64,000 bases of DNA, from positions 62,001-126,000 of the forward strand of contig CANNEK010000002.1 in assembly GCA_947503625.1 (NCBI GenBank), given 5' to 3'. This DNA is from an uncultured Kordiimonas sp. Its GTDB lineage: Bacteria; Pseudomonadota; Alphaproteobacteria; Sphingomonadales; Kordiimonadaceae. The notes beneath the pieces were generated by a model. The model was not told where the DNA came from and ran no database searches. It was given only the letters and a program-made list of their open reading frames with translations. Below are positions 1 through 64,000 of this stretch, piece after piece (within the stretch, counting starts at the first letter, position 1; the number at the start of each line of letters is the position of its first letter). A program made the position numbers and the translations under genes.

Positions 1-35
1 TTTCCCCTTATCGAGTTGGTGTGTCCTACGCGGGA

Positions 36-749
36 CTATTTGATTGAAATGCTTGAAAGTCCGCCAGAGTGCTTGCGCACATCTTTTGGATCGCCATACA
101 CGGAGATCGAAGCAACACCTGCAACGCGCGCGTCAATACTTTCGCTCGCATACACGGAAGCAGAGCCAGCACCTTTAACGTCAACTTCCACATCAGCGCA
201 CTTCAGGTCGTCAGCATCAATGTCGCCAGCACCGCGAACGTCCAGCAATAGCTTGCCGCAAGTGCCTTCAATTTCGACGTCTGCCGCACCGCGGACATCG
301 ATCTCCAGTTCTTCGCTATCAATATTGGAAAGTTCACCATCTACAGCGCCCATGACTTCAAGCTCGACAAGTGTCGGCATTGAGATGGTCACTTCAACTT
401 CCGCGTTGTTCCAGAAGTTTTTGCGGCCCTCGGTATCCATATCGATAACAAGCGTATCGCCGTCCAGAACTGTCGTTACATCCTCAATACGGTTCTCGCG
501 GGTACGCACTGTAACGGCAAAGTCTTCACCTGCTGTCAGCTCGAGTTCGATGGCACCTCTAACCTGAACGCGGGTAAAATCCGCCACATCCCGGCTTTCA
601 GTTACACGATCACGGCTATCCCGGTTTCGCTCCATCGCCGCAGACCCTGCGACCGAATGCAAAACAGTTGCTGCAACGCCCGCAGCCATCAAGCCAACAA
701 GCGCTTTCCGCCCCAATGAAGGGCGGGTCGAATATGATAGATTTCTCAC
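36..749 (-). CDS. Exported DUF2807 (GIN-domain) beta-helix protein
   Basis: Product of about 237 residues. After a hydrophobic N-terminal segment (alanine/valine-rich, ending near GSAAMERNRD) comes the repetitive beta-rich pattern of the DUF2807 'auto-transporter adhesin head GIN' family, for example DVRGAADVEIEG followed by DVRGAGDIDADD. Such proteins are usually secreted or periplasmic; function is unknown. An upstream ATG at 839 is possible in frame, but I prefer GTG at 747-749 because a good ribosome site (GAGAGGA) precedes it and the signal peptide then begins in the usual place. The gene is complete and nothing beyond it is visible at the window edge. Family call is fairly sure; function is not. 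Confidence 0.72.
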   Translation of the reverse strand: MRNLSYSTRPSLGRKALVGLMAAGVAATVLHSVAGSAAMERNRDSRDRVTESRDVADFTRVQVRGAIELELTAGEDFAVTVRTRENRIEDVTTVLDGDTLVIDMDTEGRKNFWNNAEVEVTISMPTLVELEVMGAVDGELSNIDSEELEIDVRGAADVEIEGTCGKLLLDVRGAGDIDADDLKCADVEVDVKGAGSASVYASESIDARVAGVASISVYGDPKDVRKHSGGLSSISIK

Positions 750-1026
750 GAGTAGATCCTCTCTGTTACTGTCGTGTTTTTTTATAGTTTTTTTTAACGG
801 GTAATCGTTTTGTTTATGAACCCGATATAAATATCCCACTTCAAGGCTTCAAGGTCAAGTCAGCCGCCAAATTCGCTCAACTAAACCTTTGTTAGGCACC
901 GTTTATCGCGGTTGAAGCCCAAATTAGCAAAAAAAGCGATGTGATACGGCTATGGATTTGCGACTCGGCTACAAAGATTGCCTTTCTGTATGATATCGCT
1001 CACAATGTCTGAATCAGAGGGGAAAT

Positions 1027-1413
1027 ATGGACGAAATCGCATCTCATCAACTGGCGAACCTGATCAAGCCATCCGCCAAAGGCAATTCCAATACCGGTCC
1101 TCGAAACCGCAATCGCACGGTGTATTTCACGAGAAACGAACTTTCTCAAATTCTGAACGTTTATGGCCGCCTGGTAACAGCAGGAGAATGGCGTGACTAT
1201 GCTATCGATCACGTTCAGGATCACGCGGTGTTTTCGATTTTCAGGCGTGCCAGCGAAATACCGCACTATCGGATCATCAAGGAACCTGCGTTATCCAACC
1301 AGCAGGGCGCCTGGCGTATTCTTGGCGCGGCCGGGCAAGTGCTGAAGCGCGGCAGAAAACTTGATCAGTTGCTGCGCTACTTTGATCGCCATCATCTTAA
1401 AGCCATCACCTGA
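1027..1413 (+). CDS. DUF2794 family protein
   Basis: Protein of 128 residues matching the small cytoplasmic DUF2794 family of alphaproteobacteria. The recognisable core is the conserved stretch VYFTRNEL...GRLVTAGEWRDYAIDH, then FRRASE, PHYRI and a C-terminal RGRKLDQLLRYF. Function is unknown. The start is an ATG preceded by a GAGGGGA ribosome site. It stands alone between the divergent DUF2807 gene and the convergent histidine kinase, with only 24 bp to the kinase stop codon. Confidence 0.8.
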   Translation: MDEIASHQLANLIKPSAKGNSNTGPRNRNRTVYFTRNELSQILNVYGRLVTAGEWRDYAIDHVQDHAVFSIFRRASEIPHYRIIKEPALSNQQGAWRILGAAGQVLKRGRKLDQLLRYFDRHHLKAIT

Positions 1414-1437
1414 ACAGGAAATGCCGCAACCGAAACG

Positions 1438-3357
1438 CTATCGGTTCTGCAGGTAGATTTTCTTGATAAGCTGATCAAGACTTTGCCAGTCAATGGGCTT
1501 GGCGACACAATCATCAATCCCGATCTCTTTGTATTCTTTGACATGCATTTCTGCAGCGTCCGCCGTAAGCGCAACAATAGGGGTTGTGGACCAATCGCAA
1601 GACGATGCCCTTATTTTTCTGGATGCCTCCACGCCGTCCATGACCGGCATGTGTATATCCATCAACACGACATCGAACGGCGCCTTGGAGAGCGCATCAA
1701 GGGCCTGTTGGCCATCAGAAACCAAAGTGACGGAATAACCAAACCGCTCAACGAGAAATTTTTGCAGCATCATCTGGTTAACCGGATTGTCCTCGGCAGC
1801 AAGCACTCGGATATCTGCCGCTGAAGCTTCTGAGATACCCTCGGCGGCCGCGCCTGCGTCCTTGTTTTCGCTGGTTACGCGGTCAAAAGCTGCTTCAAAA
1901 TAAAAGGTGCTGCCAAAACCTTTCTTGCTTGCACACCAAACCTTGCCATCCATCATGCCAGCAAGGCTTTTGCATATAGACAGCCCGAGACCGGTGCCTT
2001 CGGACGACCGGCTGCGGGTGCCCTCCGCCTGATAAAATGGTTTGAACAGATTGCCACGCTCGCCCGGTGTAAGGCCCATACCATCATCGCGGACTGAGAA
2101 GCTGACGAATACCTTGCCAACACCCGCTTCACTATAGCCTTCATCGATATCCACGGTCAGGGCAACGTCGCCTTTTTCCGTAAACTTCGTGGCATTCGAC
2201 AGAAAGTTGTTAAGAATTTGAGTGACCCTGACGGGGTCCAGTAATAGCTTGAGGTCTCCGTCACCCTTCAGGGTTTTCGAAAATTTCAGGCCTTTTGCCT
2301 CGGTCGCTTTCTTGTGTGTTTGAGCAAGTTCCTCCACCAAGTCCGCAATTCTTACCGGTTTTGGATTAAGATCAAAACGTCCTGCTTCCATTTTCGAAAC
2401 ATCTAAAACATCAGAGAGAACAGTCAGAAGCTGATCGCTACTGTTCAGCGCAACCTGAGACAACCGTCTGCGCTCGTCTGCGTCAGCCTCTTCTGCCAGC
2501 AGCTCCAGAACACTCGTAATCCCGTTCAAAGGTGTGCGGACCTCATGACTGATCAGTGCAAGGAAGTTGGACTTTGCAGTATTGGCTTTATCCGCTTCCT
2601 CCTTTGCTGCCACAAGTTGGGCTTCGCGCGCTTTCTGGATAGCGATATCCTGATGGGTACCAACGATCCGCAGAGGCGAACCGTCAGCGCGGCGGCTGAC
2701 AATTTTACCCCGGCTTAACACCCACATCAGACTACCGTCTTTATGGATCATCTGGAATTCATCTTCCAGATATCCGTCACCCGCAGTCAAATAGTCCTGT
2801 ACTGCCTCTTCATATTCAACAAGGTCCTCAGGTTTGCACAAAACCCTCCATGTGTCATATGAATGCGGCAATTCAAACTGCTCATATCCCAGCATTTCCA
2901 TATAACGGGCACTGAAATACACTTCGCCGGTAACAACATTCCAGTCCCACAAGCCATAGTCCGCGCCGTCCACGGCGAACCTTAGCTGGTCACGTTCACG
3001 CAGCAACCTGCGGGTTTCCTCTTCCGACCTGCCCAGAGACCTCAAAATGATACAACATCCGATATCCGGAGCCGGCGCAGGCGCGGCATTCCAGCGCATA
3101 ACTGTCTTCTTGTTTTTCTCCAGCCCCAGATCAACCAGCTGATCCCGAAGTGGTGTGCCCGCCAGCAGCATTTGAAAGTCGGCCTGATTCAGAAAACTCT
3201 GGCATTCTTCAAAGTGAGATTTTCCGATCAAACTGCTAATGCTGTCTGCGCCCGTCAACGTGACCCAGCGGTCATTGACCTCAATGTAACGCCCCTGGTT
3301 GTCGAGGACGGCAGCAGCAAATTCAAGAGCGTCGAAAACCAGATCACCAAGAGACAT
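1438..3357 (-). CDS. Soluble hybrid sensor histidine kinase (PAS-PAS-HisKA-HATPase-REC)
   Basis: Protein of 639 residues. Order of domains: a PAS domain at about 1-110, a second PAS/PAC domain at about 120-245 (DYGLWDWN ... DGSPLRIVGTHQDI), a HisKA dimerisation helix with the phospho-accepting His in NFLALISHEVRTPLNG (about 265-280), an HATPase domain with N box (NNFLSNATKF), DDGMGL and GTGLGLSI, and a C-terminal receiver domain (AAEDNPVN; phospho-Asp in VLMDIHMPVMDG; LTAD). No membrane segment is visible, so it probably senses a cytoplasmic or membrane-permeant cue through the PAS domains. The built-in receiver suggests a phosphorelay, but no Hpt protein or separate regulator lies nearby, so the output is unknown. 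Confidence 0.9.
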   Translation of the reverse strand: MSLGDLVFDALEFAAAVLDNQGRYIEVNDRWVTLTGADSISSLIGKSHFEECQSFLNQADFQMLLAGTPLRDQLVDLGLEKNKKTVMRWNAAPAPAPDIGCCIILRSLGRSEEETRRLLRERDQLRFAVDGADYGLWDWNVVTGEVYFSARYMEMLGYEQFELPHSYDTWRVLCKPEDLVEYEEAVQDYLTAGDGYLEDEFQMIHKDGSLMWVLSRGKIVSRRADGSPLRIVGTHQDIAIQKAREAQLVAAKEEADKANTAKSNFLALISHEVRTPLNGITSVLELLAEEADADERRRLSQVALNSSDQLLTVLSDVLDVSKMEAGRFDLNPKPVRIADLVEELAQTHKKATEAKGLKFSKTLKGDGDLKLLLDPVRVTQILNNFLSNATKFTEKGDVALTVDIDEGYSEAGVGKVFVSFSVRDDGMGLTPGERGNLFKPFYQAEGTRSRSSEGTGLGLSICKSLAGMMDGKVWCASKKGFGSTFYFEAAFDRVTSENKDAGAAAEGISEASAADIRVLAAEDNPVNQMMLQKFLVERFGYSVTLVSDGQQALDALSKAPFDVVLMDIHMPVMDGVEASRKIRASSCDWSTTPIVALTADAAEMHVKEYKEIGIDDCVAKPIDWQSLDQLIKKIYLQNR

Positions 3358-3672
3358 CCGCCCATCGTCTTTGGCGCTGCCGGGAACTGCCTCCCTCGCG
3401 GCCTCAGCCCGATTGATATGGTCCTTGCTCGAAATCGGTCCCTACCCTTATTACTTGCCTGCTTTTCATATAACCGAAAAGTTGCCAATCAGTTTACCGC
3501 CTATTGACATGATGTCGGCTTTAAAACCTCTGGTCCAGATACTTTATCCTTTGCAAATACCAGCAACCCCGCATTCGCCTATCAGGTCATTTGTATTTTC
3601 CATTGAATTTTGCAATCCTCACAAAATGACAAGACGGATGCAAACATACCCCGGAAAGGCTGATCATACGAC
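3358..3672. other. Intergenic region between divergent genes
   Basis: This 315-bp stretch separates the histidine kinase (minus strand) from the CorA-like gene (plus strand) and must hold both promoters. Open frames here lack family resemblance and look like chance. I see no RNA gene, repeat or clear operator. Confidence 0.5.
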
Positions 3673-4791
3673 ATGCGAAAAAATATAGTCCTGTGCAGCT
3701 TTGATCAGAAGTCTGCCGACCTTAGCTTCAGCTTCGATGAAGAGTATGATGAGTATGTTCACCCTCTGGAGGTTACACTTGGTTTCAGACAGGTGTTCTG
3801 GAAGTGCTTCTCCAAAATCAGATCGTCAGCATTCGAGGACGAAACAATTAGCTGGCTTGGTGAAGAATTTCTGCTCAGGCAGGCGTTCTTTTTTGAAAGT
3901 ATAGACACATCACTTGGTGAAACAGACGGCAACCTGTATGTCGCGGCGTTTGTGCTGGACTGCCAAAATGAAGGTAGAAAACAGATAAGTGAGCTGCGCA
4001 GTATCGCCGGTCAAAATGAACAGGACGCCATTTTTTCCCTTTTCGATGCAATGCCGGAAAAAATTAAAAACACCTTCACACAACATTTGAGCCATTCATC
4101 AAATTTCCCCGGCTTGTCAAACTATGAGATCGATACGACAACACACAGTGACGACGTCACATGTGCGCTCCTATACGGTTTCTTCTACTGGGGAAAATTG
4201 CTTCTTTGGCGTATCCGAAGGGATCAGGCTGATATCAATATTTCTGTTCGCCAGCAGAACTTCAAAAACGCCATATTCCTGACGGCTATTCAACGTTCGC
4301 GCATTATCAACATCAAGCGGTTCCAGCTCACTTCGAATATCAGCAACAACCAACAGATTAAAAAAACTACGGCAAGTATGAAAGCGCATCTGAATCTGGT
4401 AACTGAATATGAAAATGATGAAAACCTGAATACGCTCTTCGAGGAATATCTGGCGTCCCTGGAAAAACTATTCTCGGAGGAAAACCGCCGGAAAATTGAG
4501 CGCGCCGTTCAGGTGTTCTCTTTTATCGCCGTACCCTTCACTATTTTCGGCGCCCTGATTGGCCTGAAAACCGATGCCCCTATCATCAGGTCTGCGCTTG
4601 AAGTGTTCGAAAACCAGAATGTCTGGATGTTTTTGTTTATGTGCGCAGCCGTGCCTGCAATTGTATATACCGCGACATTCGCAATCTCCCGGGAACAAAA
4701 CATTTCCACCCGTCTGGATCGTTTTCGGGAAAAAAACGGGGTCAGTAAAATGTCAGTGAAGAAACGTCGCCTCCCGATACGGCGGTTCTGA
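3673..4791 (+). CDS. Membrane protein with CorA-like C-terminal topology
   Basis: Protein of 372 residues not assigned to a family by sequence alone. Residues 1-270 are soluble and rich in charged and helical sequence. The C-terminal hundred residues run: a long charged helix, a membrane segment (FSFIAVPFTIFGALIGLK), a short loop, a second membrane segment (WMFLFMCAAVPAIVYTATFAI) and a basic tail. This is the layout of CorA/ZntB divalent-cation channels, including the Pro-x-Thr and Gly spacing before the loop, but the hallmark Gly-Met-Asn is replaced by Gly-Leu-Lys. It may be a divergent CorA-like transporter or an unrelated two-helix anchor. Its last 50 bp overlap the convergent Mur ligase gene. 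Confidence 0.55.
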   Translation: MRKNIVLCSFDQKSADLSFSFDEEYDEYVHPLEVTLGFRQVFWKCFSKIRSSAFEDETISWLGEEFLLRQAFFFESIDTSLGETDGNLYVAAFVLDCQNEGRKQISELRSIAGQNEQDAIFSLFDAMPEKIKNTFTQHLSHSSNFPGLSNYEIDTTTHSDDVTCALLYGFFYWGKLLLWRIRRDQADINISVRQQNFKNAIFLTAIQRSRIINIKRFQLTSNISNNQQIKKTTASMKAHLNLVTEYENDENLNTLFEEYLASLEKLFSEENRRKIERAVQVFSFIAVPFTIFGALIGLKTDAPIIRSALEVFENQNVWMFLFMCAAVPAIVYTATFAISREQNISTRLDRFREKNGVSKMSVKKRRLPIRRF

Positions 4792-6055
4792 ACTCCAGTG
4801 CACTGAACAATCCGCCAGTTGCCAGAAAACTCTTTCCTGATCCTTTTTCATTTTCCCTGAGCCAGCGCCACAGCTGAACCGAACTGTCAAAGCACTGCAC
4901 GCAGGCTGCCGGGTTTTCGGTACGGATTACATTGGCGATCTCTTCCGGGGCCTGTCCTTTGTGGTGTGCCGCAAAAACCAGAAAGTCGGATGCGAATTCA
5001 GTAAGTATCCGACTGATTTCCCGCCAGTTTTTGTCGGCTGAAACGCCCAGTATCATTGTTGGTTGTTCACTATGGAGATGGCGATAGCTTCTCGCCACTT
5101 CACGCACTGCATCAGGCGTATGGGCTCCGTCACACACGATGTAAGGGTCTCTTGAGATCACTTCAAACCTCACGGGCAAAGTAAATTCGGCACATGTTGA
5201 AACGAATGTTTCATCAAGCCTGGCGCGCGCATCAGACTGAAGCAGGAAAGTCTTCAAAAGCTGGTAACCCAGAAGACTGTTCTTCACGAAGTAGGAGGCT
5301 GGCACGGCAAAATCCAACTTACTGGCAAGACCATCAATGCCTTCAACCACGACACCAGCCTTGCCGCTTTCCTTGAACCCGTGGCGATCTATGATCAGTT
5401 CATGGTCCAGATAGCAGCTCTGCCGTGCCCCCAAGCCAGCATAAAAACTGAAAAAACCAGCCAGGTCATCGCCAAGCCAACCCGAGACTATCGTGCCGTC
5501 GGGGCCAAGCACATCAATCTTGTCAGCGACAATTTCAGCTCTGGTGTTTCCTAACAACTGCGTATGTTCAAGGTCGATGGACGTTAAAACGGCGTGCCTG
5601 CCAGCAAACAGGCGGGTCGGGTCATATCGCCCGCCAATGCCTGCTTCGATGATCAGCACATCCGGCCGCTCTCTTTCAAAAACAAGAACCGAGAGCAGCG
5701 TCATTATCTCAAAACTGCCAAAGGAGCTGAAATCCGTTGGTAATGAGTGAAGAGACTGCCAGGCGTCTCCAAGTGCATTTGCGGAAACCTGCGTTCCGTT
5801 CAGGCGAAATCGCTCGCTAAACTCGAAGTAATGCGGTGATAGAAACGTGCCGGTGCTGACGCCTAGCGTCTCCAGCATTTTTTCCAGAAACAAAGCCGTG
5901 CTGCCTTTGCCATTAGTGCCAACGACGTGAATAATTTCACAGGTTGTCGAAAGGCTTTGCCAGACCTCCGGCATTGCCTCATAGGTACGGCGAAGGCCAA
6001 TACCGTCGCCGTATTTTGGCAACTTCAATATTTCCCCGAAAACGTCAACGGGCAT
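4742..6055 (-). CDS. FolC-like Mur ligase
   Basis: Protein of 437 residues with the folylpolyglutamate synthase/Mur ligase fold. The P-loop GTNGKGS is at 46-52, followed by SPHYFEFSERFRLNG (73-87), matching the FolC 'SPHL..F.ERIR.NG' signature. GIGGRYDPTRLF, TSIDLEHTQLLG and the Lys-containing AEIVADKIDVLG follow, and the C-terminal domain has CDGAHTPDA and GVSADKNW. ATG at 6055 is preferred to TTG at 6064. The gene overlaps the upstream ATP-grasp gene by 11 bp, so the two are translationally coupled. A housekeeping FolC normally sits after accD, so this may be a paralogue acting with the ATP-grasp ligase on another acidic or peptide substrate. That is inference. Confidence 0.72.
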   Translation of the reverse strand: MPVDVFGEILKLPKYGDGIGLRRTYEAMPEVWQSLSTTCEIIHVVGTNGKGSTALFLEKMLETLGVSTGTFLSPHYFEFSERFRLNGTQVSANALGDAWQSLHSLPTDFSSFGSFEIMTLLSVLVFERERPDVLIIEAGIGGRYDPTRLFAGRHAVLTSIDLEHTQLLGNTRAEIVADKIDVLGPDGTIVSGWLGDDLAGFFSFYAGLGARQSCYLDHELIIDRHGFKESGKAGVVVEGIDGLASKLDFAVPASYFVKNSLLGYQLLKTFLLQSDARARLDETFVSTCAEFTLPVRFEVISRDPYIVCDGAHTPDAVREVARSYRHLHSEQPTMILGVSADKNWREISRILTEFASDFLVFAAHHKGQAPEEIANVIRTENPAACVQCFDSSVQLWRWLRENEKGSGKSFLATGGLFSALEFRTAVSGGDVSSLTFY

Positions 6056-7082
6056 TGGCTGCAAGCCCTTCGCTGATAACGGTTTCCCAGATACCGGTCA
6101 GCAACTCTACCTTACCGAGCTTCTCCAGAGTTGTAAGAGCGGGATTACAATTCAGCTCAATGACCACAGGTTCACTTTCCTGACGGTTTCGGCACATAAA
6201 ATCGATCGCGCATACCCGTAAACCGGAAACCTCATAAACCTTTCTGCACAACTCCTTTTCATACGTTGTGAAAGAAGTTTTAAAATCAAAAACCCCGCCA
6301 CCGTAGGATGAGTTCGCTTTCTCCGAGCAGGTGATTTTTTGACCTTCTTTCAAAACAGAAGCCAGGGTGAGCTGTTGCTTTTCCATCGCTGAAACCAAAA
6401 CCCTGTCATCATCGTTCAATGGCGACAAACCTTGTCGTTCAAGCCTTTCGTTTTCGACCGAGAGCAACTGATCCAGTCTGGATCGACCATTGCCTACCAG
6501 CTCTGGCTGCGTTTTCCGGTAGGAAAAAACGGGTTCGCCATCGATGTAGAACAGTCTGCCCTCTTCTCCTTCGAGGACTTCCTGTATGACGGCGCTATGG
6601 AAAGACTGTGCAGTTTTCTGAAGGTGTGAACGAAGTGTTGTTTCGTTGTTTACTGACCGGGCGAGCACACCACGAGAGCCCTGATTGGGTTTGACAAAAA
6701 CCGGGTACCCGATTGCCTCCGCAAAAGATACCCCGTCCTCAATCTCGCGCCCGGCTGGCCTCATGTCTGCATACTGTTCTTTGACAAATACAAGTTGTGA
6801 TCGCGGCGTTGCGATACCCGCTTTGGCCAAAAGGCCATATGTGTGGGATTTGTCTGTTACGAGCGTGGATGCTGCTGCGTTGTTGATAGCGTAGCCTGAA
6901 ACAGTCCCTGCCCCAACAAAGATGCTGGATTTCTCGTTCGAAACTCGCGCTACATAGCGCGAAAACGTGTCGACAACCTCGAAATCACAACCAAGCCTGG
7001 TCGCTGCAAGCTCCGCATATCTTATGTTCAGGGGTACAGTATCCATTGCCGCGTTTGTGTCCGTTTTAACAACCAGTCTCAA
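6045..7082 (-). CDS. CphA/GshF-like ATP-grasp ligase
   Basis: Protein of about 345 residues from a TTG start; the first ATG in frame is at 7046 and the true start is uncertain. The fold is ATP-grasp: phosphate-loop region VFVKPNQGSRG at 128-138, VIQEVLEGEEGRLFYIDG, then VGNGRSRLDQLL and ANSSYGGGVFDF. These last two resemble the 'VGDGRST..EL' and 'ANLSTGG' motifs of cyanophycin synthetase and GshF ligases. The metal ligands lie in IELNCNP near 310. Such enzymes join an amino group to an acyl phosphate. CphA itself fuses this module to a Mur ligase domain; here a separate Mur ligase gene follows in an 11-bp overlap. Substrate unknown. Confidence 0.7.
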   Translation of the reverse strand: MRLVVKTDTNAAMDTVPLNIRYAELAATRLGCDFEVVDTFSRYVARVSNEKSSIFVGAGTVSGYAINNAAASTLVTDKSHTYGLLAKAGIATPRSQLVFVKEQYADMRPAGREIEDGVSFAEAIGYPVFVKPNQGSRGVLARSVNNETTLRSHLQKTAQSFHSAVIQEVLEGEEGRLFYIDGEPVFSYRKTQPELVGNGRSRLDQLLSVENERLERQGLSPLNDDDRVLVSAMEKQQLTLASVLKEGQKITCSEKANSSYGGGVFDFKTSFTTYEKELCRKVYEVSGLRVCAIDFMCRNRQESEPVVIELNCNPALTTLEKLGKVELLTGIWETVISEGLAANAR

Positions 7083-7249
7083 GGAGCATAAGCAAGTAGC
7101 AAAATGCTATCATATGAATCCCGCGCAATCAGCACAACCCAATGCATTGTCACACGGTTTCCGGCTTCATGCACATGCAGAACAGGACAAGCTGTTGTTT
7201 ACCTCTTCAGCCACGCACGGAGAAAACTCAGGGAAAAATACGAAGAAAA

Positions 7250-7324
7250 TGGTGCCGCTGGGGAGAATTGAACTCCCGGCCTCACCCTTACCAAGGGTGC
7301 GCTCTACCACTGAGCTACAGCGGC
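7250..7324 (-). tRNA. tRNA-Thr(GGT)
   Basis: Read on the minus strand, the 75-nt gene folds into a full cloverleaf: acceptor arms GCCGCTG and CAGCGGC, a D arm with GCTC/GAGC, an anticodon stem CACCC/GGGTG with loop TTGGTAA (anticodon GGT), and a T arm with TTCAATT. The 3' CCA is encoded. Confidence 0.96.
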
Positions 7325-7515
7325 CCTTAAAAGACCATAAGGCCAGAAACTGGCCGAAGAAGGCAGTTAAAAGCCGTTCGCCGGGCCTATTGCCATAGGG
7401 ATACCCCCGATGCAAGATAAAACTGCTGCAAATGCTGCCTGCTTATACGAAAAACCAGTATCCTGTTTTCAACTTGGGGCTTGAGTTTTTCACCGCAACA
7501 AAGCAATTTGACCGC

Positions 7516-7662
7516 ATGACCGAAGACGCACCAGAAAAAGATCAGAAAACCCGCTCCGAAAAAGCCAGGTCAGCGGACAAGCAGGCCCGTTTGTCGGAAG
7601 CGCTGCGCGCAAACCTGCGGCGACGCAAGGATCAAGCGCGCGTGCGCAAGCAGTCTGACTAG
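7516..7662 (+). CDS. Small conserved basic protein upstream of dcd/murA
   Basis: A 48-residue, highly charged protein (start MTEDAPEKDQ, end RRRKDQARVRKQSD) with the pattern ALRANLRRRK that I recognise from short hypothetical proteins next to murA in other alphaproteobacteria. The frame stays open upstream to 7432, but ATG 7516 fits the conserved beginning. Its function is unknown; the basic C-terminus could bind nucleic acid, which is only a guess. Confidence 0.6.
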   Translation: MTEDAPEKDQKTRSEKARSADKQARLSEALRANLRRRKDQARVRKQSD

Positions 7663-7823
7663 ACATGTCACAACCGGTGCACGCCCGACACAATAAAACC
7701 CACCCCACATCTTGTATAAAGGTGCTTGTTTAGCCATAGAGTTTGGCTTACTAATCCGGGGTCTTGTGGCCACAGAAAGCTTCAGGACAAAGACACCAGA
7801 CCAAGCAAGGGGAACGAACCGCC

Positions 7824-8378
7824 ATGTCCATCATGTCCGATAAATGGATCAGAAAAATGTCCCAGGAACAGGACATGATCGAACCTTTCATTGATGGTCA
7901 GGTGAGAGATGGCAACATCTCATACGGGCTGTCATCCTATGGGTATGATGCCCGGGTCGCGCCGGAATTCAAGATATTCACCAATGTTGATTCGGCTATC
8001 GTGGACCCAAAGAATTTTTCGCCAAAAAGCTTTGTAGACCGTGACACAGACGAATGCGTTATACCGCCAAACAGCTTTGCGCTGGCCCGAACCGTTGAAT
8101 ACTTCCGTGTACCCAAAGACGTTCTGGTGATTTGCCTTGGTAAATCAACCTACGCGCGCTGCGGCATCATTGTGAATGTAACTCCGCTCGAACCGGGCTG
8201 GGAAGGCCATGTTACGCTTGAGTTTTCCAACACAACACCGCTTCCTGCGCGTATTTACGCCAACGAAGGCGCGTGCCAGTTCCTGTTCCTGCAAGGCAAT
8301 GAACCTTGTGAAACAGCATACAGTGACAGGGCCGGTAAATATCAGGGGCAACGTGGCGTCACTTTGCCGAAGCTGTAA
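7824..8378 (+). CDS. dcd: dCTP deaminase
   Basis: Protein of 184 residues, the usual length for Dcd. It deaminates dCTP to dUTP and so feeds dTTP synthesis. Conserved blocks are [12 protein letters not shown] near 33-44, the [12 protein letters not shown] substrate loop, and [12 protein letters not shown] with the catalytic Glu at about 133, followed by the C-terminal [15 protein letters not shown] 7824 has the ribosome site AAGGGGAA. It lies 84 bp upstream of murA on the same strand, as is usual in alphaproteobacteria. Confidence 0.97.
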
Positions 8379-8462
8379 AAATCGCAAACTTGCCGCTTTG
8401 CTGCCGTTTTTCCCCGGCAAGACAAACATCGTTTAGATCACGCACCTGAGGGCTCAAAGCAT

Positions 8463-9743
8463 ATGGAAAAACTGGTTATCACGGGCGGCAAAAGGCTGGA
8501 GGGCTCTATCGATATCAGCGGCGCGAAAAATGCGGCGCTGCCCTTGATGTGCACGCCCCTGCTGACCGAAGAACCGGTTGTTCTGAAAAACCTGCCCCGG
8601 CTTGCTGATATCAGCACACTGACCGACCTGCTCAATCACCTGGGTGTTGCGGTCACCATCGCAGGCAGCAACGGCGGCGCGCCGCAGGGCCGCAGCATGA
8701 CCTTTGATGGCTCCAATATCGCGGACACCGTCGCGCCTTATGATATTGTGCGTAAAATGCGCGCCTCCATTCTTGTTCTGGGGCCGCTTGTTGCCCGCAT
8801 GGGTGAGGCTACCGTGTCACTGCCGGGTGGATGCGCGATCGGCAACCGGCCCATTGACCTGCATCTGAAAGCGCTGGAAGCACTGGGCGCCGTTATCGAG
8901 CTTGAGGACGGATATGTGCGCGCCACGGCACCAAAAGGGTTGACCGGCGGCACCGTGCGCTTTCCGTTCGTCTCGGTTGGTGCGACGGAAAACATACTGA
9001 TGACGGCCGCTTTGGCGAAAGGCACAACCACCATTGAAAACGCAGCCCGCGAGCCGGAGATCGCCGATCTCGCGGCGTGCCTCATCGGCATGGGGGCCAA
9101 GATCACTGGCGCGGGCACTGAAACCATCACGGTTGAGGGTGTGGAAAAACTTCATGGCACCACCCATTCCGTGATGCCTGACCGCGTAGAGGCCGGTTCT
9201 TATGCTGTTGCCGCCCTGATGACCAGAGGCGATCTTTTCCTGAAAAACGCCCGCTCCGCAGACATGCAGGCACCGCTGGATGTGCTTGCAGAAGCAGGCG
9301 CAATCGTCAATATCGAAGCTGACGGTGTGCAGGTTAAATCAAATGGCCACCTTCAGGGGTTTAATCTGGTAACCCAGCCGTTCCCGGCATTTCCCACAGA
9401 TATGCAGGCCCAATTTATGGCTCTTGCTGCCGTCGCAGACGGAGCCAGCGTTATCACGGAAGCAATTTTTGAAAACCGCTTCATGCACGTGCCAGAATTG
9501 TGCCGCCTGGGTGCGGATATCACAGTTACCGGTTCAAGCGCGACCATCCGCGGTGTTCCTGCATTGAGGGGAGCACAGGTTATGGCAACCGACTTGCGGG
9601 CCAGCATGTGCCTTGCCCTTGCCGGACTGGTGGCCGACGGTGATACGGTCATCAACCGCCTGTACCATCTCGATCGTGGCTACGAACGACTGGAAGACAA
9701 ACTCCGCAACGTTGGCGCAAAAATCGACCGCATTAACGACTGA
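8463..9743 (+). CDS. murA: UDP-N-acetylglucosamine 1-carboxyvinyltransferase
   Basis: Protein of 426 residues, full length for MurA. It transfers enolpyruvate from PEP to UDP-GlcNAc, the first committed step of peptidoglycan synthesis, in the cytoplasm. Visible hallmarks are SGAKNAALP with Lys22, and the PEP-binding loop [11 protein letters not shown] with the active-site Cys at 124, so the enzyme should be fosfomycin-sensitive in principle. The inside-out alpha/beta repeats of the EPSP synthase fold follow. The stop codon overlaps the 3' end of the convergent halogenase gene by 11 bp. Confidence 0.98.
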
Positions 9744-11277
9744 ACGAAAAGCTTTCAGCAGAAATCTGATCGATCAGCGCCCGGTGCTCCGGCATCACCT
9801 GATTGCCGCCCTTTACCCCGTTGGCAAATTTCTGGGCTTGCTGTCTTGCCTGTTCCACAAGCGGGTAGCGCCCTTCCTGACCGGACAGGTCCGGCAGGAA
9901 CTCCATGCCATAAAGAATTTGCATATAGTTGGTCAGCCCAAACACATTGGGAAACCCTGAATACTCGTAAACGCCAGGCACTCGGGCACTCCAGCTTTCC
10001 ACCTTGTCTTTCAGGCTATCCGTCCAGCTTGCCGTATCGACGTTATCGCGCCAGAAAGCAGTGTCTGTGCGCTTGGTAAGAACATAGTGCAATTTGACGA
10101 AATCAACGATGTCCTCAAACGTCATGGTCATCCGCTTATTGAAATCCGCCGCCGCCAGAGGAAACTTGTCAGTAGTTGAAACAAAATCGACCAGCATTCG
10201 CAGAGCTGCATCAACAAGATAAATGCCCGTTGATTCCAGTGGCTCCAGGAAGCCTGCAGACAACCCGATCGATACGCAGTTTCCCTTCCACTGCTCGCGC
10301 CGGAACCCGGTGCGGAAACGAAGGTGACGCGCCTCAAGGCCATCAGCATCATCGCCGATATATTGCCGCAAAATCCGTTCAGCCTCGTCTGGTTCTGTGT
10401 ATTTGCTTGAATGCACATAGCCGATACCGCGCCGATTGTTCAGGGGAATATCCCAGGTCCAGCCTTCAGGCTGCGCCGTAACGGTGGTGTAAGGGTTAAT
10501 TTTTTGCTTTGCGTCCTTGTAGGGCACCTGAAGTGCAACAGCACTGTCACAGAATAAAACATCTGTCAGGTCTGTGTAGTCTGTACCAAGCTTCTTCTCG
10601 ATAAGGTGAGCGCCAAACCCTGTGCAATCAATGAACAAATCAGCGTCAAGATCGCCCAGCTCTTTGGTTGCAAGGTGGTCGATATCACCATTTTTCTTTA
10701 AAATGGCCTCGGTGACATTCCCAATCAGATGTTTAACACCTTGTTTTTTGCCATATTCCTTGAGGAAATCAACAAGCTTGCCGGCGTCAAAATGGTAAGC
10801 GTATTGAATAGGCCCGTGATACTGCTTGTCAGAAGTCCGTTTGGGTGCCCGACCACCATCGCACACACCGCCCTCAACCATTGAGTAGTCAACAAAACTG
10901 GTATCGCCGCGATTTTTATCCAACACCCAGTAAGCGGCCATCGGATCACCGTTCAGCTGACCGAAATTACCAAATACATGATAATAACTGTGCACAACGT
11001 CATTGGGCTTATCCGGTGCATGAAGCCAGTTGTTGAACTTCAGTCCGATTTTGAAAGTAGCTGACGCAGCCCGCATAAATTCGGCTTCTTCAACGCCCAA
11101 GGCCGCCATCACGGTGCGGATTGGCGGAATGGTTGCCTCCCCCACACCTATTGTCGGTATATCGCGAGATTCGATGAGGGATATCTCAACGCCACCAAGC
11201 TTTCTAGCGAGGTAGTTTGCAGCGAGCCAACCCGATGTGCCGCCACCAACAATGAGAATCTTTTTAACCTGTGCCAT
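9733..11277 (-). CDS. FAD-dependent tryptophan halogenase family protein
   Basis: Protein of 514 residues. The FAD-binding GGGTSG is at 11-16, and the motif GWTWDIPL, the halogenase 'GWxWxIP' signature, is present. The catalytic Lys, equivalent to Lys79 of PrnA, falls in [10 protein letters not shown] at about residue 80. Characterised relatives chlorinate or brominate tryptophan with FADH2, halide and oxygen. Many marine bacteria carry family members without a known natural-product cluster, often tied to TonB receptors; none is next to this one, and no flavin reductase is adjacent. The ATG at 11275-11277 is chosen because the extra upstream residues do not match the family. Confidence 0.88.
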
Positions 11278-11435
11278 AACCCGTCCGTAAAAAAATGCGC
11301 AATTTCGGTTTATAGAGCGCGCAGACCCCACTTCTGTCAAGCCAAAGGCCACGCGCGGCCTGCCACATTCAGTCGCACCCAAACAGCATATGGCAATCAG
11401 TCATCGGCCAAAGACGGGGCGTGACCTAAAGCCGG

Positions 11436-13199
11436 TTAACCGGCTTCGGCAACCGCGCTTTCGATATAGGCGTCAATCTTAACTTCCAGAAGGCTTAGGG
11501 GCAGCGTACCATTTTCCAGCACGGCATCATGGAAAGCCCGGATATCGAAACGGTCCCCGAGTGCCCTCTTTGCCCTGCCGCGCAGCTCCAGAATTTTCAA
11601 CTCGCCCATCTTATACGCCAGCGCCTGTCCCGGCCACGCAATGTAACGATCCACTTCAGTGTTAATGTTATGCAATGAAAGCGCGGAGTTCTCAGCGAAA
11701 AAAGCAACAGCCTCATCGCGAGACCAGCCCATTGCATGCAGGCCGGTGTCAACAACCAGCCTGCCAGCTCGCCACATTTCATAGCTCAAACGACCAAAAT
11801 GCTCATAGGGTGTTTCATAAATTCCCATGTCGATACCAAGTTTCTCGGCATAAAGGCCCCAGCCCTCGCCGAAAGCGTTGACATACAGATTTTTCCGGAA
11901 TTCGGGAACATTTTGCACCTCTTTCGACAATGCGTTCTGCAGGTGATGCCCCGGCACCCCTTCATGCAGGGCCAGAGCTGCCAGAGAATAAAGCGGACGC
12001 TTATCCAGCGCATAAGTATTCACCATAAAGAGCCCGCCGCGCTTGCCCGGAATAGCACCCCAGTACCGCCCGGTTGTGTAATTGGCAGCAATTTCCTCAG
12101 GCACAGCCCGCACACCGTATGGCATGCGTGGCAGGCGACCGAAGAAGCCTGGCAGTTTTTCGTCGATCCGCTTGGAGATCCATGCAGCTTCCTGCAAAAG
12201 CTCTTTGGGTGTTTCAGCATAGAACTGCGGGTCAGTCCGCAGGAATTCAAGAAAAGCTGCAAAACCATCGGTAAAACCGACACTCTCGATAATTTCATCC
12301 ATTTCACCGCGAATACGGGCAACTTCAGACCGGCCCAGAGCGTGAACCTCAGCAGCAGATAAATCCGTGGTCGTATAGTATTTTACCCGCTGGTCGTAAT
12401 AAGAAGCACCATCCGGCATCTCCACCGCACCAAGGGTTGTGCGGGCACGAGCCATATACTCCTCAACAAAAAAACTGTTCAGCCGCTGATAGGCCGGAAC
12501 AACTGTTTCACCAACGACTTTCAGGCCTTCAGCGCGCAATCGTTTTTTGTCGCTTTCCTGAATGGTTGCAGGCATGTCTTTAAAGGGTGCGTAAAACACA
12601 CTGTCTTCAGGGGAAGCGACACCCGCATGGGCCTTGAAGCTTGGTGCTATTTTGGCAAGAATTGCTTGTGGCTGCGAGAAACCATCAGCCAGCCCAATTC
12701 GCATGTTTGCGATCTGCTGATCAAAATAGTTACCGACACCAGCCAGACGACCGATATAGTCTTCATAGTCCTGAACACTGGATACCGGGCTTGCTTCTAC
12801 CGAGCTCGCCAACTGAATATGAAACCCTGCGTCCGCCAGAAACGGAATGCGCCATGGTTTAAAAGCAGCATGATCAATTCTGCTCTTTAGAACAAAATGA
12901 AATATATCATAATTGACCTGATCTTCCTGGGTTAAGCTGGCCCGGTCAATGGCCTGCAATCTCGTCAAAAAGCCTCTGTCGGTTTGGAGAAACCTGTCTT
13001 GCGCTTCCTGTGAAACATCAGGCAGGCGGTCCCCGTATCCTTCAACTCCAGCGGACACTGCCATAAAAGGGTTCCGGTCAATGCGCTCTTGCCATTCTTC
13101 AGAAAAAAGAGCGTACAGCCTGTCTGCCTGCCCAGCCTCTGTGCCGTAGCCCGGCAAAGACATCAAAAAAAATACCAAACAAACCCCAAAAAACCGCAT
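11436..13199 (-). CDS. Exported DUF885 family metallopeptidase-like protein
   Basis: Protein of 587 residues starting with a signal peptide (MRFFGVCLVFFLMSLPGYG). The DUF885 family is related to M3-like zinc peptidases, and the signature LALHEGVPGHHLQ, an HExxxxH-type zinc site, is clear in the C-terminal half. Other conserved stretches include YYDQRVKYYTT and GEGWGLYAE, whose Glu probably completes the metal site. It is predicted to act in the periplasm, perhaps on peptides; the substrate is unknown. It is read away from the his genes and 158 bp downstream of the halogenase start. Confidence 0.85.
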   Translation of the reverse strand: MRFFGVCLVFFLMSLPGYGTEAGQADRLYALFSEEWQERIDRNPFMAVSAGVEGYGDRLPDVSQEAQDRFLQTDRGFLTRLQAIDRASLTQEDQVNYDIFHFVLKSRIDHAAFKPWRIPFLADAGFHIQLASSVEASPVSSVQDYEDYIGRLAGVGNYFDQQIANMRIGLADGFSQPQAILAKIAPSFKAHAGVASPEDSVFYAPFKDMPATIQESDKKRLRAEGLKVVGETVVPAYQRLNSFFVEEYMARARTTLGAVEMPDGASYYDQRVKYYTTTDLSAAEVHALGRSEVARIRGEMDEIIESVGFTDGFAAFLEFLRTDPQFYAETPKELLQEAAWISKRIDEKLPGFFGRLPRMPYGVRAVPEEIAANYTTGRYWGAIPGKRGGLFMVNTYALDKRPLYSLAALALHEGVPGHHLQNALSKEVQNVPEFRKNLYVNAFGEGWGLYAEKLGIDMGIYETPYEHFGRLSYEMWRAGRLVVDTGLHAMGWSRDEAVAFFAENSALSLHNINTEVDRYIAWPGQALAYKMGELKILELRGRAKRALGDRFDIRAFHDAVLENGTLPLSLLEVKIDAYIESAVAEAG

Positions 13200-13346
13200 C
13201 GATTTCTCCTTACGCTGACCAAACCCGACTTGAGTTTCTTTTGCCCTGTGTAGATGGTTAAGCGAAAATGCCCGCAGAAACTAGAAAATTAGTGAGCGGC
13301 TTTGGCCCGGGCAATACAGCGGTCGACTGGAAGGCGGGCCATATAC

Positions 13347-13463
13347 ATGACTTCCTCACTCAAGGAAGAGTTTTCTCAATCGGCTCTTGAAGGAGAGGCA
13401 GGCAAAGCCTACATTGCGTCTCGGATCGACAGAGACTTTGATATTGAAATCTGTAGCGCTTGA
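13347..13463 (+). CDS. Possible small ORF before DUF2948
   Basis: A 38-codon ORF (ATG ACT TCC TCA ...) with a GGAAGG ribosome site about 11 bp upstream, ending just before the DUF2948 gene. I do not recognise the product. A shift of one base at the end would give a different terminus (ALERA), so it could also be a decayed or misread small gene. Confidence 0.22.
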   Translation: MTSSLKEEFSQSALEGEAGKAYIASRIDRDFDIEICSA

Positions 13464-13501
13464 GCGCGCGTAATGACGATGACCAAGAAAGCCCGCGACG
13501 C

Positions 13502-13936
13502 ATGAGCCAATCTCTGAAATTAATTGCCCAGACGCCTGAAGACCTGACGGTTATGTCGAGCCTGATGCAAGACACAACTGTGCGTGTTGAAGATATGGCA
13601 TGGCTGCCAAATGATGGACGCTTTGCCTTTGTCGGCAATCGATTTCGTTGGGAAAAAAAGGGTTGGTTCCGGCGCCCCAAGGGCGAACGCGTCAGAACTG
13701 CCATTCATTTTTCCGGCATCAAAAGCGCCCAGCTTACTGGTATTGACCTGAGCGCCCACGAACAGGTCCTCGATCTTCTGGATATGGAAGCTCATGACAC
13801 CGGCATTGGCACAGTAATACTGCTTAATTTCGCCGACGGTGCCAGTGTGCGCCTGTCCTGCGAGGTTGTAGACGCAGCCTTGACCGATCTTTCTGACCCA
13901 TGGGAAGCGCGAACGCGCCCCCGCCACACAGATTAA
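13502..13936 (+). CDS. DUF2948 family protein
   Basis: A 144-residue cytoplasmic protein of the DUF2948 family, typical of alphaproteobacteria between murA and the his genes. Recognisable parts are LIAQTPEDLTVMSSLMQD, MAWLPNDGRFAFVGNRFRWE, and FADGASVRLSCEVVDAAL before DLSDPWEA. Function is unknown. The open frame begins at 13460 (TTG), but ATG 13502 gives the usual family start MSQSLKLIA. It lies 24 bp before hisG and is likely co-transcribed with it. Confidence 0.85.
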   Translation: MSQSLKLIAQTPEDLTVMSSLMQDTTVRVEDMAWLPNDGRFAFVGNRFRWEKKGWFRRPKGERVRTAIHFSGIKSAQLTGIDLSAHEQVLDLLDMEAHDTGIGTVILLNFADGASVRLSCEVVDAALTDLSDPWEARTRPRHTD

Positions 13937-13960
13937 GCCAGACAGAAAACAGGACGCTCG

Positions 13961-14629
13961 ATGGAACTCAGTGAAAAACTTGTTTTGGCTTTGCCAAAAG
14001 GCCGTATTCTTGGCGAAGTGATGCCTTTGGTGCGGGCTGCGGGTATCGAACCGGAAGCTGCGTTTGATGACCCAAAATCCCGTCAGCTTGAGTTTGCTAC
14101 CAACATTGACGGCTTGAGCATTATCCGCGTGCGGGCTTTCGATGCGGCAACGTTTGTCGCTTTTGGTGCGGCGCACCTGGGTGTCGTTGGTAATGATGTG
14201 TTGCAGGAATTTGGCTACACAGACCTATATTCGCCGCTGGATCTCGATATTGGCCACTGCCGTCTTTCACTCGCGATGCCGGAAGGCGAACCAAACACCG
14301 ACCCGAAAGAATGGTCACACATTCGCGTCGCCACCAAATATCCCAACCTGACCCGAGCCTATTATGCAGGGCGTGGCGTTCAGGCAGAGTGCATCAAACT
14401 AAATGGTGCGATGGAACTTGCGCCGAGCCTTGGCCTTTCGAAGCGCATCGTGGATCTTGTTTCCACAGGCAGCACCCTGAAGGCAAACAAACTCAAGGAA
14501 GTTGAGGTTTTAACCGAAATTACCTCACGCCTCGTGGTGAACCGGCCCGCGTTCAAGACCCGCCCCGAAGAGATCACTTATTGGATTGACCGTTTCAGAG
14601 AGGCCCTGGCTGATGGTACAAAAGCTTAA
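13961..14629 (+). CDS. hisG: ATP phosphoribosyltransferase, short form
   Basis: Protein of 222 residues. HisG joins ATP and PRPP in the first step of histidine synthesis. Visible signatures are LALPKGRILGEVMPL at the N-terminus, AAHLGVVGNDVL, VATKYPNLTRAYY, and the PRPP-binding loop DLVSTGSTLKAN. The length matches the short form, which lacks the C-terminal regulatory domain and needs HisZ as partner; hisZ is not in this window. Its 3' end overlaps hisD by 17 bp. Confidence 0.95.
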   Translation: MELSEKLVLALPKGRILGEVMPLVRAAGIEPEAAFDDPKSRQLEFATNIDGLSIIRVRAFDAATFVAFGAAHLGVVGNDVLQEFGYTDLYSPLDLDIGHCRLSLAMPEGEPNTDPKEWSHIRVATKYPNLTRAYYAGRGVQAECIKLNGAMELAPSLGLSKRIVDLVSTGSTLKANKLKEVEVLTEITSRLVVNRPAFKTRPEEITYWIDRFREALADGTKA

Positions 14630-15908
14630 CAACAGCTCGCCAGACTTCGACCGGAAGTTCCTGGATCTGCTGGGTCAGAAACGGGAAACTTCCGAGGATG
14701 TGCGCGCCACTGTTGCTGGTATCGTCGCGGATGTGCGCGAGCGAGGCGATGACGCCCTCGTGGAATTGACCCGCAAATTTGACCGGTACGACCCGAGTGA
14801 AAAAGGCCTGGCGATACCAGAGGCAGAAATTGACGCGGCCTGGAACCAGGTTTCCGGCGATGTGAAATCAGCCCTGCAAGTTGCCGCAGACCGCATCCAT
14901 GCTTTTCACGAACGTCAACTGCCACAGAACATTGACTACCGCGACGAACAGGGCGTACGCCTTGGCCAGACGTGGAATGCGGTCGGTGCAGCGGGCCTTT
15001 ATGTGCCCGGTGGACTTGCAAGCTACCCGTCCAGTGTTTTGATGAACGCTGTTCCGGCAAAAGTGGCAGGCGTGGAACGGATTGTCATGGTTGTGCCCAC
15101 GCCTGATGACATATTGAATCCGTTGGTGCTCGCGGCGGCCAGGCTTGCAGGTGTTACTGAAATATACCGTATCGGCGGTGCGCAGGCAGTCGCCGCACTG
15201 GCGTTTGGCACGGAAACAATTGCGCCAGTAGACAAAATCGTCGGCCCCGGCAACGCCTATGTCGCTGAAGCCAAGCGCCAAGTTTTTGGCAAGGTGGGCA
15301 TCGACAGCATTGCGGGCCCTAGCGAAATTCTGGTGATCGCAGATAACAAAACCGACCCGCGCTGGATCGCAGCTGATCTGTTATCACAGGCAGAGCACGA
15401 TGCCGTGGCGCAAAGCATCCTGATTACGGATGACCCGGCATATGCCCGTATGGTGGAAGATGCTGTTGAGGACCATCTGTCAGGACTGGCGCGCCGGGAC
15501 ATTGCCCTCGCCAGCTGGCGCGATTACGGCGCGATCATAACAGTTGCAAGTCTTTCCGATGCGGTTGAGCTGACAAACCAGCTCGCGCCCGAGCACCTTG
15601 AACTGGCCGTTGATGATGCCGAAAACATGCGCCGGCAAATCACAAATGCCGGTGCAATTTTCATGGGCCGCTACACGCCGGAAGCAATCGGCGATTATGT
15701 AGCAGGGCCTAATCACGTATTGCCGACAGCCCGTACAGCACGCTTTTCCAGCGGGCTCAGCGTCTATGACTATATGAAACGCACAACCTTCGTGGAATGC
15801 GATGAAGCGGGCCTGAAGGCCATCGGACCGGCTGCAGCGACACTTGCAAACGAAGAAGGGCTTGGCGCGCACGCGCTTTCTGTTACCATCCGGCTTGACG
15901 ATGCCTGA
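14613..15908 (+). CDS. hisD: Histidinol dehydrogenase
   Basis: Protein of 431 residues that oxidises L-histidinol to histidine with NAD and zinc, the last two steps of the pathway. Conserved stretches are ERGDDALVELTRKFDRYD, GLYVPGGLASYPSSVLMN, VGPGNAYVAEAKRQVFG, GPSEILVIAD and SQAEHDAVAQSILI with the catalytic and metal residues, then GPNHVLPT. The start at ATG 14613 lies inside the end of hisG, which implies translational coupling. The his genes here are only G and D; the rest of the pathway is elsewhere. Confidence 0.97.
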   Translation: MVQKLNNSSPDFDRKFLDLLGQKRETSEDVRATVAGIVADVRERGDDALVELTRKFDRYDPSEKGLAIPEAEIDAAWNQVSGDVKSALQVAADRIHAFHERQLPQNIDYRDEQGVRLGQTWNAVGAAGLYVPGGLASYPSSVLMNAVPAKVAGVERIVMVVPTPDDILNPLVLAAARLAGVTEIYRIGGAQAVAALAFGTETIAPVDKIVGPGNAYVAEAKRQVFGKVGIDSIAGPSEILVIADNKTDPRWIAADLLSQAEHDAVAQSILITDDPAYARMVEDAVEDHLSGLARRDIALASWRDYGAIITVASLSDAVELTNQLAPEHLELAVDDAENMRRQITNAGAIFMGRYTPEAIGDYVAGPNHVLPTARTARFSSGLSVYDYMKRTTFVECDEAGLKAIGPAAATLANEEGLGAHALSVTIRLDDA

Positions 15909-15930
15909 CAAACCCTTTTGAGCCTGCGCT

Positions 15931-16428
15931 ATGACCAGCCGAAAACTTATTGATGTTACGCTGGACCAGACAACGGTCGTGCGCTGGAGTGCTGATGTCG
16001 AGCACGAGCGGCGCATCGCGATATTTGACCTTTTGGAAGACAATAGTTTCCATCTTATCAAATCAGCCGATGAAAACTATGAAGGCCCATACAAGCTGCA
16101 TCTGGCAACCATTGAGGGCCGGCTACAATTTGACGTCAAGAACACCGAAGACCAGATTTTGATGAGCTTCCGCCTCGCGATGACCCCTTTCCGGCGCATC
16201 ATCCGCGAGTATTTTGCCATATGCGACAGTTACTATGAAGCCATCAAGACTGCCTCTCCCTCCCAAATCGAAGCGATTGATATGGGCCGACGGGGCCTGC
16301 ACAACGAGGGTAGCACCCTGTTGATGGAACGCCTGGAAGGCAAAGTCGATGTGGATATGCAGACCGCGCGGCGATTATTCACGCTGGTGTGCGTATTGCA
16401 CCTGAAAGACGGGCGGGGTCCACGCTGA
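15931..16428 (+). CDS. UPF0262 family protein
   Basis: A 165-residue protein of the UPF0262 family, found almost only in alphaproteobacteria and nearly always next to hisD. Recognisable stretches are ERRIAIFDLLEDNSF, GPYKLHLATIEGRLQFDV, and FRLAMTPFRRIIREYFAICDSYY, ending with DMGRRGLHNEG and RRLFTLVCVLHLK. Its role is not known. The stop codon overlaps the next start (TGATG). Confidence 0.92.
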   Translation: MTSRKLIDVTLDQTTVVRWSADVEHERRIAIFDLLEDNSFHLIKSADENYEGPYKLHLATIEGRLQFDVKNTEDQILMSFRLAMTPFRRIIREYFAICDSYYEAIKTASPSQIEAIDMGRRGLHNEGSTLLMERLEGKVDVDMQTARRLFTLVCVLHLKDGRGPR

Positions 16429-16868
16429 TGTCTGATCAGGACACACCAAAAAAAATCCAGAGCGTCCTTTTTGTCTGCAATCAGAATGCTGTCCGAAGCC
16501 CGATGGCGGAAGCGCTGGCACAGAGACATTGCAAACGCAGGGTTTTTATCGAATCGGTTGGTCTGATCGCTGGCAACCTTGATCCTTTTTCGGTGGCGGC
16601 AATGGCCGAGGAAGACCTTGATATCTCCGATCATCAGTCCAAAGCCGTGAACGACGTTGATATATCACTTTTTGATCTGGTTATTGCCCTGACACCCGAG
16701 AGCCACGAGCACATCATAAAAAACAAAGGGGGCGCCGATTTCGAACTCGAATTCTGGCCAACCCCGGACCCCTCAGACAGCGAAGGTAACCGCAATCAGG
16801 TCCTCGATAGTTACCGGCTGGTGAGAGACAGGCTGGAAGTCCGGATCGCTGACAGGTTTACCTTTTAA
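16428..16868 (+). CDS. Low-molecular-weight protein tyrosine phosphatase-like protein
   Basis: Protein of 146 residues with the CX5R phosphate loop CNQNAVR (Cys17 to Arg23) directly after a first beta strand, as in LMW-PTP and arsenate reductases. A general-acid candidate lies in the late PTPDPSD loop. It probably dephosphorylates a protein or small molecule in the cytoplasm; which one cannot be told. Translation starts in the TGATG overlap with the UPF0262 gene, so the two are coupled. Confidence 0.88.
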   Translation: MSDQDTPKKIQSVLFVCNQNAVRSPMAEALAQRHCKRRVFIESVGLIAGNLDPFSVAAMAEEDLDISDHQSKAVNDVDISLFDLVIALTPESHEHIIKNKGGADFELEFWPTPDPSDSEGNRNQVLDSYRLVRDRLEVRIADRFTF

Positions 16869-17028
16869 GGCCCTACATCACTTGCGTTCGCAGTAAAAGT
16901 GACAAAAAACCCGCTTTTTTTGGCCAAAATGAGCATGAAAAGCCGGATTGTTCGGGCAAAACAGTTGCTTTTTCCAGTCAACCTCGTCATGTATGTGCGC
17001 AAATTCACGGCCATGACAAGGAGACATA

Positions 17029-17247
17029 ATGGCTAAAGAGGAAGTTCTCGAAATGCGCGGCACAGTCACTGAACTGCTGCCAAACGCAATGTTCCGGGTA
17101 AAACTTGAAAATGACCACGAAATTCTTGGTCATACAGCTGGCAAAATGCGCAAGAACCGCATCCGTGTGCTGGCAGGCGACGATGTCCTTGTGGAACTGA
17201 CGCCTTACGACCTCACCAAAGGTCGCATCACGTACCGATTCAAATAA
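17029..17247 (+). CDS. infA: Translation initiation factor IF-1
   Basis: Protein of 72 residues, the exact usual length. It is a single OB-fold domain ([35 protein letters not shown]) that binds the A site of the 30S subunit. A strong ribosome site AAGGAG lies 7 bp before the ATG. Confidence 0.98.
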
Positions 17248-17262
17248 TAAGGCTGGTCGCTG

Positions 17263-17886
17263 ATGGCCACCCAACCCTCAGCCCCGGAATGCGCTACTGT
17301 CGCATCCGGTGAGCTTATCCTTGCATCTGCGTCACCAAGACGGCTTGAGCTTTTGAGCCAGATTGGCGTTAAACCCGATCAGGTTGTCCCGGCCGACATA
17401 GATGAAACACCGCACACCGGTGAAGCCCCTAAAGCCTATGCAGAACGTGTGGCAGCCGAAAAGGCCGCTGCTGTTGCCAAAACCAACACCGGCAGCCTGA
17501 TCCTTGCCGCAGACACAGTTGTTGCATGCGGGCGGCGTATCCTGCCAAAAGCAGAAGACGAGCAAACAGCACGGGCGTGCCTCGCGCTTCTGTCAGGCCG
17601 CCGCCACAGGGTGATCTCGGGCATTTCGCTGGTGCTTGCTGATGGAACGCAAACAACAAAGTCTGTTTCCTCAACCGTCGCTTTCAAGCGCCTGTCAAAC
17701 ACAGATATCGAAACCTATATCGCATCGCAGGAATGGCACGGCAAAGCGGGCGGTTATGCCATACAGGGCCTTGCGGCAACCTATATCCGCTTTCTGTCCG
17801 GGTCCTATTCCAATGTCGTTGGCCTGCCCCTGTTCGAAGTTGGCGGCTGGCTGAACACGCACCTGAAAGGTGATAGCGATGACTGA
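17263..17886 (+). CDS. maf: Maf-like nucleotide pyrophosphatase
   Basis: Protein of 207 residues. Maf proteins hydrolyse non-canonical or pyrimidine nucleoside triphosphates to monophosphates. The signature ILASASPRRLELLSQIG is at the N-terminus, with AADTVVACGRRILPKA and the late WHGKAGGYAIQG, all near the active site. Which Maf subfamily (dTTP/UTP or m7GTP) is not decidable by eye. It is 15 bp after infA, and its stop overlaps the RNase E/G start. Confidence 0.94.
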   Translation: MATQPSAPECATVASGELILASASPRRLELLSQIGVKPDQVVPADIDETPHTGEAPKAYAERVAAEKAAAVAKTNTGSLILAADTVVACGRRILPKAEDEQTARACLALLSGRRHRVISGISLVLADGTQTTKSVSSTVAFKRLSNTDIETYIASQEWHGKAGGYAIQGLAATYIRFLSGSYSNVVGLPLFEVGGWLNTHLKGDSDD

Positions 17887-19276
17887 GCAAGGCCATACAA
17901 TCATTGAGCCGGGCATCGGCGGCTGCAGAAGCGCCGACATTGACGCTGACGGCCTGCCGACAGACCTGCGTTTTCATGATGATGTGAGCCTGAGCCCCAT
18001 GGATGCGGTGTTTGCAGCGCGCATCACCAAAATTGACAGCACAAACGACATGGCATTTGCCGATCTTGGCGGTGGGCACACAGGTGCGCTTAATTTGCGC
18101 CGGGCCAAACTGCTGGCAAAAGGCGCTGCAAGCATCAACGACTGTGTCACCGAAGGGCAAAACCTGCTGGTACAGGTGGTCGCGGAACCAAACGCCCTTG
18201 ATGACAAGGCGCTAACGATCACGCCGCGCCCGCGCCTGATGGGTCGGTACCTTGTGGCAGAGTTTGGTGCTTCGCGGCTGAATTTCTCCAAAGACCTTGG
18301 CCCGAAGACAGTGAAAGCCCTGCAAACACCTCTTGGTGTACATGCCGAAAACGCCGCGCTTGTGGTTCGCACCACAGCTGCCGATGCACCCGTGGATGCG
18401 GTCGTGGCAGAAGCTGCACGACTGACAAAAGCACTGGCGCACACACCTGCCAGCCCCGAGCTTGTTTTTACCTACACACCGCTCGAAAAAGCGCTTCTGG
18501 CCGCACCGAATGATACCGCAGAAATCCAGATCGAAGGCGGCAGCACGTTCGCGCAAGCCAAAGCACTGGCAAAAACACATTGGCCAGACCTTGCTGACCG
18601 GCTGGCCGCTTACAAAGGTACAGAGGCCGCGTTCGAGCATTACGGTGTCAATGAAACCATTGATGAGGCCCTGAGTGACCGTATCGATCTGCCATCCGGC
18701 GGCTGGATCAGCATCACGGAAACCGCCGCGATGACGGTGGTGGATGTGAACATGGGCAGCGCGCTTAGGGGCATGTCTGCCAGCCAGGCGAAGGTGGTGG
18801 TTAATCTGGAGGCCGCACTCGCCGCCCTGTTCCACCTGCGCTTTCAGGATATCGGCGGCCTCGTGGTCATTGATTTCATTGACATGAGCGCCAAAGGGGC
18901 AGCGCGGGACCTGATGCAACTGATCGAGAAAACCGCCCGCACGGACAGGGTGCCCCTGTCGCATACCGGCCTTTCAACCTTCGGGCTGGTGGAATTTGCC
19001 CGCAAACGCAGCGGTGTGTCCCTCAAAGGTCGCATGCAGGTGGCAGGAAGGCCGCGCAGGCGCGCGTCCGCTGTCGCACTTGATCTGCTCCGGCGCGGTG
19101 CACAGGTGGGCACCAGTGCAGAAACCGGCACGCTGATTGTTTCAGGCCCGGAACCAGTGCTTGGCTGGATCAAACGCAACGAACGCTTTCTCGACGAGTT
19201 GAAAACACAAAGCCACCGCGACGTTGAGCTGCTGCTCGGCAGCGAACCGGATGTGTTTTTGCGCAGCAGTTCCTGA
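17879..19276 (+). CDS. rng: Ribonuclease E/G family protein
   Basis: Protein of 465 residues with an S1-like RNA-binding domain near 40-130 (MDAVFAARITKID, FADLGGGHTGALN) and the RNase E/G catalytic domain. The metal-binding aspartates fall in VVDVNMGSALRG and LVVIDFIDM. The long C-terminal scaffold of RNase E is absent, and the length and placement next to maf and yacG fit an RNase G-type enzyme. It should cleave single-stranded AU-rich RNA with a 5' monophosphate preference. ATG 17879 overlaps the maf stop by 8 bp. Confidence 0.87.
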   Translation: MTEQGHTIIEPGIGGCRSADIDADGLPTDLRFHDDVSLSPMDAVFAARITKIDSTNDMAFADLGGGHTGALNLRRAKLLAKGAASINDCVTEGQNLLVQVVAEPNALDDKALTITPRPRLMGRYLVAEFGASRLNFSKDLGPKTVKALQTPLGVHAENAALVVRTTAADAPVDAVVAEAARLTKALAHTPASPELVFTYTPLEKALLAAPNDTAEIQIEGGSTFAQAKALAKTHWPDLADRLAAYKGTEAAFEHYGVNETIDEALSDRIDLPSGGWISITETAAMTVVDVNMGSALRGMSASQAKVVVNLEAALAALFHLRFQDIGGLVVIDFIDMSAKGAARDLMQLIEKTARTDRVPLSHTGLSTFGLVEFARKRSGVSLKGRMQVAGRPRRRASAVALDLLRRGAQVGTSAETGTLIVSGPEPVLGWIKRNERFLDELKTQSHRDVELLLGSEPDVFLRSSS

Positions 19277-19289
19277 GGACAATATCGCC

Positions 19290-19475
19290 ATGAGCAAACC
19301 GGTATCCAAAGTGAAAAAAACCAAATGCCCGCACTGCAGCAAACCAACGGTTCAGGCGTTCAGGCCTTTTTGCAGCAAGCGCTGCGCGGACCTTGATCTG
19401 GGCAAATGGCTTAATGAAGACTATGTGCTGCCAGGCGACAGCGAAATTCCCGATGACATCGGCGATGATGGCTAG
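19290..19475 (+). CDS. yacG: DNA gyrase inhibitor YacG
   Basis: A 61-residue zinc-ribbon protein with four cysteines in CPHC ... FCSKRC and the typical ADLDLGKWLNEDYVLPG tail. YacG proteins bind GyrB and block DNA binding. It follows the RNase E/G gene by 13 bp, the usual order in alphaproteobacteria. Confidence 0.92.
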   Translation: MSKPVSKVKKTKCPHCSKPTVQAFRPFCSKRCADLDLGKWLNEDYVLPGDSEIPDDIGDDG

Positions 19476-19497
19476 AATATTGGTTTGAATTGCTGTT

Positions 19498-19577
19498 CCA
19501 GCCCTTATCCCCACCCGGCCACCGCACGATAATATGCGTGGGTGGTCTGGCCAAAGCCAAAGTGCGGTGAGGGCTGG
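19498..19577. repeat. Nested inverted repeat between yacG and tRNA-Phe
   Basis: The outer arms CCAGCCCT (19498-19505) and AGGGCTGG (19570-19577), and the inner arms CACCGCAC (19520-19527) and GTGCGGTG (19562-19569), can pair on one hairpin. The segment between them has further GC-rich complementarity. It has no T tract, so it is not a standard terminator; it may be an RNA processing structure or part of a repeat family. Confidence 0.45.
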
Positions 19578-19690
19578 TGCCGGGCAAACAAAAAATCACC
19601 CACAAAATTTCATTTCACGGCTGGACAGACCCTCTGATATTAGCTACAAGCCCCTTCGCACGTCAGGAAACCCACCTGACAGATATATGT

Positions 19691-19765
19691 GCCCGGGTAG
19701 CTCAGGGGTAGAGCAGCGGATTGAAAATCCGCGTGTCGGTGGTTCAAATCCGCCCCCGGGCACCA
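19691..19765 (+). tRNA. tRNA-Phe(GAA), insertion target
   Basis: The 75-nt gene folds fully: acceptor arms GCCCGGG/CCCGGGC, D arm GCTC/GAGC, anticodon stem GCGGA/TCCGC with loop TTGAAAA (anticodon GAA), and a T arm with TTCAAAT. CCA is encoded. It remains intact after insertion of the element that starts directly behind it. Confidence 0.97.
19719..19765 (+). repeat. attL: 47-bp direct repeat in the tRNA-Phe 3' half
   Basis: The 3' part of tRNA-Phe from the anticodon stem to CCA is repeated without a mismatch at 29149-29195. This is the standard signature of site-specific insertion by a tyrosine integrase into a tRNA gene. Confidence 0.93.
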
Positions 19766-20279
19766 CTTTTCTTCCTTATATTTCAATTAGTTACTCCACT
19801 GTTGCTTGACATGCTTCAATGCGCTTATACCACGCAGGCACCACATAGGTACCAAGCCAGAAGTTTCTGATTGTTTAGACACGCCGAAATTCAAGCGATG
19901 ATCACATATGACGGCCAATTTTGATGGTCACATCGCCATAAATGATCACCAATGCGCAACATATGTTTCATCACTTCATTACACCGACAAAAGTCAATGG
20001 CCACCCATGGCCCGGAAAATGCGACAGATCGGTATTGCCGTTAGCTGTATTGTGCAACTGCCACGTCAGCCTTGGGGTATACCCTCCCCCTGAGATGTCG
20101 CGTTGCTATAGGTGTCCGTTCTCAAAATTTTCGCGCAACTGGATGGTTAGAGCCATACATCAATTGAACAATTTTATTAACTTCTAACCGGATGTAAATA
20201 CTACTGTAGCACCTCACAAAAAGAGCATTAGTAGAATATTCCGATCGACAAACGGCCTAATGGCACGTATAATGATTGC
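19766..20279. other. Left end of the element, no clear gene
   Basis: These 514 bp lie between attL and the methyltransferase gene. They contain the 25-bp repeat at 19835 and the methyltransferase promoter. Open frames here have no coding character that I can support. Confidence 0.5.
19835..19859 (+). repeat. 25-bp direct repeat, left copy
   Basis: The sequence beginning CAGGCACCACATAGGTACC occurs identically at 29001-29025, near the other end of the element and in the same orientation. It contains the palindrome GGTACC. Its place 70 bp inside attL suggests an integrase arm-type or accessory site. Confidence 0.75.
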
Positions 20280-21440
20280 ATGATCGAAAATGACTTTAAT
20301 CTCATAGATTTGTATTGTGGCTGCGGAGGCTTTGGCCTTGGTGCACACTTGGCAGGATTTAATGTCAAATTAGCTGTTGATTTGGACGCTACACTTTCAT
20401 CTGCGTATAAAAAGAACTTTCCCAACACTGATGTTAAAAACTATGACTTGGCTTCGACTTCAACCACTCAGCTACTCAACGACATCGATAATACACACAT
20501 ATCTGGAGTAATCGGCGGCCCACCTTGCCAAGGTTTTAGCCATATTGGAAAAAAGGACTCTAGTGATCCCCGCAATGAATTGCTTCACCACTATTTCATT
20601 CACGTTCAAAATATTCAGCCCGACTTTTTTATCATGGAAAATGTGCCCGGCTTACTTTCCAAAGACACGCGTGGCCAATTAGACGATGCAATAGCTATTG
20701 TTAGTTCAGACTATAGAATCATAGGTCCAATAATACTCGACGCATGTGATTTTGGCGTGCCAACCAGCCGAAAAAGAGCGGTCGTGATTGGATACCGCCC
20801 CGAGAAAGTATCTCATTTTGATGAAGCAGATATCAAAGGACTTATCGGGCATCAAAGGACCAACATAAAAGAAGCAATATATGGCCTACCAGAACCTAAA
20901 AACTTTGCTACCGATGACTTTGGCTGGGCTAAAATAGATAAACGCACTCAACAGAGTATCTATGCAAAACAATCTATGGCGACACCTCATGGCTCGTTTG
21001 GCGACCCAGATGCAATCAAAAAACTGAAGAAGGGTTTTGTGTCTGGTTTCATGAATACTGTTCATTCTGATAAGGTGGCAAATCGCTATAACTCAATTAC
21101 TCCTGGCATGGTTGACAAAACCAGCAAATCTATACGATTGAAATGGACAGGACTGAGCCCGACTTTGCGAGCCGGCACTGGCAGTGACAAGGGCAGCTTT
21201 CAGGCTGTGAGACCAATACACCCACAGCACGGCAGGGTAATAACCGTAAGAGAGGCCGCCCGCATTCAGGGGTTTCCTGACTGGTATGTTTTTCATCCCA
21301 CAAAATGGCATAGCTTCCGGATGATTGGAAATAGCGTGTCGCCAATTTTTTCGAAAGCACTTTTATCTTTTATTCGGGGACAGCTAATCTCTAAGAGACA
21401 GTCTCAAGCGCCTCTAAAATATCGTCAGGCAGCTGAATAG
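20280..21440 (+). CDS. DNA (cytosine-5) methyltransferase
   Basis: Protein of 386 residues with the motifs of C5 DNA methyltransferases in order: SAM-binding LYCGCGGFGLGAHLAG (11-26), the catalytic GPPCQGFSHIG with Cys83, IMENVPGLL with the ENV triad at 120-122, FGVPTSRKRAVVIG (motif VIII), REAARIQGFPDWY (motif IX), and IGNSVSP (motif X). The specificity region between VIII and IX is short. It probably protects host DNA at an unknown target site. Its 3' end overlaps the convergent gene at 21391 by 50 bp, so the two transcripts are antisense there. Start ATG 20280. Confidence 0.95.
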   Translation: MIENDFNLIDLYCGCGGFGLGAHLAGFNVKLAVDLDATLSSAYKKNFPNTDVKNYDLASTSTTQLLNDIDNTHISGVIGGPPCQGFSHIGKKDSSDPRNELLHHYFIHVQNIQPDFFIMENVPGLLSKDTRGQLDDAIAIVSSDYRIIGPIILDACDFGVPTSRKRAVVIGYRPEKVSHFDEADIKGLIGHQRTNIKEAIYGLPEPKNFATDDFGWAKIDKRTQQSIYAKQSMATPHGSFGDPDAIKKLKKGFVSGFMNTVHSDKVANRYNSITPGMVDKTSKSIRLKWTGLSPTLRAGTGSDKGSFQAVRPIHPQHGRVITVREAARIQGFPDWYVFHPTKWHSFRMIGNSVSPIFSKALLSFIRGQLISKRQSQAPLKYRQAAE

Positions 21441-22443
21441 TTTTAGAAATCAAAATGTACGGCAAATAATCTTTATACAAACGGAAATCTTTTACACTAC
21501 TGATTGAACCACCAACAGTTTCCCCGAGCTGAAAGCCTAAGTTTTCATGAACAATATGGTTTTCTTCATGCTCATCAATCAATGTTTCAAGTCGTCGTCT
21601 TTCTCTTATCGATAAGTCAGGTATTTTGATCTCTGGTATTGCCTGATCATCCGATAGCAAACAAAGGCCGGTGTTTGCGAAGAACTCTTCTTTTGCACCA
21701 TTTTGAACTGCCATACAGGTTATTGTAAGCATATCATGTGACCCGTCATTATAAACATAAACACTGACTGGTGAAATCGAGTAATTGTGAGCTGATTCCG
21801 ATGCTTCTTTAATCTGATAGTTTACTGCGCCAAGCAATATTTTGGCCATCGAAGCCTTTGATATTGTTTGGCCGTCAACTAATTTGTCAGGAATCATATC
21901 TCCCAACTGCTGCCTTAAATCGGCCATCATCAACATTTGCTGTTCATGGGCTTTAACAGCCCTGTTTCCGTATCCGCTCAACGTGGAAACGGAACAATTT
22001 AGTGTTATTTTTAGAACATCACCCGGTGTCAATTCACCAGCTAAAATTCCAAATTCCCGAATCTGGGTGCGACGACCTTTTGATGAAGCATAGTCCAACC
22101 AAACTACAGCGTTCTCAGCGTCATCACATTGTTCAATAATTTGAGGAAATTCACGAACAAACTTCTCAGAAGTCATGTGTTCGCACTTTATTGGTGTATC
22201 ATTGAGGTTATTAAATCTTTGTCGGGTTACAACTGCTTCATCCATTTCAAATGACAGGAGAGAATTAAAAGCAAAATGTTGACCCATGAGCTTATGATCA
22301 GACAGGAAAGGTCCACCCATAGAAATGTAAATGTATTGGTCCTGCGGCCAAACTATAAATGCTTTTGACAACAATTCGCAAAAGAGTAGGCGCTCTACAT
22401 ACTTCTTTGGACGCAGGTGATATGGAACATTACTCCCGGCCAC
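21391..22443 (-). CDS. Unknown protein, possible Rossmann methyltransferase-like
   Basis: Protein of 350 residues starting at GTG, two bases after the stop of the GHKL gene, so translation is coupled. I do not recognise a named family. The N-terminal part (HLRPKKYVERLLFCELL, then YIYISMGGPFLSDHKLM, LLSFEMDEAVVTRQRFNN) has the shape of a Rossmann start, a Gly-rich loop and an acidic strand end, as in some O-methyltransferase-like proteins. VVWLDYASSK near 115 could be the next strand. No nuclease signature is visible. It is probably the working partner or effector of the GHKL ATPase. Confidence 0.6.
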   Translation of the reverse strand: MAGSNVPYHLRPKKYVERLLFCELLSKAFIVWPQDQYIYISMGGPFLSDHKLMGQHFAFNSLLSFEMDEAVVTRQRFNNLNDTPIKCEHMTSEKFVREFPQIIEQCDDAENAVVWLDYASSKGRRTQIREFGILAGELTPGDVLKITLNCSVSTLSGYGNRAVKAHEQQMLMMADLRQQLGDMIPDKLVDGQTISKASMAKILLGAVNYQIKEASESAHNYSISPVSVYVYNDGSHDMLTITCMAVQNGAKEEFFANTGLCLLSDDQAIPEIKIPDLSIRERRRLETLIDEHEENHIVHENLGFQLGETVGGSISSVKDFRLYKDYLPYILISKTIQLPDDILEALETVS

Positions 22444-22445
22444 GA

Positions 22446-23912
22446 TTAGAAATCCCGCTCCTCTTCATCTTCGCGCAAACCTTCCGCACAGTAGTCAAAC
22501 GCAGCCTCCCCCACTTCAGAGGCTGAAATTCCATCATGATCAAGATCTTCAAACCATGCGGCCTTTAGAAAATCCACCTCCGATTTAGATTTGGTGAAGG
22601 ATATTCTGACAATTTTACTTTCTTTGGATGGCAACCTAAGAGATGGTATATACTTCTCTGCGTGTTCTGATCGATCTTTGAGCTTCCTAACTTTCGTCCA
22701 GCTAGTTTGATTGTTAGAACTTCGCTTTACAATGTCTTGTAATTTTCGCGGCGTCAGCCCTTTAAAGTCGTCTGCTGTCTCCTCAGTGCGCCCCTTCCAT
22801 TTGTTTGTGTAATCAATAAATATTCGAATTCCTTCACGCATAATGTCCAAGATAACTGCATAAATTTCGGATGAGGTATCAAGTCCACGTTTAGTACTGT
22901 TTAATGGCAAGTTCTGAGCATCCGAGCTTTTAAAATTAACAACACCCGCTATTGAAATAAACTGTGTGTGATAATTAGGGACACCTGCTGTACCCCAGCC
23001 AGTGATATGGCTTTTGTCGGCATACAAAACTAATCGATCATTGCAAATAATTGACCAGCCTGCATTTTCCGAAGTTTTCTTTTCAATTTGCTCACCGTCA
23101 ATTTCTTCAGCAGAAGCTAGAGGTCGGTAAAAGCCTATTGCCAGCTCCACATCTACATTAAACATCTTCGCGCGAAACAAATACGGCTCAACGCTCTCAT
23201 GTCCATCCGCACAGGCATCGTCCGGCGCCATCAATAAAACCTCTTTAGGCTTAACGGCTTCACCATTCACAATAATTGAAAAACCCTTTCTCAAAATCAC
23301 AGAAAAAAGTTTTGAAATTTCGCTCTTCAAATCCGCAACAAAATTCGAATTCTCGACATTAAACTTACGCGCAATATTAGGTAAAAGGCTGGTTATAGAT
23401 ATACGTGTTCCATTTTCTGAGAGTAACTTGTCGGTCTCTTTTAAAGGTATTTCCCAATCATCTTCATCGCTTAACCATTCGGGTGTTATTGTTACCGAAT
23501 AAGTGTCGTCTACATCCTGAGAGTATACTTCCGCGCGCTCCCCCATTTTAAAAATGGCGCGCTTCATTCCAATTCCATACATCCCAACTGTCTCAATATC
23601 CTCATCTTGACCATTTTTTACTCGCCCCATTCTAAACGCATAATTGAGAGCAGTGTTTTTTGGAATACCCCCGCAATTGTCTTCGATAATGAACCTCGAT
23701 TCATCAATAGTTAGATGTGCGTGAAAGCCCTCATAGGGTGCTTCAATAGAGCTTGAATCAATTTTCTTTTTTCTTAGTTGGCGAAGAATTCCGTCGACAC
23801 AATTGTCCAACAAATCCAGAATGGCGTCATCAAGCTCGATATCTCGCACCAGAGATTTTACAAACAAACTCTTCGGTGGAGCAAAGCTAACTTTTTCAGA
23901 TTTTTCGGTCAC
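22446..23912 (-). CDS. GHKL (MutL/MORC/HSP90-like) ATPase of a restriction-type operon
   Basis: Protein of 488 residues. The N-terminal third carries the GHKL ATP site: LDLLDNCVDG (N box, Asn37; the usual catalytic Glu position is Asp33), IIEDNCGGIP at 76-84 in place of DxGxG, and the lid GMYGIGMKRAIFKMG from about 110. GHKL proteins of MutL/MORC type have been described in restriction-modification gene neighbourhoods, where they are thought to gate or load nucleases. The rest is a transducer-like beta region and a charged C-terminus without a recognisable nuclease. It lies 115 bp after the XRE regulator and is followed by the 350-residue gene. Confidence 0.82.
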   Translation of the reverse strand: MTEKSEKVSFAPPKSLFVKSLVRDIELDDAILDLLDNCVDGILRQLRKKKIDSSSIEAPYEGFHAHLTIDESRFIIEDNCGGIPKNTALNYAFRMGRVKNGQDEDIETVGMYGIGMKRAIFKMGERAEVYSQDVDDTYSVTITPEWLSDEDDWEIPLKETDKLLSENGTRISITSLLPNIARKFNVENSNFVADLKSEISKLFSVILRKGFSIIVNGEAVKPKEVLLMAPDDACADGHESVEPYLFRAKMFNVDVELAIGFYRPLASAEEIDGEQIEKKTSENAGWSIICNDRLVLYADKSHITGWGTAGVPNYHTQFISIAGVVNFKSSDAQNLPLNSTKRGLDTSSEIYAVILDIMREGIRIFIDYTNKWKGRTEETADDFKGLTPRKLQDIVKRSSNNQTSWTKVRKLKDRSEHAEKYIPSLRLPSKESKIVRISFTKSKSEVDFLKAAWFEDLDHDGISASEVGEAAFDYCAEGLREDEEERDF

Positions 23913-24027
23913 AATCTACCTTCGATCAATCGACAGATCAGCAAATATACTTAGTGGTAATCATACACGCTAAAGATTACCTAACACCACGCGGTTGATT
24001 TATTGCAAGCGAAAATGTTGTGGTTGA

Positions 24028-24231
24028 TTAATTAAGCAATCTCGAAGGGTGGCAAGCAAGTGCTTTAGCAATCAGTTCCAACACAATAATTGTAGGATTC
24101 CTAATCCCTCGCTCAACGCCTGAAATATAAGTGCGATGCAAACCGCATTCAAAAGCGAGCTGCTCTTGTGACCAGCCTTTTTCCTTGCGCAATCGCGCAA
24201 CGTTATTTCCGACACGTTTCCTAATATCCAT
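24028..24231 (-). CDS. XRE-type controller (C protein-like)
   Basis: A helix-turn-helix protein of 67 residues (ATG 24231; GTG 24249 would add six). ARLRKEKGWSQEQLAFECGLHRTYISGVERG is the XRE fold, and GLHRTYISGVERGxRN closely resembles controller proteins of type II restriction-modification systems. These act as dimers on C-boxes and time expression of the nuclease after entry into a new host. A C-box lies just upstream, and the gene heads the GHKL operon. No strong ribosome site is visible, which is common for leaderless C transcripts. Confidence 0.85.
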   Translation of the reverse strand: MDIRKRVGNNVARLRKEKGWSQEQLAFECGLHRTYISGVERGIRNPTIIVLELIAKALACHPSRLLN

Positions 24232-24250
24232 GCGTTCATGGAACGCCACT

Positions 24251-24280
24251 GTAGATTATTGGTCTACAGACTATAAGTCT
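24251..24280 (-). promoter_or_regulatory. C-box-like operator pair
   Basis: On the minus strand, GACTTATAGTC (24269-24279) has the GACT/AGTC arms of controller-protein operators. It is followed by a second imperfect palindrome, GTAGA...TCTAC (24251-24267). Together they sit 20 bp upstream of the XRE start and also in the region serving the divergent membrane gene. Confidence 0.65.
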
Positions 24281-24331
24281 CATTTTGTTTGTGATACAGC
24301 AAGTTATTCATTGCTGTTTAAGGAGGATAAG

Positions 24332-24667
24332 ATGGCAATAAAGGACAAGTTTAGGAACACAGGGCTATACCGCCTATGGGTGGTTCTATTCTGGCTCTGG
24401 GTTGGAGGTTTTGTATTTCTAGGTGGTTTTGGGGAAACCAAGAAAGCTTATAGAGATTACGAGGAACAAAAATACTGCGAACAAATAAATCAAGACCGAC
24501 TTTGCGTTTCACTCGCGCCAGCTTCTGAAAGAGCTAAAGTTCCACACAATCCGTTAGTGTTACTATTTTGGGTAGTTGGAGCACTTATTGGTCCGCCTTA
24601 TGCGCTTTATTATTTCTACAGAATAGTTCGCTGGGTAGGGCAAGGCTTTAGCACGATAGGCAGTTAG
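24332..24667 (+). CDS. Small two-helix membrane protein
   Basis: Protein of 111 residues with membrane segments near 14-35 (LWVVLFWLWVGGFVFLGGF) and 75-95 (LVLLFWVVGALIGPPYALYYF), separated by a soluble loop with two cysteines. The ribosome site AAGGAGG is close to ideal and is 8 bp before ATG, so it should be well expressed. It is divergent from the XRE regulator with the C-box between them. Function is unknown; a membrane effector or anti-host function of the same defence module is possible. Confidence 0.6.
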   Translation: MAIKDKFRNTGLYRLWVVLFWLWVGGFVFLGGFGETKKAYRDYEEQKYCEQINQDRLCVSLAPASERAKVPHNPLVLLFWVVGALIGPPYALYYFYRIVRWVGQGFSTIGS

Positions 24668-24706
24668 GTATGGCTGTTTTACGGGGTAAAAAGTATGGCC
24701 TATAAC

Positions 24707-25123
24707 CTAGGGCTTCTTTTTCTTTGGCGGGATCAGCTCTAATAGGTCTTGCTTTGTAAGTGTTCTGGTGGCTTTTTCATATTCTTCGACCATCATGGAA
24801 TGCATGAGAATGCTAGACAATGGGGGTTTTGCAAAGCCACGCGAACATATATGTGATGGTAGTTCCCGAAAACGAAGTGGCCGCACCATGTAACTCGGCT
24901 GATGCGTTCGCCCTACTTTATCCTTGCGAATAATTTTCAAAACATTTTCTTCTATGACGAAGCCAAGAAGTTCATATTTCCCGTCCCCAATATCTCGTGC
25001 CTTTTCACGAACACGGTAGCAGCGCCGCCGTAGGACATTTGCAGAATCAGTATCTGAGCATTCTACGACAACGCCGTACATGCTTTGGATAGCATTATCC
25101 ATGATTTGAGCACAGTCACTCAT
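24707..25123 (-). CDS. Hypothetical element protein
   Basis: Protein of 138 residues, unrecognised. It has a basic, mixed alpha/beta character, several cysteines (SDCAQI, VECSDT, RRRCYRV) and a lysine-rich end (IPPKKKKP). It starts one base after the stop of the upstream gene at 25125, so the pair is one operon, transcribed toward the XRE gene. Confidence 0.5.
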   Translation of the reverse strand: MSDCAQIMDNAIQSMYGVVVECSDTDSANVLRRRCYRVREKARDIGDGKYELLGFVIEENVLKIIRKDKVGRTHQPSYMVRPLRFRELPSHICSRGFAKPPLSSILMHSMMVEEYEKATRTLTKQDLLELIPPKKKKP

Positions 25124-25124
25124 A

Positions 25125-25601
25125 TTAAGATTTCAACACATCCACAGGATTAATGCCTTGCATGTGGTAACGGTGATTGCCTGTTCGCTCTGCCTCTCGA
25201 ACTTGGTGAGGGGTTTCTTGTTGGTGCAGAATAAACCACGTTCCATCAATCAGGGCACCGCCCAACTTTCCTTGCCCGATCAAGTCGGGGATAGAATACA
25301 AACCAACACCGTTGTGCCGCTCTTCGGCTTCATCAGCAGGCTGAAGGCGCAAACATAATTGTTCTCTGAGCAAAGGGCTTTTTTGACTGATATAGCTTAT
25401 CTCTTCCATCGAACAGGGAGAGGTTACCATTGCGCCTGCTTCCGGTTTCCGGCCAAGTTCTATTGGTTTATTTCTCTGCAACGTGACAACGCCTTTATGG
25501 AATATCCAATCAATGATGAAGTCGGTTATAGTTTTGACAAAATCATTGTCCCATGCACGGGCCAGCTTCTCGTTGGGTGATCCAAATAATTTTTCGTCCA
25601 T
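25125..25601 (-). CDS. Hypothetical element protein
   Basis: Protein of 158 residues (start MDEKLFGSPNEKL), unrecognised and without signal peptide or membrane segment. ATG 25601 has the ribosome site AAAGGAC; longer starts at 25625 would overlap this site. It lies just after the TGATAC-repeat region and immediately before the 24707 gene. It may be a replication or regulation accessory, but nothing in it shows that. Confidence 0.5.
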   Translation of the reverse strand: MDEKLFGSPNEKLARAWDNDFVKTITDFIIDWIFHKGVVTLQRNKPIELGRKPEAGAMVTSPCSMEEISYISQKSPLLREQLCLRLQPADEAEERHNGVGLYSIPDLIGQGKLGGALIDGTWFILHQQETPHQVREAERTGNHRYHMQGINPVDVLKS

Positions 25602-25638
25602 TTTTCGTCCTTTCATACGTTTCATTGGACTGGTTTCA

Positions 25639-25733
25639 GTATCACCCCCTAAGAAAAGGGGGTGATATGATACCTATCCGCATTCATGAAATTGGTGTCA
25701 TGATACTTGTTTGACACCGATTGATACTGATAC
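25639..25733. repeat. Iteron-like TGATAC cluster with hairpin
   Basis: Five TGATAC/GTATCA hexamers lie at 25639, 25668, 25701, 25722 and 25728. A perfect 10-bp hairpin TATCACCCCC/GGGGGTGATA spans 25640-25667. GGTGTCA (25694-25700) and TGACACC (25712-25718) form an inverted pair around one hexamer. The cluster lies directly behind the RepA-like gene, so it may be a replication origin or operator. Confidence 0.55.
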
Positions 25734-25743
25734 TCGTTACACA

Positions 25744-26739
25744 TCACTTTTCGGCTGGTATTCGGTAAATTACCTCGCGACCGACCACCTCTCGCAACAG
25801 CAATTGCCGTTCGTTTATGTCCTTCATCACCCGATTGAATGTTGGCTTTGAATCGAGCTTTTGCTCTGAAAAAAGCTTGAAAATATCCGTGTTTTTTAAG
25901 CCGTTGGGCATTGCGGCTTTCACAAAGCCCCAAATTGCCTTGATATGCTTTTCTAACGCAGCTCTCTCGCCACCACTCTTTGAGCTTCTCGCTTTTATTT
26001 TTTGAATGTCGGTTTCTAAAACAGGGAAAAGAGTGGTTTTTTCATTTGGCAATGGGAAAGTCTGTAAGACCATTGGAATATCTTTGAACGGCTCTGCATC
26101 TTTCATCTTGGTGCAGGACAAGCACACATCTCGCTCTTTGCCGCCCAGTTCCATAATGACATCTGCTGCACCTTCGAGTGCACTTGAACCTCTCATCCGT
26201 CCTGTATTTTTTGTGGTGTGATGCAATAAAATAACCGTCGCACCAGTTTCTCTGACGAGCCGAGAAACACCGGCAACTAGCTGTCCCATATCCTTTGCAT
26301 TGTTCTCGTCTCCTCCAACAAAAGCACGCGCCAATGTATCCAATACAATCGCTTTTGGGGGTGGGTTGGCCGACTTCAGTTTCTCCATAAAAGTACTGAT
26401 GTCTTCTGTTGAAGTTAGGTTTGGCAACTCGTCGCAAAAATAAATCACAGACGGGTCCAATATATCCTCTAGCAGAGCTGGTATTCTGAGTTTCAACCCG
26501 CCGCCGCCTTCTCCATAGGCATAAAGAACAGGGGTTTTGATTGTTTGTTTCTCTAGCCAAGGACTTCCATAGCGCAACGCGTAAAGCATGCTCAGAACAA
26601 TGAAGGTCTTTCCCATGCCAGGAGGTGCCACTAAAACAACAAAAGATTGTTCGGGAATGATTGCCTCTATTAACCAGCTGGGGTCTGGTTGCGAGAGAAT
26701 TTCTTCCTCGCTGTAAAACCTGAAAGTCTTTTGAGCCAT
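25744..26739 (-). CDS. RepA-like AAA/KaiC-fold ATPase
   Basis: Protein of 331 residues resembling the RepA-type hexameric helicases of plasmids and integrative elements. Walker A APPGMGKT is at 38-45, Walker B AIVLDTLARAF at 130-140, and a sensor region LLHHTTKNTGRMRGSSAL follows near 185. The C-terminus (about 260-331) looks like a winged helix (NGLKNTDIFKLFSEQKLDSKPTFNRVMKDI). It probably unwinds DNA to start replication of the excised element. The gene follows the AlpA-like regulator by nine bases. Confidence 0.82.
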   Translation of the reverse strand: MAQKTFRFYSEEEILSQPDPSWLIEAIIPEQSFVVLVAPPGMGKTFIVLSMLYALRYGSPWLEKQTIKTPVLYAYGEGGGGLKLRIPALLEDILDPSVIYFCDELPNLTSTEDISTFMEKLKSANPPPKAIVLDTLARAFVGGDENNAKDMGQLVAGVSRLVRETGATVILLHHTTKNTGRMRGSSALEGAADVIMELGGKERDVCLSCTKMKDAEPFKDIPMVLQTFPLPNEKTTLFPVLETDIQKIKARSSKSGGERAALEKHIKAIWGFVKAAMPNGLKNTDIFKLFSEQKLDSKPTFNRVMKDINERQLLLREVVGREVIYRIPAEK

Positions 26740-26748
26740 AGCGTTGCA

Positions 26749-26949
26749 TTAGACCTCGCCCACCAGTCCTGCAAACTCGAGGAGGTCTGATTTGCGGTAT
26801 CGCACAAGACGTTTTCCAATACGAACGTATTTGGGGCCTGCGCCTGTAAGACGATAATTTTCCAGTGTGCGGTGCGAAATACCAAGGAATTTTGCGGCTT
26901 GGTTTTGCGTTAATAATTTAGGTAGGGGTTGTTCGTGATCTTGAGTCAT
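26749..26949 (-). CDS. AlpA/excisionase-like helix-turn-helix protein
   Basis: A 66-residue MerR/excisionase-type DNA-binding protein: LLTQNQAAKFLGISHRTLENYR is the winged HTH, and GPKYVRIGKRLVRYRKSDLLEF the wing. Such proteins next to an integrase act as excisionases or as activators of the integrase. It lies upstream of the RepA-like gene on the same strand and downstream of the inverted repeat at 27008-27048, which may be its target. Confidence 0.82.
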   Translation of the reverse strand: MTQDHEQPLPKLLTQNQAAKFLGISHRTLENYRLTGAGPKYVRIGKRLVRYRKSDLLEFAGLVGEV

Positions 26950-27007
26950 AATCTTCCTCCGTTATGGATTAAGGGAAGATTATGGTTGTTCTGCGTATTC
27001 ATTTTGA

Positions 27008-27048
27008 GTGACACCATTTAGGCATGAACTGGCGCTAAAGCGTGTCAC
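27008..27048. promoter_or_regulatory. Inverted repeat upstream of the AlpA-like gene
   Basis: GTGACAC (27008-27014) and GTGTCAC (27042-27048) are perfect inverted arms 27 bp apart. The same TGACACC/GGTGTCA word occurs in the cluster at 25694-25718, on the other side of the RepA-like gene, so one protein may bind both. Confidence 0.45.
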
Positions 27049-27057
27049 GGAATTTCA

Positions 27058-27696
27058 TTAGTCTAGATCAAAGTCGCCATCATCTTTTGCTTTTTTAATC
27101 GCACGATGTATCCAGCGTCCATTGCCTTTTTTCAGGCCATGAGGCAAGGCAGTAACGATCAATTCAGCATATGCACTTTCGCATTTTTCTTTACCGCCAT
27201 CGTATTTGGCCTTTGGCACTTTCCCATAGGTATCATTGAGATAGCCCGCTATGGACACTGCAAAAGTTTGATGGGCGTTAACAGATGGTTTATTAAATCT
27301 AACAGGTTTTTCGATAACTTCATTGGCTGTAAGCTTAAGGTCACAAATGTCGTTTCTAAGACGACTTAATATCGATGATGAAAAAGGGTCGCTATTGAGT
27401 GAGAATGTGATTTGATCGTGCAACTGTAAACCATCAATGGCTTTTTCAAGCTTATCAGCGTATTTAAAGACATCTGACCATCGTCCTTTTAGCTTTTTCG
27501 CCGTATCTTCTGCTTCGTCATGGTAAGTTCGCTTCATCTCACTCGCCAGACAGAATACCTGAACCAATAGCTTTTTTATGTCATCATCGGCATATTGGTC
27601 ATCACCAAGAAGTTCAGATAGCGTCTTTTCGCAAAGGTCAATTAACTCCTGTAGGCAGTCCTCTTTATACATATCAATTATAGCTGGATTTGTCAT
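27058..27696 (-). CDS. Hypothetical element protein, overlaps the integrase
   Basis: Protein of 212 residues, acidic and mostly helical in the N-terminal two thirds (DLCEKTLSELLGDDQY, DTAKKLKGRW), with a basic C-terminal end (GRWIHRAIKKAKDD). I do not recognise it. Its ATG overlaps the integrase stop (ATGA), so the two are coupled and it may help recombination or replication of the element. Confidence 0.6.
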   Translation of the reverse strand: MTNPAIIDMYKEDCLQELIDLCEKTLSELLGDDQYADDDIKKLLVQVFCLASEMKRTYHDEAEDTAKKLKGRWSDVFKYADKLEKAIDGLQLHDQITFSLNSDPFSSSILSRLRNDICDLKLTANEVIEKPVRFNKPSVNAHQTFAVSIAGYLNDTYGKVPKAKYDGGKEKCESAYAELIVTALPHGLKKGNGRWIHRAIKKAKDDGDFDLD

Positions 27697-28970
27697 GCTT
27701 GCCCCCTTGCTAAACGTACAAGCTTATCATCACCTGTTGATTGTTTCATCGCGATGGCTAAGTGAGCAGTAATTCGGTCAGCTGCTGCTCGCTGTGGGTC
27801 ATCCATCATGTGTGCATATCGTTGCGTTGTGACAGCCTGCGTGTGACCCAACAGTTTACCAATAATAGGTAAACTCATATTTGCTGAAACACCGAAGCTT
27901 GCAAACGTATGACGGAGATCGTGGAGGCGTACATCCTTCAATCCTGTCTCAGTACAAATACGCTGCCAAGCCTTGCGGATAAACGTGAGCGAGGCACCTT
28001 CTTTGCGGCCAACAAACACAAAGTCATTGTCGGGTGTTGGTTTTATGTCTGCAATAATCTGGAGCGCTGGGGCACCAATAGGAATCGACTTTGCTCCTGT
28101 TTTACTATCTTTGAAATTTAGCCGGGCGTTATCGAAGTCCACTTCATCCCATCGTAGGTTCAAGATTTCAGATACTCGACAACCCGTAAAGATCAGCAAG
28201 AGAATTGATTGTTCAATGGTCTTGTCCAAACGCCCCTCAGCAACCATGTTCCGCATCGCTGAGCTAACAGTAGCCAGTTCGTTAGGTGTTAAATAGCGCT
28301 CACGCTTGTTTTCTTTGTTCCTCTTAATGTGCTTGCATGGATTTGTGTTTTGAGATCGAAGTCCCCATTGTTCAGCCAAGTTCATCATTTTAGAAAGCAG
28401 GGCAATAACCCGGTTTGCTGTGATTGGCTGTGGCTTGGTAGGTTTACCGTTATAGTCTTTGCGCTTTGCCTGATGAATTTTCACACCGCCAACAGTCACG
28501 CGTTGGTGAAGGCGGTAGACATCATCATTCGTGACCTCTGCAACTTTCATACTTCCCATAAAAGGGAGGACATGCATTCGCATCAAGTTTTCATCACGCA
28601 TAACGCTTGACGGCTTTTTATGAATGGCTGCGTAATCAGATAAATATCTTTTTCCCAAATCCGCCACACTCAAATAACGCCGTTCTGTGTCCTTCTTTTG
28701 TTGTGGGTCAATGCCTTTGATTATATCCGCTGCAAGTTCCCTTGCTCGCCTTCTTGCTTGATCAACAGAAATCGCCGGAAAAGCACCTATAGTCATCTTA
28801 CGTTGGCGATTTGTATTGGAGCGGTATTTGTAAATGAAGGTCTTCTTTCCGGAGGGCCAAACACGCAATCCAAAACCTGCAAGCTCACTGTCCCAGAGCA
28901 TATAATCTTTTGCTCCAGCCGCCGCTTCAACCACGATGGTCTTTGTTAGCTTTTGTTGCGCTTGTCTCAT
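27693..28970 (-). CDS. Tyrosine integrase (site-specific recombinase)
   Basis: Protein of 425 residues with the three parts of P4-type integrases: an arm-binding N-terminus (about 1-95, FGLRVWPSGKKTFIYKYR), a SAM-like core-binding domain (about 100-205), and a catalytic domain with Arg265 (FTGCRVSEIL), Lys290, His350 and Arg353 (HDLRHTFASFG), His376 (LGHTQAVTT) and the nucleophile Tyr385 (RYAHM). All six catalytic residues are present, so it should be active. Its 5' end faces attR, 178 bp away, the usual place. It is the likely enzyme that inserted the element into tRNA-Phe. Confidence 0.95.
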   Translation of the reverse strand: MRQAQQKLTKTIVVEAAAGAKDYMLWDSELAGFGLRVWPSGKKTFIYKYRSNTNRQRKMTIGAFPAISVDQARRRARELAADIIKGIDPQQKKDTERRYLSVADLGKRYLSDYAAIHKKPSSVMRDENLMRMHVLPFMGSMKVAEVTNDDVYRLHQRVTVGGVKIHQAKRKDYNGKPTKPQPITANRVIALLSKMMNLAEQWGLRSQNTNPCKHIKRNKENKRERYLTPNELATVSSAMRNMVAEGRLDKTIEQSILLLIFTGCRVSEILNLRWDEVDFDNARLNFKDSKTGAKSIPIGAPALQIIADIKPTPDNDFVFVGRKEGASLTFIRKAWQRICTETGLKDVRLHDLRHTFASFGVSANMSLPIIGKLLGHTQAVTTQRYAHMMDDPQRAAADRITAHLAIAMKQSTGDDKLVRLARGQA

Positions 28971-29000
28971 GATCGCCCGTTCTTATGCTTGGTCTATTTA

Positions 29001-29025
29001 CAGGCACCACATAGGTACCAAGCCA
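29001..29025 (+). repeat. 25-bp direct repeat, right copy
   Basis: Identical to 19835-19859 and in the same orientation. It lies between the integrase start and attR, 124 bp inside the right junction, and is a candidate integrase arm site. Confidence 0.75.
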
Positions 29026-29148
29026 AATAGAATTTGAACGAATCATATTGTAAATAATGGGGCAGGTAAATAACAAAAAAACTGTAAAATCAAGTACTTA
29101 TGGTAATTATTCGTAGAATTTAGGATTTAATAGAAACAACCAAATTTC

Positions 29149-29195
29149 GATTGAAAATCCGCGTGTCGGTGGTTCAAATCCGCCCCCGGGCACCA
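29149..29195 (+). repeat. attR: second copy of the tRNA-Phe 3' half
   Basis: A perfect 47-bp copy of tRNA-Phe 19719-19765, from the anticodon stem to CCA, without the 5' half. It marks the right end of the element. The original downstream sequence of the tRNA, including its terminator, continues from 29196. Confidence 0.93.
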
Positions 29196-29205
29196 TTCAA
29201 AAAAG

Positions 29206-29231
29206 TCCCACCTTTTGGTGGGATTTTTTTT
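29206..29231 (+). terminator. Rho-independent terminator, original tRNA-Phe downstream
   Basis: Stem TCCCACC/GGTGGGA with a TTTT loop, followed by eight T. It lies 11 bp after attR, which suggests it was the tRNA-Phe terminator before insertion. Confidence 0.9.
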
Positions 29232-29319
29232 GGAATGTGCTCCAGGTAGCGGTTTTAACCCCTGTTCATACCGAGGCAACGCCGAAGGTGACGAGGAAGG
29301 GCAAAGCCCTGACGAGACT

Positions 29320-29338
29320 AATCCGCCCCCGGGCACCA
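29320..29338 (+). repeat. tRNA-Phe 3' end relic, second
   Basis: AATCCGCCCCCGGGCACCA, the last 19 bases of tRNA-Phe including the T-stem, acceptor strand and CCA, perfectly kept. The rest of the gene is gone. Confidence 0.85.
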
Positions 29339-29340
29339 TT

Positions 29341-29373
29341 AAAAAAGCCACTCCTTTTGGGGTGGCTTTTTTG
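29341..29373 (+). terminator. Terminator after the second relic
   Basis: Stem GCCACTCC/GGGGTGGC around a TTTT loop, one G-T pair, followed by six T. Different in sequence from the terminator at 29206 but in the same position relative to the tRNA fragment. Confidence 0.85.
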
Positions 29374-29451
29374 ATTTTGTCTGCGGGATCGAGATTGGGA
29401 CCACGGTTCTTTGCGAAGCCGCAGGCGAAGCTGGTGAGCGAATGCGAACCT

Positions 29452-29470
29452 AATCCGCCCCCGGGCACCA
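29452..29470 (+). repeat. tRNA-Phe 3' end relic, third
   Basis: A third copy of the final 19 bases of tRNA-Phe (AATCCGCCCCCGGGCACCA), followed by CT and an A run as in the other units. Confidence 0.85.
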
Positions 29471-29472
29471 CT

Positions 29473-29504
29473 AAAAAGGCCGTTCCTTGTGAGCGGCTTT
29501 TTTT
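29473..29504 (+). terminator. Terminator after the third relic
   Basis: Stem GCCGTTC/GAGCGGC with loop CTTGT (one G-T pair) and a seven-T tail. The right arm, T tail and following GTGGTTCCT are shared with the terminator after the fourth relic at 30949. Confidence 0.82.
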
Positions 29505-29579
29505 GTGGTTCCTTCGGGTCGCGGAATTGACCACTGTTCATACTGAGCAAAGCGAAGGAAGCGAGCATTGCCGCCATTG

Positions 29580-30767
29580 CTAAAGCCCGCGCAATAATTC
29601 TGCTGCTTTCAGTAAAGTGTCGTCGTTTTTAGCAAAGCACAGCCGGATCACTTTATTATTCTCAAGATAAATCGCCCGTTGTTCCGATTGGTAAAAAGGA
29701 CTGAGAGGAATGGCGGCAACGCCTATTTCCTTGGTTAACCACTGACAAAACTCACGATCATTAAGTGTCGATATGGCTGAATAATCCAATAACAGGAAAT
29801 ACGTGCCTTTTGATGGCAGTATGTTAAAGCGAGAACCTTGCAGGGCGTTGACGAGCAAATCGCGTTTTTGCTGATAAAAACCTGCCAAACCAGTGACATG
29901 TGATGGCTGCTCTTTTAGCATTTGCGCAATGGCTACTTGTGCAGGGGTAAACGAGCAAAAATTTACATATTGATGTACTTTTCTGAACTCAACAGAAAGT
30001 TCATTTGGCGCAGCGCAATAGCCCATTTTCCAACCGGTGCAATGAAAAGTCTTGCCAAAACTAGAGACGACAAAGGCGCGTTTAAATAACTCAGGGTAAC
30101 GTAAAACACTCTCATGCCTTAGGCCATCAAAGGTCATGTGCTCGTAAACTTCGTCGCTGATGACATACAAATTATACTTTCCGACCAATGTCTGCAGCGC
30201 ACTGAGATCAGACTGGCCCAATATTGAACCTGACGGATTGTGCGGGTTGTTAATGATGATGGCACGCGTGTTGGCATTGATCGTTTGTTCTACCAATGCC
30301 CAGTTTATTGCATAGCTTGGGGCCTCAAGGGCTATATGGCGACACACGCCTCCTGCAAGCTCAACGGAAGGTTCATACGAGTCGTAAGCGGGGTCAAAAA
30401 CAATCACTTCATCATTTTTGCGCACAAGGGTCTGTATCGCGACCCATAAGGCTTCAGTTGCCCCTGTCGTAATCGTAACATGGTTTAAACCATCGAGTTT
30501 TTGCTCAGCGGTTAACTCAGCTTGATAATGCCGGTGCACCATTTCGGCGATTTGAGTTAACAATTCAGGCAAGCCGTTTGAGGGCGCGTATTGATTTTTC
30601 CCTTCGTTTATGGCGCGGTTAATTTTGTCTTTCAAAAAAGCGGGCGCATCAAATTCGGGGAAACCTTGAGACAGGTTAATCGCTTGATGTTGATGAGCCA
30701 TTATCGACATTTCAGTGAAAATACTGGTCTCTAAATCTGGCAGTTTGCCGATAAAAGCAGATGACAC
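29580..30767 (-). CDS. PLP-dependent methionine-type aminotransferase (YbdL-like)
   Basis: Protein of 395 residues of fold-type I, class I/II. INLSQGFPEFDAPAFLK, NQYAPSNGLPELL, VTITTGATEALWVAIQ, NNPHNPSGS and the PLP lysine in SSFGKTFHCTGWKMGY match E. coli YbdL-type transaminases, which use methionine and related amino acids with 2-oxo acids. The start is probably GTG 30767, with AAGGGG upstream. Codon use and wording differ from the host core genes. It lies alone between tRNA-Phe relics 3 and 4, so it is likely a transferred cassette, plausibly from a gammaproteobacterium (inference). Confidence 0.87.
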   Translation of the reverse strand: MSSAFIGKLPDLETSIFTEMSIMAHQHQAINLSQGFPEFDAPAFLKDKINRAINEGKNQYAPSNGLPELLTQIAEMVHRHYQAELTAEQKLDGLNHVTITTGATEALWVAIQTLVRKNDEVIVFDPAYDSYEPSVELAGGVCRHIALEAPSYAINWALVEQTINANTRAIIINNPHNPSGSILGQSDLSALQTLVGKYNLYVISDEVYEHMTFDGLRHESVLRYPELFKRAFVVSSFGKTFHCTGWKMGYCAAPNELSVEFRKVHQYVNFCSFTPAQVAIAQMLKEQPSHVTGLAGFYQQKRDLLVNALQGSRFNILPSKGTYFLLLDYSAISTLNDREFCQWLTKEIGVAAIPLSPFYQSEQRAIYLENNKVIRLCFAKNDDTLLKAAELLRGL

Positions 30768-30886
30768 CAAAGGCCCCTTTGATTGTTGTTAGCGAGTTTG
30801 CTTCAGTTCTTTTGCAAACTCTTTGCAAAAGCAAAACTATTGAAATTCAATACACTACGCAACCTGGCACCAAACCAGTTAATGCT

Positions 30887-30946
30887 GGATTGAAAATCCG
30901 CGTGTCGCCATAGGCTTTTGGGGTTCAAATCCGCCCTCATGCACCA
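30887..30946 (+). repeat. tRNA-Phe 3' half relic, fourth, with an internal insert
   Basis: GGATTGAAAATCCGCGTGTCG (30887-30907) equals the tRNA-Phe anticodon arm and variable region. A short extra segment of about 14 bp follows, then GGTTCAAATCCGCCC and a diverged acceptor ending in GCACCA. The anticodon region is intact but the tRNA cannot be functional. Confidence 0.88.
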
Positions 30947-30948
30947 TT

Positions 30949-30980
30949 AAAAAAGCTGCTCCTTGTGAGCGGCTTTTTTT
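30949..30980 (+). terminator. Terminator after the fourth relic
   Basis: Stem GCTGCTC/GAGCGGC-like with a CTTGT loop and seven T. It is nearly identical to 29473-29504 from the loop onward, supporting common descent of the two units. Confidence 0.8.
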
Positions 30981-31059
30981 GTGGTTCCTACCGTCATGGT
31001 TTTGACCACTGTTGATAGCAAGCGTATCCGCATGATCGCGGGATCTATGGTTCACCCCC

Positions 31060-31941
31060 TCATCGTGCAGAGGGTTTGCCGTGATACAGCCGGTACAGCA
31101 CGTCGGTTTCGCGGGTCAGGGCGTGAGCGAAAAAATGCAGGCCCATCGCACGCGGCGTGTCGTCGGTTTCCAGCCCGATGTAGGCCAGATCGCGCAACAG
31201 CACGCTCGCGCAGGTCAGCCGGTACAGAGGTTCCTCCATCGCCAGCATCACTGATGGGCCCGGCAGGCCGCTGCCGCCCGGGGCGGGTTTGGCCGCTCGT
31301 TCTTCTTCCCGCGCCTTTACTTTGTCATAGAGGTGCATCTCCAGTTCGCCCCACCAGCGCTTTTCGTCGCGGTGGATCGCGTTCAGGTCAGGCTCGTCGT
31401 GCCTGTTGTCTGGCCCGCCGTCCTGCCCGCCTCCCGGAGTGCCTTCTGAACTGTCTTCCATAACGGCTTCAGGCGCCGGGTGGTTGCCGTCGTCCGCGTA
31501 CAACAACTCATGGCTGGCATCCATGGCCTGAAAGAACGGGCGCAGGGCCGGATGCTGCCGCAGAAGCCACTGCGCCTTTATCAGGGTGATGTGTACGGGC
31601 ACGCCCAGCCGTTCGGTCAGGGTTGCGGTAACACCCGCACGCCATGCCTCGGCCTGTACCGGCAGGCGGTTGACGGCAACAATCAGCCTGTAGGGTTCGT
31701 CCGGTGCTGACCGGTGTGCAAGGGGACTGCGCAGGATAATGCGCCTGATGCGCCGGGCAACCTTTGGTGGCCGTTTACCTGCTGCGCGCATGCGGTTGTC
31801 ATGCGCCCTGAAGCTTTCAAGGATGGTTTCGGTTATGGCCGCGAGAATGCGGTTGCTTTTCGCGGTAAGCGTGGGTGTTGGATTGGATGTTTCTTGTATT
31901 GGTTGTGGTGTGTTGTCTGTGCTAAGCCGTGTATCAGCCAT
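31060..31941 (-). CDS. Hypothetical protein with degenerate nucleotidyltransferase-like region
   Basis: Protein of 293 residues with a near-perfect ribosome site (AAGGAGG). Residues 69-90 (ILRSPLAH ... PDEPYRLIVAV) can be aligned with the nucleotidyltransferase pattern 'LxGSxARG...PDSDxDLLVVV', but the Gly and the catalytic DxD are replaced (RS; EPYR). The next part, VPVHITLIKAQWLLRQ ... ELLYAD, fits the later strands of such domains. A low-complexity Gly/Asp linker (about 165-185) leads to a helical C-terminus that could be HEPN-like. It may be a pseudo-enzyme. It is divergent from an XRE gene 159 bp away, a layout seen in toxin-antitoxin pairs. Confidence 0.45.
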   Translation of the reverse strand: MADTRLSTDNTPQPIQETSNPTPTLTAKSNRILAAITETILESFRAHDNRMRAAGKRPPKVARRIRRIILRSPLAHRSAPDEPYRLIVAVNRLPVQAEAWRAGVTATLTERLGVPVHITLIKAQWLLRQHPALRPFFQAMDASHELLYADDGNHPAPEAVMEDSSEGTPGGGQDGGPDNRHDEPDLNAIHRDEKRWWGELEMHLYDKVKAREEERAAKPAPGGSGLPGPSVMLAMEEPLYRLTCASVLLRDLAYIGLETDDTPRAMGLHFFAHALTRETDVLYRLYHGKPSAR

Positions 31942-32100
31942 GCCAGCCTCCTTGGGGTTGGTTGTGGTCAGGGCTTCGTGGGGTGGGCAAACACCTTGCG
32001 GAGCCTGTTATAGGTATCAATATCAACGATTTTATACCGAGTTTTGCAAAAAGTAAACTAAATTAGTTGACATTTGGCAATCAGAGCGGACTTTTCGTTT

Positions 32101-32337
32101 ATGATTTTATCTAATCAATGTAGAGCAGCGCGCGGCCTATTGGGCTGGACGCAAGAACAATTGGCAAAGAACGCAGGCGTTGGCCTCAGCACTGTGCGAG
32201 ACTTTGAATTGGGAAGTCGAAAACCTATTTCCCGCAATCGAGACGCCATATTAAACGCTTTCGAAAAAGCAGGCGTTATCTTCCTCGCCGACGGCGACAT
32301 TGCGCCCGGCGGCCCCGGCGTGCGCCTGAAATCATAA
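32101..32337 (+). CDS. XRE-family transcriptional regulator
   Basis: A 78-residue helix-turn-helix protein: CRAARGLLGWTQEQLAKNAGVGLSTVRDFELGSRKP is a complete XRE domain, and the tail AFEKAGVIFLADGDIAPGGPGVRL is typical of short phage-like or antitoxin-type regulators in alphaproteobacteria. ATG 32101 is chosen; an upstream TTG at 32074 adds a sequence that does not fit the family. It is divergent from the 31060-31941 gene and may regulate it. The gene ends 5 bp before the convergent PsiE-like gene. Confidence 0.82.
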   Translation: MILSNQCRAARGLLGWTQEQLAKNAGVGLSTVRDFELGSRKPISRNRDAILNAFEKAGVIFLADGDIAPGGPGVRLKS

Positions 32338-32342
32338 GATCA

Positions 32343-32756
32343 TCAATCCGCTATCGCCCGGCCACGCTTCATCAGGAAATATCCAGCAGAAAGCGCGATG
32401 ATTATCGCCGCCATGCCCAGCAGGGTCACAGGGTCCGTCTTGTCATAGTCAATGACGATAATCTTGCGGGAAACCGCGATCAGGGCAACGACCATCACCA
32501 GTTCCACATGAACCTTGTTATCAGCCAGATAGTTCTTGATGCTGGAAACAAGCTCCAGCCCTATCAGGATCAGCAGGAAAAAACCGAATATGCGCAGCAG
32601 CTCGTTGATATCAAGCAGCAGATAACGAGGCGGCTCGGCCATTGCGTCATAGATGATGAACACCAGTTCTATGGTTCCGGCGATGACCACCACGAGCATC
32701 AGCCCCAACAGGATGAGTACGACAAATTTCTCCACCCGATTGATCAGATCGTTCAT
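32343..32756 (-). CDS. PsiE-like inner membrane protein
   Basis: Protein of 137 residues with four predicted membrane segments (from about 10, 45, 80 and 110) and the pattern of phosphate-starvation-inducible PsiE proteins, including LLLDINELLRIFGFFLLILIG and HVELVMVVALIAVSRKIIV. The role of PsiE is not established. It lies between the XRE gene and the LytTR regulator and is transcribed alone as far as can be seen. Confidence 0.8.
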   Translation of the reverse strand: MNDLINRVEKFVVLILLGLMLVVVIAGTIELVFIIYDAMAEPPRYLLLDINELLRIFGFFLLILIGLELVSSIKNYLADNKVHVELVMVVALIAVSRKIIVIDYDKTDPVTLLGMAAIIIALSAGYFLMKRGRAIAD

Positions 32757-32940
32757 GACTGGCCACTCTTTCCCGACATTTTCCCGATATGGTGTGCCTA
32801 TGCCGAAAGTTTACAGGAAAACCTGCAACAACGCCACACGCAGCCCGCAATGCGCCGCGCCCGTTATGGCAGCCGGGTCTGTCGGCACGATTTATCCCGC
32901 GCTCTTTTTTTTGGTCTTTCCGGGAAAACAGAATCCGGCG

Positions 32941-33666
32941 TCACAATCTTTCCAATACGGAACGCACTTCTGTTTCGAACGTTTTTCCAACCGGCAAAAC
33001 CCTGCCATCAAGCAAGGTAAGTTCGAGACGGCCATTTCTACTGGATGCTCTTCTAATTCTGTTCCGGTTCACGATGGCTGATCGATGAACACGTATGAAA
33101 TCGGCCTGCAACATTTTCTGCAATCCGGAAATTGTTTGTCGCCATAGCAGCTCTCGGTTATCGGCGCACACACGTACGTATTTGTCTTCTGCCAGAAAGC
33201 AACTGATTTCCGTGTTGCCAAGCAGTTGAACATGGCGACCTTCCTGAATTCTAACCAAATAACCGGCAGGCTGTTCGGGCTGGTCCAGGCGCCGTGCTGC
33301 GCTTCGCTCCAGCGCCCGTGTCAGCTTGCGACTGGTGACCGGCTTTGTGATAAAATCCAGTGCATCAACATCGTAGGACTGCACCGCAAAACCCACATAC
33401 GCCGTTATGAAAACGATATGGCACTTATATCTGGCCAGTTCCCGTGCGAGCTCTATCCCATTGGTGGCGGGCATCTGGATATCCAGAAAGAAAATGTCCG
33501 GCAGGCCTTCCTGAACACGGTCCAGGACCTCATCGGCAGAGGCACAGGTTATCACACGCCTGACGCCGATTTGTTCAAGCTCGAAGGAAAGCACATCTCT
33601 GCCCGCTTCCTCATCATCACAGATAAGGACCGTCAGATTATCCGGGGTCAAGGTCCACGCCTCCAT
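32941..33666 (-). CDS. LytTR response regulator
   Basis: Protein of 241 residues: a receiver domain at about 1-120 (LICDDEEAGRD, phospho-Asp in DIFFLDIQMPATNG, ITAYVGFAVQSYDVDALDFITKP) and a LytTR DNA-binding domain at about 140-241 (ISCFLAEDKYVRVCA, FIRVHRSAIVNRNRI). LytTR regulators bind imperfect direct repeats. The gene overlaps the upstream kinase by 29 bp and forms a two-component system with it. Confidence 0.93.
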   Translation of the reverse strand: MEAWTLTPDNLTVLICDDEEAGRDVLSFELEQIGVRRVITCASADEVLDRVQEGLPDIFFLDIQMPATNGIELARELARYKCHIVFITAYVGFAVQSYDVDALDFITKPVTSRKLTRALERSAARRLDQPEQPAGYLVRIQEGRHVQLLGNTEISCFLAEDKYVRVCADNRELLWRQTISGLQKMLQADFIRVHRSAIVNRNRIRRASSRNGRLELTLLDGRVLPVGKTFETEVRSVLERL

Positions 33667-34714
33667 CGTTCACTCTGGGCACAAACACCGATACAGAAAA
33701 CAGGTCTGGTGCTGCATCCACCTCCACGCGCGCCAGCGTACCGAAATTCTCTCGCAGTCGGCTTTTCAGACCCGCCAGCCCTGTACCTAAACTGTCGCCT
33801 TTCCGCGGCCTACCGGAACCGGCAGGCAGTGTGTTGGTCAGGAGCAGGCCAAACCCGTTATCTTTCAGGTCTGCCTGAAGGTGTACGTTGATAGTTTCCT
33901 TGTGCTGTTCAACGGCATGCCGGATAACATTTTCAAGGAGTGGCTGGATGAGCAAAACCGGTACTTTCATACTGGACGCTTCCGTTTCCAACTGTGCCAG
34001 ATTGTGCCGGAAAACGATCCGGCGGCCAAAGCGGGAGGCCTGTATATCCATATAATCCAGAGCAAAATCCACTTCCCTTTCCAGAGATGAAATCCCGCTT
34101 TCCCCGCGTTCCGCAACATAGCGCAGGAGCTCGGAGAATTTCACCAGCAGGTCTTTGGTATCAAATGCCTTTTCCTTGAGAGCTGTGGCCACCAACAGAT
34201 TGAGCGTATTGAATACAAAGTGCGGCACCATCTGGCGGCGAACCAGTTCAGCGTTCAATGCGCTGATCTCCGCCCTGGCCCGCAGCGCTTCTTCCCGGCT
34301 TCGAGCCTGTTGTCGCGCCGCTTGCCAGGCTACATAGCAAATGCTCCAGACGATAAAGATATAACCCGGCAAATAGAGGCCTGTAGTGACAGACCGGACC
34401 AAAGAATAGGGCATTTCCGGGGGGAAGACCTGCTGATATACCAGATCGTGTACGGCCTTGAAGAACAGAACAGAAGCCACAATCGCGACAAGCGCAGCAA
34501 GGCCGCGCAGTATCGTCTTCCGGCCGATGAACCTGTCCAATGCCGGCTTCAGCAACAGGCACTGCAAAAACCCGACACAGGTGTCAGACAGGTCCACGAC
34601 CATATATATAAGCGGCTTGTCGAAAATAACGCCCTGGGATGTGCGCAGAAGCCAGTAAAACAGCACCCACGCAAAGGCATTGAACTTCAGAAATCGCTTA
34701 AATTCTTCATTCAC
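33638..34714 (-). CDS. LytS-type sensor histidine kinase
   Basis: Protein of about 358 residues. Four membrane segments occupy the N-terminal 150 residues (FNAFAWVLFYWLL, GLAALVAIVASVLFF, YLPGYIFIVWSICYVAW). The His_kinase domain has its phospho-His in RRQMVPHFVFNTLNLL, followed by an HATPase with VPVLLIQPLLENVIRHAVEQ and GLAGLKSRL. GTG 34714 is chosen because it has AGGACC upstream and keeps the gene eight bases clear of the MBL gene. Kinase and LytTR regulator overlap by 29 bp. The signal sensed is unknown. Confidence 0.9.
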   Translation of the reverse strand: MNEEFKRFLKFNAFAWVLFYWLLRTSQGVIFDKPLIYMVVDLSDTCVGFLQCLLLKPALDRFIGRKTILRGLAALVAIVASVLFFKAVHDLVYQQVFPPEMPYSLVRSVTTGLYLPGYIFIVWSICYVAWQAARQQARSREEALRARAEISALNAELVRRQMVPHFVFNTLNLLVATALKEKAFDTKDLLVKFSELLRYVAERGESGISSLEREVDFALDYMDIQASRFGRRIVFRHNLAQLETEASSMKVPVLLIQPLLENVIRHAVEQHKETINVHLQADLKDNGFGLLLTNTLPAGSGRPRKGDSLGTGLAGLKSRLRENFGTLARVEVDAAPDLFSVSVFVPRVNDGGVDLDPG

Positions 34715-34722
34715 AAATGGTC

Positions 34723-36195
34723 CTATTCCACAGGTGCACGACAAATTGGCCGGTTGAGAGGACACTTTTCATCATGGAAACGGGTGAAGGATTCTTCAAA
34801 AGCCTCCCATGTCCATTTACCGGGATCATGCAGGTTAATCAAATAATCGAAATCCAACCCTAGTTTAGTGATTCCGTTTTTCAAAGAAACACCTGCACGG
34901 GTTGCCGCCCGCATCTGATTTGTCGGGTATGGGGCACGGTAATGGTCGGCTGCCACAAACACCTTCTTGCCGGGCACATGGAAAAGCAGCACCTCGGATA
35001 CGTCTACCGTGCTCAACAAATTAAGCACAACTTTGTTTGGCCCTTCGCCAAGTTCACGCATAGAGGAGACCACCTCATAGCGATCCTTGCCGAAGTCCGA
35101 ACTAACATGTTCTGCCAGAAGCTGCTCTGTATTTGGCGTAATGAAGAACTTTACATCGGTATCCAGAAGGTCCTTGATGCCTGATATATGATCATGGTGA
35201 TGGTGCGATGCGACCATATATTTTAATGGTTTCCGGTTGCCCGTTTGTTCACGGAAATAATCCAGCCTGCTGCCAAGACGCTGCAAAGCCCCCACGCCGA
35301 TCAGGTATTCACCTGTATCAATAAAGGTACTGTAGGTGCTGCCCTCGCCGATATGGTACACACCCGACAAAACCTCATCTGCGTGCCATGCTGCCCGGTC
35401 GATATTACCCGGCATCTGCCTCAAATCGCTCTCCAGCTCAAAATTCTCATCTGAAACAGCATTGATTGCTACGTCTGTAGAGCGTCGATAACTCACCAGC
35501 CTGCCATCTCTATAGAGGTCAACCTGACGGGCAAACCGCAGGCCATCCTTGTTCGCATGGTCGCGAAACTGATAGAAATTATCAGTTGATGCGTCCGTCA
35601 TTGCCAGCTTGGCAATCAACCCTGTTTCAGGGTCGATGGAAGGATATAATACTCGCTCTCCTTCCATGGTGAATTTGTATTTGCTGAGCTCTCGCCCCAT
35701 AAACTGTTCGCTGCCAAGATATTCCATATTTTCCGGCGTTCTGGAAATCATGTAGGCCAGCAGGAAGTCAGAGGTGCGCACAATCGGCAGCAACTCCCCT
35801 ATCCGGCTACCGGCACCACTCGCACCCGGCAACAAGGCGCGGCTCTGATACACTATCGCATGGGATTTTCCATCCACTTCCAGGAACCGGAAGTGATGCA
35901 GTGACCGGTAAAAGTCGTTGAAATATTCCAGTGAGAAACGTTCACCACTGAAGTCCATATCCGCCCATATGCGCATGTTGTGGAATTCACCCAGCGTCGG
36001 TGTTTGGTTTTGACCAAGTGAACCAACACTCACGTCCATTCTAACAGAAATTGAATCGACTGCGCCCATACCATTAACGGAATAGGCGCGGGCCACCTTA
36101 TCGGCAACATCACTGATCTGGGCACCCACTGTGTTGCTGACCAGCAGAGCCAATGCGCCTGCGCCGATAAGGGCTGTTGATACAAGTTTCTTCAT
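34723..36195 (-). CDS. Exported MBL-fold metallo-hydrolase
   Basis: Protein of 490 residues with a signal peptide (LIGAGALALLVSNTVGAQ). The N-terminal 230 residues are beta-rich; the metallo-beta-lactamase domain follows, with GEGSTYSTFIDTGEYLIGVG and the zinc motif ASHHHHDHISG near 325-335, then LLFHVPGKKVFVAADHY carrying a later ligand. The substrate is unknown. It lies eight bases before the LytS kinase gene and probably shares its transcript, so it may be a target of, or input to, that system. Confidence 0.85.
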   Translation of the reverse strand: MKKLVSTALIGAGALALLVSNTVGAQISDVADKVARAYSVNGMGAVDSISVRMDVSVGSLGQNQTPTLGEFHNMRIWADMDFSGERFSLEYFNDFYRSLHHFRFLEVDGKSHAIVYQSRALLPGASGAGSRIGELLPIVRTSDFLLAYMISRTPENMEYLGSEQFMGRELSKYKFTMEGERVLYPSIDPETGLIAKLAMTDASTDNFYQFRDHANKDGLRFARQVDLYRDGRLVSYRRSTDVAINAVSDENFELESDLRQMPGNIDRAAWHADEVLSGVYHIGEGSTYSTFIDTGEYLIGVGALQRLGSRLDYFREQTGNRKPLKYMVASHHHHDHISGIKDLLDTDVKFFITPNTEQLLAEHVSSDFGKDRYEVVSSMRELGEGPNKVVLNLLSTVDVSEVLLFHVPGKKVFVAADHYRAPYPTNQMRAATRAGVSLKNGITKLGLDFDYLINLHDPGKWTWEAFEESFTRFHDEKCPLNRPICRAPVE

Positions 36196-36365
36196 AAGCT
36201 TCCTCCCGGTTTTTTCCAGAAAGCTCTATGGAAGAAAATGACGCGCCGATACTCCCTTTGTCGCAAACCCGTCAGCCGATGTCGTGAATGGCTGAAGCTA
36301 CGGACAGGAGCGATTCATTTTCAGCGTTTGCCTGTTAAGAATTGCCAATGTTCCGTGTGAAACCT

Positions 36366-36411
36366 GCAGCGGGAAAATCCGAATATCGGGGCTCAATTCC
36401 GCCCCAAGCCA
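36366..36411 (+). repeat. Decayed tRNA-Phe 3' relic, fifth
   Basis: GCAGCGG, GAAAATCCG, a TCGG run, CAATTCCGCCCC and a final CCA appear in the same order as in the tRNA-Phe anticodon, variable and T arms (GCAGCGG.. GAAAATCCG .. TTCAAATCCGCCCC .. CCA). Three bases are missing near the anticodon, and several substitutions break the stems. This is the weakest of the five relics. Confidence 0.6.
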
Positions 36412-36424
36412 ATACTTTGCAAAA

Positions 36425-36453
36425 ACCGCTCCCGTTAGCTCCGGGCGGCTTTG
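36425..36453 (+). terminator. Terminator-like hairpin after the fifth relic
   Basis: An imperfect hairpin of ACCGCTCCCG and CGGGCGGCT around TTAGCTC, preceded by A and followed by three T. It sits at the same distance from the relic as the terminators in the other units. Confidence 0.5.
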
Positions 36454-36499
36454 TATTCCTGGCAGAGATTTTTGGAGAACAGCCGAGCGGTTTATGTCT

Positions 36500-38800
36500 T
36501 CAACTGACTTCGGCGGAGCTCATCAGTTGATCACCAATGGGTAACTTTCTAATGCGTTTGCCTGTGGCATCATAGATAGCATTCATCAAGGCAGGTATGA
36601 ACGGTGGCAGGGCAATTTCCCCAAGCCCTGACGGAATTTTATCACTGTCAATGAAATGGAAATCAAATTCAACCGGGGCTTCATCAATTCGAACCAACGG
36701 AATGTCATCAAAATTGCCTGTGGTAATTCTGCCTTCCTCAAACTGGATATCCTGATAAAGAACAGCAGAAAGACCATCCATACAGCCCCCCTCCATCTGT
36801 GCTTTTGCACCAAGGGGATTAATAACCAGACCACAATCAGCCGCACCCGTTACCTTGTGCACGGTAAGCTTTCCATTGTCATCTACAGAAACATCAACAA
36901 CCATTGCCGCGTAGCTGCCAAAAGTGAAATAGCTGGCAATGCCGCGACCATGCCCCTCAGGAACCTTTTGACCCCAGCCCGCCTTCTCTGCCGCAAGTCG
37001 AAGAACAGCCTTCATTCTGGTACTGCTAATCGTTTTTTTACCAGGAACCGGGATCCACTCGTTGAAAGGATAGTCCTTGTCCTCGCCCAAAACTTCAAGG
37101 CGATATTCAAGAGGGTCACGGCCCAGATCAACAGCTATCTCGTCAAGCATGCTTTCATATACAAAACCGATAGTATTATGCCCCGGACCACGCCAGGCAC
37201 CGATTGGCACTTTTATCTCGGGGAACGCCCTTTCTATACGTGAATTTGGAACAACTTTTTCCGGAAAGCCATCAACCCAGGGGGCGCTGATTTCAGATCC
37301 GATTACATCCCACGCAGCCAGGGACCCGTTTTCATCCACACCCGCCTTAACCCTGTAAAGCGCGGCGGAATTTATAAATCCGTGACGAACGTCATCCTCC
37401 CGTGTCCAATAAACCTTAACGGCGCTTCCGGTTTTTTGTGACAGATAAACGGGTTCAGCGATAAAATCGATTCTGGCTTTGCGGCCATAACCGCCACCGA
37501 TCCGCCCATTGTCAAGACGGATATTTTCATAAGGAACACCGGTTGCTTCAGCCACATAAGGGGCGATGAATCTGGGAACCTGATGACTGGATTTCACGAC
37601 AACTTCGTTTTCCATCACATGAGCAGAGCAACATAGCGGCTCCATGCAGAAGTGTGCCCAGAAAGGCACCTGATAGTCGTTTTCGAAGGTCTTTGCCGCT
37701 GTTTTCAACGCGCTATCAACATCACCCTTTTCGTCCAGTGTCTTCGTTGCCTCGCGGGGAATAGCACCTTTCAATTCCTGTTCGTGCCAGGCATTGTTTT
37801 CGCGGGTGTTTGGTCCCTTATCCCAAACAACCTTCAAGGCATCACGGCCTTTTTTTGCCGCCCAGAGGCTTGTCGCAACAACTGCTACGCCGGGTGAATT
37901 TAATTTTCTTTTTCCTTCTTCACCTAAATGAGGCACCTCAATAACGTCAACCACACCGTCGACATTCAAGGTGGCTGAGGCGTCAAAACTTTTTACTTTC
38001 CCGTAATAGTGTGGACACCGTTCAATGTAGGCCACCAACTGTTCGTCAAAGTTTTTGTCTATGCCAAAATCCACTTTGCCGGTGACAATATCTTTCGCCA
38101 ATTTGTGGCGTTTTGGCTGTCCAACGACAGCCCCGTCGCCCATGGTTTTAATTGACGGGCCACCATTTTTTTCATCGGCAAATGATACCTTGTTTAAGAA
38201 ATCATCACCCCACTGTGTAATTTCTTTTCTTAAACCGGGAACCTCCACTTTTGCCGCCGCATCAGCAAACCGAGAATAGGGATATCTTTCACCCGTTGGT
38301 TGAACAACCACATGACTATTCTCTGTCATCAGGTCACTTTGTGGAACAGACAATTCATCTGATGCGGCCACAAGAATTAAATGCCGGGCCAAAGCGCCGC
38401 ATTCCCTTAATGGCTGCCAGGCACTGGTAATGGTTGCGCTTCCACCTGATGCCTGGACAACATGGTCAACGACATGCCTGCCTTCGTCGTCTATGAAGCT
38501 TGAGTTGGGGATCATTTCAACGGTAACGGTTTCCCAATCAGCGTCCAGTTCATTGGCAACAATCATTGGCAGGCTCGTACTGACACCTGTTCCCATATCC
38601 GGAACAGGGGCGCCGATCACAATGCTATTGTCGGCATTAATTTTTACAAAGGGGCCCAGCTTGCCTCCAAAGAGGTGCCGGGCATTTTGTCCTCTTTCCT
38701 GACCCAAAACTGATGCCGCCGGCAAGCAAACTGTCAAGGCCCCGGCCCCGCCAAATATTTTCAGGATATGGCGCCTGGAAACTGATTTGGAAACATTCAT
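36500..38800 (-). CDS. Molybdopterin-binding aldehyde/isoquinoline oxidoreductase large subunit
   Basis: Protein of 766 residues of the xanthine dehydrogenase family, IorB-type. The twin-arginine signal SVSRRHILKIFGGAGAL marks export by Tat. Molybdenum-cofactor motifs include GGGYGRKARIDF, APWVDG, GAWRGPGHNTIGF and the catalytic Glu in SGLGEIALPP. Members hydroxylate N-heterocycles or oxidise aldehydes and pass electrons to [2Fe-2S] subunits and then cytochromes. The gene follows by two bases a short ORF that looks like a degenerate [2Fe-2S] subunit, so the normal electron path is in question. Confidence 0.9.
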   Translation of the reverse strand: MNVSKSVSRRHILKIFGGAGALTVCLPAASVLGQERGQNARHLFGGKLGPFVKINADNSIVIGAPVPDMGTGVSTSLPMIVANELDADWETVTVEMIPNSSFIDDEGRHVVDHVVQASGGSATITSAWQPLRECGALARHLILVAASDELSVPQSDLMTENSHVVVQPTGERYPYSRFADAAAKVEVPGLRKEITQWGDDFLNKVSFADEKNGGPSIKTMGDGAVVGQPKRHKLAKDIVTGKVDFGIDKNFDEQLVAYIERCPHYYGKVKSFDASATLNVDGVVDVIEVPHLGEEGKRKLNSPGVAVVATSLWAAKKGRDALKVVWDKGPNTRENNAWHEQELKGAIPREATKTLDEKGDVDSALKTAAKTFENDYQVPFWAHFCMEPLCCSAHVMENEVVVKSSHQVPRFIAPYVAEATGVPYENIRLDNGRIGGGYGRKARIDFIAEPVYLSQKTGSAVKVYWTREDDVRHGFINSAALYRVKAGVDENGSLAAWDVIGSEISAPWVDGFPEKVVPNSRIERAFPEIKVPIGAWRGPGHNTIGFVYESMLDEIAVDLGRDPLEYRLEVLGEDKDYPFNEWIPVPGKKTISSTRMKAVLRLAAEKAGWGQKVPEGHGRGIASYFTFGSYAAMVVDVSVDDNGKLTVHKVTGAADCGLVINPLGAKAQMEGGCMDGLSAVLYQDIQFEEGRITTGNFDDIPLVRIDEAPVEFDFHFIDSDKIPSGLGEIALPPFIPALMNAIYDATGKRIRKLPIGDQLMSSAEVS

Positions 38801-38802
38801 GA

Positions 38803-38994
38803 TCAGTCCTTCGCCTTCATCAAACTCGCGGGCCCGCCATCAATACACACGATACCGGCACCACATAGGCCGTTGCCGTATCCACATTCATTTCCTTGAA
38901 TGCCGGCACCTTCCAGAAGGCACCCAATAAGGGATATGTCACCGCCCACCGCACATTCCGGATTTTTCCCACTCACAGTCAAAGGTGTCATCAT
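38803..38994 (-). CDS. Short ferredoxin-like ORF, degenerate IorA-type subunit
   Basis: Protein of 63 residues. LTVSGKNPECAVGG and the stretch from ISLIGCLLEGAGIQGNECGYG align with the N-terminal plant-type [2Fe-2S] domain of IorA subunits ('LTVNGK..', 'GLTGTKFGCGIGQCGACTV.DG'). But the first ligand Cys is Tyr39 and the third is Gly47; only the middle one, Cys44, is kept. The C-terminal second [2Fe-2S] domain is absent. The frame is open and ends two bases before iorB, and AGGAAATC precedes the ATG, so it may still be translated. It could also be a pseudogene remnant or a protein with a new role. Confidence 0.55.
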   Translation of the reverse strand: MMTPLTVSGKNPECAVGGDISLIGCLLEGAGIQGNECGYGNGLCGAGIVCIDGGPASLMKAKD

Positions 38995-39292
38995 GATTTC
39001 CTGATCAGGCTTTTTTTAAAGCTTACCCACATTGGAAACCCGAACAAGGTAGGTGGACGCAAAATATGCACCTTTCGTCTCATCGCATGAATGTACGGCG
39101 CCTTTTCCACCGTTTTATTGCTCGTAGTTTTTCCCTGACCCTTTCTTTCATCACAGGTTATGCTCATCGCTTCCCGTTCATCACTCAAACCAGACGCTTC
39201 ATCACAATGCCGGTGAACAGCCTTAAGCCCGCCCTACTATAGCAGCCTGTTTGCCTCACCTCGGGCGAACATTTCCTCAAACAGGATAGCTT

Positions 39293-40510
39293 ATGGGTTT
39301 CGGATTTCCTGCTGCGAAGCGCCAGACTTCGTCCACAAACGGCTCCCCGTCTGGAAGGCGCATGTGGCATACGGTCCATAGCTGGGTGGGGCTCAAGCTC
39401 TCCATGTTCATGAGCTTTGTCCTGATAACCGGCACGCTGGCGGTGTTTTCCCCTGAAATTGACTGGATGCTCACGCCTGAAATGCGCGCCTCAAATGACG
39501 GCAACCAGCCCCTGCCCCTTGCCGAGCTTTACGACCGCGTGAAAGCCCAATACCCCGCGTGGCAACAGGAACGGATTGACGCACCGCAGAACAGCTGGTT
39601 CACGGCACAGGTCGTGGCTTACCGGCCAGACGGTGACCTCCGGCGCATTTACATAGACCCCTATACAGGCACCGTTCTCGGCGATGGACCCTTTTTTAAC
39701 GTGCAGAGATTTTTGCGCGAAACCCACCGGAACCTGTTTCTGCCAACGTGGGTCGGCGTGCCGCTTGTCGGGTCACTTTCTTTCGTCCTGGCCATTTCTC
39801 TGGTCACCGGCCTAGTGGTTTACCGAAAATGGTGGCGGGGGTTTTTCAAATGGCCCCGGGCGAAAAACCGTCGCCAGTTTCTCGGTAACCTCCACAGGTT
39901 TTTGGGGCTTTGGAGCCTCTGGTTTATTCTGCTGATGTCGGCAACGAGCGCGTGGTATTTCGTTGAATATACAGGTGGGCGCGCACCTCGACTGCCTGCG
40001 TCCGGCGATGCAGTCGCAAGCACAACCAAACCGCATCTACCCGGAGCCGAGTTGCAGTTGATCGCTGAAAGCGCTTTTGAAGATCTCAGTATTCTGAGGA
40101 TTCAACCACCGGGCCGCCCGGGCAGGCCCATCGTATTTCTGGGGCAGGCCAGCGCCAATCTGGTGCGCACCCGCGCCAATTTCATTTCCCTGGATCCAAT
40201 GACCGGCGTCGTCATAAGAATATCGAACGCAGAAGACCTAAGCCCGCACCAGCGCATTTCCGAAATGGCAGACCCCCTGCATTTTGGCACATTTGGCGGC
40301 TTTTTTTCGCGGGCTATCTGGTTCATATTCGGCGTGATCCTCAGCACCATCTCGGTAACCGGCGCTTGTATATACGGAAACCGCTGTATCAGTCAGCTTG
40401 AAGCGAAATCGACCATGACTAGGGTATGGAAAGGCATGGGCCTTGGCAGACTTATCACCATAGCCCTCATCAGCACCTACCTGATAGCCGGATTCCTGTT
40501 TTTAAGTTAG
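39293..40510 (+). CDS. PepSY-associated membrane protein
   Basis: Protein of 405 residues. HTVHSWVGLKLSMFMSFVLITGTLAVFSPEID at about 26-57 and a second, third and fourth membrane segment (LVGSLSFVLAISLVTGLVVY near 158; SLWFILLMSATSAWYF near 210; IWFIFGVILSTISVTGACIYG near 340), with His residues in GNLHRFLGLWSLW and ETHRN, match PepSY-TM proteins. These occur with siderophore receptors and may act as ferric reductases. No TonB receptor is adjacent. The gene stands alone, ahead of the DUF305 gene. Confidence 0.82.
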   Translation: MGFGFPAAKRQTSSTNGSPSGRRMWHTVHSWVGLKLSMFMSFVLITGTLAVFSPEIDWMLTPEMRASNDGNQPLPLAELYDRVKAQYPAWQQERIDAPQNSWFTAQVVAYRPDGDLRRIYIDPYTGTVLGDGPFFNVQRFLRETHRNLFLPTWVGVPLVGSLSFVLAISLVTGLVVYRKWWRGFFKWPRAKNRRQFLGNLHRFLGLWSLWFILLMSATSAWYFVEYTGGRAPRLPASGDAVASTTKPHLPGAELQLIAESAFEDLSILRIQPPGRPGRPIVFLGQASANLVRTRANFISLDPMTGVVIRISNAEDLSPHQRISEMADPLHFGTFGGFFSRAIWFIFGVILSTISVTGACIYGNRCISQLEAKSTMTRVWKGMGLGRLITIALISTYLIAGFLFLS

Positions 40511-40658
40511 CCGACATGACCGCCCCACCCCCCGCATGGGGCCGTTGTTACGGAGAGACCGATAGTTTTTTTCGATCCCCCAGCGCCCTTTTGCCTTTTC
40601 GGGAAAATCGGCTAGGCTGTCTTTTGGGTCTTGAAACCACATGAGGGGGACACATTCG

Positions 40659-43067
40659 ATGACACGCTTTAGCAAGTTTACCATTCCATTTCTCGCCAGC
40701 GCCGCGCTGGTGGGGTACTCGAATATCGCACTGGCGCAGGACGCGCCGATTGTACAACCGGGCGCCCCGGGCAAACCAACACAGTCGCTTGATGCCGACA
40801 AGGCAATCGAGATCGCCAAAAACAGCTACAGCCGGGATGACGTGACCTTCATGCAGGATATGATCCCGCACCATAATCAGGCCGTACAGATGGCCGCGCT
40901 GGTAGCGGAGCGAACCAATAGCCAGGAGCTGATCAGCATCGCGGACCGCATTGATGCGTCGCAGGCAGACGAGATCAAGTTTATGGGCGAATGGCTGCAG
41001 GCCCGAGGTGAAAAGGTGCCGGAAGCAATCGCGCATCACGCCATGCATATATCCCATGACATGGCAGGCATGGCCTCGCCTGAAGATATGGCCCGGCTGG
41101 CTGCTGCAAGCGCAACGGATTTTGACCGCCTGTTTCTGGAATTGATGATCGAGCACCACAAAGGGGCACTGACGATGGTCAGGGATTTGTTGAGCCGCTC
41201 CGGCTCCGCCTACGACCCGGTGCTGTTCCAGTTTGTTAACGACATCGTCAATGACCAGACATCAGAAATAGAACGCATGAACGGCTTGTTGATCGGCCTT
41301 TCGGCAGACCCACGCGCCGGTTTGGCCGCAGGGTTCCGGGATGCGGGCGAAGCCGCGCTGAATGTTGAACTTCTGGCATCCCTGCCCCGGCCTGCCGGTT
41401 TCTTTGACCCAGAGAGCCCCGCCGACCTGCCGCCGATTATTGAGTCGGACGACGACGATGACGGGGAAGATGATGACGGGGAAGATGAAGTGGAACGCGG
41501 CGAGCGCTCGCCGTTTCTCAGCTTTTCGAACACCGACATGGCGTTTGCTGGCAACAAGCTGGTGATGGGCAGCTATCATGGTTTCAATGCTTACGAGCTT
41601 TCCGAAGATGGCATCCCAGAGCTTTATAGTTCTGTTGTGTGTCCCGGCGGGCAAGGCGATATCTCCATCGTTGGTGACTTGCTGATCATGTCCGTGGAGC
41701 AAACCCGGGGACGCGTGGACTGCGGCCTGCAGGGCATCAGCGAAGATGTAAGCGAAGACCGGTTCCGCGGTCTGCGCATCTTTGACATCAGCGACCTGAA
41801 ACGCCCGATGCAGGTAGGCCAGGTGCAAACCTGCCGCGGCTCACACACGCATTCAGTGGTGTCAGGCCCCGGTGAAGACGGCAAGATTATTGTCTATAAT
41901 TCAGGTACATCATCTGTACGCAGCGAAGAGGAACTTGCAGGGTGCGTTGAAGGCTTGCCCGGCGACGATGAAACCGCGCTGTTCCGTATTGATGTGATCG
42001 AAATTCCGGTTGATGATCCGTCACAAGCGCGCATTGTCGATAGCCCGGCAGTGTTTGCAGACCCTGAAACAGGGGCACTCGCAGGCCTCTGGACAGGGGG
42101 CGACCACGGCGACGACACGCAAACCACCAGCGAGACCGACCAGTGCCATGATATCACGGTGTTCCCGGAAGCAAACATCGCAGCAGGCGCATGTTCAGGT
42201 AACGGGATCATTTTCGATATCACGGACCCACTGAAGCCAACCCGCATTGATGCGGTAACAGATCCGGGCTTTGCCTATTGGCATTCAGCCACATTCAACA
42301 ACGATGGCACCAAAGTGCTGTTTACCGACGAGTGGGGTGGTGGTGGCCGCCCGCGTTGTCTTGCACATGACCCGAAAACATGGGGTGCAAACGTATTTTA
42401 CGACATTGAAGACGGCAAACTTGAATTCAAAGGCCGGTTCAAATTGCCAGCACCGCAGTCTGAAACGGAAAACTGTGTGGCGCACAACGGCGCTGTGGTA
42501 CCCGTGCCCGGTCGGGATATCTTTGTGCAAGCCTGGTATCAGGGCGGCCTTTCAGTGATTGATTTTACCGATTCAGCCAACCCATACGAGATCGCTTTCT
42601 TTGATCGCGGGCCAATCGACGAGGACGTGCTGGTGGTTGGCGGATACTGGTCGACCTATTGGTACAACGGCAAGATATACGGCAGCGGCATTGTGCGCGG
42701 GCTGGATGTGATGGCCCTGACGCCAAGCGAACATCTGTCTGAAAACGAAATTGCCGCCGCCATGCTTGCGGATCAGGGCGAAGTGTTTAACCCGCAACAG
42801 CAGTTCCGGGTGACCTGGCCAGCGGAGCCAGTGGTCGCGCTGGCATATCTGGACCAGCTCGAGCGCAATGGCTCGATGGATGCCGATGATACCTCGGCCA
42901 TGCGAGCAGCCCTCGAGCAAGCCAAAGCAGGCCTTGCGGGTGGCTCAGGTGATATGGGCCTTGCAGAAAGCCTGCAGGCGATGGCAAGCAGCCTGCCCGA
43001 TGGGGCGGACGCACGAATTGCGTCCCTTGTCGAGACACTGTCCGGGATCGCCGCGCGACTTCGATAA
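40659..43067 (+). CDS. Exported DUF305 and LVIVD-repeat protein
   Basis: Protein of 802 residues starting with a signal peptide (IPFLASAALVGYSNIALAQ). Residues about 50-210 are a DUF305 domain of the ferritin-like type with the two HH pairs MIPHHNQAV and MIEHHKGAL, which may bind metal. An acidic linker rich in Asp and Glu near 260-280 follows, and the remaining 500 residues carry LVIVD beta-propeller repeats (e.g. LRIFDISDLKRPM, IIFDITDPLKPT, LSVIDFTDSANP). ATG 40659 is preferred over 40641 because GAGGGGG precedes it. Function unknown; the pairing of a metal-binding helical domain with a propeller suggests a periplasmic binding or sensing role. Confidence 0.85.
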   Translation: MTRFSKFTIPFLASAALVGYSNIALAQDAPIVQPGAPGKPTQSLDADKAIEIAKNSYSRDDVTFMQDMIPHHNQAVQMAALVAERTNSQELISIADRIDASQADEIKFMGEWLQARGEKVPEAIAHHAMHISHDMAGMASPEDMARLAAASATDFDRLFLELMIEHHKGALTMVRDLLSRSGSAYDPVLFQFVNDIVNDQTSEIERMNGLLIGLSADPRAGLAAGFRDAGEAALNVELLASLPRPAGFFDPESPADLPPIIESDDDDDGEDDDGEDEVERGERSPFLSFSNTDMAFAGNKLVMGSYHGFNAYELSEDGIPELYSSVVCPGGQGDISIVGDLLIMSVEQTRGRVDCGLQGISEDVSEDRFRGLRIFDISDLKRPMQVGQVQTCRGSHTHSVVSGPGEDGKIIVYNSGTSSVRSEEELAGCVEGLPGDDETALFRIDVIEIPVDDPSQARIVDSPAVFADPETGALAGLWTGGDHGDDTQTTSETDQCHDITVFPEANIAAGACSGNGIIFDITDPLKPTRIDAVTDPGFAYWHSATFNNDGTKVLFTDEWGGGGRPRCLAHDPKTWGANVFYDIEDGKLEFKGRFKLPAPQSETENCVAHNGAVVPVPGRDIFVQAWYQGGLSVIDFTDSANPYEIAFFDRGPIDEDVLVVGGYWSTYWYNGKIYGSGIVRGLDVMALTPSEHLSENEIAAAMLADQGEVFNPQQQFRVTWPAEPVVALAYLDQLERNGSMDADDTSAMRAALEQAKAGLAGGSGDMGLAESLQAMASSLPDGADARIASLVETLSGIAARLR

Positions 43068-43087
43068 ACAGTTTCAGGTAAGCAATA

Positions 43088-43127
43088 CGGCGTAGCTAAC
43101 CAGATATCTTGAAGGTTCGCTACGCCG
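43088..43127. terminator. Inverted repeat between convergent genes
   Basis: CGGCGTAGC (43088-43096) and GCTACGCCG (43119-43127) pair perfectly around a 22-base loop, just behind the DUF305 gene and over the stop of the YkgJ gene. No U run follows on the plus strand, so a weak bidirectional terminator is only possible. Confidence 0.4.
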
Positions 43128-43809
43128 AAAACTGTTGCACCAGCTGGCTGTATTTTCTGAGCAACTTGGTCTCTGCAAACTGCCTGTCGCGCAATTTCGC
43201 GAACGCGAAGGCGTTGGTGATATATTGACTGTCTGCGGGTGTTAGAGCTGAGCTTTCCTGTTTTTTAGAAAAGTGTCGATGCAGATCGTTCAGCAATTGC
43301 CACAGTGTTTTCGCCCGTACCGCTTCAACCGCTTCGGCCTTATTGTCGCCCCCTCGCCACGCGGCGAAAACATTCTCTGCAGAATACTGTTCTTTTGCAG
43401 CAACCAGTGGCGTTTGCCCGACAGGTTCACGGCCTTTAAAATCGTCTGGAACATTATCAAGAAGCCAGGCGATCAAGGCCTTCATTCGCGACACTGTGTC
43501 CAGTGCAGTCTCAAGATCAGTCGTACCGTTCAAAACACCTCTGGTGAGACCACACAGGAAAGCACGGCACGCTCCGGGACGTTTCTCGTAGATGGAGCAT
43601 GACGTTCCGGAAAGGGCGACACACGGCTGGTCAAACACCGGCTTTCCTTTCTTGCCGATATAGGTTTTTATCTGTGTGCCATCCAGTGCCGTGGCTTCTT
43701 CCGGCGTCAGGTTCACATGGGAAAAGAAAGCACCCGTGCAGCATATACCGCACGCCTGGCAAAGTTCAGCAGACTGCCGGGCAGAGATGATTTCATTGCT
43801 GTTATCCAT
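43120..43809 (-). CDS. YkgJ-family cysteine cluster protein
   Basis: Protein of about 229 residues. The N-terminus has the CxxCGxCC cluster typical of YkgJ/Fe-S cluster-binding proteins (LCQACGICCTG), followed by CVALSGTSCSIYEKRPGACRAFLCG, eight cysteines in all; the rest is helical. Such proteins are thought to bind an Fe-S cluster or zinc; their targets are unknown. ATG 43809 is preferred over 43830 because GGAG precedes it at the right spacing. Confidence 0.85.
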   Translation of the reverse strand: MDNSNEIISARQSAELCQACGICCTGAFFSHVNLTPEEATALDGTQIKTYIGKKGKPVFDQPCVALSGTSCSIYEKRPGACRAFLCGLTRGVLNGTTDLETALDTVSRMKALIAWLLDNVPDDFKGREPVGQTPLVAAKEQYSAENVFAAWRGGDNKAEAVEAVRAKTLWQLLNDLHRHFSKKQESSALTPADSQYITNAFAFAKLRDRQFAETKLLRKYSQLVQQFSA

Positions 43810-43961
43810 CCCGTTTTGCTCCGCAAACAATATGAAGCACTGTGATCAGCGCACCACTCAAGACCCCTATCAGGCGAAAGCATATCACGCCGATGCCGGG
43901 AGTTCGAGAAAGCATGAGCACAAAACAGCACTCCAGCATTATGCCTGGTGTTTTTATGGAG

Positions 43962-44966
43962 TTAAAACTGGACGGCCAGCGACATATCTTTGGCGGCCTT
44001 CAGCCCACTTTCAAACCCGCATTCAACGCGCGCACCGAGACACCAGTCCCCTGCAACATACAGATTGTTACGGGCATTCTTCAAAAAAGGCCGACCAAGA
44101 GCATTGGTAGTTTTAGCATAGCGCCAACGGTGAACAGCGCTTTCAACGTACAAAGGCAGTTTACGGCCGGTAATTTCCTCAAACGCTGTGAGCATTTCAG
44201 AAGCAGCGTGCCCTTTTTCACACTCAAGGTTTTCGGCACTCCAGTCAGCGCTGGCCTGCACTGTCCAGCTTTCCCCCTCAAAATCACGGCCTTTTTTGCT
44301 GGAATTGCGCGCGGCCCAGGCGACAACGGACTGATCGTTGCGCCAAACATCGAACCCGAGGCTCAGCCTTGTGTCAAAAACCAACATTAACGTCCAACAA
44401 GGCGCTACGGAAACCGGGGTAATTTGACACGCAAGTTCAGGGTGCCCTGTTCGAACAAGCTCGGCTGCCTGTGGTGCTGGCACAGCCACAATTACGCGAT
44501 CAAAAGCTTCTGTTTCGCCCTCTTTTACTTCAATCAGAACACCAGACTGTTGAGCAGAAACTGCAGTGACATGTGTGCTGAGCCGAATATCAGGCCCTAT
44601 AAGGCCTGTCTTTAAAGCAGTATTCATCGCGGGCGTGCCGCAATACCATATTTCCTGATCCCGACGCTGCGTCGCCCCGCCAGAGTCCACCACATGTGGT
44701 TTCCAAGTATCAAAGGTATTCTGGTGTAAACCATTTTCAATAAATGCCCGGAAGGCGTTGCTGCGTGCCGTGATGAACTGTGCGCCGTGATCTGCTGTCG
44801 CCCCGCTTTCAAATCGACGGGTAGCAAGGCGGCCGCCAAGGCCGCGGCTTTTTTCAAAAAGCGTGACACTCGCACCCGTTTCCATCAGATAATCCGCAGC
44901 TGTTACGCCGGCAATGCCACCGCCCACAATGGCTATTCGTTGGCCAGAGAGTTTTGAATTGATCAT
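43962..44966 (-). CDS. NAD(P)/FAD-dependent amine-oxidase-like (renalase-like) oxidoreductase
   Basis: Protein of 334 residues. The FAD-binding Rossmann start IAIVGGGIAGVTAADYLMETGASVTLFEKSRGLGGRLATRR at 11-51 is typical of flavin amine oxidases of the renalase-like group, and the C-terminal NLYVAGDWCLGARVECGFESGLKAA completes the FAD site. Substrate is unknown. It is divergent from the DUF2805 gene, with 165 bp between them. Confidence 0.85.
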   Translation of the reverse strand: MINSKLSGQRIAIVGGGIAGVTAADYLMETGASVTLFEKSRGLGGRLATRRFESGATADHGAQFITARSNAFRAFIENGLHQNTFDTWKPHVVDSGGATQRRDQEIWYCGTPAMNTALKTGLIGPDIRLSTHVTAVSAQQSGVLIEVKEGETEAFDRVIVAVPAPQAAELVRTGHPELACQITPVSVAPCWTLMLVFDTRLSLGFDVWRNDQSVVAWAARNSSKKGRDFEGESWTVQASADWSAENLECEKGHAASEMLTAFEEITGRKLPLYVESAVHRWRYAKTTNALGRPFLKNARNNLYVAGDWCLGARVECGFESGLKAAKDMSLAVQF

Positions 44967-45131
44967 TTTGTACCCGTAAATTGAAGTCCTGAATACGCAA
45001 CAGCGAACCGTCCGGATTTTACTGCCGCTTCCAGCGGATTATAGAAAACGACCACACTTTTAAATCCGGAATTGCAAATCTTTGCGTAAAGACCATTCAG
45101 GTGCAATCAACCCCCTCTTCCGGAAAGCAGC

Positions 45132-45338
45132 ATGGACAATATTCAAATCAGTGAAGTAATCGAGTTGGCGTGGGACGATAAAACCTCTTTCGACACCATA
45201 AAAGCCCAAACCGGGTTGTCGGAACCTGAAGTTATCAAAATCATGCGTCAAAATTTAAAAGCGAACAGCTTCAAGCTTTGGCGCAAACGTGTTTCAGGCC
45301 GCAAAGCAAAACATGAACGGCGTGAAAACCTGAATTAA
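45132..45338 (+). CDS. DUF2805 / TIGR03643 family protein
   Basis: A 68-residue protein: SEVIELAWDDKTSFDTIKAQTGLSEPEVIKIMRQNLK, then SFKLWRKRVSGRKAKH. This matches the small DUF2805 family found in many proteobacteria and bacteroidetes. The helix-turn-helix look suggests DNA binding, but that is not shown. It stands between the divergent flavoprotein and the convergent S9 peptidase. Confidence 0.88.
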   Translation: MDNIQISEVIELAWDDKTSFDTIKAQTGLSEPEVIKIMRQNLKANSFKLWRKRVSGRKAKHERRENLN

Positions 45339-45378
45339 ACTGACATATTACCGCATACTACTTTGGCTGGTGCCTACT

Positions 45379-47415
45379 CTAATTGCCCTTCACGTGGGTG
45401 TCGAACCAGTCGAGATAACGGGTGTAACGGTCAACCTGAAAACTCGGTCGGCGAATGCCGTGATGCTCTTTGGGGTACACTACCAGCTGCGTTTCGACAC
45501 CGCGGCGCTTTAACACCTGATACATTTGCTCCGAATTCTGAATAGGCACGTTCCAGTCTTCCTTGCCGCCCATAATCAATGTTGGCGTCGTCACTTTGCC
45601 AAGCTGGCTGAAGATATCAATCGCGTCCAGGTCTTCGTTGGGCTCCCAGGGAAATCCAAATTCCGCTTCCCAGGTATTTTGGTACATATCGTGACCATAG
45701 TTTGCCAGGAAGTTTACCACGCTCGCTCCCGTTACTGCGCCAGCAAAGCGGTCGGTTTTCGTAATGGCGTAATTGGTGAGGATGCCGCCATAAGACCAGC
45801 CACCAACGCCGAGCCTGTCAGGGTCGCTGATACCTTCGGCCACCATATGGTCGGCCGTTGCGTTCACATCTGCAAAATCAGGCACACCCCATTGGCGGTT
45901 AAGCGCGTATGTGAAGGGTTGGCCATAGCCGCTGGAGCCATGCGGGTTCGGCAGGACAGCAATATAATCGTTTGCGGCGTATAGCTGACCCCACGCATCG
46001 AACGAAACATCGTGCTGGCCGACAGGGCCACCGTGCAGGACAAAGACAGTTGGATAAGCTTTATCAGCGTCGTAGCCTGGTGGATAATAAACAAAGCTTT
46101 CAACCATATCGCCGTTCCAGCCAGCAACTTTCAGGCGTTCCACGGCCCCAAGCTTTATGTCGCCTAGAAGGTCTTCATTCAGCCGGGTAAGCCGGGTTGT
46201 TTCATCGCCACTGATAAGATGGACATCAAACGGCGCGTGGTGGCTCGATCGCAGCAGCGCCAAAACATCGCCTTGCAGGTCGAAACCCCGGACTGAAACA
46301 TCGCCCGGTGTGACAACAGTCCGGTTGCCGGTAGCAACGTCCACTTTCAGCAGAGGTGAATTACCGCCGTCCTGCGCTGTGAAATAGATGGCCGAGCCAT
46401 CTTCCGAAAACTCCGGTCCCGAGACCATCCGGTCATAATCAGCGGTTAGAAGGCGGCCATTACCACCATTTGCATCAATCACCGCCAGATGGCGAGTCGC
46501 ATACCAAAATTTATCCACTTCCGTTTGTGTGACATAGGCAATGGTTTCGCCGTCCGGCGACCAGGCTGGACTGGCGTCGCTGCCCTTGTTGGTTGTGACC
46601 TGTGTGAGAGGTCGTTCGACCGCCTCGTCCTCTTCGGCTTTTGCAGCGGACACGACCCAGATGTCGCTGTTGGTGTTCGCATCAGGGTCGCCGTCACGCT
46701 TGGAAACGAAAGCGACTTTGGATCCGTCCGGGCTCCATTGAGGATCATTGTCGTCATAGTCACCGAACGTGATCTGAACCGGCTTGCCCTCGCCTTCATA
46801 TAAATAGAGGTGCTTGCGAAGCCGATCCAGATAGCCGACATAGTCGCGCTTGAACTGCAACCGGTCTATCACCCACGGCTCTGGTTTGTCGCCCCCGGTT
46901 TTTTCCTCGCCTTCCTCTGCTTCCTCTTCAGGTTTTTCGTCGCGGATCGACAACAGCATGCGCGTGCCGTCAGGTGACCAGGTGAACCCGGAAACGCCTT
47001 GCTTAACACTGGTGAACTGTTGCGCTTCGCCGCCTCTGCGGTCCAGCAACCAAACCTGGCTTTTGGCATCCTTGTCGGTGCCGCGCACACCAAGAAAAGC
47101 GAGTTTTGTTCCATCCGGATTCCAGCGAGGACTAGACGCATTTGTGTAAGATGCTGTCAGCGGCAGCGTTTCATTACCATCGGCTGATGTCATCCAGACT
47201 TGACGAAAGCCCTTGTCTTTCTTGAGATCATTGCGGCTCACGACATAAGCGACCCATTTGCCATCAGGGCTGACCTGCACATCCCCCGGCATCTTCATAT
47301 TCACTATATGATCAATGGAAAGCTGTGACGGGTTTTCTTCGTCGGTTGCTGATGCAACAACGCTGAAGGACAAACCCATTGCCAGAATTGATGTTGCTAT
47401 TGCCCGAATTTTCAT
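45379..47415 (-). CDS. Exported S9 family peptidase (prolyl oligopeptidase type)
   Basis: Protein of 678 residues with a signal peptide (ILAMGLSFSVVASA). An N-terminal beta-propeller of WD40-like repeats (e.g. VQVSPDGKWVAYVV, PRWNPDGTKLAFLG, PQWSPDGSKVAFVS) precedes the C-terminal alpha/beta hydrolase. The catalytic triad is Ser in GGWSYGGILTNY, Asp in GGKEDWNVP, and His in KEHHGIRRP. It should cleave small peptides, probably of dipeptidyl- or acylaminoacyl-peptidase type, in the periplasm. ATG 47415 has GAGGGGAT upstream; longer starts add a non-matching stretch. Confidence 0.92.
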   Translation of the reverse strand: MKIRAIATSILAMGLSFSVVASATDEENPSQLSIDHIVNMKMPGDVQVSPDGKWVAYVVSRNDLKKDKGFRQVWMTSADGNETLPLTASYTNASSPRWNPDGTKLAFLGVRGTDKDAKSQVWLLDRRGGEAQQFTSVKQGVSGFTWSPDGTRMLLSIRDEKPEEEAEEGEEKTGGDKPEPWVIDRLQFKRDYVGYLDRLRKHLYLYEGEGKPVQITFGDYDDNDPQWSPDGSKVAFVSKRDGDPDANTNSDIWVVSAAKAEEDEAVERPLTQVTTNKGSDASPAWSPDGETIAYVTQTEVDKFWYATRHLAVIDANGGNGRLLTADYDRMVSGPEFSEDGSAIYFTAQDGGNSPLLKVDVATGNRTVVTPGDVSVRGFDLQGDVLALLRSSHHAPFDVHLISGDETTRLTRLNEDLLGDIKLGAVERLKVAGWNGDMVESFVYYPPGYDADKAYPTVFVLHGGPVGQHDVSFDAWGQLYAANDYIAVLPNPHGSSGYGQPFTYALNRQWGVPDFADVNATADHMVAEGISDPDRLGVGGWSYGGILTNYAITKTDRFAGAVTGASVVNFLANYGHDMYQNTWEAEFGFPWEPNEDLDAIDIFSQLGKVTTPTLIMGGKEDWNVPIQNSEQMYQVLKRRGVETQLVVYPKEHHGIRRPSFQVDRYTRYLDWFDTHVKGN

Positions 47416-47507
47416 GTGCTGATCCCCTCGTTTCCTGCATTGGACACAAAATCTGGAAAGCCCGCAAGACCAAAGCAGCATATAATTGTGTTGGACCAAC
47501 GCATGGC

Positions 47508-48899
47508 CTATTGGCTGCTTGCCCTGTTGCGGATGGTCTCAAGGCTTTCCCTGATGAGGATCTCGCCGTTTCGGTAAACTGGCCTCAACCGGTTTTCGCC
47601 CGTTAGCTCATCGACGCGCATGGTGCAAAACCCTTCGTTGTTCTTCACCAATGCCATCACACCGCTTTTCGATTGCTTGCCCGCGTCTGTTTTGGGGGCC
47701 TTGAAAACATCCCGCCATTCGCCGTCCACCTTTATGGCAGAACATTTCATGGCAAATTCCTGACTGTCCCGGTTGCACTGCTGTAATAAACCCGAGCCCA
47801 TACCAAAAACGATATTCTCTGCCGACAAGCCTTCTTCCGCCATACGTGCCAGAATGGACATAATCGACGTCGGTGTGATCCCGTCGCCTTGAAGAACACG
47901 TACATGGTCAGGCAACACACGGTAGCCTTTGCCGTTGGTCTGTTCACCAAACTTCGCCATCAGGCGCTTGATTACCTCGACAGGTGTTTCGACAGGATCG
48001 CCGCTGTCCGGACGCACCACGAGCCGAGACCCGGCACGGGCATTTTCCAGTATTTGCTCTTTCAGGGCACCGCCAAACAAATTGTCAACAGCGCCATATA
48101 TATCGTAGCTGTCAGCAACAATGGAAATGATGTTCGAGCCCTTGAACCTGCTGAGCATATTGGCATAAGCCGCCTGTTCGCCTTCCTGCGTCCAGCTGGT
48201 CATGGTACTGTGCTCAGCCGCCGGCACAGAAAAGGCCGCCATCGGTTCCTGATAGTATTTCCGCGCAGCGAGCAACGCACTTATCGTATCAGTGCCCTGG
48301 AAATTCACGAGATGTGCAAGTCCACCCAGCGCGGCGCTCTCTTCCGAGGACACACCGCGCGCACCAAAATCATGCAACATGAACCGCACAATTGGTTCGG
48401 GGTCGCTGTCCGATGTGCGGCCAAGGTATTCAAGCAGGGTCTGTTTGCAAAAATAACTATTGGTCGCCACGGTTGTCGGGTACCAGATTGCGCGCAGCAA
48501 AGACGTCTCGATGAAACTGGTAAGCCAGAAACAGGCCGGATCTGTATTGCGAACCTGCAGCAGCACATTCTGATTATCCACAAGGCTGCCTTCAGGCACG
48601 GCTTCTATAATCAGCGGTAATCGCCCGCCGTGGGCTTTCAGGATATGTTCCCACCCTTCGCGGTTGAAGGGCACGCCGTGCCCGGCGCAAATCGACGACG
48701 CTTCTTCAATATTCTCAGCGGTGATAGATCGCTCGAGTAGCTTGAGCAGCCAGGCCTGCAGACCAAAAAACAGTGATTGCGGATGCCTTCCACCCCGGCT
48801 TTCTATGTAGGAGTTCACGATGGAGGTATTCGGTGGATATTGCAGGAAATGACTATGTTTATAGCTGTCTGTGTCCAAAATGATATTGGTTGTCACCAT
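47508..48899 (-). CDS. nadV: Nicotinamide phosphoribosyltransferase
   Basis: Protein of 463 residues of the NAMPT type. DTDSYKHSHFLQYPP, then SYIESRGG, VRFMLHDFGARGVSSEESAALGG, NFQGTDT, PAAEHSTMTSW with the catalytic His, and VRPDSGDPVETP are family signatures. It converts nicotinamide plus PRPP to NMN, a one-step salvage route to NAD. No adjacent NMN adenylyltransferase is seen. It is divergent from the TetR regulator. Confidence 0.93.
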   Translation of the reverse strand: MVTTNIILDTDSYKHSHFLQYPPNTSIVNSYIESRGGRHPQSLFFGLQAWLLKLLERSITAENIEEASSICAGHGVPFNREGWEHILKAHGGRLPLIIEAVPEGSLVDNQNVLLQVRNTDPACFWLTSFIETSLLRAIWYPTTVATNSYFCKQTLLEYLGRTSDSDPEPIVRFMLHDFGARGVSSEESAALGGLAHLVNFQGTDTISALLAARKYYQEPMAAFSVPAAEHSTMTSWTQEGEQAAYANMLSRFKGSNIISIVADSYDIYGAVDNLFGGALKEQILENARAGSRLVVRPDSGDPVETPVEVIKRLMAKFGEQTNGKGYRVLPDHVRVLQGDGITPTSIMSILARMAEEGLSAENIVFGMGSGLLQQCNRDSQEFAMKCSAIKVDGEWRDVFKAPKTDAGKQSKSGVMALVKNNEGFCTMRVDELTGENRLRPVYRNGEILIRESLETIRNRASSQ

Positions 48900-49047
48900 A
48901 ACCCCCGCGGTTTTTGCGCTCTGAGATGTCCAGCAGCATTGCGCCGCAACGCTTCACTGGAAGGCAATCACGAACGCCTGTCAAGGTGACAGCCTGCTTT
49001 CACCTTAATAATACGAAGAATGCGCTTGACCTGAAACACGTACAGCA

Positions 49048-49079
49048 ATAGATATGACTGACCAGTCAGTCATATCTAT
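49048..49079. promoter_or_regulatory. Palindromic TetR operator
   Basis: Arms TAGATATGACTGAC (49049-49062) and GTCAGTCATATCTA (49065-49078) are perfect complements around a CA spacer; one more base pair extends each end. It lies 28 bp before the TetR start, so autoregulation is likely; the divergent nadV start is 149 bp away. Confidence 0.85.
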
Positions 49080-49106
49080 ACATTCAATACATCCAGAGAC
49101 AGAATT

Positions 49107-49664
49107 ATGAAAAATAAAGCCGGGAAAGATAAAATTCTGGATGCCGCCCTTGAGTTGTTTTCAAATCAAGGGTTTCACAGGACATCTGTCGACCAGATAG
49201 CCAAAGCTGCAGGCGTTTCCAAAGGCCTTACATACAATTATTTTAACAGCAAAGAAGACCTGCTTCTCGCGATCGTTGAACGGGCAACGGCTTGCATGAT
49301 GGATGTTGCCAGCCATATGCAGACATCATCAGGGTATCAGTTAAGCCTCCATGACTTTCTGGTGCGTTATGGCCGGTCTCTCGAAACCGGCAAGCGTTAT
49401 CTTTCTTTCCAGCTCAGCCTTTTCTTCCAGCCTGACCTCAAAGTGATCGTTGCGCCTCTTTTACAAAAACGGGCCGAGGAATTGCTGTGCAAAACCGAAG
49501 CGATGTTTGAAAGTGCAGGCGCAAAAGACCCCATTGTGGTGGCCCGGCGCTTTGTCAGCGAACTGGACGGCGTTGCTCTTCACTATCTGGCGGTTTTCGA
49601 GGATTTCCCGCTCGAAATGATGCTGGTTCAACTTTATGAAAACTATAAGGATACTGGCAAATGA
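49107..49664 (+). CDS. TetR family transcriptional regulator
   Basis: Protein of 185 residues. The N-terminal helix-turn-helix is clear (ILDAALELFSNQGFHRTSVDQIAKAAGVSKGLTYNYFNSKEDLLLAI, residues 9-55); the C-terminal helical ligand domain is not assignable. A perfect palindromic operator lies upstream. Its stop overlaps the GNAT start (ATGA), so regulator and acetyltransferase form one operon, and the acetyltransferase substrate may be the inducer (inference). Confidence 0.92.
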   Translation: MKNKAGKDKILDAALELFSNQGFHRTSVDQIAKAAGVSKGLTYNYFNSKEDLLLAIVERATACMMDVASHMQTSSGYQLSLHDFLVRYGRSLETGKRYLSFQLSLFFQPDLKVIVAPLLQKRAEELLCKTEAMFESAGAKDPIVVARRFVSELDGVALHYLAVFEDFPLEMMLVQLYENYKDTGK

Positions 49665-50467
49665 GCGGTTACCAACTTCAGCCCTGTGACGCAGCGGACC
49701 TGAAAGCAGAAAAATCTGCATATCTGGACACACTGAGCGCACCGCTTGATGGTATGTGGGAAACCTTCGCCGATATCGCCAACCATTATCAGATTACGAA
49801 AAACGACCGACCTATGGGATACTGCGCGGTAAATGAAGACCGGAAGCTATTACAGTTTTACACGGATGTTACCTGTGATGCTGCTGAGGCTTATAATGCA
49901 GCAGTGGAATCACTGGATATACAGGGCGCTATAGTTCCCACATCAGACTCGCTGGGCCTGGCATTGGCGCTGGACTTCCAGCATTCAATCTCCATCAACG
50001 CCCTGATGTACCGGTTTCCCGCCAGTGTGCCCCGCCCGGCGGCAGTCTTCCCGGAAGGTACCCGCTTCGATGTTCTGGATACTTTGCACCTTGAACGCGC
50101 AGTTGCTTTTGCCCACGAAACACTGGGAGCCAGCAAAGCGTGGCTTGACAGCTATTTTTCCGGGCTTCTGGTGCGCAACGAGTTGTTTGGGCTCTGGCAG
50201 AACGATCAGATAGTCGCAACCGGGGAGTGCAGGCTGAGCGATAGTCAGCCGCTGTACGCGGACGTTGGCATGGTTGTGGGCAAAAAACATCGCGGCCAGG
50301 GCCTTGCAACCAATCTGCTACGCAAGCTCGTTTCCGTCGCTGAAAACAAGGGCAGAATAGCGATCTGTTCTACCGAACAATCGAATATTGGCGCACAAAA
50401 AGCCATCAGCCGCGCCGGTTTTCTATGCCAGCACCGTATTCTTGAGATCGATTTCCAAAGCGGCTGA
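49661..50467 (+). CDS. GNAT N-acetyltransferase
   Basis: Protein of 268 residues with two halves. The C-terminal GNAT domain (about 135-268) has the acetyl-CoA loop VVGKKHRGQGLATNLLRKLV and ISRAGFLCQHRIL; the N-terminal half also has a GNAT-like outline but no clear CoA motif. The substrate is unknown. The start ATG lies in the TetR stop (ATGA), which implies co-translation with the regulator. Confidence 0.85.
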   Translation: MSGYQLQPCDAADLKAEKSAYLDTLSAPLDGMWETFADIANHYQITKNDRPMGYCAVNEDRKLLQFYTDVTCDAAEAYNAAVESLDIQGAIVPTSDSLGLALALDFQHSISINALMYRFPASVPRPAAVFPEGTRFDVLDTLHLERAVAFAHETLGASKAWLDSYFSGLLVRNELFGLWQNDQIVATGECRLSDSQPLYADVGMVVGKKHRGQGLATNLLRKLVSVAENKGRIAICSTEQSNIGAQKAISRAGFLCQHRILEIDFQSG

Positions 50468-50468
50468 C

Positions 50469-51518
50469 CTAATTTTCAGCCCACTCGCTCACCATCGCCA
50501 GAGGCTCGCCTTTGCGAACCGGCGGCGTTGCAATCACATAATTCACGACACCTGAAAACGGCGCCCTGATGGTCGCGATCGGTTCACCAAAGAAATCAAC
50601 CAGTTCCCCAAGCACACCGCCTTCGGCAATAGCGTAACCATCTTTAACCTTTGGCTGAAAAACACCGGTTTCCGGGCTGGTAACAACCTGATAGTTTTCC
50701 AGCCACACCTTGGGTTCAACAGGAAGCTCTTCTCCTGGCAACATATCAAGGTGCCGCATCAGGTTCATAGCCCCGTTGACGTTGATATCAACCCAGTGCG
50801 GGTCACTCGAACCCAACTGTCCGGCTTCTGTCGTCATCGCTGGAATCCCCCGGGAAAGGGCGGTCATATCGGTGAAAACAGTCCGATCCGGCTCGCTAAC
50901 AGCTCGCTCGTCAATAACGATATGGTCAATATCGAATGCCAGCGCCATATCCCTGATTTTCTCATCGAATTCAGCATCACCGGTTCGCGGCATATAGATG
51001 TAGGGGCGCAGCGCTTCATTACCATCACCACTATGCATATCAACAACATAGTCTGCTTTTTCAATCACCTGCGTAGTGATGGTATAAGCAATGCGTTCGC
51101 TCAGCGAGCCTTCAGGATTGCCGGGATATGCGCGATTAAGGTTCATACCGTCGGCCGGGCTATAGTAAATAGTGCGCCCGAGAAACGAAGGCATGTTGGC
51201 AACATGAACGATAATCAATGTACCGCTCAGACTTGACGGGTCGAGCATCCGACCCACTTGCTGTAGCGCAATTATCGGCGCGTATTCATAGCCATGCGTG
51301 CCGCCAATAAGAGCCAGCGTTGGTCCCTCGCCCGCGCCTCGAATAACCGACACAGGAATATGGCTATCTGGATCACCGCCAGCAACTTCGAGAAAACCGG
51401 TGGCTCGACTGGCCGGACCAGCCTTGATACCGCCGATCTGAATTTCCTGAGCCTGCGCCCCTGAAAAAACTGCCGCTAAAACAGTAGCAAAGACTGTCAG
51501 TTTTAGAAAAAAGCGCAT
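50469..51518 (-). CDS. Exported succinylglutamate desuccinylase/aspartoacylase family protein
   Basis: Protein of 349 residues with a signal peptide (VFATVLAAVFSGAQA). The zinc site is GGTHGYEYAPI (His-x2-Glu) and DMHSGDGNEAL (second His), as in the AstE/AspA family of M14-like amidohydrolases. The C-terminal part (about 265-345) is a beta barrel-like extension. It probably removes an acyl group from an N-acylated amino acid or related compound in the periplasm. It is divergent from the serine hydrolase gene. Confidence 0.88.
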   Translation of the reverse strand: MRFFLKLTVFATVLAAVFSGAQAQEIQIGGIKAGPASRATGFLEVAGGDPDSHIPVSVIRGAGEGPTLALIGGTHGYEYAPIIALQQVGRMLDPSSLSGTLIIVHVANMPSFLGRTIYYSPADGMNLNRAYPGNPEGSLSERIAYTITTQVIEKADYVVDMHSGDGNEALRPYIYMPRTGDAEFDEKIRDMALAFDIDHIVIDERAVSEPDRTVFTDMTALSRGIPAMTTEAGQLGSSDPHWVDINVNGAMNLMRHLDMLPGEELPVEPKVWLENYQVVTSPETGVFQPKVKDGYAIAEGGVLGELVDFFGEPIATIRAPFSGVVNYVIATPPVRKGEPLAMVSEWAEN

Positions 51519-51704
51519 GCCTATGACCCCTTGAATTGCCCGGTCCCGATATGGTGACCGGGTCAGTATGAATACACGGGGGACAAAAACAAGAGCGCTT
51601 CTGTATAAATAACCGGATGCATTTGCCCTTGGTCAGGCTGGCATGGACCAACCCACTTCAACGGTATAGGGTGGCCAGACATATATCGCGGGTTGGAGAT
51701 TTTT

Positions 51705-52964
51705 ATGAAGTTCGGCAGACTAAACGCAGCAGTTACCATGGCGTTAACTTTTCCGGCACTTACCATCGGGGCGCAAGGCCAGGACAAAACAGAACTTGAA
51801 CATCAGCACTCCATCTACGAGCTATATACACCCGACAACTTTGATGACGGTGGCCCAATCAGTCATTATGTCTGGAAGAATTTTCCGGCATTTTTCCCGC
51901 ACGCTGCCATAGCCCGGACCACCGTGACACGCTCATTGGCCATAAACCTGCGCAGCGACATCGCCAGTTTCGAGGTCACTGTCAAAGACGAAGCAACGTC
52001 CCTCGATAATTATGTAACAAACAGCCCGCTTGTTGATGGCATGATCGTGCTCGAGAAAGGGGCTATCGTTTACGAGGCCTATCCACGCATGAAACCATAT
52101 GATCGTCATCTGGGCTGGTCGGTGACAAAAGTGGTCGTCTCAACAGCACTGGCGGCATTGGAAAAACAAGGCAAAGTTGATGTTGAAGAACCGGTAGAAA
52201 AATACGTTCCGGATCTGGACAAATCCGCATGGGCAGGCCTGCGGGTGCGAGATATTGTCAACATGGCCTCAGGCATTGATTGTCTGGACAGCGACGGCTA
52301 CCAGAACACTGAAGGCTGTATATACCGGTATGAGGAATCACTCGGCCTGACCGCGCGCCACAACGAGCCCGTTGATACCATGACCATTCTGAGATCAATG
52401 AAGCGCCATCGGGCTGCCAATACCAAGTATGAATATGTATCTCCAGACACCTATGTATCCGGTTTGGTGATCGAAGCTGTCACGGGTCAACCTCTGGCGG
52501 CTGCGTTACAATCCCTGATCTGGGATCATATCGGGGCAGAGGCAGATGGCATGATGATGATCAGTCCGGCCGGAAGACCCGCTGCCCATGCAGGGCTGTC
52601 TGCCCGGTTGCGCGATATTGCCCGCTTTGGTCAGATATTCACATCAAACGATGTGAGTGTTGTAGATGCCGATCACAAAGCCGACCTCAGAAGCAAAAAT
52701 GGGATTACGTTCAGCCCCGAACAGCTATTCCGCCTGAAAGACACTTTCAAGGAAGATGCACCAACACATGCGGCCTGGCAGTGGGATATGATTTGGCCCG
52801 ATGGTACCATGTTCAAGGGCGGCTACTCGGGGCAAGGCCTTTATGTCGATCCGGAACGCGACCTGATCATAGCATTCTTTGGGACGGCAGCGAAAACGGG
52901 CGAAAGCAACGCCTTACTGAATATTTCGCGGCAACTCGCAAAGTCGGACATTTTCGACAGGTAG
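51705..52964 (+). CDS. Exported serine hydrolase (beta-lactamase class C family)
   Basis: Protein of 419 residues with a signal peptide (AAVTMALTFPALTIGAQG). The Ser-x-x-Lys motif is GWSVTKVVV near 140, where Ser and Lys act in acyl-enzyme chemistry; the second motif is YVSPDTYV, and a later YSGQGLYV near 380 fits the KTG-like strand region. The family includes esterases and D-aminopeptidases as well as beta-lactamases, so no antibiotic function is implied. ATG 51705 has TTGGAG upstream. Ends three bases before the convergent regulator gene. Confidence 0.87.
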   Translation: MKFGRLNAAVTMALTFPALTIGAQGQDKTELEHQHSIYELYTPDNFDDGGPISHYVWKNFPAFFPHAAIARTTVTRSLAINLRSDIASFEVTVKDEATSLDNYVTNSPLVDGMIVLEKGAIVYEAYPRMKPYDRHLGWSVTKVVVSTALAALEKQGKVDVEEPVEKYVPDLDKSAWAGLRVRDIVNMASGIDCLDSDGYQNTEGCIYRYEESLGLTARHNEPVDTMTILRSMKRHRAANTKYEYVSPDTYVSGLVIEAVTGQPLAAALQSLIWDHIGAEADGMMMISPAGRPAAHAGLSARLRDIARFGQIFTSNDVSVVDADHKADLRSKNGITFSPEQLFRLKDTFKEDAPTHAAWQWDMIWPDGTMFKGGYSGQGLYVDPERDLIIAFFGTAAKTGESNALLNISRQLAKSDIFDR

Positions 52965-52966
52965 CT

Positions 52967-53491
52967 TTAAGCATCGGCCGAAAGAATGAACCTCAAGGCG
53001 ATAGATGCACCAAGCAAGGCAGCAACTGCCAGCTTCCATTTGCGTGCATTATTTTGCCCTTCCCTGCTTTTCCGCCCTGTTAAAGGTGAAACCTGTTCAG
53101 GGACGTCAGCTTTCCTTGCTTGCAAACTATCATCGGTAACATCTGGCAGATATTTAACCGGCGCCACAAGACGATAGCCAACTCTGGGTACCGTCACGAT
53201 TACCTGCTCATCCACCATCACATCTTTGAACAATTTGCGAATTTCGGACACGGCTTTGGTTAAGTCTGTATTGCCAGAGGGACGTGAGTGCCAAATCTCT
53301 TCTACAATGTGCGCACGCGGCAAAATCTTGCCGGCACTTCTGGCAAACATACCAAGAAGGTCTGCAATATTTTTCCTGACATGACGCGCCTGACCGGCAA
53401 TGACAATTTCCTGGCTTGAAGTTTTGATCAGGCAGGTGCCAATAAAAAAATCTGCACACGGCACATCAGGCTGTGTTTTTACTCGACTCAT
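52967..53491 (-). CDS. ToxR/CadC-like winged-helix regulator with a C-terminal membrane anchor
   Basis: Protein of 174 residues. The OmpR-type winged helix fills about 15-110 (LGMFARSAGKILPRAHIVEEIWHS, DLTKAVSEIRKLFKD, TVPRVGYRLV). After a linker comes one membrane segment at the very C-terminus (KLAVAALLGASIALRFIL), with no sensor domain beyond it. ToxR-type regulators normally have a periplasmic part; its absence suggests sensing through another protein or an unusually short form. ATG 53491 has GGGGAA upstream. It may regulate the convergent hydrolase or genes elsewhere. Confidence 0.8.
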   Translation of the reverse strand: MSRVKTQPDVPCADFFIGTCLIKTSSQEIVIAGQARHVRKNIADLLGMFARSAGKILPRAHIVEEIWHSRPSGNTDLTKAVSEIRKLFKDVMVDEQVIVTVPRVGYRLVAPVKYLPDVTDDSLQARKADVPEQVSPLTGRKSREGQNNARKWKLAVAALLGASIALRFILSADA

Positions 53492-53787
53492 AAAATGATT
53501 CCCCAATCATTGAGGCAATGATACGGATAACAGCAAACGTGGTCCAGCATTTTGGGTAGGAAAATCAGAAAACCGCCGAAGCTTCGGATAAATTGAGCTT
53601 GTCTTTGTTCACCCCTTGGGCGTATAGAGCGCGCTGCAGTTTTTGTCGTGCTCGTTGCTGTCAACGTGACACCAGAAAAGAAAATGCTCCGCGCCTAAAG
53701 TGGGGCTTTTATATTCCAGACAACTGAACGCGCCCGGCACACTGCATGTGCCACCGATACCGCGTTCCTGAAGGCAAAGGTGGAACC

Positions 53788-55269
53788 ATGTCTTTCTCTC
53801 ACCTGCGGACCGAATGGTTTGGCAATGTTCGAAATGACTTGCTGGCTGGCATGGTCGTCGCGCTTGCACTTATTCCGGAAGCGATCGCATTTTCAATCAT
53901 TGCCGGTGTTGACCCGAAAGTTGGGCTGTACGCCTCTTTTTGCATCGCGATGGTGATTGCAGTGGTCGGCGGGCGCCCTGGCATGATTTCGGCGGCAACC
54001 GGTGCCATGGCTCTGGTGATGGTCACGCTGGTCAAGGAACACGGTCTTGAATATCTTCTGGCTGCAACGGTCCTGACCGGTGTTTTGCAAATTGTGGCCG
54101 GTTTTCTGAAACTCGGTTCTTTGCTGCGCTTTGTGTCCAGGTCAGTAATGACTGGTTTCGTCAATGCACTGGCAATCCTGATTTTCATGGCGCAGCTGCC
54201 GGAATTTGTTGGCGCCGGTTGGCAAATGTACGCCATGGTGGTCGCCGGCCTGGGCATTATTTACCTTTTTCCCTATGTCTCCAAAGCAGTGCCGTCACCG
54301 CTGGTTGCAATCGTTGTGCTGACCGCTTTCAGCATGATCATCGGCCTTGACCTTCGCACGGTCGGGGACATGGGCGCACTTCCGGACACCTTGCCGCTCT
54401 TCCTCATTCCGGATATTCCGCTGAACCTTGAAACACTGCAGATTATCTTTCCCTATTCAGTAACGCTGATGGCGGTTGGCCTGCTCGAATCCCTGATGAC
54501 GGCCGTTATCGTCGATGACCTTACCGACACACAAAGCGACAAGAACAGGGAATGCAAAGGCCAGGGTATAGCCAACATCGTCGCAGGTTTTTTCGGTGGA
54601 ATGGCCGGGTGTGCCATGATCGGTCAATCAGTGATCAACGTGAAATCCGGTGGTCGAGGGCGGCTCTCGACATTTTTTGCCGGCGGTTTCCTGCTGTTTC
54701 TTATTCTGGTTCTTGGCGACTGGGTAAGCCAGATCCCTATGGCAGCACTGGTTGCTGTAATGATCATGGTTTCTATCGGTACTTTCAGCTGGGAATCGGT
54801 CAGGAACCTGCGCACGCATCCCAAATCCTCAAGCCTGGTGATGATGGCGACCGTTGCAGTGGTCGTCGCAACCCACGATCTGGCTCAGGGCGTTTTTGTT
54901 GGTGTCTTGATGAGCGCCTTGTTCTTTGCGCGAAAAGTGTCTCAGTTGCTGATCGTGAAATCAGATGTCTCCGAAGGCAACTATGTGCGGACTTACAAAG
55001 TATACGGACAGGTATTCTTTGCCTCAGCTGCGCAGTTTTCCGGTGCTTTCGATTTCAAGGAAGTCATCGGCAAGGTCGCAATAGACCTTACACAGGCACA
55101 TTTCTGGGACCTGTCAGCCGTTGGCGCGCTGGATAAAGTCGTGCTTAAATTCCGCAGGGAAGGCACCGAGGTGGAGCTTATCGGACTGAACGAAGCCAGC
55201 GCCACTATCGTTGATCGGCTTGGTGTTTTTGATAAGCCAGATGCAATAGACCTGATGCCGGAACACTGA
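53788..55269 (+). CDS. SulP-type anion transporter
   Basis: Protein of 493 residues with about ten to twelve membrane segments. [36 protein letters not shown] is the typical start of SulP/SLC26 transporters, and [16 protein letters not shown] and [27 protein letters not shown] are family blocks. The C-terminal STAS domain covers about 410-493 ([39 protein letters not shown]). Substrates of the family include sulfate and bicarbonate; this one is not known. Co-directional with the universal stress protein 13 bp later. Confidence 0.93.
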
Positions 55270-55282
55270 TAGAGGTAGCCTG

Positions 55283-56140
55283 ATGAAAAAGATAATTGCA
55301 TGTGTTGATGGTTCGTCCCACGCCGAGAACGTAATCACTCTTGCCGCCTGGGCTGCAGAGCGCACCGAGGCGAACGTAACACTGCTGCATGTCGTGGCAC
55401 CACACACGGAGGCAGTCGCGCCGGGTGACCTGTCCGGGCAGATTGGCCTGGGCGCCAAAAGTGACCTTTTGGAAGAGCTGGCCAAAATCGACGAAGAACA
55501 CGGCAAACTTGAGCAGCGCAAGGGTCAATTGATTCTCGAACATGCCAGAGAAGCTTTGGAGAAAGCACGGGCAAGCGAGGTAGACCTGCTACATCGCCGC
55601 GGGGCTCTGGTTGAGGAGGTTCAGGAACTTGAAGCATCGTCAGACCTGATCATTATCGGCAAACGCGGCGAGAATGCCGCTGATGCACATGGTCATTTAG
55701 GGGCAAACCTCGAGCGTGTCTCCCGCTCAACGCAAAAGCCTCTGTTAATTGCAACGCACAAGGCAAAGCCGGTCGAGCGCTTTCTCATCGCTTATGATGG
55801 GCGCACCAACAGCGACAAAGCTGTTGATTTCGCCTGCAAGACTTCACTTTTGCAGGGCGTGGAATGCCACATTCTGAAAGTGGCCACACCCAACAGTCTT
55901 TCAGACGCAATAGTGCGCAAAGCCGCAAAGAAACTATCCGCTGTCGGCTATAAGGTGACGTCTTCAGTCACGGAAGCCAGCTCTGTTGATGCCGCGGTCA
56001 GTGACTATGTTGCTAAAAACGCGATCGATATGCTGCTGATGGGCGCTTACGGCCACTCTCCAATCAGGCGCTTTTTCCTCGGGAGCACCACAATGGCCCA
56101 AATTGCGAAGTCCACTGTACCGGTTCTGTTGTTCCGGTAA
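55283..56140 (+). CDS. Tandem universal stress protein
   Basis: Protein of 285 residues with two Usp domains: about 1-150 (KKIIACVDGSSHAENVITLA, LIIIGKRGENA) and about 160-285 (RFLIAYDGRTNSDKAVDFACK, LLMGAYGHSPIRRFFLGSTT). The second has the ATP-binding G-2x-G-9x-G(S/T) pattern (GAYGHS...LGSTT). It lies in an operon with the SulP transporter; pairing of SulP and Usp genes is common in marine bacteria and may tune transport, which is inference. Confidence 0.92.
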   Translation: MKKIIACVDGSSHAENVITLAAWAAERTEANVTLLHVVAPHTEAVAPGDLSGQIGLGAKSDLLEELAKIDEEHGKLEQRKGQLILEHAREALEKARASEVDLLHRRGALVEEVQELEASSDLIIIGKRGENAADAHGHLGANLERVSRSTQKPLLIATHKAKPVERFLIAYDGRTNSDKAVDFACKTSLLQGVECHILKVATPNSLSDAIVRKAAKKLSAVGYKVTSSVTEASSVDAAVSDYVAKNAIDMLLMGAYGHSPIRRFFLGSTTMAQIAKSTVPVLLFR

Positions 56141-56248
56141 TCAGGCACGAACTCACGCTGCCTCGCCTTTAGTGAGACAGAGTGTCAAATTTGGACTTCA
56201 TCAGCCGTCGATGGTTTATAGGAAACCTTTGCGAAATGGAGCCAAGCC

Positions 56249-56761
56249 ATGAGATTTTTCTGCCTTATCGCCGCCATTCTGTGTTCGGCAAGCAACGCAG
56301 CTGCAACCGCTGACGCAGCATGGCACACACCTTTCATGGGTGTATGGGTGTCGGCTGGTGACACTTTCGGGCAACCTGCAACCAGCCAGATTGAATGGAC
56401 AGACGCAGGCCTTGACGGCAAATTCGTTCGTCTTGACTACCGCGTAGAAACCAGGCCGGAGAACAGCAAACCCTTCATTTTCAAGGGAACGGCCTATTAT
56501 CCATCATCATCTGAGGGAAAAACGGTGAAAGCCATTTGGGCTGACAGCAACGGAAACCTGCATCCTGTTGCCGCTACTATCAGCGATGAAACTCTTGTGG
56601 CCTTGTGGGGCACCGAAGCAACAGAACAAGGTCGTACGCGCTACGAACTGCTGTCACCAACTCAAATGGAGATCACGGATTGGGTTAAAAGACCTGAAGG
56701 CTGGAAGCAGTTTAACCGGAACATATTTGTGCGTCAGATGGACAAACCTTCTGGCCACTAG
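56249..56761 (+). CDS. Exported hypothetical protein
   Basis: Protein of 170 residues with a clear signal peptide (MRFFCLIAAILCSASNAAATADA). The rest is beta-rich, with WHTPFMGVWVSAGD, FKGTAYYPSS and ALWGTEATEQGRTRYELLSP; this fits the lipocalin-like or DUF1579-like proteins of about this length, but I cannot name the family. The stop codon overlaps the convergent LysR stop by 4 bp. Confidence 0.68.
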   Translation: MRFFCLIAAILCSASNAAATADAAWHTPFMGVWVSAGDTFGQPATSQIEWTDAGLDGKFVRLDYRVETRPENSKPFIFKGTAYYPSSSEGKTVKAIWADSNGNLHPVAATISDETLVALWGTEATEQGRTRYELLSPTQMEITDWVKRPEGWKQFNRNIFVRQMDKPSGH

Positions 56762-57627
56762 GTATGAAGACTGCGGAAAAGTGGCACCAGCCAGTTAATC
56801 ACCGCGCGCACTGTCGGCGCATTTTTCATGTGCTCGTGAACAACCAGCCATATCTCATCATTGCCCATGGAAACCGGCCTTGACGCCTGAACCAGAGAAG
56901 GCTCTCTGTCACCAATTACGTTCGGCAAAAGGGTAAGCCCGATCCCTGACTTTGCTGCATCAAGAAACTGCAGGGTTTGAGAACATTTGAGTATAGGTTC
57001 CCGCTGAAGCTTTTGCCTCAGCCAAACCTGCGATGCGAGCCTCTCAAGACTGTGGCCGCCAACAATCCAGTCACAGGTCTGATACCTCTCTTCGCCCAGA
57101 GCCCGGGGGTTATCAGCCACGTATTTGACAGAGCCATAAACCGCAAAGCTCGCGTCAGCGAGCTTGCGCATTACCAGATCGCCTTCAAGCGGCCGTTTGT
57201 TACGGATCGAGATATCTGCGTCACCGCGTTCAAGATCCGCGATAGCGTGGCCTGTTACCAGTTCAATTTCGATGTCCGGGTGTTGAGCATGAAAGACACC
57301 CATGCGCTCGGTGATCAGGCGTGAAAACCAGAAACCGGAAGCCAGCCTCACGCGTGCTTTCCTCTCGTTTAACAGTGCACCGGCCTGTCTGCTGAAGCGT
57401 GCGGCAGCGCTCTGCATCTCCAGGGCTACAGGAACAAGGTCCGTGCCGCTGGTTGTCAGCTGATACCCGTCATGGCGTCTTGAGAACAAGCGCACATCCA
57501 AAAGATGTTCAAGCCGCGATATATGCCGCGATATTGTTGGCGGGCTGAGGCCAAGCTGTTCTGAAGCGGCGGTCAAACTGCCTTTCTCGGCTAATGCCAG
57601 AAATACTTTAACATGGTCCCAGTTCAT
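56758..57627 (-). CDS. LysR family transcriptional regulator
   Basis: Protein of 289 residues. The helix-turn-helix is VFLALAEKGSLTAASEQLGLSPPTISRHISRLEHLLDVRLFSRR (residues 9-52), followed by a LysR effector domain from about 90. It is divergent from the NTF2-like gene, with a perfect 32-bp inverted repeat between them, a likely binding site. Target and effector are unknown. Confidence 0.9.
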   Translation of the reverse strand: MNWDHVKVFLALAEKGSLTAASEQLGLSPPTISRHISRLEHLLDVRLFSRRHDGYQLTTSGTDLVPVALEMQSAAARFSRQAGALLNERKARVRLASGFWFSRLITERMGVFHAQHPDIEIELVTGHAIADLERGDADISIRNKRPLEGDLVMRKLADASFAVYGSVKYVADNPRALGEERYQTCDWIVGGHSLERLASQVWLRQKLQREPILKCSQTLQFLDAAKSGIGLTLLPNVIGDREPSLVQASRPVSMGNDEIWLVVHEHMKNAPTVRAVINWLVPLFRSLHT

Positions 57628-57672
57628 TCCTCACTCCTGAGGCAATTCTAGGCGTCCGTGTCATTGTGTACC

Positions 57673-57704
57673 AGAGCAGTTTTTCATTTTTGAAAAACTG
57701 CTCT
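57673..57704. promoter_or_regulatory. Perfect inverted repeat between LysR and NTF2-like genes
   Basis: AGAGCAGTTTTTC (57673-57685) and GAAAAACTGCTCT (57692-57704) are perfect arms around a six-base ATTTTT loop. The position 46 bp before the LysR start and 76 bp before the divergent gene suits an operator for both. Confidence 0.65.
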
Positions 57705-57780
57705 TATATGTTCGCTCTGCCTTCCCCAGCCTTAATACGGCAATAATGGTCCCGTTATTGAAACAATAAAGGGTGCTCCA

Positions 57781-58218
57781 ATGAGCAAAATTATACTGTC
57801 CAGCAATGCAGAAGATATTTCAGCCGTTGTTGCAACGGTTCTTGATTACACGTTCGGTGTTGCAACAAAAGACTGGGACCGCCTGCAGCGCGCCTTTGAT
57901 GTGCCCAAGGCACAGATGAAACTGATCAGTGGCGCAGGGGGCAACGAAAAGGTATTTGTCATTCCCGTACAGGCTGTTTGGGACAAAATCTGGAGCACAC
58001 TGCCGGACAGCGACGTCCACACTGTCGATATCACCGCCATCTCGGTCAAACACGGCCAGATCGCCGTTGTCGAACTCGACAACAACAATCGCTTCTTCGA
58101 CCAGTTGTCGCTCTACAAAATCAATGGCCAGTGGAAGATATACGATAAACTCACTCGCATGCTGGATGGGGGACAGATACCGGAAAAAGACCTGATTGCG
58201 ATGTTTGGTGACGCCTGA
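57781..58218 (+). CDS. NTF2/SnoaL-like protein (putative lumazine-binding)
   Basis: Protein of 145 residues, one NTF2-like cone fold: VVATVLDYTFGVATKDWDRLQRAFD, then QAVWDKIW, VHTVDITAISVKHGQIAVVELDNN and FFDQLSLYKINGQWKIYDKLTRM. This is the 'putative lumazine-binding' (DUF4440-like) type, often an enzyme or binding partner in small-molecule metabolism. It is followed after 4 bp by the dehydrogenase, so they form an operon, probably controlled by the divergent LysR. Confidence 0.85.
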   Translation: MSKIILSSNAEDISAVVATVLDYTFGVATKDWDRLQRAFDVPKAQMKLISGAGGNEKVFVIPVQAVWDKIWSTLPDSDVHTVDITAISVKHGQIAVVELDNNNRFFDQLSLYKINGQWKIYDKLTRMLDGGQIPEKDLIAMFGDA

Positions 58219-58222
58219 GCTA

Positions 58223-59110
58223 ATGACAAACATACCCGGAATTGGCTTTGCAGGCCTGGGTTTGCTTGGTAACGCCCTGATACAAAGACTGGCGCAACAT
58301 GGTGTAGACATTGCGGTATGGAACCGCACCCCGGAAGCGTACCACCAGATCAGGAACACCGGTATCCAGTTCGCCAGCAGTTTTGAAGCCCTTTGCGCCG
58401 ATTGTGACTGGCTTTTTTCCTGTGTTTCAGACGACGACGCATTTGAGGCAATTAATGAAAGCATGCTCCGGGCGCCAGTCCGACCAGCCATTCACGTTTC
58501 TTTCAGCACCTGTTCTCCGCAGGTGATCAGGAAGGTTGACATACCCCTTAAGGAGTCCGGTGTTTTGCTCGTAAACTGCCCGGTACTCGGAAGGCCGGAT
58601 ATTGTAAAGGCGGGCAAAGCAGGTTTTCTCATGTCGGGCCCGGAGAACGCTGTCAAAGACGTTACGCCCATTATTGAGCCGCTTGGCAGTTCCCTGAAAC
58701 ACCTTGGTTCCCGACCAGAACAGTCCGCTGCAATAAAGCTGGCCCTCAACTTCCTGATTGCCACAACAATTGCCGGCCTTAGCGAGACTATTGCGGCACT
58801 CAGGGCTCAAGGCATTGAAGGAGAAAAATTCATCGCAACAATCTCAAACACCTCTTTGGCAAGCCCGATTCTGGACCTGTTCGGGCAACAGATTTTGGAC
58901 CAACGATATGGAAACGTTCTTTTTGACATGGATCTGGCCGCAAAAGATGTTCGGTATTTTCAACAGTTGGCCGAATCGACCGACAGCCTTTTTCTGACCG
59001 ACGCAGTCCTCAAACATATTGACCGAACCAAGGAAGTATCAAAACGGCCTCTCGACTGGTCGGGACTTGCGGCCCACTTGTTTCCAGCAACCGTCGCTTC
59101 GGGCGATTAA
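58223..59110 (+). CDS. NAD(P)-dependent beta-hydroxyacid dehydrogenase family protein
   Basis: Protein of 295 residues. The Rossmann motif GIGFAGLGLLGNALIQRLAQHGVDIAVWNRTPEA fills residues 5-38, and NCPVLGRPDIVKAGKAGFLMSGP and SAAIKLALNFLIATTIAGLSETIAAL (with the catalytic Lys) match 3-hydroxyisobutyrate dehydrogenase-like enzymes. Its exact substrate, 2- or 3-hydroxy acid or imine, is open. ATG 58223 fits the family start. The stop overlaps the convergent LysR stop by 4 bp. Confidence 0.88.
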   Translation: MTNIPGIGFAGLGLLGNALIQRLAQHGVDIAVWNRTPEAYHQIRNTGIQFASSFEALCADCDWLFSCVSDDDAFEAINESMLRAPVRPAIHVSFSTCSPQVIRKVDIPLKESGVLLVNCPVLGRPDIVKAGKAGFLMSGPENAVKDVTPIIEPLGSSLKHLGSRPEQSAAIKLALNFLIATTIAGLSETIAALRAQGIEGEKFIATISNTSLASPILDLFGQQILDQRYGNVLFDMDLAAKDVRYFQQLAESTDSLFLTDAVLKHIDRTKEVSKRPLDWSGLAAHLFPATVASGD

Positions 59111-59958
59111 AGGTCTGGCATCTTCTGGAAATGTTGGGTGATGGTGCTGATAACCATCTGCAGTCGGGGGGAAGCGCGAAAGGCCTCATGTGTGAGCAAC
59201 CACAAGGCCCAACCCGCATCAGGTAAAACATCTGACATACGCTTCAACCGTGGGTCGGCGTCTCCCATGAAAACAGGCAGGCGCCCTATCCCACCGGCTG
59301 CGATCAGTTCCTGTTTTGCGATAATGTCGTCAGTTCTGATAACGGCTGCGGTTTCCTTCCATGTCACATAGGATTGGGGCAGTTCAACCTCGTCATGACG
59401 AACGATCTGAACAGGTTTTGCCATGTCTGTTTTTTTGCAGCCATACAAAGCGCCGGACAATTTTTTCAGCCGGCGGCCAAACAGGGGATATTGAGGGTCA
59501 GTTCTCAGAATTCTGAGGGCGATATCTGCCTCCCGCGCCTCAAGCTGCTGCAGTTCATATGTTGAACACAAATCAAGTTTGATATCGGGTCGGCGTCGCG
59601 CAATGTCGACCATAACAGAAGCAATAACAGGCGCAATATTGGGAGCCATGGTGATCGTTAAAGGACCGCCCGGTTCCTCCTGAAGTGGCAACACACTCTC
59701 GACTTGCGCAAGCTGGAATTCTGCCGCCTCGGCGGCAACAAGAATTTCGCGCCCAAGCGGTGTAAGAGTGTAAATCCCTTCTGACCGAACAAACAGGCGA
59801 CCACCCAGGTTTTCTTCCAAAGCCTTCAACCGCCGACTTACCGTCGTCCTGTTCACATTTAAGTGTTCGGCAACGCCGTCCAGCGTGCCGATGCGGGAAA
59901 GCGCCAGCAAAACTGGCATTTTTCCCCACATATCATCTATCTGTGCAAATTTGCCCAC
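59107..59958 (-). CDS. LysR family transcriptional regulator
   Basis: Protein of 283 residues. The N-terminal HTH is LLALSRIGTLDGVAEHLNVNRTTVSRRLKALEENLGGRLFVR (about 18-59), followed by the effector domain. GTG 59958 is the long start; ATG 59931 would begin at MWGKMP and is about as likely. It is divergent from the dehalogenase gene and the best candidate for its regulator. Same overall build as the LysR at 56758 but different in sequence. Confidence 0.88.
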   Translation of the reverse strand: MGKFAQIDDMWGKMPVLLALSRIGTLDGVAEHLNVNRTTVSRRLKALEENLGGRLFVRSEGIYTLTPLGREILVAAEAAEFQLAQVESVLPLQEEPGGPLTITMAPNIAPVIASVMVDIARRRPDIKLDLCSTYELQQLEAREADIALRILRTDPQYPLFGRRLKKLSGALYGCKKTDMAKPVQIVRHDEVELPQSYVTWKETAAVIRTDDIIAKQELIAAGGIGRLPVFMGDADPRLKRMSDVLPDAGWALWLLTHEAFRASPRLQMVISTITQHFQKMPDL

Positions 59959-60047
59959 TCAGGTGCAATAACACACATTGACCACACTGAATAGCAATGG
60001 AATTGCTTCAAAACGACAGTTTCAAGCGACTACAGTGAGGACATACA

Positions 60048-61085
60048 ATGAAAATAACACCCACTTTAAAGAGCACCTTCACAGCATCGTTTCTTGTGTT
60101 GCTCGGCATTTTTTCATCGCTGTTTACTACAGCAACCGCGCAAGAGGGCCAAGAGCTGGCGCGCCATGATTTTCCCTATCCGTCAAACTATGTTGAGGTC
60201 CTTGGTTCCCGGATGCACTATGTTGATACAGGCGGTGACGGGTCAGTTGTTGTGATGATCCACGGGCAACCCACATGGTCCTATTTGTGGCGCAATGTGA
60301 TCCCCCACGTGGAGGAAAACCACAGGGTTATTGCCCTTGACCTGATCGGCTTTGGGAAATCGGACAAGCCGGATATCGAATACCGCGCCACCGATCATGC
60401 CCGCTACCTGAAGGGCTTTATGGATGCATTGAAGTTGGACAACATGACACTTGTTGTCCACGATTGGGGCTCGATGCTTGGTTTCGATTTTGCGGCCAAT
60501 AACCCCGAGCGCATAAATGCCATAGCTTTCATGGAAGCGGGGGTGATTACAGCACCGCCAGAACCGCCCTATGGACCGGTGAAAGCGCCGCTTGCAGGCC
60601 CAGAACCAACAGTAATGGAGGGGTTTGCAGAACTGCTGGGACGTATCAAGACACCGGGTCTGGGTGAGGAGATGATCCTTGAAAACAACTTTTTTCTGGA
60701 GCGCCTCGTTCTCCCAAGTTTTGACGGCATGCTGACGGAAGACGAGAAAAACGCATACCGTGAACCGTTCCCGGAGGGGTCAAATCGGCGCCCCATGCTG
60801 CAGTTCCCGCGCGATGTGCCAATAGATGGTAAGAACCCGGCTTACACGCTGGATATGATGCAGAACTACAGCGAGTATCTTTTAAAGCAGCCGAACCTGC
60901 CAAAGCTGCTGCTGCACCTGAGCGAAGGGTTTCTGATTCAGCGCTGGGACGTAGAGTGGATGCGGCGGAACTACCAGGACCTGACAATTCACGATATGGG
61001 CCCGGGCGGCCACTTTATGCAGGAATTTAATCCGGATGGCATTGGCAGGGCGCTCGCCATGTGGATGGAAGACAACAATCTCTAA
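60048..61085 (+). CDS. Exported haloalkane dehalogenase family hydrolase
   Basis: Protein of 345 residues of the alpha/beta hydrolase fold. The nucleophile is Asp139 followed by Trp140 in VVHDWGSMLGFDF, and the oxyanion/halide region HGQPTWSYLWR near 72-82 resembles the HGEPTWSY motif of DhlA-type (HLD-I) dehalogenases. The base is His in MGPGGHFMQE. A signal peptide (FLVLLGIFSSLFTTATAQ) predicts periplasmic location, unusual because most characterised haloalkane dehalogenases are cytoplasmic. Other alpha/beta hydrolases with an Asp nucleophile (epoxide hydrolases, haloacetate dehalogenases) remain possible. RidA follows 20 bp later. Confidence 0.85.
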   Translation: MKITPTLKSTFTASFLVLLGIFSSLFTTATAQEGQELARHDFPYPSNYVEVLGSRMHYVDTGGDGSVVVMIHGQPTWSYLWRNVIPHVEENHRVIALDLIGFGKSDKPDIEYRATDHARYLKGFMDALKLDNMTLVVHDWGSMLGFDFAANNPERINAIAFMEAGVITAPPEPPYGPVKAPLAGPEPTVMEGFAELLGRIKTPGLGEEMILENNFFLERLVLPSFDGMLTEDEKNAYREPFPEGSNRRPMLQFPRDVPIDGKNPAYTLDMMQNYSEYLLKQPNLPKLLLHLSEGFLIQRWDVEWMRRNYQDLTIHDMGPGGHFMQEFNPDGIGRALAMWMEDNNL

Positions 61086-61105
61086 CCGACGAAGAGGAAC
61101 CAACC

Positions 61106-61570
61106 ATGAAAACCCTTTTGATCTCTATCGCTGCCCTTCTTGCCAGCCAAAGTGCGTTTGCCGACGGCAGCCGTCAGGATGCAACGCCGCTGATCCCGGA
61201 AAAATGGCGATCCATATATGATGGCTGGGGTTTTTCGCCTGCCCTCAAAGTAGGGGATACAATTTATGTCTCTGGGATGATTGCCCGTCTGATGGGTGAA
61301 GGCACGTATGAAGAACGTTATGCCAATGGCCTGAGAGATCTTTTTAAAAACCTGGAGGAAATTCTAGCAGAGTCCGGCGCAACGCTCGACGACATTGTGG
61401 AGCTTACCAGTTTCCATACGGACCTGCCGCGCCAGATGGAAACGGCGTTGAAAGTGCGGCGCGAGTTGATGAAGTTGCCACACCCCGCATGGACTGCTGT
61501 CGGCACCAGTTCACTGGCAATCCCGGATGGCCAAACCGAGATAAAATTCACAGTAAAACTTAAAAAATAA
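61106..61570 (+). CDS. Exported RidA family protein
   Basis: Protein of 154 residues: signal peptide (LLISIAALLASQSAFA), then a RidA/YjgF/UK114 domain with the pattern VGDTIYVSGMIARL, NLEEILAESGATLDDIVELTSFHTDL, and HPAWTAVGTSSLAIPDGQTEIKFTV. RidA enzymes hydrolyse reactive imines; the catalytic Arg of the class is not obvious here (the usual 'R..V' near the end is absent), so it may belong to a non-deaminase RidA subgroup. ATG 61106 lies after the dehalogenase stop and the two are probably one operon. Confidence 0.85.
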   Translation: MKTLLISIAALLASQSAFADGSRQDATPLIPEKWRSIYDGWGFSPALKVGDTIYVSGMIARLMGEGTYEERYANGLRDLFKNLEEILAESGATLDDIVELTSFHTDLPRQMETALKVRRELMKLPHPAWTAVGTSSLAIPDGQTEIKFTVKLKK

Positions 61571-61581
61571 CGCAAAAAAAT

Positions 61582-61613
61582 GCGGCGACGGCATCCACAC
61601 ACACCGTCGCCGC
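61582..61613 (-). terminator. Rho-independent terminator for the NTF2-like gene
   Basis: Stem GCGGCGACGG/CCGTCGCCGC, 10 bp, with a 12-base loop. Read on the minus strand the hairpin is followed by a run of seven T, 22 bp after the stop of the gene at 61635. On the plus strand no T run follows, but the stem may also end the RidA transcript weakly. Confidence 0.85.
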
Positions 61614-61634
61614 TACCAGCCCAAAGACAGCAAA

Positions 61635-62138
61635 CTAGTTACGAGGGCCGGTATACTCGCTGGGGATCTCTTGTCCGTAAGTAGGCAGTTGTCTCTGGAG
61701 GGCATTGTAATCAAACATGTCCAGCTGGCGTTTGATCATGCCGTCTTCAAACTCGAGCCAGGTTGTGAAGTGGATTGTCGCCTTTTCCCCGTTATAGGTA
61801 AGAGAAAACAGGCCTTCGAATACGATGAAATTACCTTTTTCAATAATGTTATTGATGTCGAACCGGAAGTTGCCGCCCCAACGTCCTTGCATAATACCAG
61901 TGTAGGTATTCCTGAGTTGCTCTTTGGACGTGAACGTAATCCCGGCTGTCGGGTCGCGGAACGATACGTCTTCCGCATAGAAATCAAGAAACTTCTCCAG
62001 GTCGAACTCATGGTATGCGTCACGCCAGCCAGACAATGCAGGTGGCAACTGCTTTTCTGCCGCAGCGGCAGGCCCCACAAAGCCAACGCTGCACAACACA
62101 ACCAGGGCCAGTATTTTCTTCACAAACTGATTTGCCAT
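61635..62138 (-). CDS. Exported NTF2/SnoaL-like protein
   Basis: Protein of 167 residues with a signal peptide (ILALVVLCSVGFVGPAAA). The NTF2/SnoaL outline is ALSGWRDAYHEFDLEKFLDFYAEDVSFRDPTAG, LRNTYTGIM, and WLEFEDGMIKRQLDMFDYNALQRQL, as in SnoaL-like polyketide cyclases or ketosteroid isomerases. Substrate unknown. The start is ATG 62138 with AGGAAG at good spacing, and the gene has its own terminator. Confidence 0.82.
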   Translation of the reverse strand: MANQFVKKILALVVLCSVGFVGPAAAAEKQLPPALSGWRDAYHEFDLEKFLDFYAEDVSFRDPTAGITFTSKEQLRNTYTGIMQGRWGGNFRFDINNIIEKGNFIVFEGLFSLTYNGEKATIHFTTWLEFEDGMIKRQLDMFDYNALQRQLPTYGQEIPSEYTGPRN

Positions 62139-62368
62139 CTTCCTGCCTTTTATGTCGCTGAGAACTGGCTCATGCATAACGAATTCACGGCATTCCCTCT
62201 AACAAATTGGGACAGACAAACCCAATCAGGTGTTCAAAGAAAACAACAGCAAAGAAACAGCGACATACGCGCGAAAAAATGCAACCCTACAAGGGTGTTT
62301 GTTTGCTCAGCATTAAACAATGCTTAACCCCAAATGCCTAAAAGTTGAGGAGGCAAGCGGAGAAACAA

Positions 62369-63931
62369 ATGACCGACCGATCATCAAAGTTTTTGGTGAG
62401 GATAATGATAGCTACAGCACTTGTTTTGGCCGGTTTTTTTCAAGCTGGCGCTCAGGACAGGACACGACTGCTGTATTTTTCTTCGTTCCCCGAAATTATG
62501 CAAAGCGGTACCGAGCCAGGCCTCGCGGAATTGGCAAGCGCAATTCGCAGCGAGAAAGAAAGAAACCCCAACACCTTTTTTATCCATGGCGGCGCCTCCC
62601 TCGGTCCATCAGTTTTTGGCGCAATGGATAACGGTGCCCACATGGTTGATATCCTGAACGCAATCAACCCCGATATGATGGCCGTTGGCAAACGGGAATT
62701 TTCATACGGTTTCGATAACTTTATCCTGAATGCTCTGTCTGCGACTTTCCCTCTTGTCACAAGCAACCTTGTCGATGCGGCGACCGGATACGGCATTGAA
62801 GCAACCTACCCATCCCTTCTGCTTGATAGCGAAGGTCTTGCGATTGGGGTTATTGTTCTGACCTCGTCGAATTCGGTGATTGAGTATGGTGCAGCACAAG
62901 CCAGCGTGGTTGAAACAGAGGAAGCTGTGCGCAAGGCGGCCCTGTCTTTGCGCGAAGACGACGCGAACGCCATCATACTTCTTGCAGACACAGACTATGA
63001 CGACCTGAGCAGGTTTCAGGCTGGAGGAGTTGTTGACGCCATCTTCTACACGCACAACTTTGGCAATCCACAAACTCTCGATGCGCAAGGTGAATTGATA
63101 AATGAAGGCCCGCTGGACGGCAAGGTCATCGCTCTCGATATCTGGATGTCAAATTCCGTTTCCGGTGACCCTGAGTTGCTCACTGAAGCCTCTTTATTGA
63201 ATTTGTCTGATTTCCCGGCAGCGCCCGACATCGCGTCCATCGTTAGTGACTATCGTCAGCGCCTCGACTTGCTTTTGGGGCCGGGAATAGCGATATCGAC
63301 AGGCGCGTTCGACACCCTGAGGGACAATATAAGGTCCAGGGAAAATGCTTTTGCCAATCTGGTTACGGACGCCCTTCGCATGCAGGTTGAGGCAGAGGTG
63401 ATGCTCTTGAACGGTGGCTCCATTCGGGGCAACACGACATATCCTGCCAGCCATGAAATCAGCCGGGGCGACATCCAGAAAGAATTGCCCTTCGGGAATA
63501 AAACAGCCTTGCTGAACCTGAAGGGCAGCGACCTTCTGGCCGCATTGGAACACGGCGTGGATTGCGGCTTGCGCGGCGACGGCTGCTTTATCCACTTCAG
63601 CAATCTGTCAGTAGAATATGATCCACGTCTGCCTATGGGCGAACGTGTCTCATCGGTCATGATCGCAGGCGAACCCCTCGACCCCGATCGTTTATACCGC
63701 ACCGCTGTCAGTGATTTCATGGCAATGGGGAACGATGGATACACCATGCTGGCAAATAGTGAACGTCTGTACAGCGCAGGCACCAACAGGCTGCTTTGGA
63801 ATGTGGTGGCAGAGTATGTTGAACGCATAGAAACATTTGAACCCGCAATAGACGGACGGCTTGTTAATATAGCATCATCAAATACTTCTCGGCTCACGCC
63901 CGCTGGCTCACGCGTTTCGGTGGAAAATTGA
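62369..63931 (+). CDS. 5'-nucleotidase family protein with degenerate metal site
   Basis: Protein of 520 residues with an export signal (TALVLAGFFQAGAQ). The fold order is that of UshA-type 5'-nucleotidases: metallophosphatase domain (about 30-300) and 5'-nucleotidase C-terminal domain (about 310-500, e.g. VMLLNGGSIRGNTTYP, ISRGDIQKELPFGNKTALL, DFMAMGNDGYTML). But the metal ligands are largely replaced: the usual DxH is FSSF at 37-40, GGD is GGA at 74-76, GNHE is GKRE at 107-110, and the later ATH/GGH sites are ADT and YTH. The C-terminal nucleotide domain looks intact. It is probably catalytically dead or altered, a binding protein rather than a phosphatase. ATG 62369 is preferred. Confidence 0.82.
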   Translation: MTDRSSKFLVRIMIATALVLAGFFQAGAQDRTRLLYFSSFPEIMQSGTEPGLAELASAIRSEKERNPNTFFIHGGASLGPSVFGAMDNGAHMVDILNAINPDMMAVGKREFSYGFDNFILNALSATFPLVTSNLVDAATGYGIEATYPSLLLDSEGLAIGVIVLTSSNSVIEYGAAQASVVETEEAVRKAALSLREDDANAIILLADTDYDDLSRFQAGGVVDAIFYTHNFGNPQTLDAQGELINEGPLDGKVIALDIWMSNSVSGDPELLTEASLLNLSDFPAAPDIASIVSDYRQRLDLLLGPGIAISTGAFDTLRDNIRSRENAFANLVTDALRMQVEAEVMLLNGGSIRGNTTYPASHEISRGDIQKELPFGNKTALLNLKGSDLLAALEHGVDCGLRGDGCFIHFSNLSVEYDPRLPMGERVSSVMIAGEPLDPDRLYRTAVSDFMAMGNDGYTMLANSERLYSAGTNRLLWNVVAEYVERIETFEPAIDGRLVNIASSNTSRLTPAGSRVSVEN

Positions 63932-63935
63932 CCTG

Positions 63936-64000
63936 ATGACCAGTGCAGACCCAGTAGTGCAGAGAACCCGTTTTGGTCTTGGCTTCAAGATCAAAGCCGT
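63936..64000 (+). CDS. Partial ORF at the window edge
   Basis: An ATG four bases after the previous stop opens a frame (MTSADPVVQRTRFGLGF...) that runs off the window end after 21 codons. The closeness suggests an operon with the 5'-nucleotidase-like gene. Too short to identify, and the ribosome site is not clear. Confidence 0.3.
   Translation, partial: MTSADPVVQRTRFGLGFKIKA

Follow-up and report, generated by a model that had tools for sequence, protein, structure and literature searches.

A conserved gene pair for an ATP-grasp ligase and a FolC-like Mur ligase in Alphaproteobacteria, distinct from split cyanophycin synthetase and from housekeeping folC

Cyanophycin synthetase (CphA1) unites an ATP-grasp ligase and a Mur ligase in a single polypeptide composed of N, G, and M domains; the locus described here likewise has an ATP-grasp and a Mur ligase as partners, but as two chains without an N domain. 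Taken singly, the closest described relatives of the two enzymes are FolC for the Mur ligase, and the CphA1 G domain and the ATP-grasp module of GshF for the other. CofF and MptN are alpha-glutamate ligases that add amino-acid tails to cofactors. The nearest functional precedent for two ligases working in turn is methylofuran, in which MyfA and MyfB build the amino-acid tail of the cofactor stepwise; both are ATP-grasp ligases, unlike the ATP-grasp/Mur pair, and the available text names no Mur partner (PMC8141765). Literature searches, which covered listings of open PMC papers, showed no description of the pair itself.

The pair lies in a 64,000-nucleotide stretch of DNA (the window) from the genome of an uncultured Kordiimonas sp. 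(4.07 Mb, 11 contigs), with the ATP-grasp gene preceding the Mur gene on the minus strand in a different frame (Table 1). ATG codons at 7046 and 6055 were preferred as the likely starts to the upstream TTG codons, from which the ORFs would extend to 345 aa (TTG 7082) and 440 aa (TTG 6064), respectively. Since ATG 6055 is taken as the Mur start, the frames overlap by 11 bp, and the preliminary description of two separate, overlapping ligase genes stands.

Table 1. Features of the ligase pair and related loci of the same genome (window positions unless a contig is named)
Feature	Coordinates	Strand	Remarks
ATP-grasp carboxylate-amine ligase	6045..7046	-	333 aa; aligns with the entire G domain of CphA (residues 160-485)
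FolC-like Mur ligase	4742..6055	-	437 aa; P-loop GTNGKGS; DPTR for FolC DxTN; C-terminal GGLF for GSLY
Overlap of ATP-grasp and Mur reading frames	6045..6055	-	11 bp
tRNA-Thr(ggt)	7250..7324	-	upstream, same strand; borders a site occupied by different genes in different members of the genus
Ordinary folC	C2:996836-998059		360 bits; adjoins accD, a few genes from trxA
Cyanophycin cluster	contig C1		peptidase S51 (cyanophycinase type); 933-aa CphA with N-terminal domain; 582-aa Mur-only protein; asparaginase-type hydrolase

The Mur enzyme belongs to the FolC lineage, on a branch of its own, and not to the lineage of the CphA M domain. As had been proposed from the sequence, it is FolC-like: it scores 215.2 bits against the TIGR01499 FolC model, above the cut-off of 162.65, and 25 bits against the cyanophycin synthetase model TIGR02068, whose cut-off of 850 is set for a whole CphA, each enzyme of the pair spanning part of the model length. 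The AlphaFold model (pLDDT 87.6, pTM 0.89) aligns over the whole chain with FolC/FPGS structures in VIA-align, 1w7k being the best among the listed folds (Z 37.7, rmsd 2.6, 396 aligned) and 1jbw following (Z 37.5, rmsd 2.9, 396 aligned), whereas CphA (7wae) is far lower (Z 25.4, rmsd 3.3, 349 aligned). In a tree of 30 rows thinned from those available (14 pair Mur and 16 FolC), pair Mur rows separate from FolC rows at a branch with 100/100 support. The window's copy is the most divergent, on a long branch (2.08), and could have drifted in function.

Comparison of 34 pair Mur rows with 32 FolC rows—31 distinct genes, the folC of the window's genome being entered twice, as L222 and L030—indicates which features are retained and which are altered. 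The P-loop and residues S73, E143, H170, and K185 (L. casei numbers), which have metal and carbamate roles, are conserved in 34/34 pair rows, as in FolC. Four changes are fixed, occurring in 34/34 pair rows and 0/32 FolC rows: N154 to R (DxTN to DxTR), D169 to E (DH to EH), N317 to T or S (HNP to HTP or HSP), and S412 to G (GSLY to GGLF). Conversely, N154, N317, and S412 are present in all 32 FolC rows and in none of the 34 pair rows, and the pair enzymes end in an added LxF C-terminus. Columns F121 and D151 (L. casei numbers), presumably those of the pterin-facing Phe and Asp, are unchanged in 34/34 pair rows; given this retention, the acceptor pocket seems to have been modified but not abolished. 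Stacking of the pterin by Phe and other residues, and its bonding by Asp, are described in the available portion of a review (PMC4790348). On the glutamate side, a published FPGS model, in the part of the text available, has a Ser followed by two Val holding the glutamate gamma-carboxylate (PMC10861534), and we infer that this Ser corresponds to the S412 column.

For the ATP-grasp enzyme, the best curated match is cyanophycin synthetase (E 3.6e-28), at 98 bits against the same whole-CphA cut-off of 850; NAGGN synthetase, RimK, and GshF profiles match more weakly. Scores of 63 bits for the RimK family (TIGR00768, cut-off 143.4) and 26.3 bits for MptN (cut-off 350) are likewise below threshold, and none of the listed NCBIfam models reaches its own cut-off on the window's protein. 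All 34 ATP-grasp members scanned match the cyanophycin synthetase model weakly. The predicted structure (pLDDT 81, pTM 0.78) aligns equally well with the G domain of GshF (3ln6; Z 17.4, rmsd 6.2, 286 aligned) and, over its full length, with that of CphA (7wae; Z 17.3, rmsd 6.0, 288 aligned, residues 160-485). Profile matches and G-domain alignment thus agree with the earlier assignment of this enzyme to a CphA/GshF type.

Residues Lys220, Lys261, Arg309, Asn394, Glu450, and Asn452 of TeCphA1 are conserved in 34/34 ATP-grasp members; the available text of PMC9427784 describes roles for the first five. Other positions differ: the catalytic His267 is Arg in 34/34, the primer-binding Glu215 is replaced in 34/34 (by Thr or Ser, and by Asp in one), Arg323 is Lys in 32/34, and Ser or Ala replaces Gly456 in 34/34. 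At the His267 (P-loop) position GshF carries Tyr or Phe, according to the same partial source (PMC9427784), in contrast to the Arg of the pair enzymes, which also lack a GshA fusion. With the ATP, Mg, and catalytic residues retained and the substrate residues changed, the ATP-grasp enzyme is very likely an active ligase with a substrate different from that of CphA.

These comparisons overturn one element of the preliminary description, in which the pair was a split CphA: the Mur half is of FolC lineage (Z of about 37 against about 25; 100/100 branch), the N domain is missing, and the residues for polymer recognition are replaced. Its suggestion of a product other than cyanophycin is probably correct, and of the two kinds of product it had offered, a small-molecule conjugate would be the better fit and an amino-acid polymer the poorer.

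A survey of homologs recovered the same pair elsewhere. Across the class, 8/385 genomes, counting that of the window, match the ATP-grasp enzyme at E 1e-20, and in four of these eight (own, G040, G123, and G227) a Mur gene follows it as in the window. The G067 contig stops shortly 3′ of the ATP-grasp gene, and in G004, G106, and G308 the gene has no adjacent Mur gene. Because the ATP-grasp gene also turns up with no Mur gene beside it, as in G004, G106, and other genomes, its enzyme can function by itself, which counts against a reading that ties it to the Mur enzyme. A link to glutathione is possible for L028, the relative in G308, its upstream gene being GshA-like by eye. In a sample of 398 genomes from the phylum, 33 match at 1e-30 (own included); apart from the own genome, three genomes of one family, f172, stand out (220-243 bits, open frames of 339-350 aa), and the remaining matches score below 130 bits in open frames of at least 455 aa, which fits CphA- or GshF-like chains.

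Within f172, an ATP-grasp match occurs in 38/295 genomes and 5/47 genera, and a Mur gene lies directly 3′ at 30/30 loci examined, these loci covering 30 of the 38 matching genomes. The frames overlap by 0 to 8 bp in f172, 4 bp in G040, and 1 bp in G123, and are separated by 3 bp in G227; including the window, the two genes at 34/34 loci with both are at most 3 bp apart and overlap by at most 11 bp. That G040, G123, G227, and 30/30 f172 loci share one gene order argues that the pairing is not due to chance, and for the pair this conserved adjacency led us to reject a RimK- or glutathione-type enzyme with random neighbors. A short-pattern scan of contigs returned stand-alone ATP-grasp relatives in unrelated bacteria among the matches listed; no f172 pair was recognized among these.

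The possibility that the pair Mur gene is the genome's sole folC was likewise discarded, a second folC being present near accD and trxA (Table 1). A TIGR01499 search over 37 chosen genomes found exactly two matches above cut-off in 34/34 genomes with the pair, the Mur enzyme of the pair at 215-274 bits and the other folC at 302-382 bits; in those lacking an adjacent Mur gene, the counts were two in G004, one in G106, and none in G067. In G004, each of the two copies carries DxTN, as ordinary FolC does. A complete cyanophycin cluster is also present in the window's genome, on contig C1 and away from the pair. With a separate folC and a full cyanophycin cluster in the genome, neither the folate nor the cyanophycin role is vacant. 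The preliminary description was also correct that neither cyanophycinase nor folate genes adjoin the pair in the window; both occur elsewhere in the genome.

Surroundings of the pair differ among lineages. At 10 f172 loci, drawn from five genera, the pair has a gene with a glutamate-synthase domain within a few genes on one side and one for a zinc-type oxidoreductase on the other (domains were checked in two loci for the former and one for the latter), which may reflect shared synteny only. Transporter-like and chemoreceptor genes occur near the G040 pair. In G123, the pair is directly behind accD-folC, and in G004 the lone ATP-grasp relative overlaps thyA by 4 bp (8065-8068). These last two contexts hint at folate, whereas the others do not: no folate neighbors were seen beside the pair in f172, G040, or the window. 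Gene context is thus not constant among pair loci, an observation that counts against a reading in which the two ligases act in successive steps.

In the window, the pair is flanked by the tRNA-Thr gene on one side and by a histidine kinase gene and a following membrane-like gene on the other; no informative neighbor genes were seen around it, and candidate promoters and terminators did not exceed those in shuffled sequences. The ATP-grasp gene is absent at E 1e-20 from 16/16 other genomes of the genus (among 99 genomes of the order searched). The spot was read in nine relatives within the genus; in the three where kinase and tRNA-Thr both fell within the stretch (G409, G432, and G426), the interval is filled by other genes. 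These data suggest a variable spot and acquisition of the pair by the window's lineage. G+C content of the pair (0.507, against 0.51 for the window) gives no compositional island signature, and no exact repeat of at least 13 bases links the tRNA-Thr region to positions 1-7200 or 7400-30000; evidence for recent acquisition therefore consists solely of the 16/16 absence and the variable spot. Carriage by phage was rejected, viral contigs lacking any relative; two weak matches appear in small unannotated phage records. Carriage by plasmid was also rejected: two weak Rhizobium plasmid matches are 27% identical across 76% of the query, and the listed neighbors include no Mur gene.

The pair is a real, conserved, and uncharacterized two-ligase module, and is neither a split CphA nor a housekeeping folC. 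We propose, with a probability of roughly 0.57, that its enzymes are ADP-forming amide ligases acting on one product, a small conjugate and possibly a folate-like cofactor. The FolC-like enzyme would convert a carboxylate on a small acceptor to an acyl phosphate and ligate one amino acid there; the ATP-grasp enzyme would activate a carboxylate of the acceptor or of that product and join a second, and this second ligation would extend or cap a short amino-acid tail. The product would be neither cyanophycin nor the ordinary folate of the separate folC, and a storage polymer is less likely than a conjugate resembling a cofactor. The pairing, the lineages, the retained catalytic residues, the altered substrate-site residues, and the separate folC and cphA are observed; we infer the activity of the pair, the shared product, the order of the steps, and the nature of the acceptor and amino acids. 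More tentatively, this may be an undescribed alphaproteobacterial module in which a FolC-derived ligase of new specificity and a CphA/GshF-type ATP-grasp ligase build a tail on a cofactor, folate-like or other; the linkages may be mixed, and a modified coenzyme would result.

A version in which folate itself is the acceptor is possible, if doubtful. Here the Mur enzyme would add glutamate or another amino acid to folate and the ATP-grasp enzyme an alpha-linked residue, yielding a mixed-linkage tail of the kind made on other cofactors by MptN and CofF. The FolC lineage of the Mur enzyme (above the FolC cut-off in 34/34), its retention of the putative pterin-facing columns, and the contexts in G123 and G004 are all consistent with this; however, the putative glutamate-holding Ser is Gly and DxTN is DxTR throughout the 34 rows, and folate neighbors occur in two contexts only, perhaps from one event each.

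It is unlikely that the pair makes a small peptide or thiol natural product, glutathione- or dipeptide-like, by ligating free amino acids with no cofactor acceptor. The ATP-grasp enzyme is as close in structure to GshF as to CphA, and it has stand-alone relatives in unrelated bacteria among the matches listed, but FolC/Mur enzymes activate a large acceptor, the acceptor-side Phe is retained, and no transporter, regulator, or tailoring gene accompanies the pair across contexts.

A split cyanophycin-type synthetase, with the ATP-grasp enzyme making a polymer backbone and the Mur enzyme adding side chains, appears quite improbable. Cyanophycin synthetases are the top sequence matches of the ATP-grasp enzyme and the two activities parallel the CphA G and M domains; the N domain, Glu215, and His267 are nonetheless absent (the two residues in 34/34), the Mur half is FolC-type, the genome has its full cyanophycin cluster elsewhere, and no hydrolase for such a polymer was recognized next to the pair in any of the contexts inspected. 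That the Mur gene is a redundant FolC paralog beside an unrelated ATP-grasp gene is scarcely credible: its score above the family cut-off means that automatic annotation would call it FolC, yet pairing holds at 34/34 loci in varied surroundings, and this single Mur clade is seen only beside the ATP-grasp gene.

If the modified-coenzyme reading is true, such a compound would have been overlooked because the Mur gene is annotated as a second folC. In the 34 genomes this clade looks like a duplicate of folC, and because its members score above the FolC cut-off, automatic annotation would assign them the wrong reaction if their specificity has changed. The module is recognizable by its fixed differences, DxTR and GGLF in the Mur enzyme beside an ATP-grasp enzyme with GSRG or GARG.

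Within f172, a family in which some genomes carry the ATP-grasp and Mur ligase pair, a gene with a glutamate-synthase domain and an oxidoreductase gene lie no more than a few genes from the pair at 10 of 10 loci read (L175-L177, L238-L244). The source genome of the window also encodes a cyanophycin cluster, in which a 582-aa Mur-only protein follows CphA as the second Mur protein there.

Coordinates of the features discussed, by window or locus
Feature	Sequence	Coordinates	Genome
Lower-G+C stretch behind tRNA-Phe	window	19691-28970	
Lone ATP-grasp relative and thyA	L027	7028-8877	G004
Complete cyanophycin cluster	L029	5483-11957	source genome, contig C1

Elsewhere in the window, the stretch of lower G+C (about 0.42-0.46) encodes a C5 cytosine methylase, a Methyltransf_35 protein, a GHKL-type ATPase, an AAA_25 protein, and a phage-type integrase; it looks like an integrated island, possibly carrying a restriction-like system.

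On two Rhizobium plasmids (L020, L021), an orphan ATP-grasp gene (349 aa; annotated as 'cyanophycin synthetase' in one case) is followed by two small hypothetical genes. The ATP-grasp gene of another genome, G067, lies at a contig end; completeness of this assembly is given as 100%, and searching the genome with the FolC model TIGR01499 at 1e-20 returned no match. The lone relative in G004 shares a 4-bp overlap with thyA, which may reflect a folate link of the ATP-grasp family.
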